Positions 1 to 64,000 of a DNA stretch of 64,000 bases are shown here, piece after piece. The notes beneath the pieces are model-generated. The model was given only the letters and a program-made list of their open reading frames with translations. It did no database searches and was not told where the DNA came from. The position numbers were made by a program, and so were the translations under genes. Source of the stretch: Methylobacterium sp. (GTDB taxonomy: Bacteria > Pseudomonadota > Alphaproteobacteria > Rhizobiales > Beijerinckiaceae); NCBI GenBank assembly GCA_013823325.1, contig PNLY01000004.1, forward strand, positions 1-64,000, in the 5' to 3' direction. Numbering within the stretch: the stretch's first letter is position 1; each line of letters opens with the position of its first letter.

Positions 1-352
1 CCTGCTGATACAGCTCATGCAGCTGAGACGTTTGAGGCGCAGTCAGATGATCCACGAACCGGAAGTCGGACCCGGCCAAATCGCTGCTCATCCTCGTTGG
101 CTCCTGTGATTGAACCGGCCAAATGACCGGCACGCCGGCTGGCGTGTTCGGACTGCGAGCGCGGTCGGATCGGCGAGGGAGCATCGCAACTCCAGCGCAC
201 CTTGCGGGCCTCTCCATTGCACCGACGCCAAGACTCCCACCTCCTCATATCGACCATTTCGTTCAGCCTGCGCGAGCCTGCCGAAAGCGATAGGGCGGGC
301 GGCGCCACGGCACGTCGCAAAGCGCTCATTGACGCTATGAGAAAGCCATGCT
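1..352. other. Left-edge stretch with no recognised gene
   Basis: Short open frames exist on both strands, but none has a recognisable domain, a convincing ribosome binding site or a composition like the neighbouring genes. The first 100 bases could be the tail of a gene that starts outside the window or decayed sequence. I could not decide between these. Confidence 0.4.
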
Positions 353-390
353 GATATCGTGTCAATCTGATAATTGTCATGGTATCAATA
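353..390. promoter_or_regulatory. Probable operator upstream of the cupin gene (MocR-type site)
   Basis: The 18-base sequence ATTGTCATGGTATCAATA at 373-390 is repeated exactly, in the same orientation, at 2232-2249 over the start of the MocR-family gene. A diverged inverted copy, TGATATCGTGTCAAT (353-367), lies just upstream; it matches the reverse complement of the motif at 12 of 15 bases. The site ends 10 bases before the cupin ATG and next to its GGAG ribosome binding site, so binding there would probably repress. Binding by the neighbouring MocR protein is inferred. Confidence 0.6.
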
Positions 391-400
391 GGAGTCCGCA

Positions 401-784
401 ATGAACGCCTCGACGAAGCGCCCCTGGGAACGGCATTACGATGCCGACCGGATCGAGGTGGCGATCGAGACGCCGATCCTGCGCGTTCTCGACGCGACCT
501 TCGCTTCAGGGCAGCAGGTTCCCTGGCATCGTCATACGAATGTGATCGACCACTTCTGGGTGGTATCGGGCCGTCTGAAGGTCGAGACGCGCGGGCCCGA
601 TCAATGCATGGAGCTCGGGCCGGGAGGGTATTGCGCGGTCGCCCCCGGATGCGAGCACCGCGTCACATGCCTCGACGGTGGAGATTGCCATTTCGTCAAT
701 CTCCAGGGATTTGGCGCCTATGATTTCATTCGGCTGGGCGACGGAGACCAGCCAGGTCACGCCGAGACCCCGGTCCCGACCTGA
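401..784 (+). CDS. Small cupin-domain protein
   Basis: This encodes a 127-residue single-domain cupin. The HRHTNVIDHF segment (about residues 44-53) supplies histidines of the first cupin metal motif, and the GPGGYCAVAPGCEHRV segment holds the second. Single-domain cupins of this size can be metal-dependent dioxygenases, isomerases or ligand sensors, and the sequence alone does not tell which. The ATG at 401 follows GGAG at 391-394. The gene is convergent with the MocR-family gene and shares its operator-like sequence, so it probably belongs to the same nitrile or amino-acid response as the transporter and nitrilase downstream. Confidence 0.8.
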   Translation: MNASTKRPWERHYDADRIEVAIETPILRVLDATFASGQQVPWHRHTNVIDHFWVVSGRLKVETRGPDQCMELGPGGYCAVAPGCEHRVTCLDGGDCHFVNLQGFGAYDFIRLGDGDQPGHAETPVPT

Positions 785-805
785 GCGGCCAAGAGAAGGC
801 GCCAC

Positions 806-847
806 GGCATTGGTCCGGGCAGTGAAAACCGCTTCCCGGCCGATGCC
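806..847. terminator. Possible bidirectional stem-loop between convergent genes
   Basis: GGCAT (806-810) and CCGGG (815-819) pair with CCCGG (835-839) and ATGCC (843-847), giving an interrupted stem around a roughly 15-base loop. It lies between the convergent cupin and MocR-family genes. There is no long T run on either side, so function as an intrinsic terminator is uncertain. Confidence 0.35.
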
Positions 848-2239
848 TTAATAGTAACCGCGATCGTTGAGCGACGCGCCTCGAAGAAGCGGCTGGATCT
901 TCTGAAGCGCGAGCTGGAGCTCGCCCAGGCTGCCGGAGGCGCTCAGATTCAGGCGGATGAAGCCGGAGCCCGCTCCTTTTCGTAACGTGAACGCCTCTGT
1001 TGGCGCGATCATGACGCCGAGCTCCTGGGCTGCGGCGACAACGCTCTCGCTGCGGACCTCATCGGGTAGCTTGAGCCAGGCAAAGCCGCAGTCGAGGGTC
1101 GCATCCTTCGTCAAATCCGGCAGAATGCTCCGCAAGCAGGCGCTGCGTTGCTCCAGTTCGCGGCGCTGCTTCCTCAGCAGCGAAGGCATCTCCTGCGTTT
1201 CGATCCAGCGTGTGCTGAGCTCCGCGCCGAGAACGGGAATCATCCACATCGAACGCCGGATCGCCCGGGCTAGCCGGTTGCTCCAACTTTCGGGGGCGAC
1301 GATGCAGCCGATCCGCAGCCCGGGGGCGAGGCATTTCGACAGGCTCGTCACGTAGAAGACCCGTTCGGGATCGAGGGTGACGAGCGACGCCACCGCACTC
1401 GGACGGAGGGGATCATAGACTCCGTCCTCGATGATCCGGAGGTCGAGCGCTCGGGCGACCGCGAGCAAGGCCTGCCGTCGGTGAGGCGGCATCCGGGCCA
1501 TCGTCGGGTTTTGAACCTGAGGCATGAGATACAGCCATTTGGCCCCCGTAGCCCTCGCGACGCGCTCGAGATCGTCGGGCAGGATGCCTTCCCCATCCAT
1601 GCGGACTGGCTCCGGGCGCATGCGAAGCTCATCCGCCAGCGCCTTGAAGCCGGCATAGGTGAAGTCCTCCGCGAGAATGACGTCCCCGGGGGAAGCCAGG
1701 ACCGAAAGGATGAGAAAGGTCGCGTGCTGCGCGCCCGCCGTCAGGATGAGGCGATCCGGATGAGCTTCGACTCCGAGGCCCTTGAGAAACTGGGTCCATG
1801 CGACGCGATGCCTGACCATGCCGCTGTCGGGCTGGTAGGTCATCAGCGTGCCGAGCATCGCATCGCGATCGAGTGACAGAAGCGCCTCGGCAACCGCCGC
1901 CTCGACCCATTTCGACGCGTTGCGATTGACCGCGAGGTCGATGGTCGACGCGGCGGCCAGAGACGCCGAGACGACGACGTCGGGCGAGCGCAGCTTCGGA
2001 TCCGCGACGAAGGTTCCGCGACCGACCTCCCCCCTGAGCAAACCTTGCTGTTCGAGCAGGGCATAGGCGCGGCTGACCGTGCCCGGCGTGACCTTCAAGG
2101 CGAGCGCAAGCGCGCGATGCGTCGGAAGCTGCGCGCCGGGTTGCAGGCGACCGAGCTTGATGTCGGCCTCGATCGCCGTCGCGATCCTGTCGGCTTTCGA
2201 GGCAGCGCTGACCGAGAGTGTTGGCACATATATTGTCAT
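848..2239 (-). CDS. MocR-family regulator (GntR winged helix fused to aminotransferase class I fold)
   Basis: The N-terminal winged helix (about residues 12-75) contains the GntR-type segment PTHRALALALKVTPGTVSRA, and the rest is a class I aminotransferase-like domain. The PLP lysine is expected in VTSLSKCLAPGLRIG, and NPTMARM corresponds to the conserved NP motif. Such regulators usually sense PLP or an amino-acid-derived ligand. I chose the ATG at 2239 because homologous sequence begins soon after it; a GTG at 2263 is the alternative, and neither has a clear Shine-Dalgarno. The start codon lies inside the operator-like repeat at 2231-2249, which suggests autorepression. It diverges from the transporter-nitrilase pair. 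Confidence 0.85.
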   Translation of the reverse strand: MTIYVPTLSVSAASKADRIATAIEADIKLGRLQPGAQLPTHRALALALKVTPGTVSRAYALLEQQGLLRGEVGRGTFVADPKLRSPDVVVSASLAAASTIDLAVNRNASKWVEAAVAEALLSLDRDAMLGTLMTYQPDSGMVRHRVAWTQFLKGLGVEAHPDRLILTAGAQHATFLILSVLASPGDVILAEDFTYAGFKALADELRMRPEPVRMDGEGILPDDLERVARATGAKWLYLMPQVQNPTMARMPPHRRQALLAVARALDLRIIEDGVYDPLRPSAVASLVTLDPERVFYVTSLSKCLAPGLRIGCIVAPESWSNRLARAIRRSMWMIPVLGAELSTRWIETQEMPSLLRKQRRELEQRSACLRSILPDLTKDATLDCGFAWLKLPDEVRSESVVAAAQELGVMIAPTEAFTLRKGAGSGFIRLNLSASGSLGELQLALQKIQPLLRGASLNDRGYY

Positions 2240-2249
2240 GGTATCAATA
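2231..2249. promoter_or_regulatory. Second copy of the MocR-type operator sequence
   Basis: TATTGTCATGGTATCAATA has 5-base inverted arms (TATTG and CAATA), and 18 of its bases are identical to the site before the cupin gene. It covers the MocR-family start codon and lies about 87 bases upstream of the transporter ATG, so it could serve both divergent units. Confidence 0.6.
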
Positions 2250-2335
2250 TATCGATTGACCACGTATAAGTCGAGTAATTGTATCTAGACCCCGTGGGAG
2301 CATCGCGAACTGCGAGCCCCTGAGGGGAGATGCAA

Positions 2336-3640
2336 ATGAGCATGCCAGCGACGGCCTATTCCGAGCCATCCGAACACAGCGTGCCGGTGCCTGACCGCAC
2401 CGGCGCCCGGCGAGCGATCGCCGCCGCCGGCATCGGCCATATGCTCGAATGGTACGAATTCACCATTTACGGGTACATGGCGCTGACGATCAGCAGGAAG
2501 TTCTTTCCGGCCGACGAGGTCACCTCCCTGCTTCTCACATTCGCGACCTTCGGCGTCGGCTTCGTCGCCCGCCCTCTGGGAGGCGTCGTCCTCGGTCGTC
2601 TCGGCGATCGGCTCGGCCGCAAGCCGGTCATGCTCGTGACGTTCTTCATCATGGCGGTCTCGACCTTCGCGATGGGCTTGCTGCCGACCTACGAGACGAT
2701 CGGGATCGTGGCGCCGATCCTGCTGGTCATGGTTCGGCTGCTGCAAGGCTTTTCGCTCGGCGGCGAATGGGCGGTTGCTGCGGCCTTCATGGTCGAATGG
2801 GCACCCGAGCGCCACCGCGGCTTCTATGGCAGCTTCAATCAATTCAGCGCGTCGATCGGCATCCTGCTCGGATCCTTCACCGCGGCGCTGTTGAGCTCCA
2901 TCCTCGCATCGAACGTCGTCGATGCTTGGGGCTGGCGGGTGCCTTTCCTGATCGGCGTCATCCTCGTGCCGATCGGGTTTTACGTGCGCAGGATGGTCGG
3001 CGAGACACCGATGTTCGAGGCGGTAAAGGCAGCGCCGGCGGCCCCGACTCAGCGTGGATCCTTCGGCCGGGCCCTGCAGGTGCTCGGGCTGGCATCGGCC
3101 TGGTCCGTCGAATTCTACATCTTCCTCGCCTATCTACCCTCCTTCGCACAGAAGCAGCTCGGCATGTCCTCGAGCGAGGCGCTTTGGGCCAACACGGTGG
3201 GCATCATCGTCTACACGCTGGTTCTGCCTCTGATGGGCCTTCTGTCCGATCGCGTCGGGCGACGGCCGGTGCTCGCGGCGGGATGCCTGGCCTTCGCGCT
3301 TCTCAGCTATCCGCTGTTCGTGATCCTTCTCGACGGCGCCTCGCTGCTCATGCTGACCGGCATCCAGATCATCTTCGGGATCGCACTGGCCGCGATCTCC
3401 GGCCCCGCGACGGCGGCCCTGATCGAAATCTTCCCGACGCGAATCCGCTCCGGCTGGCTGTCGGCGTCCTACAGCGTAGCGGTAGCAGTCGCCGGAGGCT
3501 TCGCTCCGTTCGTCGCGACCTGGCTGATTGCAGCGACGGGGCTGTCGATCGCTCCCAGCTTCTATGTCATCGCGGCGTCCCTGCTCGGGCTGGCGACGCT
3601 CCTCACCATGCGAGAGACCGCGCATCGGCCCCTGGACTGA
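2336..3640 (+). CDS. MFS transporter, metabolite:H+ symporter (MHS) type
   Basis: This is a roughly 434-residue membrane protein with about 12 hydrophobic segments. The loop-2 motif GRLGDRLGRKPVML and the N-terminal GHMLEWYEFTIYGYMA segment are typical of the MHS subfamily (citrate, shikimate and proline/betaine-type carboxylate symporters). The ribosome binding site GAGGGG at 2322-2327 fits the ATG at 2336 better than the nearer ATG at 2330. The nitrilase gene follows after about 108 bases on the same strand, so the protein probably imports the nitrile, or exports or imports the acid product. The substrate is inferred. Confidence 0.85.
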   Translation: MSMPATAYSEPSEHSVPVPDRTGARRAIAAAGIGHMLEWYEFTIYGYMALTISRKFFPADEVTSLLLTFATFGVGFVARPLGGVVLGRLGDRLGRKPVMLVTFFIMAVSTFAMGLLPTYETIGIVAPILLVMVRLLQGFSLGGEWAVAAAFMVEWAPERHRGFYGSFNQFSASIGILLGSFTAALLSSILASNVVDAWGWRVPFLIGVILVPIGFYVRRMVGETPMFEAVKAAPAAPTQRGSFGRALQVLGLASAWSVEFYIFLAYLPSFAQKQLGMSSSEALWANTVGIIVYTLVLPLMGLLSDRVGRRPVLAAGCLAFALLSYPLFVILLDGASLLMLTGIQIIFGIALAAISGPATAALIEIFPTRIRSGWLSASYSVAVAVAGGFAPFVATWLIAATGLSIAPSFYVIAASLLGLATLLTMRETAHRPLD

Positions 3641-3748
3641 ACCGATGCGCGCTCTCGCTCGAAGCCCGTCCGAACGAGACGACGAGGCCCCGCTCCGGGA
3701 GCCCTAGAGACACACCATCACGAACCACACCGGTATGATGAGGATCCG

Positions 3749-4765
3749 ATGCCCAATCTGGACAAGACCGTTCGCCTGGCCGCCGTTCAAGCCACGCCCG
3801 TTTTCCTGGACTGCGAACGCAGCACGCGGAAAGCCTGCAGCCTGATCCTCGAAGCAGGGCGCAAGGGAGCCGATGTCGTCGGATTCCCCGAGGGCTTCAT
3901 ACCCGGGCATCCGGGCTGGCAGGAGCTCATCCCGGCGACCTCGGAACTGGCTCTGACGCTCTCGCAGAAGCTGTTCAGGAACGCCGTCGAAGTCCCGGGG
4001 CCCTGTATCGACGCCCTCTCGGGAGCCTGCCGGGAGGCGGGGGTCATCGCGATCATCGGCATCAACGAAAAGCGCGCCGGCACGACGGGTTCGTTGTTCA
4101 ACACCCAGCTCTTCTTCGATCGAGACGGCTTTCTGCGGCACAAGCATCAGAAGATCGTCCCGACGATCGGCGAGCGGGTTGTTCACACGCCCGGCACAAC
4201 GGGGCGCAAGGCTTCAATGACGACGGATATCGGCACGGTGAGCGGCCTGCTTTGCGGCGAGAACGCAAACCCGCTCTTCCAGTATTCGATCGGCCTCGAC
4301 TATCCGCTCGTGCACGTCGCCTCCTGGCCGTCTCATTTCGGGCCCGGCCTCGCGCTGGACGGGCTGGGCATGGCGGAGGTCATCGCGGTCATCACGCAGG
4401 GATTGGCCTATGCCCTGAAGTGCTTCGTCATCAATAGTTGTGCAGCCGTCGACAGCTCGATCATCGATGCGTATGGGCTGGACGCACAGGCGCGCGCGTT
4501 CCTGGAAGAAGCGACCAATCACGGCGGGACCTGCATCATAGGCCCGGGCGGAAATATCGTTGCCGGCCCGCTGCCGCCCGGGGAAGATATTCTGTACGCA
4601 GACGTCAGTTTGTCGGACGTCATCATACCGAAATTCATTCATGATTTTGCGGGTCACTATAATAGGCCAGAGCTTTTTGGATCGATTCTGGCAGCGGGTA
4701 CAGATTCCGGGACATTCCGTGCGGATGAAACACCAGCAAGCAAGGAGCTCACTGCCCCTTCTTAG
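3749..4765 (+). CDS. Nitrilase (carbon-nitrogen hydrolase, aliphatic/aryl nitrilase type)
   Basis: Nitrilases hydrolyse organic nitriles to carboxylic acids and ammonia. The 338-residue protein has the complete Glu-Lys-Cys triad: E48 in GFPEGFIPG, K135 in HKHQKIVPT and C169 in LLCGENANPL. The CGEN-x-NPL form around the cysteine is the nitrilase signature, in contrast to the amidase or NAD-synthetase branches. Length matches the family (320-370). The gene follows the MHS transporter and is probably co-transcribed under the MocR-family regulator. The substrate cannot be read from the sequence; cyanide dihydratase or aldoxime-pathway roles are alternatives. Confidence 0.88.
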   Translation: MPNLDKTVRLAAVQATPVFLDCERSTRKACSLILEAGRKGADVVGFPEGFIPGHPGWQELIPATSELALTLSQKLFRNAVEVPGPCIDALSGACREAGVIAIIGINEKRAGTTGSLFNTQLFFDRDGFLRHKHQKIVPTIGERVVHTPGTTGRKASMTTDIGTVSGLLCGENANPLFQYSIGLDYPLVHVASWPSHFGPGLALDGLGMAEVIAVITQGLAYALKCFVINSCAAVDSSIIDAYGLDAQARAFLEEATNHGGTCIIGPGGNIVAGPLPPGEDILYADVSLSDVIIPKFIHDFAGHYNRPELFGSILAAGTDSGTFRADETPASKELTAPS

Positions 4766-5260
4766 TCTCTGGTCTGACTCCATTGAATGGTCCGGAATGA
4801 GGGTGGTGGCTTGTGGTCCTTCCCAGCGACGGCGAAACACACTTCCTGTTGCGATGGAAATCGTGAGGCCGGTCATCGACGGGGCAATATCCCGGGTCCG
4901 ATATCAACCCGATCGGAAAGGGAGGCACTCGGTCGAAGTTGGTCCGGACGAGGCGAAGCCGCTGGTACGTGGACATGACCACAGCCACTTCACGCTGCGC
5001 GAGATCGAGCGAAAAGGATGCGCGTAGACACCCGTGGCGCAGGCGTTGGCCGATCGCGAGCACCTCCCCTCACGAATGGTATTGAACCCTGTAAACCGTT
5101 GCCCGCAACGCGTCGTGCCCAAGGACGAATTGGACCGCTTTATCAGCAGGTTCGCGGCGCTGCATATGCCGGCGAAGGAAACCGCGATGAACATCTCGAC
5201 GATTGCGGGTCCACTTTGCGGCCTCCGGTCGCCGTTCGGCACCTGTTTCGGTGTTTCAGA
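4766..5260. other. Non-coding or decayed stretch between convergent operons
   Basis: No intact gene is visible. Plus-strand frames between about 4870 and 5240 read as short protein-like pieces such as VNPVNRCPQRVVPKDELDRF (about 5080-5140), broken by stops and frameshifts. This piece reminds me of DNA-binding proteins found beside recombination genes, but the match is from memory and weak. It may be a pseudogene remnant. Confidence 0.3.
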
Positions 5261-7243
5261 TTACCTTTGCTCGTCGCGCTTTGGGCGCAGGTCCGCGAAA
5301 TGCCGGAGCACGGAGGCATCGTCCATGGTGGATACATCGCCGATGGCGGCTCCGAGATAGGCGGCCTTCGCTGCTCGCCTCATGATCTTGCCGTTGCGGG
5401 TCCGGGGTAGGCTGGAAACGGCATGAATCGCGTAGGGCCGGAATGGCTTTCCGAGCCGGCGTTCGATCTCTTCGCCCAGAACGTCCAGCCCGGCGGCAGC
5501 TCCCTTGCCCTCGCCGACAACCACGAACAGCACGAGCGCTTGCCCTTTGAGGGGATCGTCGATGCCAATCGCGGCAGCCTCGATGCACCCGGCCACGCCG
5601 GTCGCGATCTCCTCGACCTCTGCCGGGCCGACACGCTTTCCGGCGATCTTGAGCGTGTCGTCGGAGCGGCCATGGATTTCGAAGACCGAATGGGCGTGAT
5701 CGCCTGAGCGCCGCTTCAGGGCGAGATCGCCGTGGTGCCAGAGATCCGGAAAGCGTTGCCAATAGCTGTCGAGGTAGCGCGCGTCATCCCGCCAGAAGCT
5801 CCTGGTCATGCCGATGAACGGCGCGCGGATCACCAGTTCTCCAGCCTCGTTCTCCACGGGCAGGCCCTTGTCATCGACGACGTCGACGGCGATCGCCGGG
5901 GACGGCGCGTTGAACTCGGTGGAATGGATCGGCCTGACCACGACGCTGGAGAGCAGCGCCCCCGAGACCTCGGTCCCGCCGGTATAATTGATCACCGGGC
6001 AGCGGCCGGCGCCGATTTTTCGCGAGAACCAGGCCATATGCTCGTGGTCGATGACTTCCCCGGCCGTGATCAGGACACGCAGCGAAGACAAGTCGGCATC
6101 GGCCGGGACGGCGTCCGGCCCAGCAGCGGCGAGCGTACGGATCAGGGTCGGCGACGCTCCGAAATGGGTGACGCGATGGCGCGCGATCAACCGCGACAGC
6201 CGCCCGGTTTCCGGAAAATTGGGCGCGCCGTCATAGCAGATCAGCGTCGCGCCGCGCATGCCGGCGCCCAGCAGCGTGATCGGCCCGACGACCCAGCCCA
6301 TATCAGCCGGCCAGAGCCAGACATCCTGCCGGCCCAGGTCAAAGAGCAGCGCGGCGTCATGCGCGATCTTGAGTGGAAAACCCCCATGGGTGTGGACCGC
6401 GCCCTTGGGAGCTCCCGTCGTCCCCGAGGTGAAGATGATCATGAACGGGTCGTCGGGCGCCATCGAAACGGCGTCGACCGAGCCGGATGGCCCCGCGGCC
6501 AGGAGCGCGTGCCAGTCCTGCTCGAGGGCCGTTTCGTCAGGAGCAGGCTCCGGATCGGTGACAATGATCTCCGCGAGCTTCGGCAGACGGGCCCGAGCGG
6601 CTTCGACGGTCGCCAGCAGGTCGATCCATTTGCCGCGGCGGCGGAAGCCACGGGCCGCGATGAGGCATTTCGCCTCGGCGCTGCCCAGCCGGGCGACGAT
6701 CGCGTCGACGCCGAAACCGGAGAAGAGCGGCACCGCGATCGCGCCGATATGAGCGAGGCCGAGCAGCGTGGTCGCCGCCTCGATCCCGCTTGGCAGCATG
6801 ACGCCGACGCGGTCGCCCTTGCTGATTCCCCTGCTCCGCAGCGCATGGGCCATGCGCCAGACCTGGCCACGCAGCTCGGCATAGGTGAGAGCTTCGACGC
6901 TGCCGTCCTCGCGCTCGGCGACGATGGCGGGCTTGGCGGCGCAGACGGGATCATCCGCCCATTGCAGGACGCTGTCGGTGAGATTGAGCGCCCCGCCGAC
7001 GAACCAGCGCGGGAAGGCCGGACCCTGGGCGAGATCGAGAAAGTCCCGATAGGGCTGCTGCCAGCGGATAGCGAGAAAATCGAGTATCGCAGCCCAGTAT
7101 CGGGCAGGGTCCTCAACCGAGCGCCGCAGAAGCTCGTCGAAATCGGCATAGCCGGCCGTGCGCGCGAAACGCATGATCTGCGCATTCGCGATCGTCGCGT
7201 CGGACGGGGTCCAGAGCGCTCGAGCAGGTTCATGGCGCGTCAT
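5261..7243 (-). CDS. Acyl-CoA synthetase (AMP-dependent ligase)
   Basis: This 660-residue protein belongs to the acetyl-CoA-synthetase-like branch of the adenylate-forming enzymes, which activate a carboxylate with ATP and CoA. The phosphate-binding motif IIFTSGTTGAPKGAVH, the YTGGTE motif and the C-terminal catalytic-lysine region RTRNGKIMRR are all present. An N-terminal extension of about 100 residues corresponds to an ACAS_N-type region. The ATG at 7243 overlaps the dehydrogenase stop by 4 bases; the frame is open further upstream, but that sequence is out of phase with the dehydrogenase gene and is not protein-like. It is the last gene of the operon and probably activates an alicyclic or dicarboxylic acid. 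Confidence 0.85.
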   Translation of the reverse strand: MTRHEPARALWTPSDATIANAQIMRFARTAGYADFDELLRRSVEDPARYWAAILDFLAIRWQQPYRDFLDLAQGPAFPRWFVGGALNLTDSVLQWADDPVCAAKPAIVAEREDGSVEALTYAELRGQVWRMAHALRSRGISKGDRVGVMLPSGIEAATTLLGLAHIGAIAVPLFSGFGVDAIVARLGSAEAKCLIAARGFRRRGKWIDLLATVEAARARLPKLAEIIVTDPEPAPDETALEQDWHALLAAGPSGSVDAVSMAPDDPFMIIFTSGTTGAPKGAVHTHGGFPLKIAHDAALLFDLGRQDVWLWPADMGWVVGPITLLGAGMRGATLICYDGAPNFPETGRLSRLIARHRVTHFGASPTLIRTLAAAGPDAVPADADLSSLRVLITAGEVIDHEHMAWFSRKIGAGRCPVINYTGGTEVSGALLSSVVVRPIHSTEFNAPSPAIAVDVVDDKGLPVENEAGELVIRAPFIGMTRSFWRDDARYLDSYWQRFPDLWHHGDLALKRRSGDHAHSVFEIHGRSDDTLKIAGKRVGPAEVEEIATGVAGCIEAAAIGIDDPLKGQALVLFVVVGEGKGAAAGLDVLGEEIERRLGKPFRPYAIHAVSSLPRTRNGKIMRRAAKAAYLGAAIGDVSTMDDASVLRHFADLRPKRDEQR

Positions 7244-8385
7244 GCCGCCGCCTCCGCGAGCACATGGCGAGCGATGATCAGCTGCTGGATTTGCGAGGTG
7301 CCCTCGTAGAGTCGGAACAGTCGAACATCGCGATAGAAGCGCTCGACACCGTAATCGCCGATATAGCCGGCGCCGCCGTGAACCTGGACGGCGCGGTCGG
7401 CGACCCGCCCGACCATCTCGCTGGCGAACAGCTTGCAGCAGGAGGCGTCCCTTGCCATCGTGACGCCGGCATCGGCCCGCTTGGCCGTCTCCACGACCAT
7501 GCAGCGAGCGGCGAAGGCCTCCGCCTGCGAGTCGGCGATCATCGCCTGGATCAGCTGAAAATCGGCGATCGGGCGCCCGAATTGCCTGCGCTCGCGCGCA
7601 TAGCGCGCCATGTCCCCGATCAGGCGTTCGGCGATGCCGACGCAGAGCGCGGCGATGTGGACGCGCCCGCGATCGAGCGTGCGCATCGCCGTCGCGAAGC
7701 CCTTGCCGGGCTCGCCGAGAATGTTTGCCCGCGGGACCCGGCAGTTCTCCAGCACGACGTCGCAGACCGGCGCGCCTTGCTGGCCCATCTTCCGCTCCGG
7801 CCGGCCGAGCGAAAAGCCCGGCGCGTTCGGCTCGACGAGAAACGCGGAGATGCCGTCTGCTCCCTCGCCGCCGGTTCGGGCGAAAACGGTGAACAGGCCG
7901 GCATGAGAAGCGTTGGTGATGAAGCGCTTGGTGCCGTTGAGCAGCCATTCCTCCCCGTCCAGCCGGGCCTGACTGCGCAGCGACGCGGCGTCGGACCCCG
8001 CCTCGGGCTCGGTCAGCGCGAAGGAGGCGATGAGGTCTCCGGAAGCTAGACGCGGCAGATAGCGCGATTTCTGTTCATCCGTGCCTGTCAGGATGAGGCT
8101 GCGCGAGCCGATGCCGATATTGGTGCCGAACACCGACCGGAAGGCCGGCGACGTGCGGCCAAGTACAAGGACGACCTCGACTTCTTCCTCGACCGTCAGG
8201 CCGAGGCCGCCGAATTCCTCCGGGATGGTCAGGCCGAACAGGCCGAGCGCGCGCATCTGCTCGACCACCGAGGCGGGAACGGCATCCTCGCGGGCGACAC
8301 GCTCCTCGATCGGCACCAGTACCTCGCGGACGAAGCGCGAGACCGTGTCGAGCAGCGTGGCGAACAGCGCTTCGTCGCGGATCAT
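7240..8385 (-). CDS. Acyl-CoA dehydrogenase
   Basis: This 381-residue FAD enzyme introduces a 2,3-double bond into acyl-CoA. FAD- and substrate-binding motifs include FALTEPEAGSDAASLR and the C-terminal LYEGTSQIQQ, in which the glutamate is the usual catalytic base. RRQFGRPIADFQLIQ is also typical. The start overlaps the stop of the BadI-like gene by 4 bases and the end overlaps the acyl-CoA synthetase start, so all are translationally coupled. In this context the substrate could be a pimeloyl-CoA-like or cyclohexanecarboxyl-CoA thioester, but this is inferred. Confidence 0.88.
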   Translation of the reverse strand: MIRDEALFATLLDTVSRFVREVLVPIEERVAREDAVPASVVEQMRALGLFGLTIPEEFGGLGLTVEEEVEVVLVLGRTSPAFRSVFGTNIGIGSRSLILTGTDEQKSRYLPRLASGDLIASFALTEPEAGSDAASLRSQARLDGEEWLLNGTKRFITNASHAGLFTVFARTGGEGADGISAFLVEPNAPGFSLGRPERKMGQQGAPVCDVVLENCRVPRANILGEPGKGFATAMRTLDRGRVHIAALCVGIAERLIGDMARYARERRQFGRPIADFQLIQAMIADSQAEAFAARCMVVETAKRADAGVTMARDASCCKLFASEMVGRVADRAVQVHGGAGYIGDYGVERFYRDVRLFRLYEGTSQIQQLIIARHVLAEAAA

Positions 8386-9182
8386 CGCTGCGCCGCCCGC
8401 GTGCGAAACTGCGGCTTGCGCTTCTGAAGGAAGGCCTCGACGCCCTCGCGGGATTCAGCCGAGGCGTAGAAGAGCGCCAGCGCCTCGAAACCGAGGGAGC
8501 CGATCGCACGGATATTCTCGCTGTCGGCATTGAACGACCGCTTGGCAATCGCCAGCGCCGTCGGGCTCTTCTCGAGAATCTCGGCGCACCAGGCGTCGAT
8601 CTCGGCGTCGAGACAGTCATGCGGCACGACGGCGTTGACGAGGCCCATCTCGAGTGCCTGCGCGGCGCTGTAGCGCCGGCAGAGGAACCAGAGTTCCCGG
8701 GCCCGCTTCTCACCGATGCCGCGGGCCAGAAGGGCGGTGCCGAAGCCGGGATCGACCGAGCCGACCTTCGGGCCGACCTGACCGAAGACCGCCTGTTCCG
8801 AGGCGATGGCGAGATCGCAGACGGTGACGAGGACATTGCCGCCACCGATGGCATAGCCCTGCACGCGCGCGATCACCGGCTTCGGCACGTCCCGGATCAG
8901 GCTCTGGACCTCGTCGATCGGCAGGCCAATCGTTCCGCGGCCGCCATAGCTGCCTGCATGGCCTGACTGGTCTCCGCCTGTGCAGAAGGCGCGCTCGCCG
9001 GCGCCGCCGAGGACAATGACGCCGATCTCGCGATCCGCGCCAGCGTCGGTGAAGGCTGCGAGCAGTTCGTCGACGGTCTGCGCCCGAAAGGCGTTCATCT
9101 TCTCGGGGCGGTCGATGGTGATCCGCGCGACGCCGTCGCGCTTGTCGTAGCGGATATCCGAGAATTCCCGGGCGATGGCCAT
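8382..9182 (-). CDS. badI: BadI-like 2-ketocyclohexanecarboxyl-CoA hydrolase (crotonase family)
   Basis: The 266-residue protein is closer to the MenB/BadI branch than to ordinary enoyl-CoA hydratases. Segments such as RAFCTGGDQS, GRGTIGLP, VIARVQGYAIGGGNVL and GQVGPKVGSVDPGFGTA match what I recall of Rhodopseudomonas BadI, which opens the ring of 2-ketocyclohexanecarboxyl-CoA to pimeloyl-CoA. Length and C-terminal pattern (SREGVEAFLQKRKPQFR) also fit. The ATG is preceded by GAGGAG. No BadH, BadK or benzoyl-CoA reductase genes are near, so the ring substrate must come from another source, perhaps the adjacent transaminase. DHNA-CoA synthase is a less likely alternative because no menaquinone genes surround it. 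Confidence 0.8.
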   Translation of the reverse strand: MAIAREFSDIRYDKRDGVARITIDRPEKMNAFRAQTVDELLAAFTDAGADREIGVIVLGGAGERAFCTGGDQSGHAGSYGGRGTIGLPIDEVQSLIRDVPKPVIARVQGYAIGGGNVLVTVCDLAIASEQAVFGQVGPKVGSVDPGFGTALLARGIGEKRARELWFLCRRYSAAQALEMGLVNAVVPHDCLDAEIDAWCAEILEKSPTALAIAKRSFNADSENIRAIGSLGFEALALFYASAESREGVEAFLQKRKPQFRTRAAQR

Positions 9183-9200
9183 GTCTTCTCCTCGTTGATC

Positions 9201-10565
9201 TCAGGGCTGGCGGTGCGAGCGCGGTACGAGAGTCGCGAGTGCGTGATCGAGCGCATCGAAGCCGAAAGCGAGTTCCTCGCGGCCGATCGTCAGCGGCGGC
9301 GCGACAAGAACGATGTTGTAGCGGCCATAGGCGTGAACGCGGCGCTCGAGCAGAGTCGCATAGAAGCGCTTCATCGGCCCGGAGCCGCCCGGATGATGCC
9401 AGCCGACGAGCGGAGCCCTGGTCTCAGGATCGGAGATGAGTTCGAGTCCGAACAGCGCGCCGGCCCCCCTGACGTCGCCGACAACACCGGCATGCTTCGC
9501 CTGCAGGGCGCCGAGACCCTCTCGTAACCAGGCCTCGATCTCGATCGCGCGCTCGAACAGGCCTTCCTCCTCATAGACCTGGAGTGCGGCGAGCCCGCCC
9601 GCGACCGCCAGCACATGGCCGGCATGGGTGTGGCCGACATCGAAGAGCTCGGCATCGAAGAAGCGGGCGAGTCGCTCACGGACGAGAACGCCGCCGAGCG
9701 GAGTGTAGGACGAGCTTGCCCCCTTGGCGAAGGACAGCAGATCGGGCGCGACGCCGAAGCGGATGCTCGCAAAAGCCTTCCCGACCCGCCCGAATCCGGT
9801 CATCACCTCGTCGAAAGCGAGTAGGATGCCATGGCGGTCGCAGATCGTGCGCAAACCTTCGAGATATCCTGGCGGATAGACGACGAGCCCGCTCGATCCG
9901 GTCATCGGCTCCAGCATGATCGCGGCGACATTGGCGGCGCCCTCATGCAGGAGAATGCGTTCGACATGATCGAGCGCGCGCGCAGTCTCCTGCGCCGCGG
10001 TCTCGGCGTGGAACGGTGATCGGTAGGGGTAGGGTGCAAAGAACCGAACGATGCCGGGGATGTTCGGGAAGGGGTCGCGCCAGCGATCGACCCCGGTCAG
10101 CGCGCTGCCGCCGATTGTGCTGCCGTGATAGGAGCGATAGGCTGACAGGATCTTGGGACGACGGGTGACCAGCCGCGCGATCTTGACCATGTCGTCATTG
10201 GCCTCGGCACCGCCCGAGGCGAAATGGGCGCGCGCGCCTTCCTCGGGCCAGGGCGAGATCCGTGACAGCGCCTCGGCATAATCGGCGCGCACCTCGTTGA
10301 AATAGCTCGACGCTGTCCAGCAGAGCTTCTCGGCCTGCCGCTGGATGGCCTCGACCACCTTCGGATGACCATGGCCGAGGGATACGGCGACATAGCCGCT
10401 GGTGAGGTCCAAATAGCGCTTTCCGTGATTGTCGAAGAAGAAGCTGCCGGAACCCCGCTCGATGATCGGCGGGTTCAGGTTGCCCTGAACCGCCCAGGGC
10501 GTGAGGACCTTGCGATATTTGGCGGGAGCGGCCCTGTCGGTCGCGCTGTGAATTTGCAGGTCCAC
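9201..10565 (-). CDS. Class III (omega/beta-type) aminotransferase
   Basis: This is a 454-residue PLP-dependent transaminase. It shows the GGAEAND motif near residues 118-124, the DEVMTGFGR motif at 252-260 and the PLP lysine K281 in SFAKGASS. Class III enzymes act on amino groups away from the alpha-carbon, such as beta-alanine, omega-amino acids or amines, with pyruvate or 2-oxoglutarate as acceptor. GTG at 10565 is the likely start, with GAGG about 10 bases upstream. It is the first gene of the operon and diverges from the LysR gene. Followed by a CoA ligase and a ring hydrolase, it may deaminate an alicyclic beta-amino acid. Confidence 0.86.
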   Translation of the reverse strand: MDLQIHSATDRAAPAKYRKVLTPWAVQGNLNPPIIERGSGSFFFDNHGKRYLDLTSGYVAVSLGHGHPKVVEAIQRQAEKLCWTASSYFNEVRADYAEALSRISPWPEEGARAHFASGGAEANDDMVKIARLVTRRPKILSAYRSYHGSTIGGSALTGVDRWRDPFPNIPGIVRFFAPYPYRSPFHAETAAQETARALDHVERILLHEGAANVAAIMLEPMTGSSGLVVYPPGYLEGLRTICDRHGILLAFDEVMTGFGRVGKAFASIRFGVAPDLLSFAKGASSSYTPLGGVLVRERLARFFDAELFDVGHTHAGHVLAVAGGLAALQVYEEEGLFERAIEIEAWLREGLGALQAKHAGVVGDVRGAGALFGLELISDPETRAPLVGWHHPGGSGPMKRFYATLLERRVHAYGRYNIVLVAPPLTIGREELAFGFDALDHALATLVPRSHRQP

Positions 10566-10715
10566 GTGGTCGGCGCCTCGTCATCACGCGATCTCGCTCC
10601 TGCCCGGACAGTGGATAGGCTCGAATATCGTGAGGGTTGTTTGGAACTTCCTTCGTTTTCTGCCATTCAATCCGGCGCTACAAATCGAGATATCTGGGGC
10701 TGAGGCTCAACTGAG
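10566..10715. promoter_or_regulatory. Divergent promoter region between aminotransferase and LysR genes
   Basis: The 150-base gap is AT-richer than the flanking genes and separates two divergent units in the usual LysR arrangement. LysR proteins typically bind such gaps through T-N11-A sites. I saw candidate AT-rich elements around 10620-10665 but no repeat strong enough to name. Confidence 0.4.
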
Positions 10716-11645
10716 ATGAGTCAAGAACGACGTCGGCTGCCACCTTTGAACGCGATCAGGGCATTCGAGGCCGCGGCCCGGCGCGGCGGATTCCATGCAG
10801 CTGGCAGTGAGCTCAACGTCTCGGCCAATGCCGTCGGCCGCCTGGTCAAGGTGCTGGAGGACTGGCTCGGCGTTCCGCTGTTTCGTCGGCTGCCGCGCGG
10901 CGTCGTCCTGACCGAAGGCGGACGCAGCTATCTGGCGCGCGTCGCGAGCATTCTCGACCAGTTGAGCGAAGCCACCGCCGATCTGCAGCGCATCGAGGCC
11001 TCGCAGACCCTGACCGTCAGCGCGATGCCCTCCTTCGTCTCGCGCTGGCTGGTCCCGCGCCTTGGCCGGCTGACCGACAACTATCCCGATCTGGACGTCC
11101 GCATCCTGGCCTCGGTGCCGCTGACCGATTTCTCGCGCGAGGAGGTCGACATCGCCATTCGCCTTGGACGGGGCAGCTATCCCGGCCTGACCAGCGAACT
11201 GCTGCTACAGGAGGAGTTCTACCCGGTTTGCAGCCCGGCGCTGCTCGCCAAGGGACCGCCGCTGCGCACGCCCGAGGATCTCGCTGGCCATGTTCTGCTC
11301 CATGACGAATGGGAGGCACGGATCCCCGATCAGCTCGACTGGACGCGATGGGTGCAGGAAGTCGGCGCCGGCGGGATCGATACGCAACGCGGCATCCGAT
11401 TCTCGTTCTCGCATATGACGCTGCAGGCTGCCGTGGCAGGACAGGGCGTGGCGCTGGCCAGTTCTGCGCTGGCCGGGGAGGATCTGAAGAGCGGCGCGCT
11501 GGTGCGGCCGTTCGGCCCGCTCTCTGTCAGCGGTCCCTACGGCTTCCATCTCGTCTGGCCTCCAGCGGCCGCGGACCGGGAAAAGGTCGCCATCTTCCGG
11601 GAATGGGCAAAGACGGAAGTCGCCGCATTGCCGGAGCAAGGCTAA
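10716..11645 (+). CDS. LysR-family regulator, GcvA-like
   Basis: This 309-residue regulator has an N-terminal helix-turn-helix (PPLNAIRAFEAAARRGGFHA through VGRLVKVLEDWLGVPLFRR) of the GcvA subgroup and a C-terminal effector-binding domain with SFSHMTLQAAVAGQGVALAS. It lies divergent to the aminotransferase operon and in line with the peptide-type ABC transporter, so it is the natural candidate to control both in response to the imported substrate or an intermediate. Confidence 0.86.
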   Translation: MSQERRRLPPLNAIRAFEAAARRGGFHAAGSELNVSANAVGRLVKVLEDWLGVPLFRRLPRGVVLTEGGRSYLARVASILDQLSEATADLQRIEASQTLTVSAMPSFVSRWLVPRLGRLTDNYPDLDVRILASVPLTDFSREEVDIAIRLGRGSYPGLTSELLLQEEFYPVCSPALLAKGPPLRTPEDLAGHVLLHDEWEARIPDQLDWTRWVQEVGAGGIDTQRGIRFSFSHMTLQAAVAGQGVALASSALAGEDLKSGALVRPFGPLSVSGPYGFHLVWPPAAADREKVAIFREWAKTEVAALPEQG

Positions 11646-11803
11646 ATTTTACTGAGCCTGAGGCCAACAATTATGGATTTGCGACAAAGCTGAGCCGCCC
11701 GGAAGATCGAGTCAATAAAGGGGAAGCCTAAGTTTTTGAAGGCCTGGCGAAGCTCCGGGCCGGTTTGGCGCAGGTCCCCGTGAACTCTTCCGGAGTCTGC
11801 TCG

Positions 11804-13408
11804 ATGGCCCTCTCCAAGTCCAGCCGCTGCATCTCGGCCATGCTGCTCGCGCTCTGTGCCACGGCTCTGCCGGCCCCTGCGACCACGGCTCAGGCCGCGA
11901 CGATCAAATGGGCATCCCAGGAAGATGCGGCGACGATGGACCCGCATGCCTTCAACCACGGCATGACCCTGACCGTGTTGCAGCACATCTACGAGGGGCT
12001 CGTCCGGCGCGACGCGGAGTCACGGATCGAGCCCGCGCTCGCAACGTCGTGGACGAACCCGTCCCCGACCGTCTGGCGGTTCAAGCTTCGCGAGGGCGTC
12101 ACCTTCCATGACGGCACGCCGTTCGGCGTCGAGGACGTCGTCTTTTCGCTCAAGCGCGCCATGGCTCCAGGCTCCGACATGAAGGTGTTCACAGCGTCGC
12201 TTACCGATGTCGTGGCCGGAGCCGAAGCCAATACGGTCGAACTCAGGACGAGCAGTCCGAACCCGGCGCTGCTGCAGTCGCTTCCAGAACTGCGGATCAT
12301 GTCGAAGGCCTGGGCCGAGAGGCACGGCGCCACGGCGCCGGCGGACTTCAAGAAGAACGCCGAGAACTTCGCCACGCGCAGTGCCAACGGGACCGGCCCG
12401 TTCCGTCTCGTCGAGCGCCAGCCCGACATTCGCACCGTGCTGCAGGCCTATCAGGGCTGGTGGGACAAGGCGCCGCGTTCCGTCACTGAGGCGACCCTCG
12501 TCAAGATCGGCGCGGACGCGACCCGGGTCGCCGCCCTGCTCTCGGGCGAGGTCGATTTCGCCTATCCGGTACCGATCCAGGACATCGACCGGGTCAACGC
12601 CTCCGGCAAGGCGAAGGTGCTGCAAGGTACCGAGGTTCGCGCGATGTTTCTCGCCATGGATCTCCACCGCGACGAGCTGCTCTACTCGGATGTGAAGGGC
12701 AGGAATCCGTTCAAGGATGCGCGCGTCCGGCAGGCGATCTATCAGGTGATCGACGTCGAGGCGATCAACGCCCGGCTGATGCGCAACACCGCCAAACCAA
12801 TCGGCGAGGTGCTGCCCTCGGACATCAACTCCTTCGACAACGCCCTCAATCGGCGCGAATTCAAGTTCGACCCCGCAGCCGCGCGCAAGCTGATCGAGGA
12901 AGCCGGGTATCCGAAGGGCTTCCAGATCACGCTCGATTGCCCGAACGACCGCTACATCAACGCGGAGCGTGTCTGCCAGGCACTCGCTGCCATGCTGGCC
13001 AGGATCGAGATCCGGGCCTCGGTGAACGCAATCCCATCGTCCAAGTTCTTCGCGAAGATCGGCGCTCGCGACACGAGCCTCTGCTTCTTCGGTTACGGAC
13101 CTTCCGATTTCGACGCCTACAATCCTCTGAACGTCATCGTCCAAACGCCGGACAAGGGCGGGGCCGGCCAGTGGAATGTCGGCAACTACTCGAACGCCGA
13201 GGTCGACGCCGCCATCAACCGGGTCAAGGACGAGCCGGACGCGTTACGGCGCCAGGCGGCCGTCAGCCAAGCCCTTACGATCCACAAACGCGAGATCGGC
13301 CATATTCCGCTCTACCAGCCCGGCATCACCTGGGGCGCCCGAACCGGGGTTGAGACCGCCGTCCAGAACGATAACCGCGTCAATCTCCGCTTTTTCACCG
13401 TGAAATGA
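11804..13408 (+). CDS. ABC transporter substrate-binding protein, family 5 (dipeptide/oligopeptide type)
   Basis: This 534-residue periplasmic binding protein starts with a Sec signal peptide that probably ends at AQA (about residue 32). It has family-5 features such as WRFKLREGVTFHDGTPF and the central DARVRQAIYQVID segment. ATG at 11804 has GGAG at the right distance; an upstream in-frame start at 11765 would place the signal sequence inside the protein. It heads an operon with two permeases, two ATPases and an amidohydrolase, so the ligand is likely a peptide-like or N-acylated compound. Confidence 0.88.
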   Translation: MALSKSSRCISAMLLALCATALPAPATTAQAATIKWASQEDAATMDPHAFNHGMTLTVLQHIYEGLVRRDAESRIEPALATSWTNPSPTVWRFKLREGVTFHDGTPFGVEDVVFSLKRAMAPGSDMKVFTASLTDVVAGAEANTVELRTSSPNPALLQSLPELRIMSKAWAERHGATAPADFKKNAENFATRSANGTGPFRLVERQPDIRTVLQAYQGWWDKAPRSVTEATLVKIGADATRVAALLSGEVDFAYPVPIQDIDRVNASGKAKVLQGTEVRAMFLAMDLHRDELLYSDVKGRNPFKDARVRQAIYQVIDVEAINARLMRNTAKPIGEVLPSDINSFDNALNRREFKFDPAAARKLIEEAGYPKGFQITLDCPNDRYINAERVCQALAAMLARIEIRASVNAIPSSKFFAKIGARDTSLCFFGYGPSDFDAYNPLNVIVQTPDKGGAGQWNVGNYSNAEVDAAINRVKDEPDALRRQAAVSQALTIHKREIGHIPLYQPGITWGARTGVETAVQNDNRVNLRFFTVK

Positions 13409-13433
13409 GCCGGGTGGGAGCGGCGGGTTGCCG

Positions 13434-14405
13434 ATGATCATGTTCATCCTTCGACGCTGTCTGCAGGCAGCCCTGGTGCTGGCGGCGGTGTCCTTTGTCT
13501 CCTTCGCGGTCTTTCGCTATGTCGGCGATCCCGTCTCGCAAATGGTCGGGGTCGACGCCACCGCCGAGCAGCGCGAGCAGATCAGGCACGATCTCGGCCT
13601 CGACCAGCCATTCTATGCTCAGTTCGGACGCTTCGTCGCCGGCGCCGTGCAGGGGAACTTCGGCCTGTCGCTCAAGCAGGGCCGCCCTGTCGGCGAGCTG
13701 ATGCGCGAACGCGTGCCGGCCACGCTCGAACTCAGCTTCGTTTCGGGCGCCCTCGCCGTGCTCGTTGGCGTACCGCTCGGTGTAGTTTCGGCGATCTGGC
13801 GAAGATCCTGGCTCGCCAGGGCAGCGATGGCGCTGTCGCTGCTCGGGATTTCGCTGCCGACTTTCTTCATCGGCGTGGTCCTGATCCTCGTCTTCGGCGT
13901 CGAGGCGGGCTGGCTGCCTTCCTTCGGCCGCGGCGAGACGGTCGCGCTCGGTAACGGCTGGTCGACGGGGCTGCTGACCCTGGACGGGTGGCGGCATTTG
14001 CTCCTGCCGGCGATCACGCTCGCGCTGTTCCAGCTGGCGCTGATCATCCGGCTGGTCCGCGGCGAGATGCTGGAGGTGCTACGCAGCGACTTCATCCACT
14101 TCGCGCGGGCGCGCGGCCTCTCGTCCTTCTCGATCTATTTCCGCCATGCCCTGCGCAATGCGCTGGTCCCGGTGGTGACCATCATCGGCCTCCAGCTCGG
14201 ATCCATCATTGCCTTCGCGCTGGTGACCGAGACCGTCTTTCAATGGCCTGGCATGGGCTTGCTATTCGCGCAGGCGGTGGCCTTCGCGGACGTCCCTGTG
14301 ATGGCGGCTTATCTGTGCCTCATCGCGCTGGTCTTCGTCACGATCAACCTCGCCGTCGATCTTCTCTATTTGCTGATCGACCCCCGCGTCCGTTCCAAAA
14401 TCTGA
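13434..14405 (+). CDS. ABC transporter permease, DppB type
   Basis: This membrane protein of about 323 residues has the DppB/OppB layout: one N-terminal membrane segment, a periplasmic loop containing DLGLDQPFYAQFGRF, then five further segments with the EAA-type loop FARARGLSSFSIYFRHALRN that contacts the ATPases. ATG at 13434 is preferred; GGGAG lies about 20 bases upstream, and an in-frame TTG at 13428 is possible. It works with the second permease at 15618. Confidence 0.88.
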   Translation: MIMFILRRCLQAALVLAAVSFVSFAVFRYVGDPVSQMVGVDATAEQREQIRHDLGLDQPFYAQFGRFVAGAVQGNFGLSLKQGRPVGELMRERVPATLELSFVSGALAVLVGVPLGVVSAIWRRSWLARAAMALSLLGISLPTFFIGVVLILVFGVEAGWLPSFGRGETVALGNGWSTGLLTLDGWRHLLLPAITLALFQLALIIRLVRGEMLEVLRSDFIHFARARGLSSFSIYFRHALRNALVPVVTIIGLQLGSIIAFALVTETVFQWPGMGLLFAQAVAFADVPVMAAYLCLIALVFVTINLAVDLLYLLIDPRVRSKI

Positions 14406-14418
14406 TCAAGGCAGTGTC

Positions 14419-15621
14419 GTGTCCAACACCCTCGCTGACCAATTTTCTCATCCGATCATCGCAGCAATCGCGCCTTTCCAGGCGGAATATGTCGCGATCA
14501 GGCGCGATCTCCACGCCCATCCAGAACTCGGCTTCGAGGAGGTGAGGACGGCAAATGTAGTCGCCGATGCTCTGGTCCGCTTCGGCGTCGACGAAGTGCA
14601 TCGGGGCGTCGGCCGCACAGGGGTTGTCGGTGTGATCCGCGGGAGCGGGCCCCCAGGCAACGGCGCCGTCGGCCTGCGCGCGGACATGGATGCGCTGCCC
14701 ATCCAGGAGGAAGCGCAACCGCCCTATCGCTCGACCGTTCCCGGCAAGATGCATGGCTGCGGCCATGATGGGCATACGACGATGCTGCTCGCCGCAGCGC
14801 GCTACCTGGCGCAGACGCGGCGCTTCAATGGAACGGTCTATCTCTATTTTCAGCCGGGTGAAGAGGGGCATGCAGGCGCCCGAGCCATGATCGAGGATGG
14901 CTTGTTCGAGCGCTTTCCGGCCGACGCGGTCTACGCGCTGCACAACTGGCCGTCACTGCCAGCCGGCGCGGTTGGGCTGAACCGCGGGTCGATGATGGCG
15001 GGGATCGATCGATTCAGCCTGCGCATCTTCGGACGGGGCGGCCATGGCGGCCATCCCCAGCACACGATCGATCCGATCACCGCCGCCGCGCAGATCGTGA
15101 TGGGGATCCAGTCGATCGTGCCGCGCAATCTCAGCCCGTTCGACAGCGGCGTCATCGGCCTCCATCACATCGAGGCCGGGACGAAAGGGGCGCTGAGCAT
15201 CGTCCCTGACAGCCTGTCCATCTCAGGCATGGTCAAATGGTATCGCCGAGAGGTGCAGGAGGTGCTCGAACGGCGCCTGCGCCAAGTCTGCGAGAACGGG
15301 GCCGCGAGCTTCGACGCCCGGGCCGAATTGTCCTACGAAGCGCTGTATCCCCCGACGGTCAATTCCCCCGACGAGGCGAGACTGGTCGAAAACGTGGCCA
15401 GGGCCATCGTCGGCGAGGAGCGGGTCTTTCTCGACCTCGAACCGAGCATGGGCTCGGAGGATTTCTCCTTCATGCTGCTGGAGCGGCCGGGTGCCTACTT
15501 CCGCCTGGGGACCGGCAATCCGACGCCGCTGCACAACCCGTCCTACGATTTCAACGACGAGATCATTCCAGTGGGCGCGGCGGTCTTCGCCGGCATCGTC
15601 GAGGAGCAGTTGCGCGGATGA
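14419..15621 (+). CDS. M20-family amidohydrolase (hippurate hydrolase/IAA-amino acid hydrolase type)
   Basis: The 400-residue enzyme hydrolyses N-acyl amino acids. The metal-site motifs are clear: HGCGHDGHTTM, the glutamates of QPGEEGHAGA and a late histidine in PLHNPSYDFND. RRDLHAHPELGFEE is the family N-terminal signature. It lacks a signal peptide and so acts in the cytoplasm. The GTG at 14419 starts 14 bases after the first permease, and its stop overlaps the second permease start. Its place inside the importer operon indicates that the transporter brings in a conjugate that this enzyme cleaves. Confidence 0.9.
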   Translation: MSNTLADQFSHPIIAAIAPFQAEYVAIRRDLHAHPELGFEEVRTANVVADALVRFGVDEVHRGVGRTGVVGVIRGSGPPGNGAVGLRADMDALPIQEEAQPPYRSTVPGKMHGCGHDGHTTMLLAAARYLAQTRRFNGTVYLYFQPGEEGHAGARAMIEDGLFERFPADAVYALHNWPSLPAGAVGLNRGSMMAGIDRFSLRIFGRGGHGGHPQHTIDPITAAAQIVMGIQSIVPRNLSPFDSGVIGLHHIEAGTKGALSIVPDSLSISGMVKWYRREVQEVLERRLRQVCENGAASFDARAELSYEALYPPTVNSPDEARLVENVARAIVGEERVFLDLEPSMGSEDFSFMLLERPGAYFRLGTGNPTPLHNPSYDFNDEIIPVGAAVFAGIVEEQLRG

Positions 15622-16577
15622 GCTCGCTAGATGCCTCGGCGGCCCGCAAGTCGCGCCCCGGTCCCGCCGCTCTCGTCGTCGCCTTCTTGCGATCGGAGAT
15701 CATGCAGGACCTGCGCCGCGACAAGCTCGCCATGATCGCCGCGATCGTGACCCTGGCTCTCGTCCTGATCGCTTTACTGGCACCGCTGATCGCGCCGTTC
15801 GACCCTTACGACTTGCGCCAGGTCGACCTGCTGGATTCGATGCTGCCGCCGGCCTGGGCGGAGGGCGGGCAGGCGAAATATCTCCTCGGCACCGACGATC
15901 AGGGCCGCGACCTGCTCTCGACCTTGCTCCTCGGGCTGCGCCTGTCGCTCGTCGTCGCGCTTGCGTCGGTGACGCTGTCGATGGCGGTCGGCGTCTCCAT
16001 CGGCCTGATAGCTGGCTTTTTAAGGGGGCCGCTCGACGCGATCGTCATGCGCATCGCCGATATCCAGCTCTCGTTCCCGGCGCTCCTCATAGCCTTCCTG
16101 GCCGACGGGATCGCGCGGGCTGCGCTGCCGCACCATGTCGTTGCCGAGATGTCGGTGGTCGTGATCGTCTGCTCGATCGCGCTCGCCGGCTGGGTCCAGT
16201 ATGCCCGGACGATTCGCGGCGTTACCCTGGTCGAATGTGACAAGGATTATGTGCAGGCGGCGCGGCTGAGCGGCACTTCGACGCTGAAGATCGCGCTGAA
16301 GCACGTGCTGCCGAACGTCGCCGGCCCGTCGCTCGTCCTCGCGACGGTCCAGATCGCCACCGCCATCGTGACCGAGTCGACCCTCTCTTATCTCGGCGTC
16401 GGCGTTCCCGCCACGGAGCCCTCGCTCGGAACGCTCGTGCGCATCGGCAACGACTATCTCTTCTCGGGCTCCTGGTGGGTCGCGGTGTTTCCCGGCTTGA
16501 CGCTGGTCGCCATCGTGTTCGCGACCAATCTCCTCGGTGATTGGCTGCGCGACGCCACGAATCCCAGACTTGGATAA
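15618..16577 (+). CDS. ABC transporter permease, DppC type
   Basis: The 319-residue protein shows the DppC/OppC pattern: a cytoplasmic N-terminus, one membrane segment (AMIAAIVTLALVLIALLAPL), the YLLGTDDQGRDLLS periplasmic signature and a C-terminal five-segment bundle with an EAA loop at DYVQAARLSGTSTLKIALKH. The ATG at 15618 overlaps the amidohydrolase stop by 4 bases. Confidence 0.88.
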   Translation: MSSLDASAARKSRPGPAALVVAFLRSEIMQDLRRDKLAMIAAIVTLALVLIALLAPLIAPFDPYDLRQVDLLDSMLPPAWAEGGQAKYLLGTDDQGRDLLSTLLLGLRLSLVVALASVTLSMAVGVSIGLIAGFLRGPLDAIVMRIADIQLSFPALLIAFLADGIARAALPHHVVAEMSVVVIVCSIALAGWVQYARTIRGVTLVECDKDYVQAARLSGTSTLKIALKHVLPNVAGPSLVLATVQIATAIVTESTLSYLGVGVPATEPSLGTLVRIGNDYLFSGSWWVAVFPGLTLVAIVFATNLLGDWLRDATNPRLG

Positions 16578-16588
16578 GGGGCGCGAGC

Positions 16589-17620
16589 ATGTCGCAGCCT
16601 GTGCTGGAGGTCCGTGACCTCAAGGTGGAATTCGTATCGCCGCGTGCCGATCGTCCCCCGCTGCAGACGCTTCGCGGCGTGTCGCTCGACATTGCCGCGG
16701 GAGAGATCCTTGGTCTGGTCGGCGAGTCGGGAGCCGGCAAGTCGCTGACCGGCGCCGCCGTGCTCGGGCTTCTCGCCGGCGGAGGACGGATTAGCGGTGG
16801 CGAGATCCGCTTCTCCGGGCAGCGCATCGATCGGTTGCCCGAGGCCGAGATTCGCGTTCTCCGAGGCTCGCGGATCGGCGCCGTCTTCCAGGATCCGATG
16901 ACGGCGCTCGACCCGCTCATGACGGTGGGAGAGCAGTTGGTGGAAACGATCAGGACGCATCGCCGGCTGTCGCGGAGGCAGGCGCGGGACCATGCCGCCT
17001 CCCTGCTCGATTCGGTCGGGGTTCCGGCGGCTGCCCGGCGACTGTCCCAGTATCCGCATCAGTTCTCGGGCGGCATGCGACAGCGCGTCGTGCTCGCCTT
17101 GGCGATGGCGGGGGAGCCGGACTTGCTGATCGCCGACGAGCCGACCACCGCGCTGGATGTTTCGGTCCAAGCCCAGGTTCTCGCGCTCTTCCGCGAACTC
17201 TGCGACGCGCGCGGCACGGCGGTGATGCTGGTCACTCACGACATGGGCGTGGTCGCCGAGATCTGCGATCGGGTCGGCGTGATGTATGCCGGGCGCATCG
17301 TCGAGATCGGCAGCGTCGACGATGTCCTGGAACGTCCGGCCCACCCGTATACGGAGGGACTGCTCCGCTCGATACCGGCGCTGGATGCCCCGCGCGAGCC
17401 GCGGCTCTGGCAAATTCCGGGCGCGATGCCGCGCCCGGCGGCCGTGCCTGAGGGCTGCGCCTATCATCCACGCTGCCCGCGGGCCCAGGAAATTTGCCGG
17501 CGCGGTAACACCCCATTGCTCGGGGTTTCGATGCGCGATGTCGCTTGTCACTTTCCGAACCGCTCCTGGAGCTCTACCGTCTCGATCGGCCGCAGCTCCG
17601 CTGCGGAGGCACGGCCATGA
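16589..17620 (+). CDS. ABC transporter ATP-binding protein, DppD type
   Basis: The 343-residue ATPase carries Walker [10 protein letters not shown], the signature [16 protein letters not shown] and Walker [14 protein letters not shown]. The C-terminal oligopeptide extension with [14 protein letters not shown] is typical of DppD/OppD and can bind a [4Fe-4S] cluster in some members. The start at ATG 16589 follows the second permease by 11 bases. Confidence 0.9.
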
Positions 17621-18636
17621 CCGTTGAGCCACAGGATCCGGGCCCCGGGTCGATGCTGGTCGTCGAGGGGCTGAGCAAGTCGTTTCAACAGGGAACGCCG
17701 CTGTTTCGGCGGCTTGCGGGCAAGGCACCGATCGTTCACGCAGTCGACGATGTCAGCCTGACGATCGCGAGAGGCGAGACGCTCGCCCTGGTCGGTGAAT
17801 CCGGTTGCGGCAAGTCAACCTTCGCGCGGACCGTGATGGGGCTGGAGCGCCCCAGCGCCGGGATCATTCGCTTCGACAGCCAACCGCTCGCCCCGTCGGT
17901 GTCCGACCGTCCGGCGAAGCTGCGCCGCAGCATGCAGATGATCTTCCAGGACCCCTATACGAGCCTGAACGGGCGCTGGCGCGTCCGCGACATCGTCGCC
18001 GAGCCGATCCGTGAAGGACAGGGCGATCTCTCTCAAAGTGCGATCAACGAGCAGGTGGGAGAGTTGCTGGTGAAGGTCGGCCTTTCGCAAGACGATCTCG
18101 CCAAATATCCGCATCAGTTCTCGGGCGGGCAGCGCCAGCGGATCGCGATCGCGCGCGCGATCGCGACGGCGCCGGCTTTCCTGGTCTGCGACGAGCCGAC
18201 ATCGGCGCTCGATGTCTCGGTCCAAGCCCAGATCCTCAATCTGATGTGCGAGCTGCGCGAACAGAGCGAGGGGCTGACCAGCCTTTTCATTTCGCACAAC
18301 CTCGCCGCGGTCCGCCATTTCGCCGATCGGGTCGGCGTTATGTATCTTGGCCGGCTGGTCGAAGTCGCACCGGCGCAGGAGCTGTTCGAGGCTCCGCAGC
18401 ATCCCTATACGCAGATGCTGCTCGCTGCGGTTCCGGGCAAGCGCCGCGGGCAGGGCAAGGCCGGAATCCAAGGCGAACTTCCCAATCCGCTCGCCCCGCC
18501 AACGGGCTGCGCCTTCAATCCTCGCTGCCCCCTTGCCGTCGACCGTTGCCGCAGCGAGCGTCCCGTGCTGGCCGCGTCGCGATTGAAACCGGCGAGAAGC
18601 GTTGCATGTCATGTCGCCACTGTCTCGTCGGTGTGA
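17617..18636 (+). CDS. ABC transporter ATP-binding protein, DppF type
   Basis: This 339-residue ATPase pairs with the DppD-type protein. It contains Walker A GESGCGKSTFAR, the signature FSGGQRQRIAIARAIA, Walker B LVCDEPTSALDVS and the C-terminal CAFNPRCPLAVDRC segment. The ATG at 17617 overlaps the preceding stop by 4 bases. It is the last gene of the transport operon; decayed mobile DNA begins directly after it. Confidence 0.9.
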   Translation: MTVEPQDPGPGSMLVVEGLSKSFQQGTPLFRRLAGKAPIVHAVDDVSLTIARGETLALVGESGCGKSTFARTVMGLERPSAGIIRFDSQPLAPSVSDRPAKLRRSMQMIFQDPYTSLNGRWRVRDIVAEPIREGQGDLSQSAINEQVGELLVKVGLSQDDLAKYPHQFSGGQRQRIAIARAIATAPAFLVCDEPTSALDVSVQAQILNLMCELREQSEGLTSLFISHNLAAVRHFADRVGVMYLGRLVEVAPAQELFEAPQHPYTQMLLAAVPGKRRGQGKAGIQGELPNPLAPPTGCAFNPRCPLAVDRCRSERPVLAASRLKPARSVACHVATVSSV

Positions 18637-18802
18637 TCGCCGTGGAGAGGAGCAATGCGCCAGTAGCCGACTCCAAGTGGCCTTCCTCGAACAGACCTTT
18701 GAGCGCGAAGGTCAACCGCTTGGTGCCGCCGCTTGGTGCCGCTCCAGCCTTATAGCTTGCTCGCGACAAACGCTTCGCGTTTGCGCGGACGTGACCGAGG
18801 GG

Positions 18803-18956
18803 TCCACTCGGGAATGCCTGACGGTCCGCATCGATCGCAGGCTCAGGTCGACCGATGTCATCGACGTCCTCTCGGACCTCTTCATCCTGCGCGACGTGCT
18901 GGCATGTGCGTTCAGACAACGGCCCGGAGTTCGAGCAATTCCTGCGGTAAGAAGGT
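18803..18956 (+). pseudogene. IS3-family OrfB transposase remnant
   Basis: One frame reads STRECLTVRIDRRLRSTDVI then DVLSDLFILRDV (18803-18898), and after a frameshift another reads HVRSDNGPEFEQF (about 18902-18940). These are consecutive parts of the DDE integrase core of IS3-group transposases, including the second catalytic aspartate in SDNGPEF. The rest of the gene, including the final glutamate, is missing, so it cannot be active. Confidence 0.7.
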
Positions 18957-19056
18957 CTTGACTTGCGAACAATGACAGCATCGATACCCGCCTGCAGGAA
19001 AGCGATCGGCGCGGCGATTCAGAGCGGCCCCTGAGCCTCCTTTTTAACTGACGCGG

Positions 19057-19270
19057 TGTCCAAGCGCTTTCAGGAGCACCTAGGAAGTCTCTCAGGAGCC
19101 AGTGTGGCTCATTATAGAGATACACGGCTCAAAGGCGTGAAGCCGGCCACCGTGCGCCGCGAGCTTGTGATATTTCGGCATGTGTTCGAGGCTGCAATAG
19201 GAGTGGGGCGTTCCGCCAACGAGCAATCCCGCGCGGACGATTAAGGTTCCCAAGGGCTCTATTACAATAT
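19057..19270 (+). pseudogene. Tyrosine-recombinase (phage-type integrase) N-terminal remnant
   Basis: The frame reads ASVAHYRDTRLKGVKPATVR then RELVIFRHVFEAAI, which looks like the core-binding SAM-like domain of phage/ICE integrases. It then shifts to a second frame that would continue EWGVPPTSNPARTIKVPKG, the usual end of that domain. The catalytic domain is absent. The match is from pattern recognition and was not checked against a database. Confidence 0.6.
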
Positions 19271-19287
19271 AGGACTGAACTAGCGCA

Positions 19288-20166
19288 CTACCCTCGCTTT
19301 GACCGATCCAAATATGCAGTCAAGATGGCTCCGCACATGATGATCGCGCTTGGAATTACCAGACTTTGATTGAGTGGCTCGCCAAACAGTAGCGCGCCGG
19401 CGCCCGCGAGCGCTGGAATTCGCAACGTGTCCAGGGCGGCGACCTGGACGGCGGTGCCATGGCGCGTTGCCTGGCTGAGTGACGCTTGCGTCATATAGCC
19501 AGAAACAGCCATCAGAACGACCGCAAACAGCAGTGTAGCCGTCCCGTGCGCGAAGAGCGTGGTCGTCGTCAGGGCCGAAGATGGAAGCTTGAGTGCCTCG
19601 GATCCCACTATGCTCAACGCTACGAAGATTGCGAGCTGTATGATATTCATCAGAAACAATATTGAACGTGTAGATTGTCTTTCGCTCAGAACTCCCAACA
19701 TGATATTTGTGCAGGTCAGAATGCCGACGCCCGCAAATGGAATGATGATCGCGAAGCCGATCACATCCATATATTGAAACACGATCGCCGCCGCTCCGGC
19801 GAAAATCAGGCCAAATCCGATCCATGCGAAGCGCGCCGGCCGCGTCCGGAAAGCGAAGGCGCCGATGGCGGCCGCGAACAAGGGTCCACTGAACTCGATG
19901 CTCGCCACCAGGCCCAGCGGCAGATTAGCGACACTCCAGACCACCGCGATCGCGCCCATGGCATGCAGGGCGCTCCGAGCCAGATGCAGCGGCAGGCGCG
20001 AGCGCCAGACCTCGCGAAACAGCTTGCGGTCGCGCCAACCCAGGGCGAGACCGATCGCCAACCCACCGGCCGAGCGTATGGCGAGAATTTCCGGATACGA
20101 GAGGTCGAGCTTTAGTTGACGGATCGCGACAGCGAGGAGGAAATAGGCGAAGACGTTTCCGGCCAT
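19288..20166 (-). CDS. DMT-superfamily (EamA-type) transporter
   Basis: The 292-residue protein has about ten hydrophobic segments in two repeats, for example VFAYFLLAVAIRQL, GLVASIEFSGPLFAAAIGAF and LLFAVVLMAVSGYMT, typical of EamA drug/metabolite exporters. I placed the start at ATG 20166; the open frame reaches further up to 20298, but that part overlaps the carbamoyltransferase gene and is not membrane-like. The end of the carbamoyltransferase frame overlaps the transporter start by about 55 bases, so the two are probably co-transcribed, and the exporter may handle a product of that enzyme. The substrate is unknown. Confidence 0.75.
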   Translation of the reverse strand: MAGNVFAYFLLAVAIRQLKLDLSYPEILAIRSAGGLAIGLALGWRDRKLFREVWRSRLPLHLARSALHAMGAIAVVWSVANLPLGLVASIEFSGPLFAAAIGAFAFRTRPARFAWIGFGLIFAGAAAIVFQYMDVIGFAIIIPFAGVGILTCTNIMLGVLSERQSTRSILFLMNIIQLAIFVALSIVGSEALKLPSSALTTTTLFAHGTATLLFAVVLMAVSGYMTQASLSQATRHGTAVQVAALDTLRIPALAGAGALLFGEPLNQSLVIPSAIIMCGAILTAYLDRSKRG

Positions 20167-21149
20167 CCAGGCTGCGAACGCGAAGGAGATCGCCCCGCCC
20201 AGCGCCGGCCCGCGAGCATGCGGCTGAGAACCGCCATCCGAATCGGAACCGACAGCCGCACCTGGTCGAAGTACGCGGCGTTCGGGAGGCTGTCGCATGA
20301 CTTGTCGGTCTCGGAATGCCGCGGCAGGGGATTCATAATCATCGTCTTCGACCGATTTCTAAGGACCTTCTCGGCCGTCAAAGTAAATTTCTCGTCTTCA
20401 ATCTTTTGAGCGGTATCCATCTCGCCAATACGTCCGCTGATAATACTGGACGCTCTCTGAGTCTGGATCGAGAGAACATCATGATCCAACGTGGCCTCTA
20501 CGTTGTCCACTCTATCGATAATCGTGCCGCAACGCCTCAAATCATCAATCGCAGCCGCAGCGACGTTGGATAATTTCGTCTCAGGTGCAAGGCAAAGTGT
20601 GAAGCGCCGTGGGGGGCGCAAGGCGAGCAGCTTCATGAAGGAGAGGGCATGACGGGCCGTCGGATCGCACGACAGCGCCACCGACAGCCCCCTGACATCT
20701 CCGAGGCGTCGCTCGATCGTGAAGAGATCGACCAGGGCTTGGGTCGGGTGCTCGCCGATTCCGTTGCCACCATTGACCACGGGAAGGTGCGTCAGGCGCG
20801 CGATCTCTTCGACGGTCGCGACATGTTCAGTCCTGGCGACGATCAGGTCGCAGTACTCCGAGATCGTCCGGATGTGATCCTCGAGGTCTTCGCCTTGAGC
20901 CTTGCCGAGCCGGCTGCCCGGCGAAGCGGAGATATCGACGATATGATGACGGAGTCGGGAGGCCGCCACGTCGAACCCTATCCTGGTCCTCGTGCTTTCC
21001 TGCTCGAAGAAAAGGCCGATCATCCTGGGCCTTGTCCGTGCGGGCAACTTTCCGTCGGCAATTGCCGCAGCCTTGCTCAAGACGTCGAACAGATCCGATT
21101 CGTCGATATCATCGGCGGATAGGAGATCTTTGACGCCCACGCCAGCCAT
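20112..21149 (-). CDS. Aspartate/ornithine-carbamoyltransferase-like protein
   Basis: The protein has the two signature sites of carbamoyltransferases: the carbamoyl-phosphate loop ESTRTRIGFDVAASRL and HPTQALVDLFTIERRL, plus MNPLPRHSE near the C-terminus, so it is PyrB-like. It transfers a carbamoyl group to an amino acid or similar acceptor. The recognisable fold ends near RMAVLSRMLAG; the last 30 or so residues are arginine/serine-rich and do not resemble the family, and the 345-residue length exceeds the usual 300-320. No other pyrimidine genes are near, and the partner is an exporter, so a specialised role is more likely than housekeeping. Start ATG 21149. Confidence 0.75.
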   Translation of the reverse strand: MAGVGVKDLLSADDIDESDLFDVLSKAAAIADGKLPARTRPRMIGLFFEQESTRTRIGFDVAASRLRHHIVDISASPGSRLGKAQGEDLEDHIRTISEYCDLIVARTEHVATVEEIARLTHLPVVNGGNGIGEHPTQALVDLFTIERRLGDVRGLSVALSCDPTARHALSFMKLLALRPPRRFTLCLAPETKLSNVAAAAIDDLRRCGTIIDRVDNVEATLDHDVLSIQTQRASSIISGRIGEMDTAQKIEDEKFTLTAEKVLRNRSKTMIMNPLPRHSETDKSCDSLPNAAYFDQVRLSVPIRMAVLSRMLAGRRWAGRSPSRSQPGWPETSSPISSSLSRSVN

Positions 21150-21173
21150 AGCGCCCTGGCTCCCGTTGCTAGG

Positions 21174-21193
21174 AAACAGAACATATCCTGTTT
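21174..21193. promoter_or_regulatory. Candidate operator upstream of the carbamoyltransferase gene
   Basis: AAACAGAACATATCCTGTTT has perfect 6-base inverted arms (AAACAG/CTGTTT), and 16 of its 20 positions are symmetric. It lies 25-44 bases upstream of the carbamoyltransferase ATG and touches the stop codon of the GGDEF-EAL gene. No cognate regulator is encoded beside it. Confidence 0.4.
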
Positions 21194-23117
21194 AGGCTGC
21201 GGAGGAACGACCCTTTTTAGCGGTGGTTGTGGAAGGCCGGTCGATAGCAGGAAGCGCGACGCGCCGATCGATGATCGGATCGATATCCTCCTTCGGCATT
21301 GGCCGCGCGAACAGGAAGCCCTGAACGCCATAAGGGGCAAAGCGCGTCACCGCTTCGAACTGCTCTGGCGTCTCCACGCCCTCGACGATCATCGGCACGT
21401 TCAAATCGCCCGCCAGACCTGTGATTGCCCGCATCAGCGCTCTCGCCTTGGTGCTCGTGGCGATGCTGCCGACGAAGGCCCGGTCGATCTTCAGCATGTC
21501 GATCGGGAGCTCGGCAAAGTAGCTCAGCGACGAGTATCCCGTGCCGAAATCGTCCAGAGCCACCTTCACGCCCAGCGCGCGAATTCGGTGCAGCGTCGCG
21601 ATCACGAAGTCCTTGTCCTCCGCGAGCGTCGTCTCAGTGACCTCGATCGTCACCCGGTGAGGCGCAACCCCGGTCCGCCGCAGCGCGTCCTCGATGACGC
21701 CGACGAGATCATGATCCCGGTGGAACTGCTTGGCGGATACGTTGACACTGACGCCGACCGGCTGCGGCCAGCTGATCGCTGCCTTCAGCGCCTGCTCGAT
21801 CGCAAAAGAGCCGAGGCTCTTGATTAGCCCGTTCTGCTCGGCAAGGGGGATGAATTCCGAAGGGCTGACCGAGCCGCGCGTTGGATGCCGCCAGCGCATC
21901 AACGCCTCACACAACAAGATCGTTCGACCGCGCGGGCTATAGATCGGCTGGAAATGGAGCTCGAACTGACCTTCGACGATGGCCTTGGCCAAGTCCTGCT
22001 CCAGCTCGATCCGACGATCATAGGCTTCGCTCAACTCTGGCACATAGGACAGCCAGCGGTTTTTCCCTTCAGCCTTCGCCTTGTAGAGAGCCAGGTCGCA
22101 GTGCTTGAGTGAACGTTCGATCGATTCGCCGGTCGCATTGGTAAGACCGATGCTGACGGAAACCGAGAGAGTGGCTTTGCCGACGCTTATGGGATCTGCG
22201 AACAAGCTAACCACCAGCGCGGCCAGCTCGGCAACATCTTTGCTGGTGCGATCGGAGACGATCATGAACTCGTCGCCGCCGATTCGCGCGGCTTTTTCGC
22301 TGGACTCCAGAACCGACGAGATGCGAGCGGCGACCAGAGACAGCAGGGCATCGCCGACGTCATGGCCCAGCGTGTCGTTGACTGTTTTGAAGTCATCGAC
22401 GTCCACTGACAGGAGGTAGGTTCGTCTTCCCGATGAAAGCCGCTCCTCCACTTCCTCGATGAACCCGCGCCTGTTGAGAAGCGACGTGATGCTGTCGGTC
22501 GTCGCGATGGTCTTAAGATCGCGTGTTGTGCGAAAATTCGATAGGAACACGCGGTGTATGACCTCCGAGGACGAGATCGTCAGCACAACGGTCATCAACA
22601 GCGCGCCTGCGATAACGACGAACGCAGGGATTTGAGAAGCAATCAGCGCGCCGGCGAAGGGCAGCGCCGCGAAAGTGACCTGGACATTCGTGATGAACGG
22701 GCGGGAGCTATTACGGCCCGCAATACCGGCGATGTAGCCGATGGTCTGCGCAACCGCCAATGTCACGATCCGGTCGTCAGCGTGAGCGGTGACGGCATAG
22801 GCGCCGAAGCAGCTCATCGTGAGGGCGGTCGCCCAAGCACCGGCATAAGCCAGACGCTCGAACACCGCCGTGGAGAATGACGTTTGTTTCTGTCGATAGA
22901 GAATCTGGGTTCCCAGGCGGAATGCGCCAACGCAACCCATGACGGCGCTGAGCAGAGCGAAGGCGGCGTCGCCGGTGATGGCAGCGCAAGCTGCGATCAC
23001 TATCGTTGCGATCGTCATCCCGATCGGGATTGCCAAAGGCGTGCCATAGAGCGCACGCACCATGACGCTGCGAAGCTCAGGATCATAGAGGACCGTCTTG
23101 GAAGCCCACGTCTTCAT
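21192..23117 (-). CDS. Membrane-anchored diguanylate cyclase/phosphodiesterase (GGDEF-EAL)
   Basis: This protein of about 641 residues combines an N-terminal membrane sensor (roughly residues 25-190, several hydrophobic segments), a GGDEF domain with ARIGGDEFMIVS and a C-terminal EAL domain with CEALMRWRHP, VNVSAKQF, LDDFGTGYSSLSYF and VEGVETPEQF. Both catalytic sites look intact, so it could make and degrade cyclic di-GMP. I see no RxxD inhibitory site just before the GGDEF motif (SSEKAARIGGDEF). ATG 23117 is preferred; an alternative at 23159 adds 14 polar residues. It is probably upstream in the same transcript as the carbamoyltransferase. Confidence 0.88.
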   Translation of the reverse strand: MKTWASKTVLYDPELRSVMVRALYGTPLAIPIGMTIATIVIAACAAITGDAAFALLSAVMGCVGAFRLGTQILYRQKQTSFSTAVFERLAYAGAWATALTMSCFGAYAVTAHADDRIVTLAVAQTIGYIAGIAGRNSSRPFITNVQVTFAALPFAGALIASQIPAFVVIAGALLMTVVLTISSSEVIHRVFLSNFRTTRDLKTIATTDSITSLLNRRGFIEEVEERLSSGRRTYLLSVDVDDFKTVNDTLGHDVGDALLSLVAARISSVLESSEKAARIGGDEFMIVSDRTSKDVAELAALVVSLFADPISVGKATLSVSVSIGLTNATGESIERSLKHCDLALYKAKAEGKNRWLSYVPELSEAYDRRIELEQDLAKAIVEGQFELHFQPIYSPRGRTILLCEALMRWRHPTRGSVSPSEFIPLAEQNGLIKSLGSFAIEQALKAAISWPQPVGVSVNVSAKQFHRDHDLVGVIEDALRRTGVAPHRVTIEVTETTLAEDKDFVIATLHRIRALGVKVALDDFGTGYSSLSYFAELPIDMLKIDRAFVGSIATSTKARALMRAITGLAGDLNVPMIVEGVETPEQFEAVTRFAPYGVQGFLFARPMPKEDIDPIIDRRVALPAIDRPSTTTAKKGRSSAA

Positions 23118-23289
23118 CAGTATCGAATCCGAGCCCCAGCTCCTTGACCGGCCTGACACCCTAGCAAGGCAATCGTCGATAATTAGTTGACACGGGTGGA
23201 CTAAAGCCCTCGGCGCTCGCTCGGTGGAATCGGCGCCTGAGTATATGTTCAGTTAACCAACCGCAGAGGCGCTGCACTATTTGGGCGGT
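23118..23289. other. Upstream region of the GGDEF-EAL gene
   Basis: This 170-base stretch should hold the promoter of the GGDEF-EAL gene on the minus strand. It is AT-richer near 23170-23190 and 23240-23260. I found no clear operator or terminator. Confidence 0.3.
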
Positions 23290-23700
23290 GACCTGAGACC
23301 CTGATCCTCCTCCAGATTTGGGTAGAGTCCGTTACTGAAGGAGACGGACGATGTGTCTCCCGCGGTTCCCGGAAGAGCGGATCATCGGGATGTTGAAGGA
23401 GCAGGAGGCCGGAGCGGCGACGGCCGTCGCAAGCACGGCGTCTCCTCGGCGACCTTCTACAGGTTCAAGACGAAATTTGGCGGGAGGGACGTGTCCGAGG
23501 CCCGGCGCCTGCGGTCGCTGGAGGATGAGACCAGCAAGCTCAAGCGAACGCTGGCCGATGCGATGCTGGACACCGTCGCGCTGAAGGACCTGCTGGAAAG
23601 AAGTGGTGACGCCCGCCGCCGAGCGGAAGGCCGGTGGTGCCTCACGCGATAAGCGAACGGCGCCTGAGCTCGCCTCAGCGCTCGTCGGGGAAGGACCTCT
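23290..23700 (+). mobile_element. Truncated IS3-family insertion sequence (left part)
   Basis: The stretch begins with TGACCTGAGACC, continues with an untranslated leader (GATTTGGGTAGAGTC, then GAAGGAGACGGACG) of the kind found in front of IS3-group orfA genes, and then contains a broken orfA and the first codons of orfB (VVTPAAERKAG near 23610-23640). The remainder of orfB and the right end are missing. The remaining sequence to 23896 is unassigned. Confidence 0.6.
23351..23640 (+). pseudogene. Frameshifted IS3-family OrfA
   Basis: The first frame reads PEERIIGMLKEQEAG, and after a shift near 23420 a second frame reads KHGVSSATFYRFKTKFGG, then VSEARRLRSLEDETSKLKRT and LADAMLDTVALKDLL. Together these make a standard OrfA with a helix-turn-helix and a leucine-zipper-like tail. 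The frameshift within the helix-turn-helix disables it. Confidence 0.75.
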
Positions 23701-23896
23701 CCTGTTCGCTCGAAGACGTGCACGTGGAAGATATTCTGGGCCGGGCCGATATCGACAGTCGTGATCGATACAAGCTCGTGCTGCGAGACAGCACCACTGT
23801 GGCGCCGCAGCGCCGGGACAGGAAGCCATCCCCATCTGGTTCGGGGCACTCACGGGCGGCAGGTCTGACATCCCGGCTCCCTCGCCGAGCGGAAGG
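23701..23896. other. Unassigned stretch after the IS fragment
   Basis: No gene or repeat is recognised in these 200 bases between the truncated insertion sequence and the end of the GMC oxidoreductase gene. It may be further decayed insertion DNA. Confidence 0.3.
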
Positions 23897-25498
23897 TCAG
23901 GCCATCAGCTGCGCCGCCTTCTCGGCGATCATCACCGCCGGCGCATGGGTGTTGCCCGAGACGATCGTCGGCATGATCGAGCAGTCGACGACGCGCAGGC
24001 CCGCAAGCCCGTGCACGCGCAGTTCCGGATCGACGACGGCCATCGGGTCGGTGCCCATCTTCGCGGTGCCGACCGGGTGGAAGATCGTGGTGGCGATGTC
24101 GCCCGCCGCCTGCGCCAGCTCGGTGGGATTTTGGATGCTCGCGCCGGGCTTGAGTTCTTCCGGGCGGAACGTCTGCATCCGCCGCGTCGCCATCAGGCGG
24201 CGCGCCGCCGTGATCGAGGCGGCTGCGACCTCGCGGTCGCTCTCGGTCGAGAGATAATTCGGCGCAATGCTGGGATGGGCGAACGGATCGGCCGAAACGA
24301 TCCGGACTTGGCCGCGCGAATCCGGGCGGAGATTGCAGACCGAGACCGTGATCGCCGGAAAGGCGTCGAGGGGCTGGCCGAAGCGCTCCAATGAGAGCGG
24401 CTGGACATGAAATTCGATGTTCGGCGTGGCGAAGCGCTCGTCCGAGCGCATGAAGATGCCGAGCTGGCTCGGCGCCATCGCCATCGGGCCGGAGCGGCGC
24501 AACGCATATTCGAGCGCAATGCCGGCCTTGCCGAACAGGCTCGCCTGGCGCTCGTTCAGCGTCCTTGCACCGGTGATCCTGAAGACGGTGCGGATCTGGA
24601 GATGGTCCTGCAGGTTCTCGCCGACGCCGGCCAGCTCGTGTCGGACTGGTATGCCGTGCTGCGACAGCAGCGCGCCCGGCCCGATACCGGAGAGCTGCAG
24701 CAATTGCGGCGAGCCGATCGCGCCAGCCGAGAGGACGAGTTCGCCGGCGGCGTCGACCTGTACGGGCTCACCCTTGAGCCGCAGCTCGAGCCCGCTGGCG
24801 CGCTTGCCGGAGAAGATGATGCGCTCGGCCTGCGCCCTGGTCAGCACTGTCAGGTTGCCGCGGCTGCGCACCGGGCTCAGGAAGGCGCGCACCGCGTTGA
24901 AGCGGAAGCCGGCTTTCTGGTTCACCTCGAAATAGGCCGAGCCGAAATTGTCGCCGGCATTGAAATCGTCGATCTTCGGCACGCCGATCTCCTCGGCGGC
25001 CTCGCGTACGGCATCGAGAATCGGCCAGGACAGGCGCTGGCGCTCGACCCGTAGTTCGCCCTCCTGGCCATGGAACGGTCCGGCCAGATTGTGATGCCGC
25101 TCCGATTTGCGGAACAGCGGCAGGACCTCGTCCCAGCCCCAGCCGGGATTGCCGAGCTGGCGCCAACCATCGTAGTCGGCGGCCTGGCCACGCATGTAGA
25201 TCATGCCGTTGATCGAGGAGCAGCCGCCCAGCACCTTGCCGCGCGGATAAGCGAGCGAGCGGCCGTTGAGGCCCTTCTCTTCGGCGGTCTTGTAGCCCCA
25301 GTCGGTCCGGGGATTGCCCATGCAGTAGAGGTAGCCGACCGGAATATGGATCCAGTGGTAATTGTCCGAGCCGCCGGCCTCGAGCAGCAGCACGCGCTTC
25401 TTCGGATCGGCGCTGAGGCGGTTGGCCAGCACGCAACCCGCCGACCCGGCGCCGACGATGACGTAATCCCAGGAGCCGAGATGGCGTCGGGCGCTCAC
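23897..25498 (-). CDS. GMC-family oxidoreductase (choline/alcohol dehydrogenase type)
   Basis: This is a 533-residue FAD enzyme that oxidises primary alcohols to aldehydes. It has the N-terminal dinucleotide fold VGAGSAGCVLANRLS, the FAD motif KVLGGCSSINGMIYMRG, the second GMC signature with AGAIGSPQLLQLSGIG and the C-terminal HPVGTAKMG and NTHAPAVMI segments with the catalytic histidines. The GTG at 25498 overlaps the kinase stop in a GTGA arrangement, so I prefer it to an ATG at 25525. It is the last gene of the polyol operon and may oxidise the polyol or a side-product aldehyde. Confidence 0.87.
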   Translation of the reverse strand: MSARRHLGSWDYVIVGAGSAGCVLANRLSADPKKRVLLLEAGGSDNYHWIHIPVGYLYCMGNPRTDWGYKTAEEKGLNGRSLAYPRGKVLGGCSSINGMIYMRGQAADYDGWRQLGNPGWGWDEVLPLFRKSERHHNLAGPFHGQEGELRVERQRLSWPILDAVREAAEEIGVPKIDDFNAGDNFGSAYFEVNQKAGFRFNAVRAFLSPVRSRGNLTVLTRAQAERIIFSGKRASGLELRLKGEPVQVDAAGELVLSAGAIGSPQLLQLSGIGPGALLSQHGIPVRHELAGVGENLQDHLQIRTVFRITGARTLNERQASLFGKAGIALEYALRRSGPMAMAPSQLGIFMRSDERFATPNIEFHVQPLSLERFGQPLDAFPAITVSVCNLRPDSRGQVRIVSADPFAHPSIAPNYLSTESDREVAAASITAARRLMATRRMQTFRPEELKPGASIQNPTELAQAAGDIATTIFHPVGTAKMGTDPMAVVDPELRVHGLAGLRVVDCSIMPTIVSGNTHAPAVMIAEKAAQLMA

Positions 25499-26994
25499 GC
25501 GACCTCCGATCGATAACGCTGCCATTGCGCTGCCAAGGTTGTAGCAAGCTCGTCGTAGAGCCGGTAGCGCGCATCCCTCAACCTCCCGTCCGGGCGGTTC
25601 GGCACGAAGCTGCGCCTGGGCTTAACCATCTCGGCGACGCCGGCCTCGATGTCCCCGAACAGGCCGGCAGCGACGCCGGCGGCGATTGCCGCGCCGAGCG
25701 CACCGGTCTCCTCGCATTCGGCGACCGTGACCGGCACACCGAGACCATCGGCAAACATCTGGCACCAGGCCACGCTGCGCGAGCCTCCGCCGGAGAGCAC
25801 CGCACGGTCGAAGCTGACCCCGGCAGCGCGCAGGCGATCGATATGGCGGCGATGCTCGAAGACGACGCCCTCGAAGAGCGCATGCAGCATCTGCGCCCGG
25901 TCATGCCAGCCGGCGAGGCCGAGGAAGGCGGCTCGCGCCTTCGGCTCGGTTCCAGAACCGTAGAGAAAGGGATGAAAGAGCGGGCTGTCGGCGCTCGGCC
26001 TCACCGAGGCGACGAGCTCGCTGCAGCGTGCGAAAGCATCCGGGCCGTGCTCCCCCAGAATCTCGTGTACGAACCATTCGAGATTGACCGCCGAGGTGGC
26101 GCTGGATTCGACCGCGACATAGCGATCCGGCCGCCAGGTGCAGGCATGGAAGATGCGTTCGTCGACCAGCGGTCGGTCGAGGATGATCTGGTTGATGCCC
26201 CAGGTTCCGACTACGATCGCGGCCTGCCCGGGCTCGGCCGCTCCGGCGCCGACGGAGCTGGCGACGATGTCGAAGAAGCCGGCTGCGACCGGCGTACCGG
26301 CTGCAAGCCCTGTCCGCCGGGCCGCGTTCTCCGTCACGCTTCCGGCGATCGCATCGGACTGCACGAGCGGCGGCAGCAATGCTCGTGCGTCGGCAAGGCC
26401 ATAGGCTGTGAGCAACTCGGTATCGTAGTCGCGCTCGGGCAAACGCATCAGCCCGCAGCCGCTCATGTCGGAATAGTCGCTCACGCGCTCGCCGGTGAGC
26501 ATGTAGGTCAGCGCGTCCTTGCACAGGAAGGCGGTGCCGGCCCGCGCATAAATCTCCGGCCGGTTGCGCTTGACCCAGGCAAGCAGCGTCGCCGTCTGCG
26601 ACGGCCAGGGCTTTTGCAGGCAGAGCGGGTAGAGCGTTGCCGCGGTGCCATCGGCCCGCCACTCGGCTGCCAGCCCGGCGGCGCGCGTGTCGAGCGACTG
26701 GATGCCGAGGAGTGGCCCCCGCTGTTTGTCGAGCAGATAGAGGCCGTTGCCATGGCCGGCAGTGCCGACGGCGGCGATGTCGCGGCCAGTGGCCCCGGCG
26801 TCGCGCAGGCAGCCGGCGATCACCTCGCCGGCATTGTCCCAGAGCTCGCCGATCTCGCGCTCGACATGGCCGGGCTCCGGCTTGCTCGAACGGCCGTCGC
26901 GGGCCGCCTTGCCGACCACTTTGCCGCTTTGGTCGAACAGCACCGCCTTGACGACGGTGTTGCCGGCGTCGAGGCCGAGAAGCAGCTCGCTCAT
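25495..26994 (-). CDS. FGGY-family carbohydrate kinase
   Basis: This 499-residue kinase has the two-domain FGGY fold. LLLGLDAGNTVVKAVLFDQSG is the N-terminal phosphate loop (shown in part), and GVSFDRAVLSGGGSRS with WCQMFADGLGVPV is the C-terminal signature. The family phosphorylates polyols and ketoses such as xylulose, ribulose, glycerol, erythritol and autoinducer-2. The ATG overlaps the aldolase stop by 4 bases. Between a SorC regulator, an Rbs-type importer, a GlpD-like dehydrogenase and an aldolase, it most likely phosphorylates the imported polyol or keto-sugar. The exact substrate is not readable. Confidence 0.85.
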   Translation of the reverse strand: MSELLLGLDAGNTVVKAVLFDQSGKVVGKAARDGRSSKPEPGHVEREIGELWDNAGEVIAGCLRDAGATGRDIAAVGTAGHGNGLYLLDKQRGPLLGIQSLDTRAAGLAAEWRADGTAATLYPLCLQKPWPSQTATLLAWVKRNRPEIYARAGTAFLCKDALTYMLTGERVSDYSDMSGCGLMRLPERDYDTELLTAYGLADARALLPPLVQSDAIAGSVTENAARRTGLAAGTPVAAGFFDIVASSVGAGAAEPGQAAIVVGTWGINQIILDRPLVDERIFHACTWRPDRYVAVESSATSAVNLEWFVHEILGEHGPDAFARCSELVASVRPSADSPLFHPFLYGSGTEPKARAAFLGLAGWHDRAQMLHALFEGVVFEHRRHIDRLRAAGVSFDRAVLSGGGSRSVAWCQMFADGLGVPVTVAECEETGALGAAIAAGVAAGLFGDIEAGVAEMVKPRRSFVPNRPDGRLRDARYRLYDELATTLAAQWQRYRSEVA

Positions 26995-27836
26995 CCGCGC
27001 TCCTCATAGATCCGCCAGGCGGCTTCATCGTTGGCGCCGTCATGAATCATCGCCATCAGCGCCCGGACCACCCGGCTCGGCGAGGCATGCTGATAGATGT
27101 TGCGGCCATAGACCATGCCATGCGCGCCCTGCTGCATCAGCGCATGGGAGTTGGCGAAGACCTGGCGCAGATCGGCCTTGCCGCCGCCGCGCACCAGAAC
27201 CGGGCAGCGGGCCGCCTCGACGACGCGGCCGAACTCGGCCGGATCGGTGGTGGGATCGGCCTTGATGATGTCGGCGCCCATCTCGCGGGCGAGGCGCACC
27301 AGCGTGACGATCTTCTGGGCATCGCCATCGACGAGATAGCCGCCGCGTCCGCTATTGGGTTGCATCACCAGCGGCTCGATCATCAGCGGCATGCCGTAGC
27401 GCTCGCAATCCTGTCGGACCCGGGCGATGTTCTCGACGCATTGCCGGAACAGCGCCGGCTCGTCCGGCAGCATGAACAGGTTGACCACGACGCAGGCGGC
27501 ATCGAGCTTCAAGGCCGGCACGACCGGATCATGCGCATTCTGCAGCACCGCCCACATCTCGCGATGGCGCAGCGCATTATAGGGGTTGCCCATGTCGATG
27601 CGCATGACCAGCGCGGGCTTGTCCTTGCCGGGCCGTCCCTGCAGCAGGTCGGCCTGGCCGTAATTCATCTGGATCGCGTCGGGGCCGGCTTCGGCCAGCA
27701 CATCGACGATCCCTGCCATATTCTCGAGCCCGTCGAGGAAGGAGGGCTCGTTGCAGACGCCGTGATCGATCGCGACGTCAAGACACCTGCCGTTGTGGAA
27801 CAGCCGGTTCATGCGGACTTTCTTCGAATCGTACAT
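26991..27836 (-). CDS. Class I aldolase of the DeoC/FbaB/LsrF family
   Basis: The 281-residue TIM-barrel protein begins MYDSKKVRMNRLF and has the family motif LDVAIDHGVCNEP. Candidate Schiff-base lysines lie in PALKLDAACVVV and ADIIKADPTTDPAEF. GLVRGG-type phosphate binding is seen as CPVLVRGGGKADL followed by GMVYGRNIYQH. ATG 27836 has AGGGA seven bases upstream and is preferred to ATGs at 27887 or 27857, which lie inside the preceding gene. It probably cleaves the phosphorylated keto-sugar made by the kinase and flavoprotein; an LsrF-like thiolase activity is an alternative. Confidence 0.8.
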   Translation of the reverse strand: MYDSKKVRMNRLFHNGRCLDVAIDHGVCNEPSFLDGLENMAGIVDVLAEAGPDAIQMNYGQADLLQGRPGKDKPALVMRIDMGNPYNALRHREMWAVLQNAHDPVVPALKLDAACVVVNLFMLPDEPALFRQCVENIARVRQDCERYGMPLMIEPLVMQPNSGRGGYLVDGDAQKIVTLVRLAREMGADIIKADPTTDPAEFGRVVEAARCPVLVRGGGKADLRQVFANSHALMQQGAHGMVYGRNIYQHASPSRVVRALMAMIHDGANDEAAWRIYEERG

Positions 27837-29568
27837 CGCTGTTCCCTTGGTCAGCATCGCGCCGGCGAAGCATCGCTTCGTCGACACCGTGATTGGTGTT
27901 GAGTTCAGTAAAGAGCGCTGCGCATTCCGCGACGCGCCGGCGCTCGTCCCAGTCGCGGGCCCCCGCCATGAGCTGCGAGAGCTCGATCACCGCGGCATGC
28001 GAGAGCTCGCCGGTGAAGGCGATGGTCAGACGGCGCAGGACGAGATCGGCCAATGTCTCCGGACGCTCCCGGTCGATGATCCAGACGATCTCGCGATGGC
28101 CATAGGCCGGCAGGGAGCGGAGCGGCTCGTCGCCGCCTCCGGACAACGTGTGTGCGTACCCAGCTGCTCGCGTGCCGTAGCGCGCCAGCAGGCGCTGCGC
28201 CGCCTGCGGAGGCAGCCCCGCCGTTTGGGCGGCGCGCTCGATCCAGGCCTGTCGATGCGCGTTTGCCGGATAGTCGCGGCCACCGCCGATCGCGCTGTGC
28301 TCGGTGGCCGTCCGGCGCGGACGTTCCAGCCTGGCGAGGACCATGTCGGCCGCTGCGGCGCCGAAGGCGCGGAAGGTCGTCCATTTGCCGCCGACCAGAT
28401 TGAGCACCGGCCGGGCCGCGCCGGCTGCCGACTCGAGCCACTCGCAGCTATGGTCGCGCGAGATGCTGGCGGTGAGGCTGTGGTCGCTGCGCGGCAGCGG
28501 CCGTACGCCGGAGAAGCGATAGATCAGCTCGTCCGGGGCGATCGCGATGTCCGGAAAGACCTCGGCGATCGAGGCTAGGATATAGGCGGCCTCGTCAGGC
28601 TCGCAGCGCACCCCATCCGGCGTCTCGACACTGATATCGGTCGAGCCCGCCAGAACCTGGCCGAGATGGCGGAACAGGATGCAGACGCGGCCTTCACGAT
28701 TGGCGAAATAGATCATCGTCTCGCCAATCGCATCAAAGAGCCGGCGATTGGCGATGACGAGATGCGAGCCCTTGGTGCCGCCTATCAGGCGCGGTGCCCG
28801 ACTAGCCAGCTCCTGATTGGTCAGGTCGATCCAGGCGCCGGTCGCGTTGACGATGATCTCGGCGTCGAGCGTGAGGCGTTCGCCGCTCAGGCTGTCCTGG
28901 AGCACGGCGCCGCCCGGCTCCAGCCCGACGAGACCGAGATGGTTGAGCGCCAGAGCCTCGGGGGAAGCCTGTTCGCTGTCGAGGATGAGCTCGATGCCGA
29001 GCCGCTCGGGATGGCTGATCCTGGCATCGTAATAGAGCGCGCTGCCGACGATGTCGGAGCGCAGCGCCGGCCAGCGCCGCCGTGTCTCGCGGCGGCTGAA
29101 GAAGCTATGGCGCGGCACGCCGCTGTCGCGCCCGGCATAGAGGTCGTAGAGCGCGAGCCCGAGCTTGATGATCAGCGCGCCGCGCGCGCCCGCCGTTTCC
29201 GCCCCGCCGAGGAAGCGGCGCACGGCGCCGATCAAGCCGGAGAAGCGGTCGACCACCGGGATCAGCGTCGGCAGCGGGCTGACGAGGTGCGGCGCATTGG
29301 CCAGCAGCAGATTGCGCTCGCGTAGCGATTCCCGGACCAGCGCGAACTCACCGTTCTCCATGTAGCGCAGGCCGCCATGGATCATGCGCGAGGGCGCCGA
29401 GCTCGCCCCGCTCATGAAGTCGCCGCGCTCGACCAGCACGACATCGACGCCGTTGAGCGCGAGCTCGCGGAAGGTGCTGATACCGTTGATGCCGCCGCCG
29501 ACGACGAGCACCTGGGCACGCCCCTTGCGGCGCAAGGCGCCGATCCGCTCTGCACGATCCTGGGCCAT
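27778..29568 (-). CDS. GlpD-like FAD-dependent phosphopolyol dehydrogenase
   Basis: This 596-residue enzyme belongs to the FAD glycerol-3-phosphate dehydrogenase family, which includes EryB of erythritol catabolism. It has the FAD fold QVLVVGGGINGISTFRELAL, SSAPSRMIHGGLRYMENGEF, and the GlpD-type C-terminal domain after LVGGKWTTFRAFG. ATG 29568 starts 20 bases after the aldo-keto reductase stop. It is about 90 residues longer than GlpD, and its last 20 codons overlap the aldolase gene. It probably oxidises the kinase product and passes electrons to quinone at the membrane. Confidence 0.85.
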   Translation of the reverse strand: MAQDRAERIGALRRKGRAQVLVVGGGINGISTFRELALNGVDVVLVERGDFMSGASSAPSRMIHGGLRYMENGEFALVRESLRERNLLLANAPHLVSPLPTLIPVVDRFSGLIGAVRRFLGGAETAGARGALIIKLGLALYDLYAGRDSGVPRHSFFSRRETRRRWPALRSDIVGSALYYDARISHPERLGIELILDSEQASPEALALNHLGLVGLEPGGAVLQDSLSGERLTLDAEIIVNATGAWIDLTNQELASRAPRLIGGTKGSHLVIANRRLFDAIGETMIYFANREGRVCILFRHLGQVLAGSTDISVETPDGVRCEPDEAAYILASIAEVFPDIAIAPDELIYRFSGVRPLPRSDHSLTASISRDHSCEWLESAAGAARPVLNLVGGKWTTFRAFGAAAADMVLARLERPRRTATEHSAIGGGRDYPANAHRQAWIERAAQTAGLPPQAAQRLLARYGTRAAGYAHTLSGGGDEPLRSLPAYGHREIVWIIDRERPETLADLVLRRLTIAFTGELSHAAVIELSQLMAGARDWDERRRVAECAALFTELNTNHGVDEAMLRRRDADQGNSDVRFEESPHEPAVPQRQVS

Positions 29569-29587
29569 GACGATCTCTGGGTGCTTC

Positions 29588-30580
29588 TCAGGCAGTCTTG
29601 CCGAGATGTCGCGCGATCGCCTCGTCGATGCGCCGCAGCTCGGCAGCCGACAGTGCGATCCTGCCGGCGCCGGCATTCTCGACGGCCTGCGTCCGGTCAC
29701 GAGCGCCGCAGAGGGCGTAAGTGATGCCGGGCTGGGCGATGGTCCAGGCGATCACGAGCTGGGCGACAGTCGCATCATGAGCCGCCGCGATCGGAGCGAC
29801 CTCGGCGAGGAAGGTGGCGATACGTTTCAGGCTCTCGGGCGAAAAACGCGGATCGCCCTTGCGCAGGTCGTCGCCGGAGAAGACGCGGTCCGGCCCGATC
29901 TTGCCGGAGAGCAGGCCGAGCGCCAGCGAGGAATAGCTCAGCGTCGCGACATCATGCGTCCGGCAAATCGGCAGCAGGGTCGTCTCGATCTCGCGATCGA
30001 GCATGTTGTAGCGCTCCTGGATGGCGTCGACCGGGCCTACGGCGAGATAGGCCTTCAATTCTTCGGGGCTGACATTGCTCACCCCGATCGCCCGGATCGT
30101 GCCCTGCTGCTTCAGCTCCAGCAGCGTGGCCATGGTCTCGGCGACTGGCGTCGTCGGGTCCTGCCAATGGGTGATGTAGAGATCGATATAGTCCGTGCGC
30201 AGGCGGCGCAGGCTCTGCTCGACCTCGTGCAGGATGGAGTCGCGCCCGAGATGGCGATGGACGCGCTTGCCGTGCTCGTCGAAGAAGTGATTGCCCTTGT
30301 CGGTGTGCCAGACGAGGCCGCATTTCGTCGCGAGCACGACCTCGGAACGCCGGCCAGCAATGGCTTCGCCGACGATCTCCTCGGATTTGCCGAGGCCGTA
30401 GGCCGGAGCGGTGTCGATCAGGCTGACGCCGGCGTCGAGCGAGGCGCGGATCGCCTCGACCGCCTTGGCCTCGTCGGTGCCGCCCCACATCCAGCCGCCC
30501 ATCGCCCAGGTGCCGAGGCCGATGGCGCTCGCGCTCACCGCGCTCTTGCCCATCGGGCGTGATTGCTGGTCAGTTGCCAT
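29588..30580 (-). CDS. Aldo-keto reductase
   Basis: This is a 330-residue NADPH-dependent reductase with a (beta/alpha)8 barrel. The catalytic set is visible: D in LIDTAPAYGLGKSE with Y four residues later, K in LATKCGLVW and H in LYITHWQDP. GVSNVSPEEL and the C-terminal GARDRTQAVENA also fit the family. ATG 30580 overlaps the SorC gene stop by 11 bases. In this operon it probably interconverts a polyol and its aldehyde or ketone form before phosphorylation. Confidence 0.87.
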   Translation of the reverse strand: MATDQQSRPMGKSAVSASAIGLGTWAMGGWMWGGTDEAKAVEAIRASLDAGVSLIDTAPAYGLGKSEEIVGEAIAGRRSEVVLATKCGLVWHTDKGNHFFDEHGKRVHRHLGRDSILHEVEQSLRRLRTDYIDLYITHWQDPTTPVAETMATLLELKQQGTIRAIGVSNVSPEELKAYLAVGPVDAIQERYNMLDREIETTLLPICRTHDVATLSYSSLALGLLSGKIGPDRVFSGDDLRKGDPRFSPESLKRIATFLAEVAPIAAAHDATVAQLVIAWTIAQPGITYALCGARDRTQAVENAGAGRIALSAAELRRIDEAIARHLGKTA

Positions 30581-31553
30581 GGGTCTCATCCTTCAGGACA
30601 TCGGTGATCGCATTGCCGGTGGCCTCGTCGGTCGCCAGCACGTCGAGGAAGCCGCCGCGCAGGACGCTGGCGGCGGGAGCCGCCTTGCGGGCCCCCGCGC
30701 AGACGCCGATCGCCAGCGGGATCGCCTTGAGCTCGTCGAGCGTCAGGCCGATCACGCGCTCGTTGAGCGGGTAGTCGCAAAGCCGGCCGCGGCGGTCGAG
30801 CAGATGCGCGACGAGCTCGCCGGCCGCGTCGAGCCGCGCCAGCTCGCTCTCGGCACCGGAGCCGGTGGCGCGCAGGCTGAGATAGGTCGAGCGGTCGGCG
30901 AGAACCGAGCCGATGCCGGTGACCGCGATCGCCGCGTCGCGGGCACGGGCCAGGACCTCGCGCACCGACTGCAGCGAGAGCAAGACGTCGCGCTCCTCGC
31001 GGGAGGCGGCGAAGACCGGGGCGTGGATCTGGAAGGCCTTGCCCTGAAGCTTGTGGGCGAGCTGCGCCGCCAGATGGTTCACATCGGTGAAGTATTCGCC
31101 CTGGATGCCGCCGGTCGCCGGCACGACAGTGACGTCATAGGCCCGGTTCGGCGCTAGCGCCTGGATCACCGCATCGACACCGCGTCCGCCGGAGACGCAG
31201 ATCGTGTCGCCATCGCGAAGGTTCGAGAGCAGGAATTCGGCCGCGGCCCGGCCGACCGTGGTCAGGTTGACCTCTTCCTGGTCCGAGACCGTGGGCGTGA
31301 CGATCGCTTCCTTCAGCGCGCCCGCCGCCGCAAGCTGCTCCTCGAGCGCGAACAGCGATTGCAGGGGCGAACGCACCGAGATCTGCACATAGCCGCGCTC
31401 GTGCCCTTCCTTGACCAGCCGGTTGACGGTCGGATGGGAGAGGCCGGTGCGCTTGGCGATCTCGGCCTGGCTCAGGCCCTCGACGTAATGCATCACCAGC
31501 ACACGGTGGATCTTCCGCAGCCGCTCGAAATCGTCGTTGGAATGGGAGGCCAT
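30570..31553 (-). CDS. SorC/DeoR-type sugar-binding transcriptional regulator
   Basis: This 327-residue regulator has an N-terminal helix-turn-helix (LSQAEIAKRTGLSHPTVNRL) and a C-terminal sugar-phosphate-binding domain of the SorC/LsrR/EryD family (VPATGGIQGEY, ITGIGS-like AVTGIGSVLADRS). The ATG at 31553 lies 12 bases after the permease stop; the frame is open for another 390 codons upstream, but that is an out-of-frame reading of the permease gene. It probably represses the operon, and the palindrome at 35317-35330 in front of the first gene is its best candidate site. Confidence 0.87.
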   Translation of the reverse strand: MASHSNDDFERLRKIHRVLVMHYVEGLSQAEIAKRTGLSHPTVNRLVKEGHERGYVQISVRSPLQSLFALEEQLAAAGALKEAIVTPTVSDQEEVNLTTVGRAAAEFLLSNLRDGDTICVSGGRGVDAVIQALAPNRAYDVTVVPATGGIQGEYFTDVNHLAAQLAHKLQGKAFQIHAPVFAASREERDVLLSLQSVREVLARARDAAIAVTGIGSVLADRSTYLSLRATGSGAESELARLDAAGELVAHLLDRRGRLCDYPLNERVIGLTLDELKAIPLAIGVCAGARKAAPAASVLRGGFLDVLATDEATGNAITDVLKDETHGN

Positions 31554-31564
31554 GACGAGCTCGT

Positions 31565-32635
31565 TCAACCGGCGCGGACGGCGCCGCGGGCGCGCTTGCG
31601 GGTGTGGAGGAGGTGGTCGATCGTCACGGCCGCGAGCAGGATCACACCACGGATCACGTCCTGCCAGACCGGCGGCACGTCGAGCAGGGTCAGCGAGCTC
31701 GACACCACCGAGAGCAGGGCGATGCCGAGGATCGCACCCAGAATGGTGCCGGAGCCGCCCTTGAGACTGGCGCCGCCGATCACCGCCGCAGCGATGATGT
31801 TGAGCTCCATGCCGACGCCGAAGGTCGGTGGCGCGGCGCCAAAACGGGCCATGTAGAGCACGCCGGCGACGCCGGAGAGGGTCGAGCACAACACGATGCA
31901 GAAGAACTTCACCCGGTTGGTCCGGATGCCCGAATACTGCGCCGCCTTCTCGTTGCTGCCGGTGTAGAACACCTTGCGGAACACGGTCGCCTTGCGCAGC
32001 AGCAGGTCGAAGACCACGACCACGACGAGGAAGGTCAGGATGACGACCGGGACGTCGTAGACCTGGGCGAAGCCGAGAAAACGCAGGTCGAGCGGCACCG
32101 TGCCCTGGCCGATGAACTTGAAGCTCGCCGGCAGCGAGAACAGCGACAGGGGCCGGCCGTCGGTAATCGCGAGGCAAAGGCCGCGCACGATCACCATGAA
32201 GGCGAGCGAGACGATGAAGGAATGCAATCCGATCAGCGTGACAAAGGAGGCCATCGCAACGCCGATCAGGGCGCTGGCGACGATACCCGCCAGACTCGCC
32301 GACCAGGGATCGATTCCGGCGAGGAAGGCCGTGCCGGCGACCACCATGGCGAAGCAGACGACCGAGCCGACCGAGAGGTCGATCGCCCCGACGATCAGCA
32401 GCACCGTCATGCCGACCACGACGATGCCCTCGATCGAGAAGGACATCAGCATCGCCCGGATATTGCCCCAGCTCAGGAAATAGGGCGAGGCGAAGCTCAT
32501 TGCGACGCACAGCGCCAGGATGATCAGCACGAGGCCGAACTCCCGCATTCTGGCGATATTGCGCCAGCCACCGCCGGCGGTTTCCCGCGCCGCGGCCGGG
32601 CGCAGCTCTTCGTCCAATCCGCTGGCCACGCTCAT
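31565..32635 (-). CDS. Rbs-type sugar ABC transporter permease
   Basis: The 356-residue membrane protein has eight to ten hydrophobic segments and the BPD_transp_2 signatures IVVVGMTVLLIVGAIDLSVG and NIIAAAVIGGASLKGGSGT, typical of RbsC/XylH/LsrC permeases. It overlaps the ATPase gene by 4 bases. Only one permease is present, so it would act as a homodimer. Before the first membrane segment there is a roughly 30-residue cytoplasmic tail. Confidence 0.9.
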   Translation of the reverse strand: MSVASGLDEELRPAAARETAGGGWRNIARMREFGLVLIILALCVAMSFASPYFLSWGNIRAMLMSFSIEGIVVVGMTVLLIVGAIDLSVGSVVCFAMVVAGTAFLAGIDPWSASLAGIVASALIGVAMASFVTLIGLHSFIVSLAFMVIVRGLCLAITDGRPLSLFSLPASFKFIGQGTVPLDLRFLGFAQVYDVPVVILTFLVVVVVFDLLLRKATVFRKVFYTGSNEKAAQYSGIRTNRVKFFCIVLCSTLSGVAGVLYMARFGAAPPTFGVGMELNIIAAAVIGGASLKGGSGTILGAILGIALLSVVSSSLTLLDVPPVWQDVIRGVILLAAVTIDHLLHTRKRARGAVRAG

Positions 32636-34146
32636 CTCGCTTCCTGCCCTTCGATCCTGAGCCCGGAGGCGAGCCGCATGATCGTTTCCTCGTTGAGATC
32701 GTCGCCAGAGACCTCGCCCGCGATGCGGCCCTCATGCACGACGAGCACGCGGTCGCACAGGCCGATCAGTTCCGGCAGCTCCGACGAGATCGTGACGATG
32801 CCAGTGCCGCCGCTGGCGAGCTCGCGCAGGATGCGGTGAATCTCGGCCTTGGCGCCGATATCGACGCCGCGCGTCGGCTCGTCCAGGATGATCGCCTTCG
32901 GACAGACCGAGAGCAGCTTGGCGAGCGCGACCTTCTGCTGGTTGCCACCCGACAAGGTCGAAGCGGCATCGTCGAGCGAGCCGCGCTTCAGGCGCAGCTG
33001 GTCGGCGAGGCTCTTCGCCTGCGCCTGTTCCTTGGCGCGGCTAACGAAACCGGCGCTCGCGACACGGTCGATATCGAGCGCCGAGACATTCATCGCAATC
33101 GGCAGGTCGACGAAGACGCCGGCGCCCTTGCGGTCCTCGGAGAGGTAGACGATGCCGTTGGCGATGCTCTCGGCATAACAGCGCGGCGTCACCTCGTGGC
33201 CCTCGAACACGACCTTGCCCGCGGTGAGGCGGTTGAGGCCGCAGATGCCGAGCGCGATCTCCGTGCGGCCCGCGCCGATCAGCCCGGCGATTCCGAGGAC
33301 CTCGCCACGGCGCAACTCAAAAGAGATGTCACGAACGCGGCCGCAGTCACTGAGTCCGTCGACCGACATCAGCACCGTCGCCGTGGCGCTGCCAGGATTC
33401 TTCGCCGGGTAGATGTCGCCGAGATGCCGGCCGACCATGCGCCGGACGATTTCCTCCTGCGTCGTCGTCGCGACCTCTTCCGTGCAGATATAGCGCCCGT
33501 CGCGCAACACGCTGATCCGGTCGCAATGCGCGAAGACCTCGGCCATGCGGTGGCTGATATAGATGATGCTGATGCCGCGCGCCTTGAGCTGAGCGATGAT
33601 CCCGAACAGCTTGCCGGCTTCGCGCTCGGTCAGCGCCGCGGTCGGCTCGTCCAGGATCAGGATCGAGCAGTCGAGCGCCAGCGCCTTGGCGATCTCGACG
33701 ATCTGCTGCTCGGAGATCGACAGTTCCCCCACCAGCGCCTGCGGATCGATCTCGGCGAGCGAGGCAAGTATGCGGCCAGCGCGGTCGCGCAGCGCGCGAT
33801 AATCCATCAGCCAGGCGCGCCGGCTGTTGGTCGACGCCATCGAGATGTTCTCGGCGACCGAGATGTCCGGGCAGAGCGCGATCTCCTGATGCACCAGCCC
33901 GATGCCGAGCTCATGCGCCCTTTGCGGCGAGGCGATCTCGACGGGCCGGCCATCGACCAGGATCTCGCCGCCATCGGGCCTGAGGATACCGTCGATGATG
34001 TTCATCAGCGTCGACTTGCCGGCTCCGTTCTCGCCCATCAGCGCATGCACCTCGCCCTTGCGGAGCGAGAAGCTGACGCCGTCGAGCGCACGCACCGGGC
34101 CGAAATTCTTGCTGACATTGCGGACTTCGAGGGCGAGGGGCTGCAT
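32632..34146 (-). CDS. Rbs-type sugar ABC transporter ATP-binding protein (tandem domains)
   Basis: The 504-residue protein has two fused ATPase domains. Domain 1 has Walker A GENGAGKSTLMN, Walker B LILDEPTAALTE and signature LSISEQQIVEI. Domain 2 has the degenerate nucleotide site GLIGAGRTEIALGI and the canonical LSGGNQQKVALAKLL. This is the RbsA/XylG pattern. ATG 34146 is preferred because the homologous region begins immediately after it; upstream in-frame codons to 34212 overlap no gene but are not protein-like. Confidence 0.9.
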   Translation of the reverse strand: MQPLALEVRNVSKNFGPVRALDGVSFSLRKGEVHALMGENGAGKSTLMNIIDGILRPDGGEILVDGRPVEIASPQRAHELGIGLVHQEIALCPDISVAENISMASTNSRRAWLMDYRALRDRAGRILASLAEIDPQALVGELSISEQQIVEIAKALALDCSILILDEPTAALTEREAGKLFGIIAQLKARGISIIYISHRMAEVFAHCDRISVLRDGRYICTEEVATTTQEEIVRRMVGRHLGDIYPAKNPGSATATVLMSVDGLSDCGRVRDISFELRRGEVLGIAGLIGAGRTEIALGICGLNRLTAGKVVFEGHEVTPRCYAESIANGIVYLSEDRKGAGVFVDLPIAMNVSALDIDRVASAGFVSRAKEQAQAKSLADQLRLKRGSLDDAASTLSGGNQQKVALAKLLSVCPKAIILDEPTRGVDIGAKAEIHRILRELASGGTGIVTISSELPELIGLCDRVLVVHEGRIAGEVSGDDLNEETIMRLASGLRIEGQEAR

Positions 34147-34214
34147 GGCTCGGCTCGGCGCGAGGAAGGAGATCGGCGGAGCGCAGCGGCGCTCCGCCGG
34201 CAGAGTGGTCAAGC

Positions 34215-35261
34215 TTATTCCTTGATGCCCTTGGTGCCACGGCGCTTCAGATAAGCGTCCCAGTAGAAGTCGTCGGCATTGTCCTTGGTGACGACGGCAA
34301 AGCCGTTGTCGACGAAGGGCACGCCCATCGGGTTGAAGCCCGAGCGCTTGTAGTCGTTCATCGGGTCGATCAGCTCGGGATGGGCCGCCATGAACAGCAA
34401 CATGAAACCCATATAGCCCTGCATGCCCTGGTTCGGGTTGATCGCGCCGAAGACCTGGCCGCTCTTGATCATGTCGAGGATCTTGCCGTTCACGTCGGCG
34501 TTCATGACCTTGATCTTGCCGCCGAGTTCCTGCGCCGCCTGCGCCGCGCCGAGCGCCGAATTGGCCTCCGGCATGAACAGCGCGCCGAGATTGGGATTGG
34601 CCTGCGCCATGCTGAGCACGGCATTGTAGGCCTTGGTCGGATCCTGGTTCGACGGCGCGCGGGCGACCAGCTTGATCCCCGGATGCTTCTCGCCCATCCG
34701 CTTGACGAAGGCGGCGACGCGCCGGTCGTGATTGTCCTGGCCAGGGTTTTCGAGAATGCCGTACTCGCCCTTGCCGCCCAGCGCCTTGGCGATCACGTCG
34801 GCGGCATAGGCGCCTTCGCGATCATTGTCGGAGGTGACGTAGGAGACGCGCTTGCTGTTGGGCGAGTCGGCTGCGAAGGTCACCACCGGCACGCCCGAGG
34901 CGACGGCGCGGTTGATCGGCTCGATGAACGGATCCGAATTCATCGGATGGACGAGGATGCCGGCCGGCTTCTTCGCCAGGATCTGGTCGAAGCTCGCGAT
35001 CTGCTTGGTGACGTCGTATTCCGGCGTGCCGGTATAGGCGGTCTTGCAGCCGAGCGACTGCGCTGCCTGCTTGAACATCTCGTAGACGGGAAACCAGTAC
35101 TCCACGCCCGAGACCATCACGTTCATGTAGTAGGTCTCGCCTTCCTTGCAGCGGAATTGCGCCGGGGTCTGCGCTGCTGCGCCATGTCCGAGAGCGAGCG
35201 ACAGGCCGAGGCTAGTGGCAACCGTCAGCGTCAGAGTCCGAGCTAGTTCCTTGATGCGCAT
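34215..35261 (-). CDS. Periplasmic sugar-binding protein, RbsB/family-1 type
   Basis: This 348-residue protein begins with a Sec signal peptide ending near GAAAQ (about residue 31). The mature part has the periplasmic-binding-protein-1 layout, including a segment starting YYMNVMVSGVEYWFPVYEMF, and the hinge regions AGILVHPMNSDPFIEPI and VVTFAADSPNSKRVSYV. The putative start has GGAGGGGAAAC upstream. It is the first gene of the polyol operon and sits directly behind the candidate SorC operator. Confidence 0.88.
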   Translation of the reverse strand: MRIKELARTLTLTVATSLGLSLALGHGAAAQTPAQFRCKEGETYYMNVMVSGVEYWFPVYEMFKQAAQSLGCKTAYTGTPEYDVTKQIASFDQILAKKPAGILVHPMNSDPFIEPINRAVASGVPVVTFAADSPNSKRVSYVTSDNDREGAYAADVIAKALGGKGEYGILENPGQDNHDRRVAAFVKRMGEKHPGIKLVARAPSNQDPTKAYNAVLSMAQANPNLGALFMPEANSALGAAQAAQELGGKIKVMNADVNGKILDMIKSGQVFGAINPNQGMQGYMGFMLLFMAAHPELIDPMNDYKRSGFNPMGVPFVDNGFAVVTKDNADDFYWDAYLKRRGTKGIKE

Positions 35262-35316
35262 GTTTCCCCTCCAGTGCTCGACGCCGGACCGATCTCCGGC
35301 GCCGTTTTGACCAGCT

Positions 35317-35330
35317 TGAAATTTATTTCA
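35317..35330. promoter_or_regulatory. Palindromic operator candidate for the SorC regulator
   Basis: TGAAATTTATTTCA is a perfect inverted repeat of two 6-base arms (TGAAAT/ATTTCA) around TT. It is embedded in an AT-rich patch that contrasts with the GC-rich surroundings and lies 56-69 bases upstream of the binding-protein ATG, where the operon promoter should be. Confidence 0.6.
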
Positions 35331-35846
35331 CATACTGGTATCTATTTCTTGACTAGATAGAGCCGACCCGGCGCTTCAGTCAAGTGTCTGCGCGCGGAGT
35401 CGATGATCGAAATCGAGAGCGCCCGCGCGGTGACCTGCCCGCGGGTGCATCTCCGCTCGGTCACCGCCAGCCCCGTTTCGGGCTCACGAATCCGGGCTCA
35501 AACCGCGGCGCTCTCTCGGCGACGGGGTAGAGGAGCGTTACGTCTGTCGACAGACCTCAAGGACGCATCGAACGGTTGAGCGCGTCTTCGGGCTCACGGA
35601 GCGTCGTCATCGGCTTCGGCACTTATGACGAGATCATCGACCGAGCCGCCAGCAGGGCCCCCACCGTCCGGCGCAGCGGCGAGCAGCCGACGATCTCAGC
35701 GGCCTCCCAGGCGCGGACGGCGCAAATGACGAGCTGCCATGCCATAGCGGACCTGCCGGCCCGACCTCGCCGCGTCCATATTGGCCGCCTCGAAGAAGCG
35801 GATCAGGCGTGACGTTCGTGCAGAGACCCAGCAGATCGAGGGCGTC
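35331..35846. other. Long intergenic region without recognised gene
   Basis: After the AT-rich promoter patch to about 35370, roughly 475 bases are GC-rich with only short frames on both strands and no recognisable domain. A GC-rich stem (GCCGGA/TCCGGC, 35283-35300) lies in the leader of the binding-protein gene to the left. The stretch should contain the promoter of the MFS gene that starts at about 35847. Confidence 0.35.
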
Positions 35847-37124
35847 GTGACGTCCATCGCCGACACCCGCGAACAGCCGGGCGGAAGCGCTGTCCGCAAG
35901 GCGTTCCTGTTCGGCACGCCGCTGCTCGTCCTGGCGTTGGGGCATATGCTGTCCAATCTGCTGCGGACGCTGCCCGGCGTCGCTGCCGATGTCATCGCGG
36001 CCGACCTCATGGTCTCACCCGATACGCTGGCCAGCCTCACGGGAGCCTATCATTTCGCCTTCGCCGCCGGGCAGATCCCCGTCGGTGTCGCCCTCGACCG
36101 CTACGGCGTCCGCTTGGTTTCGCTGACGCTGTTCGCGATCGTGACCATCGGCGCCGTGCTGGCGGCCTGCGTCGGGGGAGCGGCGGGCTTCCTGACCGCC
36201 CAGATCGTCCTCGGCATCGGCTGCTGCGGCATGCTGCTCTGCCCGATGACGCTGGCCGCCAAGACGCTGACCGCCGAGAAATTCGGCTTGTGGTCCGGCC
36301 TGATCCAGGGCGTCGGCAATTCGGGGATGCTGCTCTCCGCCAGTCCGATGGCCTGGCTGGTCGAGCACCATGGCTGGCGGACCGGCTTCGGCCTGTCCGC
36401 GGGCCTAGCCGTGACCGTCGCCTGCCTCGTCTGGCTGACCGTGCCGAAGGCCGGCCGGGGCACGCACGAGCGCAAGGCCGCGCTGCGCTCCGAGGCGAGC
36501 CAGGTCGTGAGGATCGGCCTCTCGCCGGCCGTGCGCGGCGTCGTCATCCTCGCTTTCGCCTCCTTCGCCGCGGGGATCGCGATCCGCGGGCTTTGGGGCG
36601 GCGTCTGGCTGATGGAGATCAAGCACGTCTCCCGCCTGGAGGCCGGCAATGCCCTGTTGCCGCTGACGCTCGCGCTCGTCGCGGGCCCGATGCTCTACGG
36701 CATCGCGGACCGGCGCTTCGGCTATCGCCGGCTCGTGCTGACGAGCACCCATGTCCTCGCAGCCGCCGTGCTGCTTGCGGTCGCGGCCGGAGGACCGGGC
36801 GGCCCTCTGTCGCTGGCGTTGGGGCTGACGCAGCTGCCGCCGGGCTTCGATGCCGCCGCCTTCCTCGTGCTCGGCGCAGCCCTGGCCTCGCAGCCGCTGC
36901 TGTTCGCGATGGCGCGCGTCGTCGTCGCCCCGGAAAACGTCGGCAAGGCGCTCGCTGCCGTCAATCTGGCCTTCTTCGCCGGCGCGGCCATCCTGCAATC
37001 CTGCACGGGGCCGATCGCCGCAAGTTTCGGGATCGGCGCGGTCATGGTCTTCCTGTCCGCCGTGCTGATCGGGACGGCGACCGCCTTCGCCCTCTTGACG
37101 AGGCCGTCGCAAATCGCGCGCTGA
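35847..37124 (+). CDS. MFS transporter
   Basis: A protein of about 425 residues with 12 predicted membrane segments, the loop motif GVALDRYGVRLV after segment 2 and GSLIQG-like GLWSGLIQGVGNSGMLL in segment 5. It resembles nitrate/nitrite or general metabolite MFS porters but has no diagnostic substrate motif. The start is uncertain: a GTG at 35847 with GAGG upstream seems best, and a TTG at 35781 would add 22 hydrophilic residues. It is followed after 74 bases by the nuclease-ATPase pair, which looks functionally unrelated. Confidence 0.8.
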   Translation: MTSIADTREQPGGSAVRKAFLFGTPLLVLALGHMLSNLLRTLPGVAADVIAADLMVSPDTLASLTGAYHFAFAAGQIPVGVALDRYGVRLVSLTLFAIVTIGAVLAACVGGAAGFLTAQIVLGIGCCGMLLCPMTLAAKTLTAEKFGLWSGLIQGVGNSGMLLSASPMAWLVEHHGWRTGFGLSAGLAVTVACLVWLTVPKAGRGTHERKAALRSEASQVVRIGLSPAVRGVVILAFASFAAGIAIRGLWGGVWLMEIKHVSRLEAGNALLPLTLALVAGPMLYGIADRRFGYRRLVLTSTHVLAAAVLLAVAAGGPGGPLSLALGLTQLPPGFDAAAFLVLGAALASQPLLFAMARVVVAPENVGKALAAVNLAFFAGAAILQSCTGPIAASFGIGAVMVFLSAVLIGTATAFALLTRPSQIAR

Positions 37125-37198
37125 CGAATGGCAATCACCCTGCGGGACCGCCGCCGACCATCTGGTCACGGCCGGAAGCGGCAGGTAGATCAGGTCGG

Positions 37199-38320
37199 AT
37201 GTTTCGTTTCCTTCACAGCGCCGACCTGCATCTCGGCAAGCCGTTCGGCTCGATACCGGACGAGCTGCGCGGGCGCCTGCGCGAGGCCCGCCATGCCGTG
37301 CTCGACAGGCTGGCGGCGCAGGCCCGCGCGGCCGGGGCGGAGACGATCCTGCTCGCCGGCGACGTGTTCGACACGGAAACGCCGAGCCCGGCCGTGCTCC
37401 GCCAGGCGCTCGCCGCCATGGCGGGGCATGCCGGCCTGCGCTGGATCCTGCTGCCCGGCAATCATGATTCGCTCGCCGCCGAAGCGCTCTGGGCGGGCCT
37501 GGCGACCTCGCGGCCCGGCAATGTCGTGCTCGCGACCGAGGCCGCCCCTCTCCAGCTCGCCGAGGACGTCGTCCTCCTGCCCGCGCCCTGCACGACGCGC
37601 CGGCCCGGCCGCGACCTGACCGAATGGATGGACGCGGCAGCGACCCCGCCGGGCACGATCCGGATCGGGCTCGCCCATGGCGCCGTCCAGAGCTTTTCGG
37701 AAGATGGCGGCGCCGGCGACGTCATCGCCCCCGACCGGGCAGGCCGCGCCGGGCTCGATTATCTCGCGCTCGGCGATTGGCACGGCCAGATGCGGATCGG
37801 GCCGCGGAGCTGGTACAGCGGCGCGCCGGAGCCGGACCGGTTCAAGCATGACGCCTCCGGCCGCGCCTTGCTGGTCACGCTTCCCGCGGCGGGGGCCGAG
37901 CCCACGATCGAGCCCGTCGAGACCGGGGCGTTCGACTGGCGCACGCTCGCGCTCGACTGCCTGGCTGGCGACGAGCCCAGCACCCATTTGGCGGCGCTGC
38001 TGCCGGCGGGCCCTGCGCGCCGGCAATCGCTCATCCGCATTGTCGCGACAGGCCGGACACGGCCACCGGCGCGGGCCCGGCTGGAAGCCGAGCTCAAGGC
38101 GATCGCGCCCGAATTCGCCCTGCTGCAGCTCGAAGCGCAGGAGCTGGTCACGGAGTGTGAGAGCGAGGATCTCGACCAGATCGACCGGGCCGGCGCCTTG
38201 CGCCAGGCTGCCGAGCTGCTGCTCGCCGAGAGCCGGGACGACGGCCGCTCCTCCGGTGAGCGCGAGGTGGCGCGCGAGGCGCTGATGCGCCTGTTCTCCT
38301 ATTGCGCGGCGGCCTCCTGA
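37199..38320 (+). CDS. SbcD/YhaO-like DNA repair exonuclease (metallophosphoesterase)
   Basis: The 373-residue protein has the five metallophosphoesterase motifs: HSADLHLG, LAGDVFDTE, LPGNHDS, GLAHG and GDWHGQ, which bind two metal ions for nuclease activity. ATG 37199 is chosen because the homologous region begins at MFRFLHSADLHLG; the frame upstream is a shadow of the MFS gene. The stop overlaps the start of the ATPase partner by one base. Together they resemble the B. subtilis YhaO-YhaN pair, related to SbcD-SbcC and Mre11-Rad50. Confidence 0.85.
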   Translation: MFRFLHSADLHLGKPFGSIPDELRGRLREARHAVLDRLAAQARAAGAETILLAGDVFDTETPSPAVLRQALAAMAGHAGLRWILLPGNHDSLAAEALWAGLATSRPGNVVLATEAAPLQLAEDVVLLPAPCTTRRPGRDLTEWMDAAATPPGTIRIGLAHGAVQSFSEDGGAGDVIAPDRAGRAGLDYLALGDWHGQMRIGPRSWYSGAPEPDRFKHDASGRALLVTLPAAGAEPTIEPVETGAFDWRTLALDCLAGDEPSTHLAALLPAGPARRQSLIRIVATGRTRPPARARLEAELKAIAPEFALLQLEAQELVTECESEDLDQIDRAGALRQAAELLLAESRDDGRSSGEREVAREALMRLFSYCAAAS

Positions 38321-40950
38321 TGAAGCTGACCGCCCTGCGCCTGCACAATGTCCGCCGCTTCGCCGGCACCGGCGTGCGCATCGAGAACATCGGCGACGGC
38401 ATCAACGTGCTCTGCGCTGCCAACGAGCATGGCAAGTCGACCTGCTTCGATGCCCTGCATGCGCTGTTCTTCCAGCCGCATACCGGCACGCCGGGCACGG
38501 TCCAGGCTCTGAGGCCCTATAGCGGCGGCAATCCGCTGGTCGAGGCGGATCTGGTCACGGCCGACGGCGCCTTCCGGCTGACCAAGCAATTCTATGGCGG
38601 CCGCCGCGCCCAGGTCCGCGAGCGCGACAGCGGCCGCCTGATCGCCCAGGCGGACGAAGCCGAGCGCTTCATCTCGGCGCTGGTGAAGGGCGGCATCAGC
38701 GGCCCGGCCGGCCTGCTCTGGGTCCGCCAGGGCGTGACCGGCATCGAGCGGCGCGCCAAGGCCGAGGACGAGACGGAGCGGCGAGCACGGGAAACCGTGC
38801 TGACCTCGGTCCAGGGCGAGGTCGAGGCGCTGACCGGCGGGCGGCGCATGACCGAAGCCCTCGCCGTCTGCGAGGAGGAGCTGCTGCAGCTGGTGACGGC
38901 GACCGGCAGGCCCCGGACCGGCGGTCCCTACGCCGCCGCCATCGACGAGAGCGGGCAGTTGGCGGAACAGGAGCGCCGCCTCGGCGCCGAGGTCGCCGAT
39001 CTGCGCGCGGCACTCGACCGGCGCCGTACGATCCGGGGGCGGCTCGCCGAAATCGACACGCCCGAGACGGCGCGGGAACGCCAGGCCGCGCTGGCGGAGG
39101 CCGAGGCGGAGCTGTCGGCCGCCAAGGCCCAGGCGGAATCGCTCAAGGCAGCCGAGAGCAAGGCGGCCCTGGCGCTGAACCGGCGCGTCTCGGCCGAACA
39201 GGCCCTCGCCGCCTTCCGGCAAGCGCTCGCCCGTTTCGCAAGCCTTCACGAGGCAGAAGCCAGCGCCGTACAGGCGCGCGACGCCGCCCGCGCCCGCCAG
39301 CAGGGCGCCGCCGGCATCGTGCGGGAGGCCGCGGCCGCCGTGGAAACCGCCGAACGCGAAGAGCGCGAGCAGCGCGACCTGCTCGCCCGGCTGGAGCGGG
39401 CCCTGCGCGCGCAGGAGGCGGCGAACCGGCTCGCCACGGCCCGCGACAGCGAGCGCGAAGCGCAGGCGACCCGCGAGCAGATCGAGCGCATGGAGGCGAC
39501 CGTCAAGAGCCTTGTCCTGCCCGCCGGCAAGATCGCCGAGCTGGAGCAGGTGGAAGGTCAATTGCTGCAATTGCAGGCCAGGGCCGAGGCGCGGGCGCCG
39601 CATTTGCGCATCGACTACGCGGACGGCACGGGAGGTGGAATCTCGATCGCAGGCGTGACGCTTGCGCAAGCCGAGGAGCGGGTGCTCATCGGCACGACGC
39701 AGATCGAGATCGCCACGATCGGCCGCCTGACCGTCACGACGCCGCAGGCCGAAGAGGACAACCGCAATATCGCCCGGGCGCAGGCGAAGCGGCAGGCGCT
39801 GCTCGATGAGCTCCAGGTCGACAGTCTCGCCGCGGCGCGCCTGCGCGAGGGGCAGGCGCGCGACCTCAAGGCCGATCTCGACCTGGCGCGCCGACGCCTC
39901 CTGCTGCTCGCGCCAAGCGGTCTCGGAGCCCTGCGCGAGCAGATCGCGCGCCTGGAGACCGAAGCGGCCAGCGCCAACGAAGCGCCCGCCGACCTGAACG
40001 CGGTGCGCCAGCAGCTCGGGATGGTCGAGGCGCGCGTCGGTTCCATGCGCGAGGCGGCTCGTGCGGCGCAGGCCCGGACCGAAACCTCGGCCTCCGCGTT
40101 GGTCGAGGCGGAGCGTCATGCCGCCGGGCTGTCCTCCGCGCTCGCCGCGCTGGCCGAGAGCCTCGGACCCGAGGCGGAACGGCGCGGGCGCGAGGAGTGC
40201 CTCGCAGCGGAGCATGCCGAGACGGACCTCGCCTGGCGAGCGGCGCAGCAGCAGGTCGATGAGCTCGCTGCCCGCCGGATCGATCTCGCGGCGGCAGAGG
40301 CACGCCACCAGCGGCTGCGCTCGGTCATGGACGCGGCGCGCGAGGAGATCACCCGCCTACGCGAGGAGGCTGCCGGCCTCGATGGCCGCATCCAGACCCG
40401 CTCCGAGGCCGCGATCGAGGAGGCCTGGCAGGAAACCCGCGACAGGCTCGCGCTGGCGCAGCAGCGCACTGCGGTGCTCGCCCGCGAGGTCGCTGTGCTG
40501 ACCCGGCTGCGCGATGCGCTCGAAGCCGCGCGCTCGCAGGCGCGCGACCATTATTTCGCGCCGGTGCTGCAGGAGCTGCGCCCGCTGCTCGGTCTGCTCT
40601 TCGACGATGCCAGCGTCACTTTCGACGAGGACACGCTGCTGCCGCGCTCGGTCAGGCGCAATGGCCAGGACGAGCAGGTCGGCGTCCTCAGCGGCGGCAT
40701 GCGCGAGCAGCTCGCGATCCTGACGCGGCTGGCCTTCGCGCGGCTGCTCGCCAAGGGCGGCCAGCCGACGCCCGTCATCCTCGATGACGCGCTGGTCTAT
40801 TCCGACGACGATCGCATCGAGAAGATGTTCGACGCGCTGCATCGCCAGGCTAGCGCCCAGCAGGTCATCGTCTTCTCCTGCCGCCAGCGCGCCTTCGCCC
40901 GGCTGGGCGGCCATGTACTGCGCACGGAGCCGTGGCAGCCCGACGGCTGA
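38320..40950 (+). CDS. YhaN/SbcC-like SMC-type ATPase
   Basis: The 876-residue protein has a Rad50-like plan: N-terminal Walker A (NEHGKSTCFDAL), long coiled coil rich in alanine, glutamate and arginine (about residues 150-750), and a C-terminal half site with LSGGMREQLAILTRLAFARL and Walker B VILDDALVYSDDD. It lacks an evident CxxC zinc hook in the middle of the coil, unlike classical SbcC. It would work with the upstream nuclease on DNA ends. The start overlaps the nuclease stop (TGATG). Confidence 0.86.
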   Translation: MKLTALRLHNVRRFAGTGVRIENIGDGINVLCAANEHGKSTCFDALHALFFQPHTGTPGTVQALRPYSGGNPLVEADLVTADGAFRLTKQFYGGRRAQVRERDSGRLIAQADEAERFISALVKGGISGPAGLLWVRQGVTGIERRAKAEDETERRARETVLTSVQGEVEALTGGRRMTEALAVCEEELLQLVTATGRPRTGGPYAAAIDESGQLAEQERRLGAEVADLRAALDRRRTIRGRLAEIDTPETARERQAALAEAEAELSAAKAQAESLKAAESKAALALNRRVSAEQALAAFRQALARFASLHEAEASAVQARDAARARQQGAAGIVREAAAAVETAEREEREQRDLLARLERALRAQEAANRLATARDSEREAQATREQIERMEATVKSLVLPAGKIAELEQVEGQLLQLQARAEARAPHLRIDYADGTGGGISIAGVTLAQAEERVLIGTTQIEIATIGRLTVTTPQAEEDNRNIARAQAKRQALLDELQVDSLAAARLREGQARDLKADLDLARRRLLLLAPSGLGALREQIARLETEAASANEAPADLNAVRQQLGMVEARVGSMREAARAAQARTETSASALVEAERHAAGLSSALAALAESLGPEAERRGREECLAAEHAETDLAWRAAQQQVDELAARRIDLAAAEARHQRLRSVMDAAREEITRLREEAAGLDGRIQTRSEAAIEEAWQETRDRLALAQQRTAVLAREVAVLTRLRDALEAARSQARDHYFAPVLQELRPLLGLLFDDASVTFDEDTLLPRSVRRNGQDEQVGVLSGGMREQLAILTRLAFARLLAKGGQPTPVILDDALVYSDDDRIEKMFDALHRQASAQQVIVFSCRQRAFARLGGHVLRTEPWQPDG

Positions 40951-41012
40951 GCGCGCTGTTTTCGTGAACACTGGCAGGCGGGAAGACGTCGGCTCGCCTT
41001 CGGATCGATCGC

Positions 41013-41609
41013 CTATTCCTCTGCGGCGTGACGCATCTGTGCCTGCGAAGGGACCGGGGCGACGCCTCGTTGCCGCAGCTGGATCTCGGTTCCGAAGACC
41101 CGATCCCAGAAGCCGGAGCTGACGCCGAAATTCCCCTCGGGCGTGACGTGGTGGTGCAGCGCATGGCGGCGCTTGAGGGCGAAGAACGCCGAACCTGGCC
41201 GTGCCGGCCGGTGGTGCACGAGGTGATGGACGCTGACATAGCAGAGATAGCCGAGCAGGAAACCGCCGGTCAGGCCGAAGGCGAAAGCCGGACCGCCGAT
41301 CAGCCAGAGCGGCGGCAGCATCACGGCGAGACAGCCCGGCGCGCTGACGAATGTCGAGGTCCCGATCAAAGCGCGCTGGTCGTGGTGATGCGCCTCATGC
41401 ATCTCGCGGATTCCAGGAATCCGGTGGAACACGAAGCGATGCAGGCCGTATTCGGCGAGCGTCCAGGCGATGGCGCCTGCCAGGAACAGCAGTCCGCAGC
41501 GCCACCAGTCCGCGACCGGCGTGATGTGCAGGGCAAGACCTGAAAGAGCAAGGACGACGGCCGGATAAACGACGAAATCACTATAGTAATTCCAGCGATT
41601 GAGCTGCAT
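41013..41609 (-). CDS. Fatty-acid hydroxylase/sterol-desaturase-family membrane enzyme
   Basis: The 198-residue membrane protein has four hydrophobic segments and the eight-histidine di-iron clusters of this superfamily: HRFVFHRIPGIREMHEAHHH, HHLVHHR and HALHHHVTPEGNFG. Such enzymes hydroxylate or desaturate membrane lipids, sterols or carotenoids using O2. ATG 41609 has GGGAG upstream; the frame extends further but not as a plausible membrane protein. It diverges from a DevCAB-like exporter, with paired palindromes between, so it may modify the lipid or hydrophobic molecule that the exporter moves. Confidence 0.85.
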   Translation of the reverse strand: MQLNRWNYYSDFVVYPAVVLALSGLALHITPVADWWRCGLLFLAGAIAWTLAEYGLHRFVFHRIPGIREMHEAHHHDQRALIGTSTFVSAPGCLAVMLPPLWLIGGPAFAFGLTGGFLLGYLCYVSVHHLVHHRPARPGSAFFALKRRHALHHHVTPEGNFGVSSGFWDRVFGTEIQLRQRGVAPVPSQAQMRHAAEE

Positions 41610-41683
41610 CGGCGCTCCCTTTGCCGGCGCAATGATGGGCAAACGAATGCCGCAGCTGTGCACCGCCGCCCTCGCGATGGCGA

Positions 41684-41759
41684 TACGGCAAATGCCGTAG
41701 AAGCGCGGATTTCGGCGGCTCGCGCACCTCATTGCCGTCGTTCTACGGCATCTGCCGTA
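41684..41759. promoter_or_regulatory. Paired 16-bp palindromes in divergent promoter
   Basis: TACGGCAAATGCCGTA (41684-41699) and TACGGCATCTGCCGTA (41744-41759) are each perfect 7-base inverted repeats around 2 bases, and their flanks also match as a larger inverted repeat (19 of 20). Their centres are 60 bp apart. They lie between the divergent lipid-hydroxylase and exporter genes and are probably two operators of one dimeric regulator, which is not encoded next to them. Confidence 0.7.
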
Positions 41760-41794
41760 TTTCGATGCCCGGCCGCCGGCGATAACAGCGCCAG

Positions 41795-42940
41795 ATGGTT
41801 CCGAGCCATCTGCGACTGCCACTGCGCTTCGTCCTGCGGATCTTCCTGCATCACCGCTGGCGCGTGGCTGCCACCGTCGCCGGGATCGCCACGGCGTCAT
41901 TACTCATCCTCGTCCAGGCGAGCTTCTTCTTCGGCTTCCGGGACGCGGTCACCGCCGTGCCGCTGCGGGCCAAGGCGGACCTCTGGGTCGCGGCCTCCGG
42001 CTTCCGCTATTTCGACCTGACGCGCCAGCTCTCCGACCGTGACTACTATCAGGTGATCCGGCACCCGGCGGTGGTGCAGGCGACGCCGCTCGTCGCCCGT
42101 TTCGCGGAGTGGCGCCGGCCGGATGGCGGCCAGGAGCTGGTCCAGGTGATCGGCTTTCCCCTCGAGGCCGATATCGACCTGCCCTGGAATCTCCCGGACG
42201 AGCAGCGCGGCGCGCTCGGCCTGCCGGATACCGCCGTGGTCGATGCGATCTACCGCGACAAACTGGGCCTGACCGATCGCGACCTCTCAGCCGAGATCCT
42301 GGGGCGGCGCGTCCGCATCGCCGGGACCACCACGGACATCCGGTCCTTCTCGACCGCGCCGCTGCTCTTCACCGAATATCGGGCCGCGCAGTCCTATGGC
42401 TGGATTTTCGGCGACCAGTTCTCCTATCTGCTGGTCAGGCTTGTGCCCGGCTCCGACCTGGAATCCACCAGAACCGGGCTCGTCGCGCTCGGCAATGGCG
42501 AGCTCGACGTGATGACGCCGGCCGAACTCGCCGACAAGACCACCGCCTACTGGATGCGAACGACCGGTGCCGGGCTCGGCCTGGCGACCGGGATCGCCGT
42601 CGCCCTGCTGATCGGCTCATCCATCGCCGGCCTGTCGCTGCATACGATGATCCAGCACTACGCCGAGGAATATGTCTGCCTGCGCGTGATCGGCGCGTCC
42701 TTCCCGTTCGTCGCGGCGATCCTAGTGGCTCAGGCCCTACTCTTCATGGCGTCTGCGTCCGGCATCGCCGTCATCCTCGCCAACGTCCTGTCGCGGCAGA
42801 TACGGGCGGCCGGGGGCACGACCTTGCTGCCGGGCTGGGTGAGCCTCGCCACCTGCGCCGTGCTCGTCGCGATCGGCGTCGCCATGGCGCTGTTCTCCGC
42901 CCACCGGATCATCATCCGGGCGGAAGGGGCAGCGCGATGA
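41795..42940 (+). CDS. DevC-like ABC exporter permease (FtsX/MacB fold)
   Basis: The 381-residue protein has one N-terminal and three C-terminal membrane segments with a large periplasmic domain between (about residues 40-260), the layout of DevC and other MacB-type permeases. It begins shortly downstream of the paired palindromes and its stop overlaps the ATPase start by 4 bases. With the next two genes it forms a three-component exporter. In cyanobacteria DevBCA exports glycolipids; here the cargo is unknown. Confidence 0.83.
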   Translation: MVPSHLRLPLRFVLRIFLHHRWRVAATVAGIATASLLILVQASFFFGFRDAVTAVPLRAKADLWVAASGFRYFDLTRQLSDRDYYQVIRHPAVVQATPLVARFAEWRRPDGGQELVQVIGFPLEADIDLPWNLPDEQRGALGLPDTAVVDAIYRDKLGLTDRDLSAEILGRRVRIAGTTTDIRSFSTAPLLFTEYRAAQSYGWIFGDQFSYLLVRLVPGSDLESTRTGLVALGNGELDVMTPAELADKTTAYWMRTTGAGLGLATGIAVALLIGSSIAGLSLHTMIQHYAEEYVCLRVIGASFPFVAAILVAQALLFMASASGIAVILANVLSRQIRAAGGTTLLPGWVSLATCAVLVAIGVAMALFSAHRIIIRAEGAAR

Positions 42941-43638
42941 GCCTCGCCCTCGCCTGTCGCGGAATCAGCAAGCGCTATGCGGCCTCTGGTACCAGCCCGT
43001 TGACGGTCCTCCGGGATGTCGACCTGACGCTCCATTTCGGACGGTTGAGCGTTCTGATGGGGCCATCCGGCAGCGGTAAGACCACGCTGATGCGCATCGC
43101 CAGCTGCATCGCGGCTCCCGATGCCGGCGAGGTCACGGTGATGGGGCGGACGGTCGCCGCGCTCTCGCCCAAGGAGCGGGCGCGTCTCAGGGCCCGCCAT
43201 TTCGGCTTCGCCTTCCAGGAGCCGCGCCTGTTCGACGCCCTGACCGCGATCGAGAACGTCCTCGTCGGGCTCGCGATCAGCGGCCATGTCGGCGCCGACG
43301 CCACCCGGCGCGCCGAGCAGGCCCTGGCGATGACGGATATCGTGGACCGCGCGACCTCATATCCACGGGAGCTCAGCGGCGGCCAGAAGCAGCGGGTCGC
43401 CCTGGCCCGCGCCCTGGCCGGCGAGAGGGGTATCCTGTTCTGCGACGAACCGACCGCCTCGCTCGATGCGGCGGCCGCCCGCGACATTGCCGCGCTGCTG
43501 CGCAGGCTGGTCGAGAGCCATGGCTGCGCGGCCCTGATCGTCAGCCATGACCGCCGCTTCCTCTCGGTCGCCCATGAAGGGTTCTCGCTGCAGGACGGCC
43601 GCCTGGCCGCGCTCGATACGGAAGGTGCAGGGGCATGA
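42937..43638 (+). CDS. DevA-like ABC exporter ATP-binding protein
   Basis: The 233-residue ATPase has Walker A GPSGSGKTTLMR, signature LSGGQKQRVALARALAG and Walker B ILFCDEPTASLDA, close to LolD/MacB-type ATPases. ATG 42937 overlaps the permease stop; the frame is open far upstream but there it is a shadow of the permease gene. Its own stop overlaps the next start by 4 bases, so the three genes are translationally coupled. Confidence 0.88.
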   Translation: MSLALACRGISKRYAASGTSPLTVLRDVDLTLHFGRLSVLMGPSGSGKTTLMRIASCIAAPDAGEVTVMGRTVAALSPKERARLRARHFGFAFQEPRLFDALTAIENVLVGLAISGHVGADATRRAEQALAMTDIVDRATSYPRELSGGQKQRVALARALAGERGILFCDEPTASLDAAAARDIAALLRRLVESHGCAALIVSHDRRFLSVAHEGFSLQDGRLAALDTEGAGA

Positions 43639-44732
43639 GAACGGTGGTCCGATCGTCGCTCCTGGTGCTCCTTACGGCTTCGGCTGCGGCCACCGCCACG
43701 GTCTCGCTCGGAGTCCGGGAAGAGCCGCCCAAATCGGTTGCGCCCTCCGTCCTGCGCATCGCCGCGCCCGGCTTCGTCGAGCCTCGTCATGGCGAATTGA
43801 CGATCTCGGCGCGCCAGGCCGGCACCGTCGCGGATGTGCTCGTCCAGGAGGGGCAGAGCGTGAAGGCGGGTGAGCCGCTCGTTCGCTTCGACGACCGGCT
43901 CGCCAGGACCGTGCTGGCGACGGCCCGGGCGGAACAGGCGGCGGCGCAAGCGGCATTGACCGGCGCCGAAGTCGGGCGGGCGCAGGAGGAGGTCGCGGTG
44001 CGGCGCGCCCGGCTGGCGGAAGCCGAGACGCGGGTCTCGGCAGCGCGGCGGCGCATGCAGCGGATCGATCCGCTGCTGGAGAAGGGCATCGTCTCCCAAC
44101 GCGACGTCGATGCGGCCGCGGACGAGATCGCCATCGCGGAAGCGCAGGCGGAGGTGGCGAGGCGAGAGCTCGAGATCGCGCTGCGAGGCGACCTGCCGCA
44201 CGAGATCGCCAGGGTGCGCGCCCTGCGCGACGCCGCCGCCAGCCGGGTCGCCGAAGCCGAGGGCGTTCTCGACGACCATGACCCGCGCGCCCCACGGGAC
44301 GGGACGATCCTGCGGCTCCATAAGCGCATCGGCGAAACCGTGCTGGCGAGCGAGCCTCTGCTGACCATGGGCGATCTCTCCCGGCGCCGGGTGCGGGCCG
44401 AGTTCAGGGACGGCGACATCCTGAAGCTGAAGCCGGGCCAGCCATCGCGCATCCAGGCCGGCTTCGGCGGCTCGGCCTGCGATGGGAGCGTCGAACGCCT
44501 CGGCGTTTCCGCCGTCACCCGCAGCGTCTCGGTCGAGCGCTCGACCGAACGGATCGACTACCGGGTGGTCGAGGCCTGGATCACGCTGTCCGCCGACTGC
44601 CGGCTCCCGGTGGGAGCCCGCGTCGACGTGCTGGTCTGCCTGGACGGGACGGATCGCGGCTGCAGCAGCCGAACCGATCCCGGCACGCCGCCGGATCATC
44701 CGCGTGATCGCGTCGTCGCGGCGGACAGATAG
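43635..44732 (+). CDS. DevB-like periplasmic adaptor (HlyD family)
   Basis: The 365-residue protein has an N-terminal membrane anchor, a split biotinyl-lipoyl domain (ADVLVQEGQSVKAGEPLVRF and ARAP-x-DGTILRLHKRIGETV) and a long alpha-helical hairpin of about 120 residues between them. It links the inner-membrane permease to an outer-membrane channel, which is not encoded here. ATG 43635 overlaps the ATPase stop. Confidence 0.87.
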   Translation: MRTVVRSSLLVLLTASAAATATVSLGVREEPPKSVAPSVLRIAAPGFVEPRHGELTISARQAGTVADVLVQEGQSVKAGEPLVRFDDRLARTVLATARAEQAAAQAALTGAEVGRAQEEVAVRRARLAEAETRVSAARRRMQRIDPLLEKGIVSQRDVDAAADEIAIAEAQAEVARRELEIALRGDLPHEIARVRALRDAAASRVAEAEGVLDDHDPRAPRDGTILRLHKRIGETVLASEPLLTMGDLSRRRVRAEFRDGDILKLKPGQPSRIQAGFGGSACDGSVERLGVSAVTRSVSVERSTERIDYRVVEAWITLSADCRLPVGARVDVLVCLDGTDRGCSSRTDPGTPPDHPRDRVVAADR

Positions 44733-44854
44733 CCTGCAAGCATGCCGGGCAGCGTAACGGGAATGTGAGAGCCCTTGCCGTGGCGGCGATGTTGGAAAGC
44801 CCCATGCGGTGATTAGCTCCCTAGACGGGCGACTTGATCACACAGGAGATTGCC

Positions 44855-45079
44855 ATGCTTTCGCGCAAGATCGCCGCCGTTGCGGCCGCGCTTCTGCTTT
44901 CAGGAGCGGGCTCCGTGGCCTATGCCACCGAGCTCGGTGCCGAGAGCATCGTGCATGAGCAGACCCAGAACCAGCGCGCCCTCGCCGAGCAGGCGCAGTA
45001 TCTCGCCTATCACGACCACTTCAAGGGCGTGGAAGGCCAGCCGGGCCGCGGCGCAGGCGTCCTGCCGCATCACAACTGA
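44855..45079 (+). CDS. Small secreted protein of unknown function
   Basis: The 74-residue product starts with a clear signal peptide, probably cut after SVAYA (about residue 24). The mature part of about 50 residues is polar and histidine-rich at its end (YLAYHDHFKGVEGQPGRG, PHHN). I do not recognise the family. ATG 44855 has AGGAG seven bases upstream, and a strong terminator follows the stop, so it appears to be a separate short transcript rather than part of the exporter operon. Confidence 0.75.
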   Translation: MLSRKIAAVAAALLLSGAGSVAYATELGAESIVHEQTQNQRALAEQAQYLAYHDHFKGVEGQPGRGAGVLPHHN

Positions 45080-45098
45080 GCGCTGGGACACGCTTCGG

Positions 45099-45127
45099 AA
45101 AAGGGGCCGCCGCAGCGGCCCCTTTTT
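45099..45127 (+). terminator. Strong intrinsic terminator
   Basis: A perfect 12-base stem (AAAAGGGGCCGC pairing with GCGGCCCCTTTT) encloses the 4-base loop CGCA and ends in a T run. It lies 20 bases after the small secreted protein stop. It is the clearest intrinsic terminator in the window. Confidence 0.9.
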
Positions 45128-45240
45128 CATGGCGCCTATCGAAACGCGCCTGAATCTGGAAAGACTGAGCGCGGCGCATGCAGGAAGCGGGAACTGAGCC
45201 GGAACTGGCGCCGTTCGATAGGAATGCCTGAGATGCGGCC

Positions 45241-46155
45241 ATGATCATCCGCCAGCTCGTCTATCTCGACGCGCTCGCTCGCGAAAAGCACTTCCGCAGG
45301 GCGGCCGAGGCCTGTCATGTCTCGCAGCCGACGCTCTCAGCCGCGATCGTCCAGCTCGAGGAGGAGCTCGGCGTGCTGATCGTCGAGCGCGGGCGCCGCT
45401 TCCAGGGCCTGACCCGGGAGGGCGAGGTCGTGCTCGCCCATGCCAGGCGCATGCTGGCCGAGGCCGAGCAGATGAAAGGCGCCATCGCCGAATTGCGCGA
45501 AGGCGTCAGCGGCAAGATCAGGCTCGGCGCCGTGCCGACCGCGCTGCCGATGATCGCCCACATCACCGCGCCGTTCTCGACGCGCTATCCCGGCGCCTCC
45601 CTGACCGTGCTGTCGCTGACCTCGACCGAGATCCAGGACGGCATCGATAATTTCGAGCTCGATGTCGGCTTGACCTATCTCGACAACGAGCCGCTCGAAC
45701 GTGTCGTCTCCAAGCCGATCTACCAGGAAGCCTATGTGCTGCTGACGCGCGAAGACGGTCCCCTCGGTGAACGCGAGACGATCACCTGGGCGGAGGCCGC
45801 GGCGTTGAAGCTCTGCCTGCTCACCGCCGACATGCAGAACCGGCGCATCATCGATGGCATCTTCCGCTCGGTCGGGCATGCGCCCAAGCCGGCGATCGAG
45901 ACCAATTCGATCTTCAACCTGTGCTCCCATGCCGGCATTCAGGGCGTTTCCAGCATCGTCTCCTCGCAATTGCTCGAGTTCTTCGGCGTACCGCTCGGCA
46001 CCAAGGCGCTGCCGCTGATCGAACCCGACGCCAAGCGCACGATCGGCCTGATCATGGCCGACCGCCACCCCGCCGCACCCCTCGCCCGCAACCTGCTGGC
46101 GATGTCCGGCGCAATGGTCGATGCGAGCTTGCCGCGGCGCCCGATCGTTAAATAG
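45241..46155 (+). CDS. LysR-family regulator, OxyR-like subgroup, of the formate dehydrogenase operon
   Basis: The 304-residue regulator has the helix-turn-helix segment KHFRRAAEACHVSQPTLSAA and a LysR substrate domain. The N-terminus (IRQLVYLDALAREKHFRRAA) is of the OxyR/CynR type. It precedes the fds genes on the same strand with a 214-base gap that contains an OxyR-style motif, so it is most likely their activator, comparable to FdsR-type regulators. Formate or molybdate state as signal is an inference. Confidence 0.83.
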   Translation: MIIRQLVYLDALAREKHFRRAAEACHVSQPTLSAAIVQLEEELGVLIVERGRRFQGLTREGEVVLAHARRMLAEAEQMKGAIAELREGVSGKIRLGAVPTALPMIAHITAPFSTRYPGASLTVLSLTSTEIQDGIDNFELDVGLTYLDNEPLERVVSKPIYQEAYVLLTREDGPLGERETITWAEAAALKLCLLTADMQNRRIIDGIFRSVGHAPKPAIETNSIFNLCSHAGIQGVSSIVSSQLLEFFGVPLGTKALPLIEPDAKRTIGLIMADRHPAAPLARNLLAMSGAMVDASLPRRPIVK

Positions 46156-46256
46156 CCCGCAACTATCGAACCAGGCGGGCGGCGGCTGGTCTACATGCGG
46201 ATGGGTGAAGGACGCCACTGCATCACACCGCGCCAGACGGATTCACGGCGAGTTTT

Positions 46257-46280
46257 GATAGAAGATAACTATCGCATAGT
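46257..46280. promoter_or_regulatory. OxyR-style LysR binding motif upstream of fdsG
   Basis: ATAG (46258-46261), seven bases, then CTAT (46269-46272) gives the classic ATAG-N7-CTAT half of an OxyR-type site, framed as GATAG-N7-CTATC. An overlapping palindrome ACTATCGCATAGT covers 46268-46280. It lies about 90-110 bases before the fdsG ATG, a normal distance for a LysR activator. Confidence 0.55.
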
Positions 46281-46369
46281 CGGAACAATCGATTTGAAAT
46301 CATCCTAAACTTCGCCATCCTCCTACCAAACGCGCAGGCCGATTGAACGGTCGGCATGGAGGAGGGACG

Positions 46370-46840
46370 ATGGTCCACTACCCAGCCTGGGACCAGGACG
46401 AGGCGCGCTCGATCGTGTCGGGCTTGTCTCATCTCGAAGGAGCCACCTTGCCGATCCTGCATGCGTTGCAGGAGGAGTTCGGCTATGTCGATCCGCAGGC
46501 CGTGCCGCTGATCGCCGAGGCGCTCAACCTGTCCCGGGCCGATGTGCACGGCACCATCTCCTTCTATCACGACTTCCGTACGGCTCCGCCGCCGCGCCGC
46601 ATCGTCAAGCTCTGCCGGGCCGAGGCCTGCCAGGCGCTCGGCTGCGACACGGTTGTCGAGGAGCTGGCGCGCGAGCATGGCATCGTCGTCGACGAGCACG
46701 GCGGACCCGACAAGGCGGTCGTCGAGACCGTCTATTGCCTTGGCAATTGCGCACTCGGCCCCTCCGCTCTGGTCGAGGGCGAATTGCTCGGCCGGGTCGA
46801 CGCCGATCGCATCGCCTCATTGTGCGGAGCGCGGCAATGA
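46370..46840 (+). CDS. fdsG: Formate dehydrogenase gamma subunit (NuoE-like)
   Basis: The 156-residue protein is the small [2Fe-2S] subunit of NAD-dependent molybdenum formate dehydrogenase. The NuoE/HoxE-type fold is followed by cluster cysteines in LCRAEACQALGCD and VYCLGNCALGPS. ATG 46370 has an excellent GGAGGG site. It passes electrons between the catalytic subunit and the flavin subunit. The stop overlaps fdsB by 4 bases. Confidence 0.93.
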   Translation: MVHYPAWDQDEARSIVSGLSHLEGATLPILHALQEEFGYVDPQAVPLIAEALNLSRADVHGTISFYHDFRTAPPPRRIVKLCRAEACQALGCDTVVEELAREHGIVVDEHGGPDKAVVETVYCLGNCALGPSALVEGELLGRVDADRIASLCGARQ

Positions 46841-48408
46841 GCGCGGCGATCCGCATCTTCGTGCCGATTGACGCCGCCGCCCTCTCGGTCGGTGCCGAGG
46901 CGGTGGCGCAGGCCATCGCCAGGGAGGCGCAAGCGCGCGGCACCGCCGTCGAGATCATCCGCAACGGCTCGCGCGGCATGCTCTGGCTCGAGCCGATGGT
47001 CGAGGTCGAGACGGCGCAGGGGCGCATCGCCTACGGCCCGGTCGCCGTTCGCGATATCGCTGCGCTGTTCGAAGCCGGCTTCCAGACTGGCGGCGCGCAC
47101 GAGCTGAGGCTCGGCCAGGTCGACGCGCTCGACTGGCTGAAGCGTCAGCAGCGCCTGACCTTCGAGCGCGTCGGCGTCACCGACCCGCTCTCGCTCGCCG
47201 ACTATCGCGCCCATGACGGGCTGAAGGGCCTGGAGAAGGCGCTTTCGCTCACCGGAGCCGAGATCGTCGAGGAAGTCCGGGAGTCCGGTTTGCGCGGTCG
47301 CGGCGGCGCCGGCTTCCCGACCGGAATCAAATGGAAGACCGTCCACGACGCCAGGGCGGAACAGAAATACATCGTCTGCAATGCCGACGAGGGCGACAGC
47401 GGCACCTTCGCCGACCGGATGCTGATGGAGGGCGATCCCTTCCTGCTGATCGAGGGCATGACGATCGCCGCGATCGCAGTCGGCGCGACCAAGGGCTATA
47501 TCTATCTGCGCTCGGAATATCCGCACGCCCATAAGGCGCTGCAGCGGGCGATCCTGAAGGCGCGCAATGCCGGGATGCTCGGCGCCTCCGTGCTCGGCTC
47601 GGGCAAGGCCTTCGAGCTCGAGGTCCGGTTAGGGGCCGGTGCCTATATCTGCGGCGAGGAGACCTCGCTGCTGGAGAGCCTGGAGGGCAACCGGGCCATC
47701 GTTCGGGCGAAGCCCCCGATCCCGGCTTTGCAGGGCCTGTTCGGCAAGCCGACCATCGTCAACAACGTGCTTTCCTTCGCCGCCGTGCCCTGGATCCTGA
47801 CCCATGGCGCCAAGGCTTACGCCGATTACGGCATGGGCCGCTCGCGCGGCACGCTGCCGGTGCAGCTCGGCGGCAACATCAAGCGCGGCGGGCTGATCGA
47901 ACTCGCCTTCGGCATCTCGCTGCGCGAGATCATCGAGGATATGGGCGGCGGCACGCTCTCGGGCCGGCCGATCCGGGCGGTGCAGGTCGGCGGCCCGCTC
48001 GGCGCCTATCTCACCGAAAAGCAGCTCGACACGCCGATGGATTATGAGGCGCTGGCCGGCATCCGCGCCATGCTCGGCCATGGCGGCATCGTCGTCTTCG
48101 ACGACAGCGTCGACATGGCCAAGCAGGCCCGCTTCGCCTTCGAGTTCTGCGCCAAGGAGAGCTGCGGCAAGTGCACGCCCTGCCGCATCGGCGCGACACG
48201 CGGCGTCGAGCTGGTCGACAAGATCATTGCAGGCACCGAGCGGCCGAAGAACCTCGCGGTGCTGCGCGACCTCAACAAGCTGATGACCGACGCCTCGCTC
48301 TGCGCCATGGGCGGCCTCACGCCGATGCCGGTGATGAGCGCGCTCAACCATTTCTTCGAGGATTTCGACCGCCCGCCAGCCCCGAAGCTGCCGCTCGCGG
48401 CCGAGTGA
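46837..48408 (+). CDS. fdsB: Formate dehydrogenase beta subunit (NuoF-like diaphorase)
   Basis: The 523-residue subunit carries the NAD and FMN sites (GLRGRGGAGFPTGIKWK, NADEGDSGTFADR, GAYICGEETSLLESLEG) and a C-terminal [4Fe-4S] motif CGKCTPCRIG. An N-terminal thioredoxin-like extension of about 120 residues replaces a separate subunit, as in other FdsB proteins. It transfers electrons to NAD+. Confidence 0.94.
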   Translation: MSAAIRIFVPIDAAALSVGAEAVAQAIAREAQARGTAVEIIRNGSRGMLWLEPMVEVETAQGRIAYGPVAVRDIAALFEAGFQTGGAHELRLGQVDALDWLKRQQRLTFERVGVTDPLSLADYRAHDGLKGLEKALSLTGAEIVEEVRESGLRGRGGAGFPTGIKWKTVHDARAEQKYIVCNADEGDSGTFADRMLMEGDPFLLIEGMTIAAIAVGATKGYIYLRSEYPHAHKALQRAILKARNAGMLGASVLGSGKAFELEVRLGAGAYICGEETSLLESLEGNRAIVRAKPPIPALQGLFGKPTIVNNVLSFAAVPWILTHGAKAYADYGMGRSRGTLPVQLGGNIKRGGLIELAFGISLREIIEDMGGGTLSGRPIRAVQVGGPLGAYLTEKQLDTPMDYEALAGIRAMLGHGGIVVFDDSVDMAKQARFAFEFCAKESCGKCTPCRIGATRGVELVDKIIAGTERPKNLAVLRDLNKLMTDASLCAMGGLTPMPVMSALNHFFEDFDRPPAPKLPLAAE

Positions 48409-48418
48409 GGAGACATCG

Positions 48419-51301
48419 ATGAGCCTGATCAAGGAAATCGATTTCGGAACGCCGATCCGGGTCGCCGAAAAAACAGTAACGCTGACCATCGACGGCGAGA
48501 GCGTCACGGTTCCGGCCGGGACCTCGGTGATGGCGGCGGCGATGAGCCTGGGCACCAAGATCCCCAAGCTCTGCGCCACCGACTCGCTCGAACCCTTCGG
48601 CTCCTGCCGGCTCTGCCTGGTCGAGATCGAGGGCCGACGCGGCACACCCGCTTCCTGCACGACGCCGGCCGAGGACGGCATGATCGTGCGCACCCAGTCG
48701 GAGAATCTGGCTTCGCTGCGCAAGGGGGTGATGGAGCTCTACATCTCCGACCACCCGCTCGACTGCCTGACCTGCTCGGCCAATGGCGATTGCGAGCTCC
48801 AGGACATGGCCGGCGCGGTCGGCCTGCGCGAGGTCCGCTATGGCTATGACGGCGAGAACCACGTCAAGCCGTTGGCGATGGATGGCTACGCCAACGAGAA
48901 CTGGCTGCCCAAGGACACCTCGAACCCTTATTTCACCTACGATCCCAGCAAGTGCATCGTCTGCAATCGCTGCGTGCGCGCCTGCGCCGAGGTGCAGGGC
49001 ACCTTCGCGTTGACGATCACCGGCCGCGGCTTCGACTCGCGCGTCGCCGCGGGACCGACCGATTTTCTCGGCTCCGAATGCGTCTCCTGCGGCGCCTGCG
49101 TGCAGGCCTGCCCGACCGCGACGCTGATGGAGAACAAGGTGATCGAGCTCGGCCAGCCCGAGCATTCCAAGGTCACGACCTGCGCCTATTGCGGCGTCGG
49201 CTGCTCGTTCAAGGCCGAAATGCAAGGCGACCGCGTCGTGCGCATGGTGCCCTACAAGGACGGCAAGGCGAACGAAGGCCACTCCTGCGTCAAGGGCCGC
49301 TTCGCCTGGGGCTATGCGACCCACCAGGACCGCATGACCAAGCCGATGATCCGCGAGAAGATCACCGATCCCTGGCGCGAGGTCTCTTGGGAGGAGGCGA
49401 TCAACTACGCCGCCGGCGAGTTCAAGCGCATCCAGGCCAAGTATGGCCGGGAGTCGGTCGGCGCCATCACCTCGTCGCGCTGCACCAATGAGGAGGTCTA
49501 TCTCGTCCAGAAGCTGGTGCGCGCCGGCTTCCGCAACAACAATGTCGACACCTGCGCCCGCGTCTGCCACTCGCCGACCGGCTACGGCCTGAAGACCACG
49601 CTCGGCACCTCGGCCGGCACGCAGGACTTCAAGTCGGTCGAGAAGGCCGACGTCATCCTGATCATCGGCGCCAACCCGACCGACGGCCACCCGGTCTTCG
49701 CTTCCAGGATGAAGAAGCGCATCCGCCAGGGCGCGAAGGTGATCGTCGCCGACCCCCGGCGGATCGATATGGTCAAGTCGCCACATATCAAGGCCGACTA
49801 CCATCTCCCGCTCAAGCCCGGCACCAATGTCGCGCTGGTCAACGCCATCGCCCATGTCATCGTCACCGAGGGACTGATCGACGAGGATTACGTCCGCGAG
49901 CGCTGCGACCTCGCCGATTTCGAGGTCTGGGCCCGCTTCGTCGCCGAGGAGCGCAATTCGCCGGAGGCGAGCGAGCAGTACACCGGCGTGCCTGCGGCCG
50001 ATCTGCGCGCCGCGGCCCGGCTCTACGCCACCGGCGGCAACGGCGCGATCTTCTATGGCCTCGGCGTCACCGAGCACAGCCAGGGCTCGACCATGGTCAT
50101 GGGCATGGCCAACATCGCCATGGCGACGGGCAATATCGGGCGCGAGGGCGTCGGCGTGAACCCGCTGCGCGGCCAGAACAATGTCCAGGGCTCCTGCGAC
50201 ATGGGCTCGTTCCCGCACGAGTTCACCGGTTACCGCCATGTTTCGGACGACGCGACGCGCGACATGTTCGAGAAGCTCTGGGGTGTCGAGCTCGATGCCG
50301 AGCAGGGCTTGCGCATCCCCAACATGCTCGACGACGCGGTCGGCGGCAGCTTCAAGGGACTCTATGTGCAGGGCGAAGACATCGCCCAGTCCGATCCGAA
50401 CACCCAGCACGTCACGGCGGGCCTCGCCGCGATGGAATGCGTCGTCATCCAGGACCTGTTCCTGAACGAGACGGCGAAATACGCCCATGTCTTCCTGCCG
50501 GGCTCTTCCTTCCTGGAGAAGGACGGCACCTTCACCAACGCCGAGCGCCGCATCAACCGCGTCCGCCAGGTGATGATGCCGCTCTCCGGCAAGGCCGAGT
50601 TCCAGGTCACGGTCGACCTGGCGCGGGCACTCGGCCTGGAGATGAACTACAGTCACCCGAGCGAGATCATGGACGAGATCGCCCTGGTGACCCCGACCTT
50701 CGCCGGCGTCAGCTACGCAAAGCTCGACGAGTTGGGCTCCGTGCAGTGGCCCTGCAACGACAAGGCGCCGCTGGGCACGCCGCTGATGCATGTCGACCGC
50801 TTCGTGCGCGGCAAGGGCAAGTTCATGATCACGGAATACGTGCCGACGCAGGAGCGTACCGGCCCGCGCTTCCCCCTGATCCTGACCACGGGGCGCATCC
50901 TCTCGCAATACAATGTCGGCGCGCAGACCAGGCGCACCGAGAACCAGGCCTGGCATGACGAGGACGTGCTCGAGATCCACCCCTTCGACGCCGAAAGCCG
51001 CGGCATCAAGGACGGCGACCTCGTCGCGCTCGCCAGCCGCTCGGGCGACATCTCGCTGCGCGCCGAGATTTCCGAGCGGATGCAGCCGGGCGTGGTCTAC
51101 ACCACCTTCCACCATGCCTCGACCGGCGCAAACGTCATCACCACCGACTTTTCCGACTGGGCGACCAACTGCCCAGAATACAAGGTCACGGCGGTCGAGG
51201 TCCGCAGGACGAACTATTATTCGCAGTGGCAGGAACGCAATCGCGAGGAGGACATCTCGCTGCGCCTGATCGCCGGACGCCTGCCCGATGCCGCGGAATA
51301 G
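48419..51301 (+). CDS. fdsA: Formate dehydrogenase alpha subunit (molybdopterin catalytic subunit)
   Basis: The 960-residue catalytic subunit oxidises formate to CO2 at a bis-MGD molybdenum centre. In order it has an N-terminal [2Fe-2S] domain (FGSCRLCLVEI), a His/Cys cluster segment (HPLDCLTCSANGDCELQ), two [4Fe-4S] ferredoxin motifs (CIVCNRCVRAC, CVSCGACVQAC) and the molybdopterin domain starting CAYCGVGCSF. The active-site ligand is cysteine in CARVCHSPTG, not selenocysteine. GAGGAG precedes ATG 48419. The enzyme is cytoplasmic and oxygen-tolerant in known relatives. Confidence 0.95.
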   Translation: MSLIKEIDFGTPIRVAEKTVTLTIDGESVTVPAGTSVMAAAMSLGTKIPKLCATDSLEPFGSCRLCLVEIEGRRGTPASCTTPAEDGMIVRTQSENLASLRKGVMELYISDHPLDCLTCSANGDCELQDMAGAVGLREVRYGYDGENHVKPLAMDGYANENWLPKDTSNPYFTYDPSKCIVCNRCVRACAEVQGTFALTITGRGFDSRVAAGPTDFLGSECVSCGACVQACPTATLMENKVIELGQPEHSKVTTCAYCGVGCSFKAEMQGDRVVRMVPYKDGKANEGHSCVKGRFAWGYATHQDRMTKPMIREKITDPWREVSWEEAINYAAGEFKRIQAKYGRESVGAITSSRCTNEEVYLVQKLVRAGFRNNNVDTCARVCHSPTGYGLKTTLGTSAGTQDFKSVEKADVILIIGANPTDGHPVFASRMKKRIRQGAKVIVADPRRIDMVKSPHIKADYHLPLKPGTNVALVNAIAHVIVTEGLIDEDYVRERCDLADFEVWARFVAEERNSPEASEQYTGVPAADLRAAARLYATGGNGAIFYGLGVTEHSQGSTMVMGMANIAMATGNIGREGVGVNPLRGQNNVQGSCDMGSFPHEFTGYRHVSDDATRDMFEKLWGVELDAEQGLRIPNMLDDAVGGSFKGLYVQGEDIAQSDPNTQHVTAGLAAMECVVIQDLFLNETAKYAHVFLPGSSFLEKDGTFTNAERRINRVRQVMMPLSGKAEFQVTVDLARALGLEMNYSHPSEIMDEIALVTPTFAGVSYAKLDELGSVQWPCNDKAPLGTPLMHVDRFVRGKGKFMITEYVPTQERTGPRFPLILTTGRILSQYNVGAQTRRTENQAWHDEDVLEIHPFDAESRGIKDGDLVALASRSGDISLRAEISERMQPGVVYTTFHHASTGANVITTDFSDWATNCPEYKVTAVEVRRTNYYSQWQERNREEDISLRLIAGRLPDAAE

Positions 51302-52133
51302 CTCGCCTGCTCAACCGCCAGCGAGCCATGCGGTCGCCGTTCGGACCGTTCGCTTCGGAGCGATGGCGACGACCGTCGACGCCAGCGCCGAGGTCGCGGT
51401 CGAGTCGCCGGTCAACATCGTCTACGGCAACATGCCCTATGCGGTGATGATGACGACGCCGTCCGACCTGGAGGACTTCGTCGCCGGCTTCTCGCTGACC
51501 GAGGGCATCATCCGCCGCATCGACGAGATCAGATCGATCGCGGTGGCGCCGCGGGACGAGGGTATCGTCGCGACCGTCGAACTGGCGCCCGGCCGCTTCC
51601 GCGAGCATCTGGCACGCCGTCGCAACCTCTCCGGCCGTACCGCCTGCGGCCTGTGCGGCGTCGAGACCCTGACCGACCTGCCGACCGCAGAGGCGGCAGG
51701 CGGCACGACCGTTCCGGTCACGGCGGAGGCGATCGCCAGAGGGCTCGCCGAGCTGGAGCACCATCAGCAGCTCAACCGCCTGACCCGCTCGGTCCACGCC
51801 GCCGCCTGGTGCGATCGCGAGGGAGCGATCCTGGCGGTGCGCGAGGATGTCGGGCGCCACAACGCCCTCGACAAGCTGATCGGCGCCCGCCTGCGCGCCG
51901 GCCAGGATGCGAGCGAAGGCTTCGTCCTGGTCACCAGCCGCGCCTCCTTCGAGATGGTCGAGAAGGCGGCGATCTTCGGCGCCGGTACCCTGGTCGCGAT
52001 CTCGGCGCCGACCTCGCTGGCGATCGAGCGGGCGAACGCGCTCGGCCTGACCCTGGTCTGCATCGCCCGCGCCGATTCCGCGACGGTCTTCGCCGGCCGT
52101 CTCGCCGACACCGTAGAGAGCGTAGCGAGATGA
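51288..52133 (+). CDS. fdhD: Formate dehydrogenase accessory sulfurtransferase FdhD
   Basis: The 281-residue protein sulfurates the molybdenum cofactor before insertion into FdsA. The active CxxC-type loop is in TACGLCGVETL, and REDVGRHNALDKLIG is a conserved family segment. ATG 51288 overlaps the fdsA stop by 14 bases. It corresponds to FdsC in fds operons. The stop overlaps fdsD by 4 bases. Confidence 0.93.
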   Translation: MPRNSSPAQPPASHAVAVRTVRFGAMATTVDASAEVAVESPVNIVYGNMPYAVMMTTPSDLEDFVAGFSLTEGIIRRIDEIRSIAVAPRDEGIVATVELAPGRFREHLARRRNLSGRTACGLCGVETLTDLPTAEAAGGTTVPVTAEAIARGLAELEHHQQLNRLTRSVHAAAWCDREGAILAVREDVGRHNALDKLIGARLRAGQDASEGFVLVTSRASFEMVEKAAIFGAGTLVAISAPTSLAIERANALGLTLVCIARADSATVFAGRLADTVESVAR

Positions 52134-52399
52134 TCGAGATTATGAGCGCCAGAACGATGAGCCATGACCCTGCCGGCGAGCATCTCGCCAAGCTCGCCTT
52201 CATGGCGAACCAGATCGGCGACTTCTTCAAGGCCTATCCCGAGGCTGAGGCAGTCGCGGCGATCACCGACCACATCAACCAGTTCTGGACCAAGCGCATG
52301 CGCGAGGATTTCCGCACCGGCTTTGCGGATGATGCGTCGGCGCTGTCGCCGCTCGTGCGACAGGCGCGGGACAAGGTCAGGCCTGCGCCGGTGGCCTGA
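52130..52399 (+). CDS. fdsD: Formate dehydrogenase delta subunit
   Basis: The 89-residue product matches the small FdsD subunit: LAFMANQIGDFF and ITDHINQFWTKRMREDF are typical. FdsD helps with assembly and binds the complex in relatives. ATG 52130 overlaps fdhD, though an ATG at 52142 or 52157 may also serve. This completes the fdsGBACD order. Confidence 0.9.
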   Translation: MIEIMSARTMSHDPAGEHLAKLAFMANQIGDFFKAYPEAEAVAAITDHINQFWTKRMREDFRTGFADDASALSPLVRQARDKVRPAPVA

Positions 52400-52426
52400 G
52401 CCTCCCGCTCGCGCCATCAGGCGGCG

Positions 52427-52525
52427 TCAATGATGCAGGATCTCGCCGAGAAAGGCGCGGGTGCGGGCATGCGCCGGTGCCCGGAAGAAGCTCTCGGGAT
52501 CGTTCTCCTCGACGATGCGGCAACA
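52427..52525 (-). pseudogene. C-terminal fragment of an amino-acid-type ABC ATP-binding protein
   Basis: The minus strand reads IVEENDPESFFRAPAHARTR followed by AFLGEIL and a stop, the standard end of GlnQ/HisP-type ATPases. No Walker or signature motifs are found upstream; the frame is disrupted beyond about 52525. It is therefore a short remnant of a deleted gene. Confidence 0.7.
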
Positions 52526-52726
52526 GCCATCTGATCGATGCCTATCGACTGGTATCGGAAGGTGTCGGCGATTCGCTCGCATAACTCCACCGGCACGATC
52601 CGCCGCGAAGCCAGTGCGGAGCGCTTTGCGATCACGCTGCCGGCCGGCCGTGCGACGGGGCGCGCGCCCCGCAGTTCCTCGCTCGAGCAGTTCAGCCCGC
52701 TGCTGGATTGAGCGCTGACCCGGCTC
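52526..52726. other. Unassigned remnant sequence
   Basis: A plus-strand frame from 52540 (MPIDWYRKVSAIRSH to SSLEQFSPLLD, stop near 52711) is open but short and unlike any family I know. With the ATPase fragment beside it, this 200-base stretch is best seen as a deletion scar. Confidence 0.3.
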
Positions 52727-53809
52727 TCAGCGCTGCCAGGGCATCAGCCGGCGCTGCAACCATTGCAGCCCGTAGGTCAGCAGCACGCCGAGCGCCATCA
52801 CCACGACGAGGCCGGCATACATCTTCTCGGGGTTGAGCACCTCCCAATAGTAGAAGGTGATGTAGCCGACGCCCTGCTTGGCCCGCACGAACTCGACCGA
52901 GATGATCACGATCATCGCCGTTCCCAGCGCGATGCGCAGGCCGGCGAAGATCACCGGCATGGCGCCGGGCAGGATGACATGGCGCAGCATCGACCAGCCG
53001 CGAGCGCCGTAATTGCGCCCGGCCATCAGGTAGACCTTGTCGATGCCGCGGACGCCGGCCATCGTGTTGATCGCCATCAGGATGAAGACCGCGAGCGCCA
53101 CCACCACGATCTTCGGCGCCTCGCCGAACGGATCGGCGAACATCAGCATCACGATCGGGAAGATCGCGATCTTCGGCAGCACATAGATCGCCGACAGCGT
53201 CGTATCGAGCATCAGCCGCACCGTCTGGTTCATGCCCATGACGACGCCGAGCAGCACGCCGGGCACCGCTCCAAGGATGAAGCCGCCGAGCACGCGCCCG
53301 ACCGTCGCCAGCAGATGGCTCTCCGACAGCAGCTTCCAGACGCCGGCCATGCCGTCGGCCGCATAGACATCGGGAATCAGCCAGGGCCGCCCCAGCAGGC
53401 TCGTGCCGGAGAAGCGGTCATAGCGCACCGTCAGGTCCCAGAGCCCGGCGACGATGCGCGAGGGCTGCGGGAACCAGGTGGTGTTGAGCAGGCCGTAATC
53501 GCCGGCGAGCTGCCAGGTCAGCAGCACCAGCGCCGGAAAGCCGAAGGCGAGCGTGCGCTCATAGGCGCCCCTGCCCCGCACCGGCACGAGCCGCCCGGCG
53601 CGCTCGCCGATCAGCACCAGCAGGATGAAGCTGAGCCCGATCGCCGGCCAGGCGAAGTCGCGCCACAGGCCGAGGGCGGCGAGAAGGGCATGCGCCGCGA
53701 GACCGCCGGCGACGAGCAGGACGAGGGCATGCTTGTCGTTGCCGCCGAACGCGGGGCGCGCCGTGGCTTGCTGACTGGTCTCGATCTCGTTCGTGGAGGA
53801 GCTCGTCAT
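52727..53809 (-). CDS. NitT/TauT-type ABC transporter permease
   Basis: The 360-residue permease has an N-terminal cytoplasmic tail, two extra hydrophobic segments (about residues 28-75) and the SsuC/TauC-type five-segment core with the EAA loop GRNYGARGWSMLRHVILPGA. It overlaps the ATPase gene by 4 bases. The longer N-terminus is unusual, as most family members have about 260 residues. Confidence 0.86.
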   Translation of the reverse strand: MTSSSTNEIETSQQATARPAFGGNDKHALVLLVAGGLAAHALLAALGLWRDFAWPAIGLSFILLVLIGERAGRLVPVRGRGAYERTLAFGFPALVLLTWQLAGDYGLLNTTWFPQPSRIVAGLWDLTVRYDRFSGTSLLGRPWLIPDVYAADGMAGVWKLLSESHLLATVGRVLGGFILGAVPGVLLGVVMGMNQTVRLMLDTTLSAIYVLPKIAIFPIVMLMFADPFGEAPKIVVVALAVFILMAINTMAGVRGIDKVYLMAGRNYGARGWSMLRHVILPGAMPVIFAGLRIALGTAMIVIISVEFVRAKQGVGYITFYYWEVLNPEKMYAGLVVVMALGVLLTYGLQWLQRRLMPWQR

Positions 53810-54612
53810 GGCCGCGCCTCCATCGCCCGGATCACCTCGGCGCTGAGCTTCTCCCAGATCGCGGCGCGGTATTCGGCGAAGGCCGGCAGGTTGGTCGTCG
53901 CGATGCTGCGCGGCCGCGGCAGGTTGATCCTGAAGGTCGCGAGATGCCGACCGGGCTGGGCACTCATCAGGATGACGCGGTCGCCGAGCAGCACGGCTTC
54001 GTCGAGGCTGTGGGTGATGTAGAGCACGGTCTTGCGCGTCTCCTCCCAGATCCGCAGCAATTCCTCCTGGATGACGACGCGGGTCTGGGCGTCGAGCGCG
54101 CCGAGCGGCTCGTCCATCAGCAGCACCTCGGGATCGTTGGCGAGCGCCCTGACGATGCTGACGCGCTGCTTCATCCCGCCCGAGATCTGGTGCGGGTAAT
54201 AATCCGCGAACTTCGAGAGGCCGACGCGGTCGAGCCAGAAGCGGGCGGTGTCGAGCCTCTGCTTGCGACCGATGCCACGCATCTGCAGGCCGAAGGCGAC
54301 ATTGTCGGCCAGCGTCTTCCAGGGGAAGATCGCATATTCCTGGAAGACGACGCTGTTCAGCGGCTTGTTCGCATCCGCGCCGGGCCGGATTTCGATCGCG
54401 CCCTGCGAGATCGATTCCAGCCCGGCGACCATGCGCAGGAAGGTCGACTTGCCGCAGCCGGACGGGCCGACGATGCAGACGAATTCGCCCTCAGTGACGT
54501 CGAGCGAGAAATCCTCGAGCGCGACCATGACCCCGTCGGCTGTGGGATAATGCTTGCTGACATGGCGCGCGCCGATCTTCGGCGCGGCCACGGCCGGCAT
54601 GGCGCTCGTCAT
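53806..54612 (-). CDS. NitT/TauT-type ABC transporter ATP-binding protein
   Basis: The 268-residue ATPase has Walker A GPSGCGKSTFLR, signature ISGGMKQRVSIVRALA and Walker B LLMDEPLGALDAQT, as in TauB/SsuB. ATG 54612 is chosen; the open frame further upstream overlaps the binding-protein gene in another phase. The first 15 residues are a weakly conserved tail. Confidence 0.9.
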   Translation of the reverse strand: MTSAMPAVAAPKIGARHVSKHYPTADGVMVALEDFSLDVTEGEFVCIVGPSGCGKSTFLRMVAGLESISQGAIEIRPGADANKPLNSVVFQEYAIFPWKTLADNVAFGLQMRGIGRKQRLDTARFWLDRVGLSKFADYYPHQISGGMKQRVSIVRALANDPEVLLMDEPLGALDAQTRVVIQEELLRIWEETRKTVLYITHSLDEAVLLGDRVILMSAQPGRHLATFRINLPRPRSIATTNLPAFAEYRAAIWEKLSAEVIRAMEARP

Positions 54613-54646
54613 CGCATGGCCCTCCGGGCAGGCTGCCGGCGCCTCT

Positions 54647-55699
54647 TCACTTGGCGGGAGCGGCCTTGCCGAGGGTCTCGATCGCCTTGGCGACGAAGCG
54701 CTCGTCGACGACCTTGGCCATGTCGAGCGGCTTCTCGTATTCGGTGCGGCCGTTCTCGCGATGGACACGCTCGATATCGGCAAGGCCGGAGGTCGGGATC
54801 GCCATGTTCGGATCGAAGACGATGGCGCCGCCGCCCTTGATCGCCTCCGCCGTCGACGGCGTGAACTTGAGATAGGCGTCCATATTGGCCTGCGAGAGAT
54901 AGTCGGCGCCCTGCATCAGCCGGGCCGCCTCGGTCATCGCCAGAACGAAGCGCTCGGCCACCTCCGGCCGCTCCTTGAGGAACTTGCCGGAGGCGACGAA
55001 GGCGACCGTCATCAGCCCGGGCGTGATGTCCTGCACCAGGAGCTTGCCGGTGCCGGCCTTGAGGATCTGGTCGGAATAGGGCGATGAGGTCAGCACCGCA
55101 TCGACCGATTTACCCTCCATCGCCGCCGGCATGTCGGCATTGCCGACATTGAGCAGTTGTGCGTCGCGCAAGGTCAGCTTGGCGCTCTCCAGCGCCTTGC
55201 TGACGAAATACTCGCCGCCGCTGCCCGGCCCGCCGGCCGCTGCGATGCGCTTGCCCTTGAGATCGGCGACGCTCTTCACCGCGCCGCTCTCGATCAGGTC
55301 CGTGCGGACGATCAGCTTGGTCGGCCCGTCCGTCATCGGATCGAGCGCGCCGGGCGCGATCACCCGGATGTCGAGCCCGCGATTCCAGGCCGACCAGAGC
55401 GAGGCGACGATCGCGATGCCGCCGACATCGACCGAGCCCTTGTCGAGGAAGGCGATCGCCTCGGTGCCGGACTTGACGCTGTCGAGCTTGACGTCAAGCC
55501 CGTATTTCTTGAACAGCCCGCGCGCCTCGGCGATATAGGCGGTGGCGAACTTGGTGATCGGCACATAGGCGACGCGCACCGCCTGTGGCGGGTCGAGCGG
55601 CTTCAATGCCGGCGCCTGCGCCAAAGCGGATGAGACCCCGGCAAGGCCGAGGAACAGGGCGGCACAGGCGCTGCGCCAGCGGGCAAATCCAAACGACAT
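54647..55699 (-). CDS. NitT/TauT/SsuA-type substrate-binding protein
   Basis: The 350-residue protein has a signal peptide ending at ALAQA (about residue 28) and the NMT1/SsuA fold, with YVPITKFATAYIAEARGLF and the AAAGGPGSGGEYFVSK loop. ATG 55699 has GGGAGGA upstream. The importer family takes up small acids, sulfonates and riboflavin or pyrimidine precursors. Control by IclR with the catabolic genes on the other side suggests a carboxylic acid ligand. Confidence 0.87.
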   Translation of the reverse strand: MSFGFARWRSACAALFLGLAGVSSALAQAPALKPLDPPQAVRVAYVPITKFATAYIAEARGLFKKYGLDVKLDSVKSGTEAIAFLDKGSVDVGGIAIVASLWSAWNRGLDIRVIAPGALDPMTDGPTKLIVRTDLIESGAVKSVADLKGKRIAAAGGPGSGGEYFVSKALESAKLTLRDAQLLNVGNADMPAAMEGKSVDAVLTSSPYSDQILKAGTGKLLVQDITPGLMTVAFVASGKFLKERPEVAERFVLAMTEAARLMQGADYLSQANMDAYLKFTPSTAEAIKGGGAIVFDPNMAIPTSGLADIERVHRENGRTEYEKPLDMAKVVDERFVAKAIETLGKAAPAK

Positions 55700-55814
55700 C
55701 CTCAAATCCTCCCTCGGCGGCGGCTTGGCGCCGCCTTCCCATCGATCCCCGACAAGCTTCTTCGGCCTGCTCGTAAGGTCTCGTCAACCGCGCGACGGGC
55801 CCAGCTGGTGGATC

Positions 55815-57242
55815 TCATCCGTCCGCCATCGCGGGGACATCGCTGAGATAGGCACCCTGGACTTTCAGCGCGGCCCTGAGATCGGCGATCGGCACCTCGC
55901 TCGGCGCCAGCGAACGGTCGGCGGCGATCGCAGCGGCGATCCCGGCGGCCTGGCCGGTCAGCCAGCATTGCGGGATCTCGCGCATGAAGGAATGGCTGGT
56001 CGCGTCGCAGGAGAGATGCCGGCCGGGCGCCAGCAAGCCGTCGATCTCGCGCGGCACGATCGCGCCATAGGGCACCGAGACGTTCGGGAATTTCGGCGAG
56101 AGCGAGGGCGAGACCCCGATCTCGTCGGGCGCCACCGCGCCGTCCCAGTTCTCGCGCGTCAGCTTGCCGCGCCCGGCGAGGCGCCGGCCATGCCGCACTC
56201 CGAGCTGCGGGCCCGACAGCATGATGAAGGCGTCGGAGAAGCCCGGCGCATGGGCGCGGTAGAAGGCGAGATGCTCCAGCATCAGCCGGTGGCTCCTGAT
56301 CTCGACCTCGGAGAGGTCCTCGACCTTGAGCGCCGAATAGCCGGCGAAGCGCGGCCCCATGAACACGGCGATATCATCGCGCCAGGACACCGAGGGCTTG
56401 TCGAAGAAGCCGAGCGCCTCGCGCCCCTGCGCCATGAACTGGGTGAACTGCTCGGGCGTCTGCGCCCTGAAGCGCAGGAAGACCTTCATGTCGACGCCGC
56501 CGAACAGCCAGGAGGTGTTCATGCAGCCATGGATGTCGCGGCTGTCGACCTCGGTGTCATAGGCCGAGCCCGCGCCGGCATAGAGATCGCCGTCGCCGGT
56601 GGCATCGACCGTCACCCGGGCGAGGATGGCGCGCCGCCCCTCCTTGCTCTCGAAGGCGCAGCCGGCGACGCGGCGCCCTTCCATGATCGGGCTCGCGCCC
56701 CAGCCATGGAAGATCGGATGCACGCCCGCCTCCAGCACCATGGCGAGCGATTCCGCCTTGAGCCATTCCGGGTCGAGCGTCGGCGCATGCGTGACCGTGC
56801 CGTTGAAGGCGGCGTTGCGCTGGCCCCAATAGGCTACGCGCTCAGGGTCATGCGAGCCCCATTCCGCCGGCTCCGGCCCGGCGATCTTGTCCCGCGACAG
56901 GCGCGACAGCAGTTCCTCGGCGAAGCCGCGGATGACGTGCCGGCCCTGCCAGTCGCTCATCCGGTCGATCCAGATGACGAGCCCGCCGGTCGAGAGCCCG
57001 CCGAGATGATTGTAGCGCTCGAGCAGCACGACATCGGCACCGAGCCGCGCCGCAGCGACCGCGGCCGCCGTGCCGGCCGGCCCACCACCGACGACCAGCA
57101 CGTCGCATTCGGTATGGACCGGAAGGCTGCGCGCCGGCTCCGCGACCGTCTTGTCGGACGGCCTGCGGCGCTCGAATTTCTGCGTGTCGAAGGTCTCGGA
57201 GCGGAAGAACAGCCGTCCTCCCTCGCCTTCCATCGATCCCAT
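55815..57242 (-). CDS. FAD-dependent oxidoreductase (FAD_oxidored/GIDA-like fold)
   Basis: The 475-residue flavoprotein has the nucleotide-binding fold DVLVVGGGPAGTAAAVAAARLG, ending its first pass with LLERYNHLGGLSTGGLV, and TVDATGDGDLYAGAG in the middle, typical of the FAD_oxidored family. ATG 57242 has AGGGAA seven bases upstream; an ATG at 57275 is possible. It follows the IclR gene and precedes the transporter genes on the same strand. The substrate is unknown. Confidence 0.82.
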   Translation of the reverse strand: MGSMEGEGGRLFFRSETFDTQKFERRRPSDKTVAEPARSLPVHTECDVLVVGGGPAGTAAAVAAARLGADVVLLERYNHLGGLSTGGLVIWIDRMSDWQGRHVIRGFAEELLSRLSRDKIAGPEPAEWGSHDPERVAYWGQRNAAFNGTVTHAPTLDPEWLKAESLAMVLEAGVHPIFHGWGASPIMEGRRVAGCAFESKEGRRAILARVTVDATGDGDLYAGAGSAYDTEVDSRDIHGCMNTSWLFGGVDMKVFLRFRAQTPEQFTQFMAQGREALGFFDKPSVSWRDDIAVFMGPRFAGYSALKVEDLSEVEIRSHRLMLEHLAFYRAHAPGFSDAFIMLSGPQLGVRHGRRLAGRGKLTRENWDGAVAPDEIGVSPSLSPKFPNVSVPYGAIVPREIDGLLAPGRHLSCDATSHSFMREIPQCWLTGQAAGIAAAIAADRSLAPSEVPIADLRAALKVQGAYLSDVPAMADG

Positions 57243-57410
57243 GATGCGTTTCCCTGGCGGCTCATGACCGGACATTGTCGCAAGATGGTACGCGGCGCCC
57301 GGCGGCGGCCCCCTGGCAGCAAGGATAGGGTCGCTGCCGCGCCGCGTTCAAATGAATTTGCGACCGAGGCCGCCCTCTTGCTCCGTCGCAACGAGGGAAA
57401 AGCACCGGCT

Positions 57411-58268
57411 TCAACCGAAGAAAGGCCCCCGCCGCTGATGCGAGACCAGCGTCGGACTCGCTCCCAGCGCCAGCGACAAGTCCCGGGCCGCGCCGAGCAG
57501 CAGCGGCGCGAAGGCCAGCATCTTCTCCTCGGTCAGGCGGATATGCGGTCCGGCGATCACCAGCGCGCCGATGACGTCGCCGCTCTGGGCGCTGCGGATC
57601 GGCGCCGCCGTCGCGCTCATCCAGGGCGAATAGGTCTGGCTCACCATGCTGAAGCCGCGCTTGCGCGCCTGGCGCAGATATTTGAGCAGCGCGGCCGGCG
57701 TCTCCGGCGCCTTCGGGCCGAATTCCTCGCGCGAGCCGTAGCCCTGTCGCTCGACCAGCGCCAGCGCCTCCTCCTCCGGCAGGCAGGACAGCCAGGCGTG
57801 GCCGCTGGCCGAGCAGGAGAGCCGCCCCGACTGGCCCATATCGGGGTCGTAGCGCAGCCCGAAGGGCGAGCCCTGCGATTTCGCTACCCAGACCAGCTGG
57901 CGCCCGTCGATCAGGGCAAGGCGCACCAGCTCCGCCGTCTCGCGCGCCAGCTGGTCGAGCACCGGCTGGGCGAGATCGGTGATGCCGCTGCCGGAGAGGA
58001 AGCTGAAAGCGAGCGAGGCGATCTTGGCGGTGAGCTGGTACAGGCCGTGATGGCGCTCCTGCCGGACATAGCCGCGCTCGACCAGGCTGGTCAGCACGCG
58101 ATGCGTCGCGCTGCGCGGAATGCCGAGCCGCTCGGCGATCTCGTAGAGCGGCAGCCCATGCGCATGCGCCGCCAGCAGCTCGATCACGCCCAGCGTCCGC
58201 TCGAGCAGCCCGCTCGGAGCCTGCTCGGCCTCGGCCTCTTCCATGTCAGCGACCGGCTTCTTCGCCAT
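57411..58268 (-). CDS. IclR-family transcriptional regulator
   Basis: The 285-residue regulator has the winged helix LPLYEIAERLGIPRSATHRV with VERGYVRQ and the C-terminal effector domain (VSQTYSPWMSATAAPI, GDVIGALVIAGP). IclR proteins often control aromatic, hydroaromatic and acid catabolism. It diverges from the AroE-like gene, with two IclR boxes between. The 17-residue N-terminal tail is acidic. Confidence 0.9.
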   Translation of the reverse strand: MAKKPVADMEEAEAEQAPSGLLERTLGVIELLAAHAHGLPLYEIAERLGIPRSATHRVLTSLVERGYVRQERHHGLYQLTAKIASLAFSFLSGSGITDLAQPVLDQLARETAELVRLALIDGRQLVWVAKSQGSPFGLRYDPDMGQSGRLSCSASGHAWLSCLPEEEALALVERQGYGSREEFGPKAPETPAALLKYLRQARKRGFSMVSQTYSPWMSATAAPIRSAQSGDVIGALVIAGPHIRLTEEKMLAFAPLLLGAARDLSLALGASPTLVSHQRRGPFFG

Positions 58269-58399
58269 GGCCCTATCCGAAGTCGAATTCCCGGCAGCGT
58301 CCCTGGCGTGCGGCTGCGTGGACGCCTAGGGGCGTGCGCACAATGTCCGGGCTCCCGCATTGCCCCTTATCTCGCGGGAGAGGCTAGAGGTCAAGCGAC

Positions 58400-58445
58400 T
58401 GGAACAGGATTCCATTTCCTAAAATAAAATTGGAACTCAATTCCA
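58400..58445. promoter_or_regulatory. Two IclR-type boxes in the divergent promoter
   Basis: TGGAACAGGATTCCA (58400-58414) and TGGAACTCAATTCCA (58431-58445) share identical TGGAA/TTCCA arms with 5-base spacers. This is the skeleton of the known IclR box (TGGAAATNATTTCCA). Their centres are 31 bp apart, three helical turns, suitable for cooperative binding. They lie 118 bases before the AroE-like gene and 132 before the IclR gene. Confidence 0.75.
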
Positions 58446-58562
58446 TTTATGCTAGAGGGTCACCGCCGGCAGCGCATCGCGGCGCCGGCCAATCGAGCGT
58501 CCTGCGTCGTCGAAACCCGGGACCATCGTGAGCCTGAGGGCTGCCGCCGGAGGATATGACCC

Positions 58563-59369
58563 GTGAGCATCACCATCACCGGCGCGACGCGCCTCAACGT
58601 CATCGTCGGCGAGCCGATCGCGCAGGTGAAGTCGCCGGCCGGCATGACCGCCGCCTTCGCCGCGCGCGGCCATGACGGCATCGTCGCGCCGGTACGCGTC
58701 GCGCCCGAACATCTCGACGCCTTCCTCGGCGCGCTCGACCATGTGCCGAACTGCGACGGCATCATCGTCACCGTGCCGCACAAATTCGCCTGCCATCGCC
58801 ATTGCGCCAGCGCCACCGAGCGCGGCGACTTTCTCGGCACGGTCAACATCATGCGTCGGCGCAAGGACGGCGCCTGGCATGGCGACATCGTCGACGGGCT
58901 CGGCTTCGTCGGCGCGGTCAAGGCCAATGGCGGCGAGCCCGCCGGCAAGCGCGCGCTTCTGGTCGGCGCGGGCGGCGCCGGCTCGGCGATCGCGCTCGCC
59001 CTCGTCGATGCCGGCGTCAGCGAGCTCGCCATCCACGATGCCTACGCCGAGCGCCGCGACCGGCTCATCGCCCGCCTCGACGGCCGGGGCGGCGCGAAGG
59101 TCACGGCCGGCTCGGCCGATCCGAGCGGTTTCGAGCTCGTCGCCAATGCCTCGCCGGCCGGCATGAAGCCCGGCGATCCGCTGCCGGTCGAGGCCGAGAA
59201 GCTTGCGCCGGAGACCTTCGTCGGCTGCGTCATCACCGTTCCCGTGGTCTCGCCGCTGATCGAGGCCGCCCGCAAGCGCGGCTGCAGGACCTCGACCGGC
59301 AGCGACATGTACCAGGCGCTACAGAGCGCCATGGTCGACTTCCTGCTCGCCGGCGAGCGCATCGGCTGA
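58563..59369 (+). CDS. Shikimate dehydrogenase-like oxidoreductase
   Basis: The 268-residue protein has the AroE fold. GEPIAQVKSPAGM is the substrate serine region, VTVPHK holds the catalytic lysine, GDIVDGLG the catalytic aspartate, and VGAGGAGSAIALAL the NADP-binding loop. GTG 58563 has GGAGG upstream. It heads a catabolic operon rather than the aromatic amino-acid pathway, so it is probably a quinate/shikimate or related cyclitol-acid dehydrogenase. Confidence 0.85.
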   Translation: MSITITGATRLNVIVGEPIAQVKSPAGMTAAFAARGHDGIVAPVRVAPEHLDAFLGALDHVPNCDGIIVTVPHKFACHRHCASATERGDFLGTVNIMRRRKDGAWHGDIVDGLGFVGAVKANGGEPAGKRALLVGAGGAGSAIALALVDAGVSELAIHDAYAERRDRLIARLDGRGGAKVTAGSADPSGFELVANASPAGMKPGDPLPVEAEKLAPETFVGCVITVPVVSPLIEAARKRGCRTSTGSDMYQALQSAMVDFLLAGERIG

Positions 59370-59378
59370 GGTTCCCTG

Positions 59379-61100
59379 ATGTTCACGACGCTGGCGGCCC
59401 TGCCGGAACAGACCTCCTACGACGTCATCGTCGCCGGCTCCGGCGCCGCCGGGCTGGCAGCGGCGGTCTTCGCTGCAATCGAGGGCCGCTCAGTGCTGGT
59501 CATCGAGCGAACCGAGCAGGTCGGCGGCACCAGCGCCCTCTCCGCCGCCACGACCTGGATCCCGAACTCGCTGCATGCCGAAAAGGTCGCGACCGGGGAT
59601 TCCCTGGAAAAGGCGGCCCGCTTCCTCGACGGCGTCGTCGGCAATCATTCCTCGGCGCGGCTGCGCGAGGCCTTCCTGCGCGCGGGACCGCAGGCAATCG
59701 CTACGCTGGAGCAGCGCACCGGGGTGCACTTCCGTCCCTACGCCACCCATCCCGACTACGAGTCGGATGTCGAGGGCTCGACACTGCGCGGCCGCGCGCT
59801 CGAACCGATCCCCTTCGACGGTCGCCGGCTCGGCGCCGACCTCCACCGCATCCGCCCGCCGATCCCGGAATTCACCCTGTTCGGCGGCATGATGATCGAC
59901 CGCACCGATATCGGCCATCTGCTCAAGCTCAGGACGTCCTGGGTGTCCTTCAAGCATGCGGCGGCCATCCTCGGCCGCTATGGCCTCGATCGCCTCAGCG
60001 GCAGGCGCGGCACCCGCCTTGTCATGGGCAACGCGCTGATCGGCAGCCTGCTGCTGACGCTGAAGCAGCATGGCGGCACCGTCCTGCTCAATGCCTCGAT
60101 CACCGAGTTGCAGAACGGTCCCGACGGCGTCACCGGCGTCGTCGTCGAGCAGGGCGGCGTGACGCGGGCGATCGCGGCCGGCCTCGGCGTCGTGCTCGCC
60201 GCCGGCGGCTTCAACCGCCACCCGCATCGGCGCGGCGAGCTGCTCAACACGCCGATGCCCGTGCTCAGCCCCGCCGCGCCCGGCCATACCGGCGCGATGC
60301 AGGACCTTGCGCTCAAGCTCGGCGCGCGCTTCGGCGAGGGCAGCCGCGACAACGCCTATTGGGCGCCGGTCTCGACGAGGGAAAGGCCGGACGGCACCAC
60401 CGCGGTCTTCCCGCATTTCGTGCTCGACCGCAGCAAGCCCGGCACCGTCTGCGTCGACCAGACCGGCCGGCGCTTCGTCAACGAGTCGACTTCCTACCAC
60501 CTGTTCAGCCGCGCCATGTTCGAGGCGAACCGCACGCGCCCGACCATCCCCTGCTGGATCATCACCGATGCCGAGGGTCTCAGGCGCTACGGGCTCGGCA
60601 TGGTCAGGATGGGCACGCGCGACCTCAGGCCCTTCCTCGCCGACGGCTATCTCGTCGGAGGCGCGAGCATCGCCGAACTCGCCGGCAAGCTCTCGATCGA
60701 CCCGTCGACGCTCGCCGAGACCATCTCCCGCATGAACGGCTACGCCCGCAGCGGCGTCGATCCCGAGTTTGGCCGCGGCACCACCGACTACCACCGCGTC
60801 AACGGCGACGCCGCGCGCGGCCTGCCCAATCCGACGCTCGGCACGATCGCCACGGCGCCGTTCTATGCGGTCAAGCTGACGCCCGGCGATATCGGCGCCG
60901 CGACCGGCCTCGTCATCGACGAGAACGCGCAGGTGCTCGGCGAGGGCGACCGGCCGATCGGCGGGCTCTATGCCTGCGGGAACGAGGCGCAGTCGATCAT
61001 GGGCGGCACCTATCCCGGCCCCGGCATCACCATCGGCCCGGCCATCACCTTCGCCTGGTGCGCGATCCGGCATGCGCTCGGCGAGCGTGCAGCAGGATGA
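59379..61100 (+). CDS. KstD/fumarate-reductase-type FAD dehydrogenase (copy 1)
   Basis: The 573-residue flavoprotein has the N-terminal fold SYDVIVAGSGAAGLAAAV with ERTEQVGGTSALSAATTW, and a C-terminal GTYPGPGITIGPAITFAW, as in 3-ketosteroid delta-1-dehydrogenases and related desaturases. It starts 9 bases after the AroE-like gene and overlaps the next by 4. Such enzymes introduce or reduce C=C bonds beside a carbonyl, as in cyclohexanone-type rings. Confidence 0.85.
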   Translation: MFTTLAALPEQTSYDVIVAGSGAAGLAAAVFAAIEGRSVLVIERTEQVGGTSALSAATTWIPNSLHAEKVATGDSLEKAARFLDGVVGNHSSARLREAFLRAGPQAIATLEQRTGVHFRPYATHPDYESDVEGSTLRGRALEPIPFDGRRLGADLHRIRPPIPEFTLFGGMMIDRTDIGHLLKLRTSWVSFKHAAAILGRYGLDRLSGRRGTRLVMGNALIGSLLLTLKQHGGTVLLNASITELQNGPDGVTGVVVEQGGVTRAIAAGLGVVLAAGGFNRHPHRRGELLNTPMPVLSPAAPGHTGAMQDLALKLGARFGEGSRDNAYWAPVSTRERPDGTTAVFPHFVLDRSKPGTVCVDQTGRRFVNESTSYHLFSRAMFEANRTRPTIPCWIITDAEGLRRYGLGMVRMGTRDLRPFLADGYLVGGASIAELAGKLSIDPSTLAETISRMNGYARSGVDPEFGRGTTDYHRVNGDAARGLPNPTLGTIATAPFYAVKLTPGDIGAATGLVIDENAQVLGEGDRPIGGLYACGNEAQSIMGGTYPGPGITIGPAITFAWCAIRHALGERAAG

Positions 61101-62815
61101 GCGGCGACCTGCCCAGCTCCTGCGACCTGCTGGTGATCGGCTCCGGCGCCGGCGGGCTGGCGAGCGCCGTCACCGCCGCCGTGCTCGGCCTCGATGTCGT
61201 CGTGATCGAGAAGGAACGCCATTTCGGCGGCACCACCGCCTGGTCCGGCGGCTGGATGTGGCTGCCGCGCAATCCGCTCGCCCGCGCCGCCGGCATCGAC
61301 GAGGATGAGGCGACGATCCGCACCTATCTGCGCCACGAGCTCGGCGAGGGCTATGACGAGGCCTTCGTCACCATGCTGCTCGAGCAGGGGCCGCGCATGG
61401 TCGAGTTCTTCCGGCGCGAGAGCGCGGTCGACTTCATCGACGGCAACCTGATGCCGGATTTCCACGGCAACACGCCCGGCGCCGGCACCGGCGGCCGCTC
61501 GCTCTGCGCCAAGCCCTTCGACGGGCGCGAGCTCGGCGCGCGCCTGCAGGATCTGCGTCCGCCACTCGCAGAGATCGCGCCCTTCGGGATGAACATCGCG
61601 TCGGGCGCCGACCTCCAGCATTTCCTGCATGCGACGCGCCGGCTCCCATCTTTCCTGCACGTGCTGCGCCGGCTGGCGCGCCACTTTGTCGACCGTGCCA
61701 GCCATGGCCGCGGCCTGCATCTGGTCAACGGCAACGCCCTCGTCGCGCGCCTGCTCAAATCCGCCGACGATCTCGGCATCGCCCTGTTCAAGGACACCGC
61801 CGCGGTGGAGCTGTTGCGTGATGGCGAGCGCATCGGCGGCGCGGTCGTCGAGCGCGAAGGCCAGCGCCGGACGATCCAGGCGAGGCGCGGTGTCGTCCTC
61901 GCCACTGGCGGCTTCCCGCATGATCTCGCGCGGAAGTCGGCACTGTTCCCGCATGCGCCGACCGGCCGGGAGCACTGGTCGGCGGCTCCTTGCAGCAATA
62001 CCGGCGACGGCCTCAGGCTTGGCGAGGCGGCGGGCGGGCATGTCCGGACAGACCTGACGCATGCCGGCGCCTGGGCCCCGGTCTCGCTGGTGCCGAAGCC
62101 AGGTGGCGAGCCCGGCCGCTTTCCGCATCTGGTCGAGCGGGCCAAGCCTGGCGCGCTGATGGTGCGCCGCGACGGCAGGCGCTTCTGCAACGAAGCCGAT
62201 TCCTATCATGACGTGATGCAGGCGCTCTTGGCCGCAACGCCGGCCGGCGAGCCGGCCGAGGCCTGGCTGCTCTGCGATCACGGGTTCCTGCGCCGCTACG
62301 GGCTCGGCCGCGTCCGGCCTCGCCCCTTCCCGATCCGGCCCTGGCTCGGCAACGGCTATCTCAGGCGCGGCGCGACCATCGCCGAACTCGCCGCAGCCTG
62401 CGGCATCGATGCCGCCGGGCTGGCTCGAACGCTCGAAGCCTACAATGCCGCCGCTGCCGAAGGCAGCGACCCCGAATTCGGCCGCGGCGACACGCCCTAT
62501 AACCGCATCCAGGGCGCGGCCGACAACCAGCCGAACCCTTGCGTCGCGCCGCTCAGACCGGGGCCGTTCTATGCGGTCAGGATCGTACCCGGCAGCCTCG
62601 GCACCTTCGCCGGCCTCAAGACCGATGCGCAGGCCCGCGTGCTCGATGACCGCGATGTGCCGATCGCGGGCCTCTATGCGGTCGGCAACGACATGTCGAG
62701 CATGATGGCGGGCCGCTATCCGGCCGGCGGCATCACCCTCGGCCCAGCCATGACCTTCGGCTACGTCGTCGCCCATCAGGCCGGCGGCATCCCGCTCGCC
62801 AACAACCGTTCCTGA
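61097..62815 (+). CDS. KstD/fumarate-reductase-type FAD dehydrogenase (copy 2)
   Basis: The 572-residue protein is a paralogue of the preceding enzyme, with the same architecture: LLVIGSGAGGLASAVTAA at the N-terminus, ERHFGGTTAWSGGWMW, and GRYPAGGITLGPAMTFGY at the C-terminus. ATG 61097 overlaps the previous stop. Two adjacent paralogues could form a heteromer or catalyse two successive dehydrogenations. Confidence 0.85.
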   Translation: MSGDLPSSCDLLVIGSGAGGLASAVTAAVLGLDVVVIEKERHFGGTTAWSGGWMWLPRNPLARAAGIDEDEATIRTYLRHELGEGYDEAFVTMLLEQGPRMVEFFRRESAVDFIDGNLMPDFHGNTPGAGTGGRSLCAKPFDGRELGARLQDLRPPLAEIAPFGMNIASGADLQHFLHATRRLPSFLHVLRRLARHFVDRASHGRGLHLVNGNALVARLLKSADDLGIALFKDTAAVELLRDGERIGGAVVEREGQRRTIQARRGVVLATGGFPHDLARKSALFPHAPTGREHWSAAPCSNTGDGLRLGEAAGGHVRTDLTHAGAWAPVSLVPKPGGEPGRFPHLVERAKPGALMVRRDGRRFCNEADSYHDVMQALLAATPAGEPAEAWLLCDHGFLRRYGLGRVRPRPFPIRPWLGNGYLRRGATIAELAAACGIDAAGLARTLEAYNAAAAEGSDPEFGRGDTPYNRIQGAADNQPNPCVAPLRPGPFYAVRIVPGSLGTFAGLKTDAQARVLDDRDVPIAGLYAVGNDMSSMMAGRYPAGGITLGPAMTFGYVVAHQAGGIPLANNRS

Positions 62816-62834
62816 TCGCTCCCGGAGAGCCGCC

Positions 62835-63449
62835 ATGCGCTATGAAATCGCCACCCTCAGCGTCCGCTTGGGCAAGGCCGGAGCGGTCGTCTCCGCGCTC
62901 GACGCCGCGCTGAAGGCGCCGGAGGCGAGGGGCCGCCTGCTCGGCTGCTGGACGAGCGAGATCGGCACGCTCAACCAGATCATCCTGCTGCGCGGCTTCG
63001 CCGACGAGGCCGAGCTTTTGTCAGAGCGCCAGCGCCTGCTCTCGAACGGCAATCCGTTCGGTGCCGGCGAGGACATCGCCAAACTGGCCTTCGACAGCTA
63101 TGCGCCCTTCCCCTTCCTGCCGCCGGTCGAGCCCGGCAAGCTCGGCGCGGTCTACGAAATCCGCACCTATATGCTCAAGCATGGCGGCGTACCGGCGACG
63201 ATCGCGGCCTGGCAGGCCGCCGTGCCGCCGCGCGTCGAGCTCTCCCCGCTGGTCATCGCCATGTACGCGCTCGACGGCCCGCCACGCTTCACCCATATCT
63301 GGCCCTTCGCCAGCCTCGACCAGCGCGCCGCCGTCCGGGCCGAGGCCGTCGCCAAGGGCATCTGGCCGCCCAAGGGCGGGCCGGAATGGCTGACAGGCGA
63401 GATGTATTCGACGATCGCGCTGCCGACCGCTATCTCGCCGCTCGCCTGA
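62835..63449 (+). CDS. NIPSNAP-family protein
   Basis: The 204-residue protein contains two ferredoxin-like NIPSNAP units, the first starting RYEIATLSVRLGK and the second YEIRTYMLKHGGV with FTHIWPFASLDQRAAVRAE. The family has been linked to small-molecule catabolic operons, but its function is mostly unclear. GGAGA precedes ATG 62835. It lies between the flavoproteins and an isomerase-like gene in the same transcript. Confidence 0.85.
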   Translation: MRYEIATLSVRLGKAGAVVSALDAALKAPEARGRLLGCWTSEIGTLNQIILLRGFADEAELLSERQRLLSNGNPFGAGEDIAKLAFDSYAPFPFLPPVEPGKLGAVYEIRTYMLKHGGVPATIAAWQAAVPPRVELSPLVIAMYALDGPPRFTHIWPFASLDQRAAVRAEAVAKGIWPPKGGPEWLTGEMYSTIALPTAISPLA

Positions 63450-63463
63450 CACGGAGACCCATC

Positions 63464-64000
63464 ATGCCGCTGATGTCGCTGGCTTATCTCACCACCGTGC
63501 CGCTGAGCCCGCCCGATGCGGTCCGGCTAGCCGCCGAGCTCAGCTATGACGCCGTCGGCCTGCGCGCGCTGCCGGCCGCCCCCGGCGGCGACACCAGCCC
63601 GCTGATCGAGGATGCCGCGCTGCTGCGAGAGACCCGGCGCGCCATCTCCGAGGGCGTGCCGGTCTTCGATGTCGAGATCATCCGGCTCGGCGCCGATTTC
63701 TCGGTCGAGGCCATCAAGCCCTTCCTCGAAATCTGCAGCGCGCTGCAGGCCCGCGCCGTGCTCGTCGCCGGCGACGACCCCGATGAGGTCCGGCTCACCG
63801 CCTCCTTCGCTGCCTTCTGCGCGGCGGCGGCGCCCTATGGCCTCACCGGCGATCTCGAATTCATGCCATGGACGAAGGTTCCGGACGCAAGCACGGCGCT
63901 GCGCATCGTCACCGCCGCCGATCAGCCCAATGGCCGCGTGCTGGTCGATGCGCTCCATGCCGGCCGTTCCAGCACCACGCTCGCCGACATCGCCACGATC
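63464..64000 (+). CDS. TIM-barrel sugar-phosphate isomerase/epimerase-like protein (cut by window end)
   Basis: The first 179 codons of an AP-endonuclease-2/xylose-isomerase-like barrel are visible. DLEFMPWT and LVDALHAGRS carry the glutamate and Asp/His metal ligands typical of the fold. It begins 14 bases after the NIPSNAP gene. 3-dehydroshikimate dehydratases also have this fold, which would fit the AroE-like gene. The C-terminus lies outside the window. Confidence 0.8.
   Translation, partial: MPLMSLAYLTTVPLSPPDAVRLAAELSYDAVGLRALPAAPGGDTSPLIEDAALLRETRRAISEGVPVFDVEIIRLGADFSVEAIKPFLEICSALQARAVLVAGDDPDEVRLTASFAAFCAAAAPYGLTGDLEFMPWTKVPDASTALRIVTAADQPNGRVLVDALHAGRSSTTLADIATI

Follow-up and report, generated by a model that had tools for sequence, protein, structure and literature searches.

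The divergent pair of operons at 5261-18636 (both strands) of the window, by which we mean the whole 64,000-nucleotide stretch of Methylobacterium sp. DNA that was analysed, raises the question of whether a peptide-type importer, an amidohydrolase and a small set of CoA-related enzymes act together on one compound. An earlier reading had proposed a pathway for a conjugated alicyclic beta-amino acid. Our analysis inclines to that answer with somewhat better than even confidence: the two operons would form one catabolic unit for such a conjugate, whose ring is probably six-membered.

Organisation of the locus

All open reading frames are intact at the places listed below. The minus-strand unit (5261-10565) begins with the transaminase gene and continues with the BadI-like, ACAD and ligase genes, and the plus-strand unit (10716-18636) encodes a LysR regulator and a Dpp/Opp importer with the M20 gene between the permease genes.

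5261-7243, minus: AMP-forming acyl-CoA ligase, acetate/acetoacetate type (ACAS_N + AMP-binding; PF16177, PF00501, PF13193)
7240-8385, minus: acyl-CoA dehydrogenase, ACAD (Pfam Acyl-CoA_dh N, M and 1; no equivalog cut-off reached)
8382-9182, minus: BadI-like 2-ketocycloalkanecarboxyl-CoA hydrolase, crotonase fold (best family TIGR03210, badI)
9201-10565, minus: class III PLP transaminase, PRK06062 subfamily (NF004718, 544.5 bits, passing the cut-off of 472)
10566-10715: divergent transaminase/LysR intergenic region, 150 bases (from the gene layout)
10716-11645, plus: LysR-type regulator, GcvA subfamily (NF008352, 331.3 bits, cut-off 288)
11765-13408, plus: family 5 periplasmic substrate-binding protein (PF00496)
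13428-14405, plus: DppB/OppB-type permease (PF00528, PF19300)
14419-15621, plus: M20 amidohydrolase, ILR1/YxeP type (TIGR01891, 347.3 bits, passing the cut-off of 153.75)
15618-16577, plus: DppC/OppC-type permease (NCBIfam Opp4C, Opp2C and DppC models, each below cut-off)
about 16589-17620, plus: DppD/OppD-type ATPase (PF00005, PF08352; listed ORF start 16541)
17617-18636, plus: DppF/OppF-type ATPase (PF00005, PF08352; listed ORF start 17545)

NCBIfam and Pfam between them gave these assignments, the second permease from NCBIfam only and the ATPases from Pfam only, and they bear out the families named in the sequence-only reading. The start codon of the binding-protein gene is uncertain (11765, 11780, 11804 or 11840). 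ATGA start/stop overlaps couple the BadI-like and ACAD genes (8382-8385) and the ACAD and ligase genes (7240-7243) on the minus strand; on the plus strand, such an overlap joins the M20 and DppC/OppC-type permease genes and another lies at the start of the DppF/OppF-type ATPase gene (17617). The 150-base spacer is a probable shared control region. PDB relatives of the M20 protein are 1xmb (ILR1-like 2) and 1ysj (YxeP); it carries CGHDGH, PGEE and HNWP motifs, of which we take the first two to be metal-site motifs, and no signal peptide was evident by eye.

Related gene sets in two further bacteria

A search of other genomes for the same gene set, as the sequence-only reading had suggested, found it in two other bacteria, a recurrence that is new here. 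A plasmid of Variovorax paradoxus VAI-C (locus L110) carries LysR, transaminase, BadI and ligase genes as well as an importer with an embedded M20, with identities to the window that range gene by gene from 48 to 75% (LysR 48%, transaminase 72%, BadI 75%, ligase 51%, M20 59%, binding protein 62%). The transaminase/LysR pair is divergent as in the window, the enzyme genes are convergent with the importer, and M20 lies between the permeases there too. In G079, a genome of the same family as the host, the genes of the binding protein (57%), M20 (63%), BadI-like protein (54%), ligase (42%) and transaminase (75%) follow one another in one row on one strand (locus L107). The same set in two other, differently arranged loci is a pattern beyond chance, and because of this recurrence the two divergent units very likely work together; the link that had been drawn between them is kept in Variovorax, and in G079 the binding protein and M20 stay with the enzymes.

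The enzyme set first proposed stands in part. Transaminase, ligase and BadI-like protein recur, whereas ACAD, with no match in the G079 locus and none annotated in the Variovorax cluster, falls outside the recurrent core and, being absent from both, is dispensable to the conserved set. ACAD scored 80.5 and 103.2 bits with the pimeloyl-CoA dehydrogenase models PimC and PimD (TIGR03204 and TIGR03203; cut-offs 623.85 and 652.7), and 7 of the 80 ordinary badI loci contain relatives of 60-61% identity. A nitrilase encoded upstream together with an MFS protein (2330-4765) was rejected as a unit member, since the G079 locus has no match to it and no nitrilase is annotated in the stretch from Variovorax. 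The MFS protein is kept as a candidate member, because an MFS protein of 40% identity adjoins the G079 operon.

The set is rare and probably horizontally acquired. Surveys for the transaminase with E thresholds between 1e-90 and 1e-120, in overlapping samples, gave matches in 2/298, 1/4, 1/385, 1/398, 1/32, 1/67 and 1/259 genomes or records. All of these hits come from three sources: the window's genome, the Variovorax plasmid and G079. In the large samples, only a few candidates per genome were scored at first. One further sample, which held no positive control, gave 0/349. A more distant transaminase (58% identity) is encoded on a Thermus thermophilus megaplasmid (NC_017588) with methylmalonate-semialdehyde dehydrogenase, SDR, M20 peptidase and Opp-type importer genes; there is no BadI beside it, the dehydrogenase and SDR standing in place of ligase and BadI. 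This gene company counts for a beta-amino acid reading, since such a route would look so.

It seems very improbable to us that the importer and its M20 peptidase serve general peptide uptake and only happen to adjoin a ring-cleavage operon with which they have nothing to do. Importers of the Dpp/Opp kind are indeed widespread, as are M20 hydrolases, and the two are often linked, and the Thermus M20 gave no BLAST match above 60 bits to the window M20, but both units occur together in Variovorax in another layout, and the G079 binding protein and M20 share one row with the BadI-like protein, ligase and transaminase.

The BadI-like protein and the likely source of its ketone

The BadI-like protein of the window scored 432.9 bits with TIGR03210, below the curated NCBIfam cut-off of 467.6. 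The BadI of the Paracoccus ali operon, to which it is 67% identical, also falls under the cut-off (463.9 bits), and those of Bradyrhizobium and Acidisphaera exceed it (469.1 and 488.7 bits). A MenB identity was rejected, the two best MenB models (331.5 and 311.1 bits) lying about 100 bits below badI. In a quick tree the protein is nested among 90 BadI-like rows; no named MenB row is in this tree, so that the separation from MenB rests on the profile scores. Rows for the 103-row BadI tree were chosen without the three cluster loci themselves and without matches that contained stops or fell short of 200 aa. The Variovorax copy is sister to the window protein in two quick trees (SH-aLRT 98 and 97), and both share nine residues that are rare in other BadI proteins; therefore their substrate may differ.

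Near-invariant columns, at least 95% conserved across 90 homologues that are each 60% or more identical to the window protein, are kept at 108 of 109 positions in the window and 107 of 109 in Variovorax, and at only 84 of 109 in G079. The quick tree sets the G079 protein apart from the other two, and one MenB model fits it slightly better (316.5 bits) than badI does (308.0 bits). An independent second recruitment of BadI in G079 is not claimed, since a single clade of the three was not rejected (AU test, p 0.424).

The host genome contains one BadI match above 150 bits (432.6) and two others at 146. AliA was not found in it (best score 225.4 bits, cut-off 792.3), and NCBIfam and Pfam gave no badH, aliA or aliB among the genes of the unit; the cyclohexanecarboxylate pathway proper was accordingly set aside. 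With AliA not found in the genome and no BadH beside the BadI-like gene, the ring ketone is likely to come from the transaminase, and these findings and the BadI clade agree with the cyclic beta-keto intermediate proposed earlier. The unit thus resembles the badHI-aliAB pathway (Rhodopseudomonas palustris; ali/bad operon of Paracoccus sp. MC1862) in its hydrolase, probably of the same clade and predicted to act on a 2-oxo ring acyl-CoA, but it differs in that AliA, AliB and BadH were not seen in it, that transamination would supply the ketone, and that an importer and an M20 hydrolase are added.

Reverse Dieckmann ring opening by a crotonase, as proposed here, is described in part of the account of EchA20, the HIEC-CoA hydrolase of the last steroid rings, which differs in its steroid substrate and is 24% identical to BadI (PMC5380842). 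The same excerpt describes MenB and BadI as related proteins with opposite reaction directions, which would suit a biosynthetic unit, in which the BadI-like protein acts as a cyclase, like MenB, and cispentacin or another cyclic beta-amino acid is formed by the transaminase. The importer and M20 hydrolase suggest instead the use of an outside compound, and no export or amide-forming gene was seen among the unit's genes (NCBIfam/Pfam), so that we give biosynthesis hardly any weight.

Transaminase, ligase and the order of steps

The nearest solved structure of the transaminase by sequence is a taurine:2-oxoglutarate aminotransferase (6jix), a kinship that counts for a beta-amino acid substrate because taurine is a beta-amino sulfonate. 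Ordinary badI loci lack such a gene: of 80 loci, many of them truncated, only 3 gave an AT-like match, at 28-32% identity, and a whole-genome search at E 1e-90 gave no transaminase hit in any of 31 hand-picked ordinary-badI genomes (0/31). Taurine aminotransferase and the beta-phenylalanine transaminases of Variovorax and Paraburkholderia convert a beta-amino to a beta-oxo acid, as proposed here; the window differs in subfamily (PRK06062) and adds a CoA ligase and a ring hydrolase.

The ligase scored below cut-off with both the acetate-CoA (TIGR02188, 441.7 against 724.95 bits) and the acetoacetate-CoA ligase model (TIGR01217, 334.1 against 520.9 bits). Where the ACS motif WWQTE has its second Trp, which limits the acyl pocket to acetate, the aligned residue of the window ligase is Gly (TGGTE), a change that counts for the preferred reading; the motif INYTGGTE is identical in all three cluster ligases. 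That this type includes activators of acetoacetate, a beta-keto acid, favours the CoA ligase step proposed earlier. Relatives of about 51% identity pair with another crotonase, PRK07327; inference of function from them was abandoned, since PRK07327 has no assigned role; one of these loci, L120, carries no annotation.

The same kinship with acetoacetate ligases would also fit a conjugated linear beta-amino acid, converted to a linear beta-keto acid and its CoA ester, with the BadI-like protein cleaving the linear beta-ketoacyl-CoA or doing otherwise. The divergent G079 protein and the Thermus transaminase, with its methylmalonate-semialdehyde dehydrogenase and without BadI, point the same way. 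However, a common thiolase would suffice for a linear beta-ketoacyl-CoA, and the window and Variovorax proteins both lie among the BadI-like rows of the quick tree and keep almost all near-invariant BadI columns. Synteny with a linear substrate, which had been named as a sign against a ring substrate, was seen only for this 58% Thermus relative, and we consider a linear substrate decidedly unlikely.

The ligase might act first, so that the cyclic beta-amino acid is transaminated as its CoA ester and no free beta-keto acid arises before the BadI cut. Against this order, acetoacetate ligases accept free beta-keto acids, the nearest solved relative of the transaminase takes a free beta-amino sulfonate, and the Thermus relative adjoins a dehydrogenase of a kind that acts on free semialdehydes. 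In its favour, it would sidestep spontaneous decarboxylation, the weak point named in the sequence-only reading and a real one: the portion of PMC6150868 that we cite describes decarboxylation of the free beta-keto acid in vivo for beta-phenylalanine. Beta-transamination beside acyl-CoA chemistry has a precedent in Kat, the 3-aminobutyryl-CoA aminotransferase of lysine fermentation, a class III enzyme that requires the thioester according to an excerpt of PMC3149608. As described there, Kat is HemL-like, takes a linear CoA ester and works without a ring hydrolase, whereas the window transaminase belongs to PRK06062. On balance, ligation before transamination appears unlikely.

Proposed pathway

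In the preferred reading, the Dpp/Opp importer would take up an alicyclic beta-amino acid in amide-bound form, as an N-acyl or dipeptide-like conjugate, from which a cytoplasmic M20 hydrolase would free the amino acid. The class III transaminase would convert the ring C-N to a ketone, yielding a 2-oxocycloalkanecarboxylate, and the AACS/ACS-type ligase would form its CoA ester. Through a reverse Dieckmann reaction, the BadI-like hydrolase would then open the ring and yield a dicarboxyl-CoA, pimeloyl-CoA in the case of a six-membered ring, which would enter beta-oxidation, probably with the coupled ACAD as the first step in this host. Families, operon coupling, recurrence of the set and BadI-clade residues are read from the sequence; from these we infer each reaction, the order and the substrate. 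The likeliest core would be 2-aminocyclohexanecarboxylate, because hardly any residue conserved in the six-ring enzymes has changed in the BadI-like protein, though as a substrate it is a guess and the weakest part of this reading. We count against the pathway the sub-threshold TIGR03210 score, the nine unusual residues common to the window and Variovorax BadI proteins, the divergent G079 protein, the missing ACAD in both related clusters, the pairing of the ~51% ligase relatives with PRK07327 and the decarboxylation of free beta-keto acids.

More tentatively, and with less than even confidence, the locus could represent a pathway that is devoted to peptide-like conjugates of alicyclic beta-amino acids and has been scattered horizontally. 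A single transaminase would there stand in for the dehydrogenase, hydratase and dehydrogenase that normally supply BadI with its ring ketone; in the boldest form of this reading, the transaminase may act on the CoA ester.

Cyclic beta-amino acids occur in antifungals and serve in building designed peptides. No conjugated alicyclic beta-amino acid is known to us as a widespread nutrient in nature, which weighs against the proposal. How bacteria break down cyclic beta-amino acids seems to be almost uncharted, no such pathway appearing in the open literature among the matches listed. If the proposal is true, the gene set, by releasing these acids, removing their nitrogen and opening their ring, would reveal a way in which they can be mineralised, and would offer practical enzymes, namely a cyclic beta-amino acid transaminase with a matching ligase, together with a simple growth test. 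Such conjugates, whether synthetic or natural antifungals like cispentacin, would then be real nutrients.

Organisation and recurrence of the gene set

The genes named in the sequence-only reading were all found present, intact and in the proposed orientation by an ORF check of the window, and NCBIfam and Pfam between them bore out the families assigned to them. The minus-strand operon consists of a transaminase gene, an 18-base spacer, and genes for a BadI-like hydrolase, an acyl-CoA dehydrogenase (ACAD) and a CoA ligase, with ATGA overlaps at the BadI-like/ACAD and ACAD/ligase junctions. The plus-strand unit encodes, in order, LysR, a binding protein, a permease, an M20 protein, a second permease and two ATPases, with ATGA overlaps at the M20/second permease and ATPase/ATPase junctions. 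The GC content of the unit genes (0.645-0.684) is similar to that of the window (0.668).

Features of the unit and its flanks in the window:
2330-4765, plus strand: MFS transporter, then a carbon-nitrogen hydrolase (closest model Nit6803 nitrilase, 177.6 of 502.6 bits)
5261-18636, both strands: the two divergent operons
19288-21149, minus strand: EamA transporter ORF (19288-20298) and carbamoyltransferase-like ORF (aspartate/ornithine, 20112-21149), overlapping by about 190 bases; their starts may be misplaced

Recurrence of the set in other bacteria, which the sequence-only reading had proposed as a check, provides the strongest new evidence: it was found on a plasmid of Variovorax paradoxus VAI-C (CP063167) and in a second Beijerinckiaceae genome, G079. 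On the Variovorax plasmid, a GcvA-type LysR gene (48% identity to the window) is divergent from a transaminase-BadI-ligase operon (72, 75 and 51%), which converges on an importer operon encoding the binding protein (62%), permeases (62 and 61%) with the M20 gene (59%) between them, and ATPases (58 and 59%). In G079, genes for the binding protein (57%), M20 (63%), BadI-like protein (54%), ligase (42%) and transaminase (75%) are consecutive on a single strand; the 20 kb stretch contains no permease homologue, and its ATPase matches, on the opposite strand, reach just 28-33% identity. These three arrangements indicate that the set, not its layout, is conserved. The ACAD gene is absent from both other clusters and is hence an addition of the window's host, though it is translation-coupled there. 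An MFS gene adjoining the G079 operon shares 40% identity with the window MFS; no nitrilase match was found in the G079 stretch by sequence search, and none is annotated in the Variovorax stretch.

The BadI-like hydrolase

The BadI-like protein scored best with the badI family (432.9 bits, about 100 bits over the MenB models), below its cut-off of 467.6 bits. This cut-off is tight, given that BadI from a clear ali/bad operon in Paracoccus also falls short of it (463.9 bits). In a 103-row quick tree, the window copy is nested among BadI of many proteobacteria as sister to the Variovorax copy (SH-aLRT 98%, and 97% in a 42-row tree, both trees being without any named MenB). The window protein keeps 108 of the 109 columns that show at least 95% conservation across 90 homologues, against 107 for the Variovorax protein and 84 for that of G079. 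Nine residues common to the window and Variovorax proteins occur in <10% of other homologues and may mark an altered substrate. Among these nine, residue 80 (window 8943-8945), directly before GRG, is Gly in both, versus Asp in 82 of the 90 homologues, a possible specificity change judging from the alignment. The G079 protein, on a long branch, scored 316.5 bits with one MenB model versus 308.0 with badI; its grouping with the window and Variovorax copies was not rejected by the AU test (p 0.424).

The transaminase as a candidate source of the ring ketone

The standard route to the ring ketone uses AliA, AliB, a hydratase and BadH; in the Paracoccus operon, AliA, AliB and BadH adjoin BadI. Among the genes of the unit, no BadH was seen. 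AliA was not found in the window's genome (best match 225.4, cut-off 792.3), an absence that is likely rather than certain at 95.49% completeness. A single strong BadI match (432.6 bits) occurs in this genome, besides two at about 146. Any transaminase-like match occurred in only three of 80 BadI loci from named genomes (28-32% identity), many of these loci being short and matches under 30% of query length being filtered out, and the window transaminase had no match at E 1e-90 in 31 chosen BadI-locus genomes searched whole. It is therefore plausible that the transaminase makes the ring ketone here. This would require an amine on the ring carbon adjoining the carboxyl-bearing one, from which we infer a cyclic beta-amino acid as substrate.

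The transaminase itself exceeds the PRK06062 cut-off, and its closest solved structure by sequence is taurine aminotransferase, taurine being a beta-amino sulfonate. A relative of it on a Thermus megaplasmid, also of PRK06062, stands in a row (L111 10556-18556) with genes for a methylmalonate-semialdehyde dehydrogenase, an SDR, an M20 peptidase and an importer, which looks like a route for a linear beta-amino acid in free form.

The M20 protein belongs to the ILR1/YxeP type, whose members cleave amide conjugates. By eye, no signal peptide is evident at its start, and the conjugate would thus be imported intact. Matches of the binding protein to solved structures point no further than peptide-like or related substrates. 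The ACAD met no equivalog cut-off and is neither PimC nor PimD. Its relatives (60-61%) lie within 10 kb of an ordinary badI in seven of 80 loci, in one (L096) directly before badH-badI. It is plausible that the window ACAD oxidises the ring-opened dicarboxyl-CoA. In the L096 row (7868-13853), the ACAD (61%), BadH and BadI genes are followed by an unnamed ORF and a gene resembling caprolactamase alpha (475 of 1000 bits); this row may channel a cyclic amide into ring cleavage.

The ligase and the order of steps

The ligase has an acetyl-CoA synthetase N-domain, with top scores to acetate and acetoacetate ligases far under their cut-offs. In the ACS motif WWQTE, the second Trp limits the acyl pocket; a Gly aligns to it here, and INYTGGTE is found in all three cluster ligases despite 42-51% identity. 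Relatives of the window ligase (41-52%) are paired with a PRK07327 crotonase at three loci (L117 7099-9935, L118 8031-11538, L119 13330-16114), joined in the latter two by a PRK06125 SDR, in an unassigned CoA pathway.

Transamination first would yield a free beta-keto acid, and such an acid is lost as acetophenone in beta-phenylalanine degraders, according to PMC6150868. The main alternative, ligation before transamination, avoids this loss and has a precedent in Kat (PMC3149608); the family evidence favours the transaminase-first order, which we regard as the likelier. Overall, the underlying observation is confirmed; the proposed uptake, cleavage, transamination, CoA ligation and ring opening of a putative conjugated alicyclic beta-amino acid, in this tentative order, is partly supported and gains strength from synteny. 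No pathway for alicyclic beta-amino acid catabolism was found among the matches listed in the mostly open-access literature searched.

Rarity and probable horizontal spread

Transaminase matches were found in two of 298 family genomes (the window's and G079); the window's genome was the sole match among 259 order, 385 class and 398 phylum genomes. At E 1e-100, 13 of 72,556 plasmid records matched (Variovorax 1, Thermus 12). BadI-like matches (E 1e-70) occurred in 22 of 199 family genomes, one apiece in 21 of them. For a single BadI-like gene per roughly 6 Mb, the per-genome probability that a rare transaminase falls within 10 kb of it by chance is put, as a rough estimate, at a few in 10,000; the linkage is present in both other transaminase copies found at ≥70% identity (Variovorax and G079). 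The host assembly comprises 234 contigs with an estimated contamination of 4.61%, which leaves some chance that the contig is foreign. Being present in one of 67 genus genomes, that of the window, and on a betaproteobacterial plasmid, the gene set is best seen as having spread horizontally.
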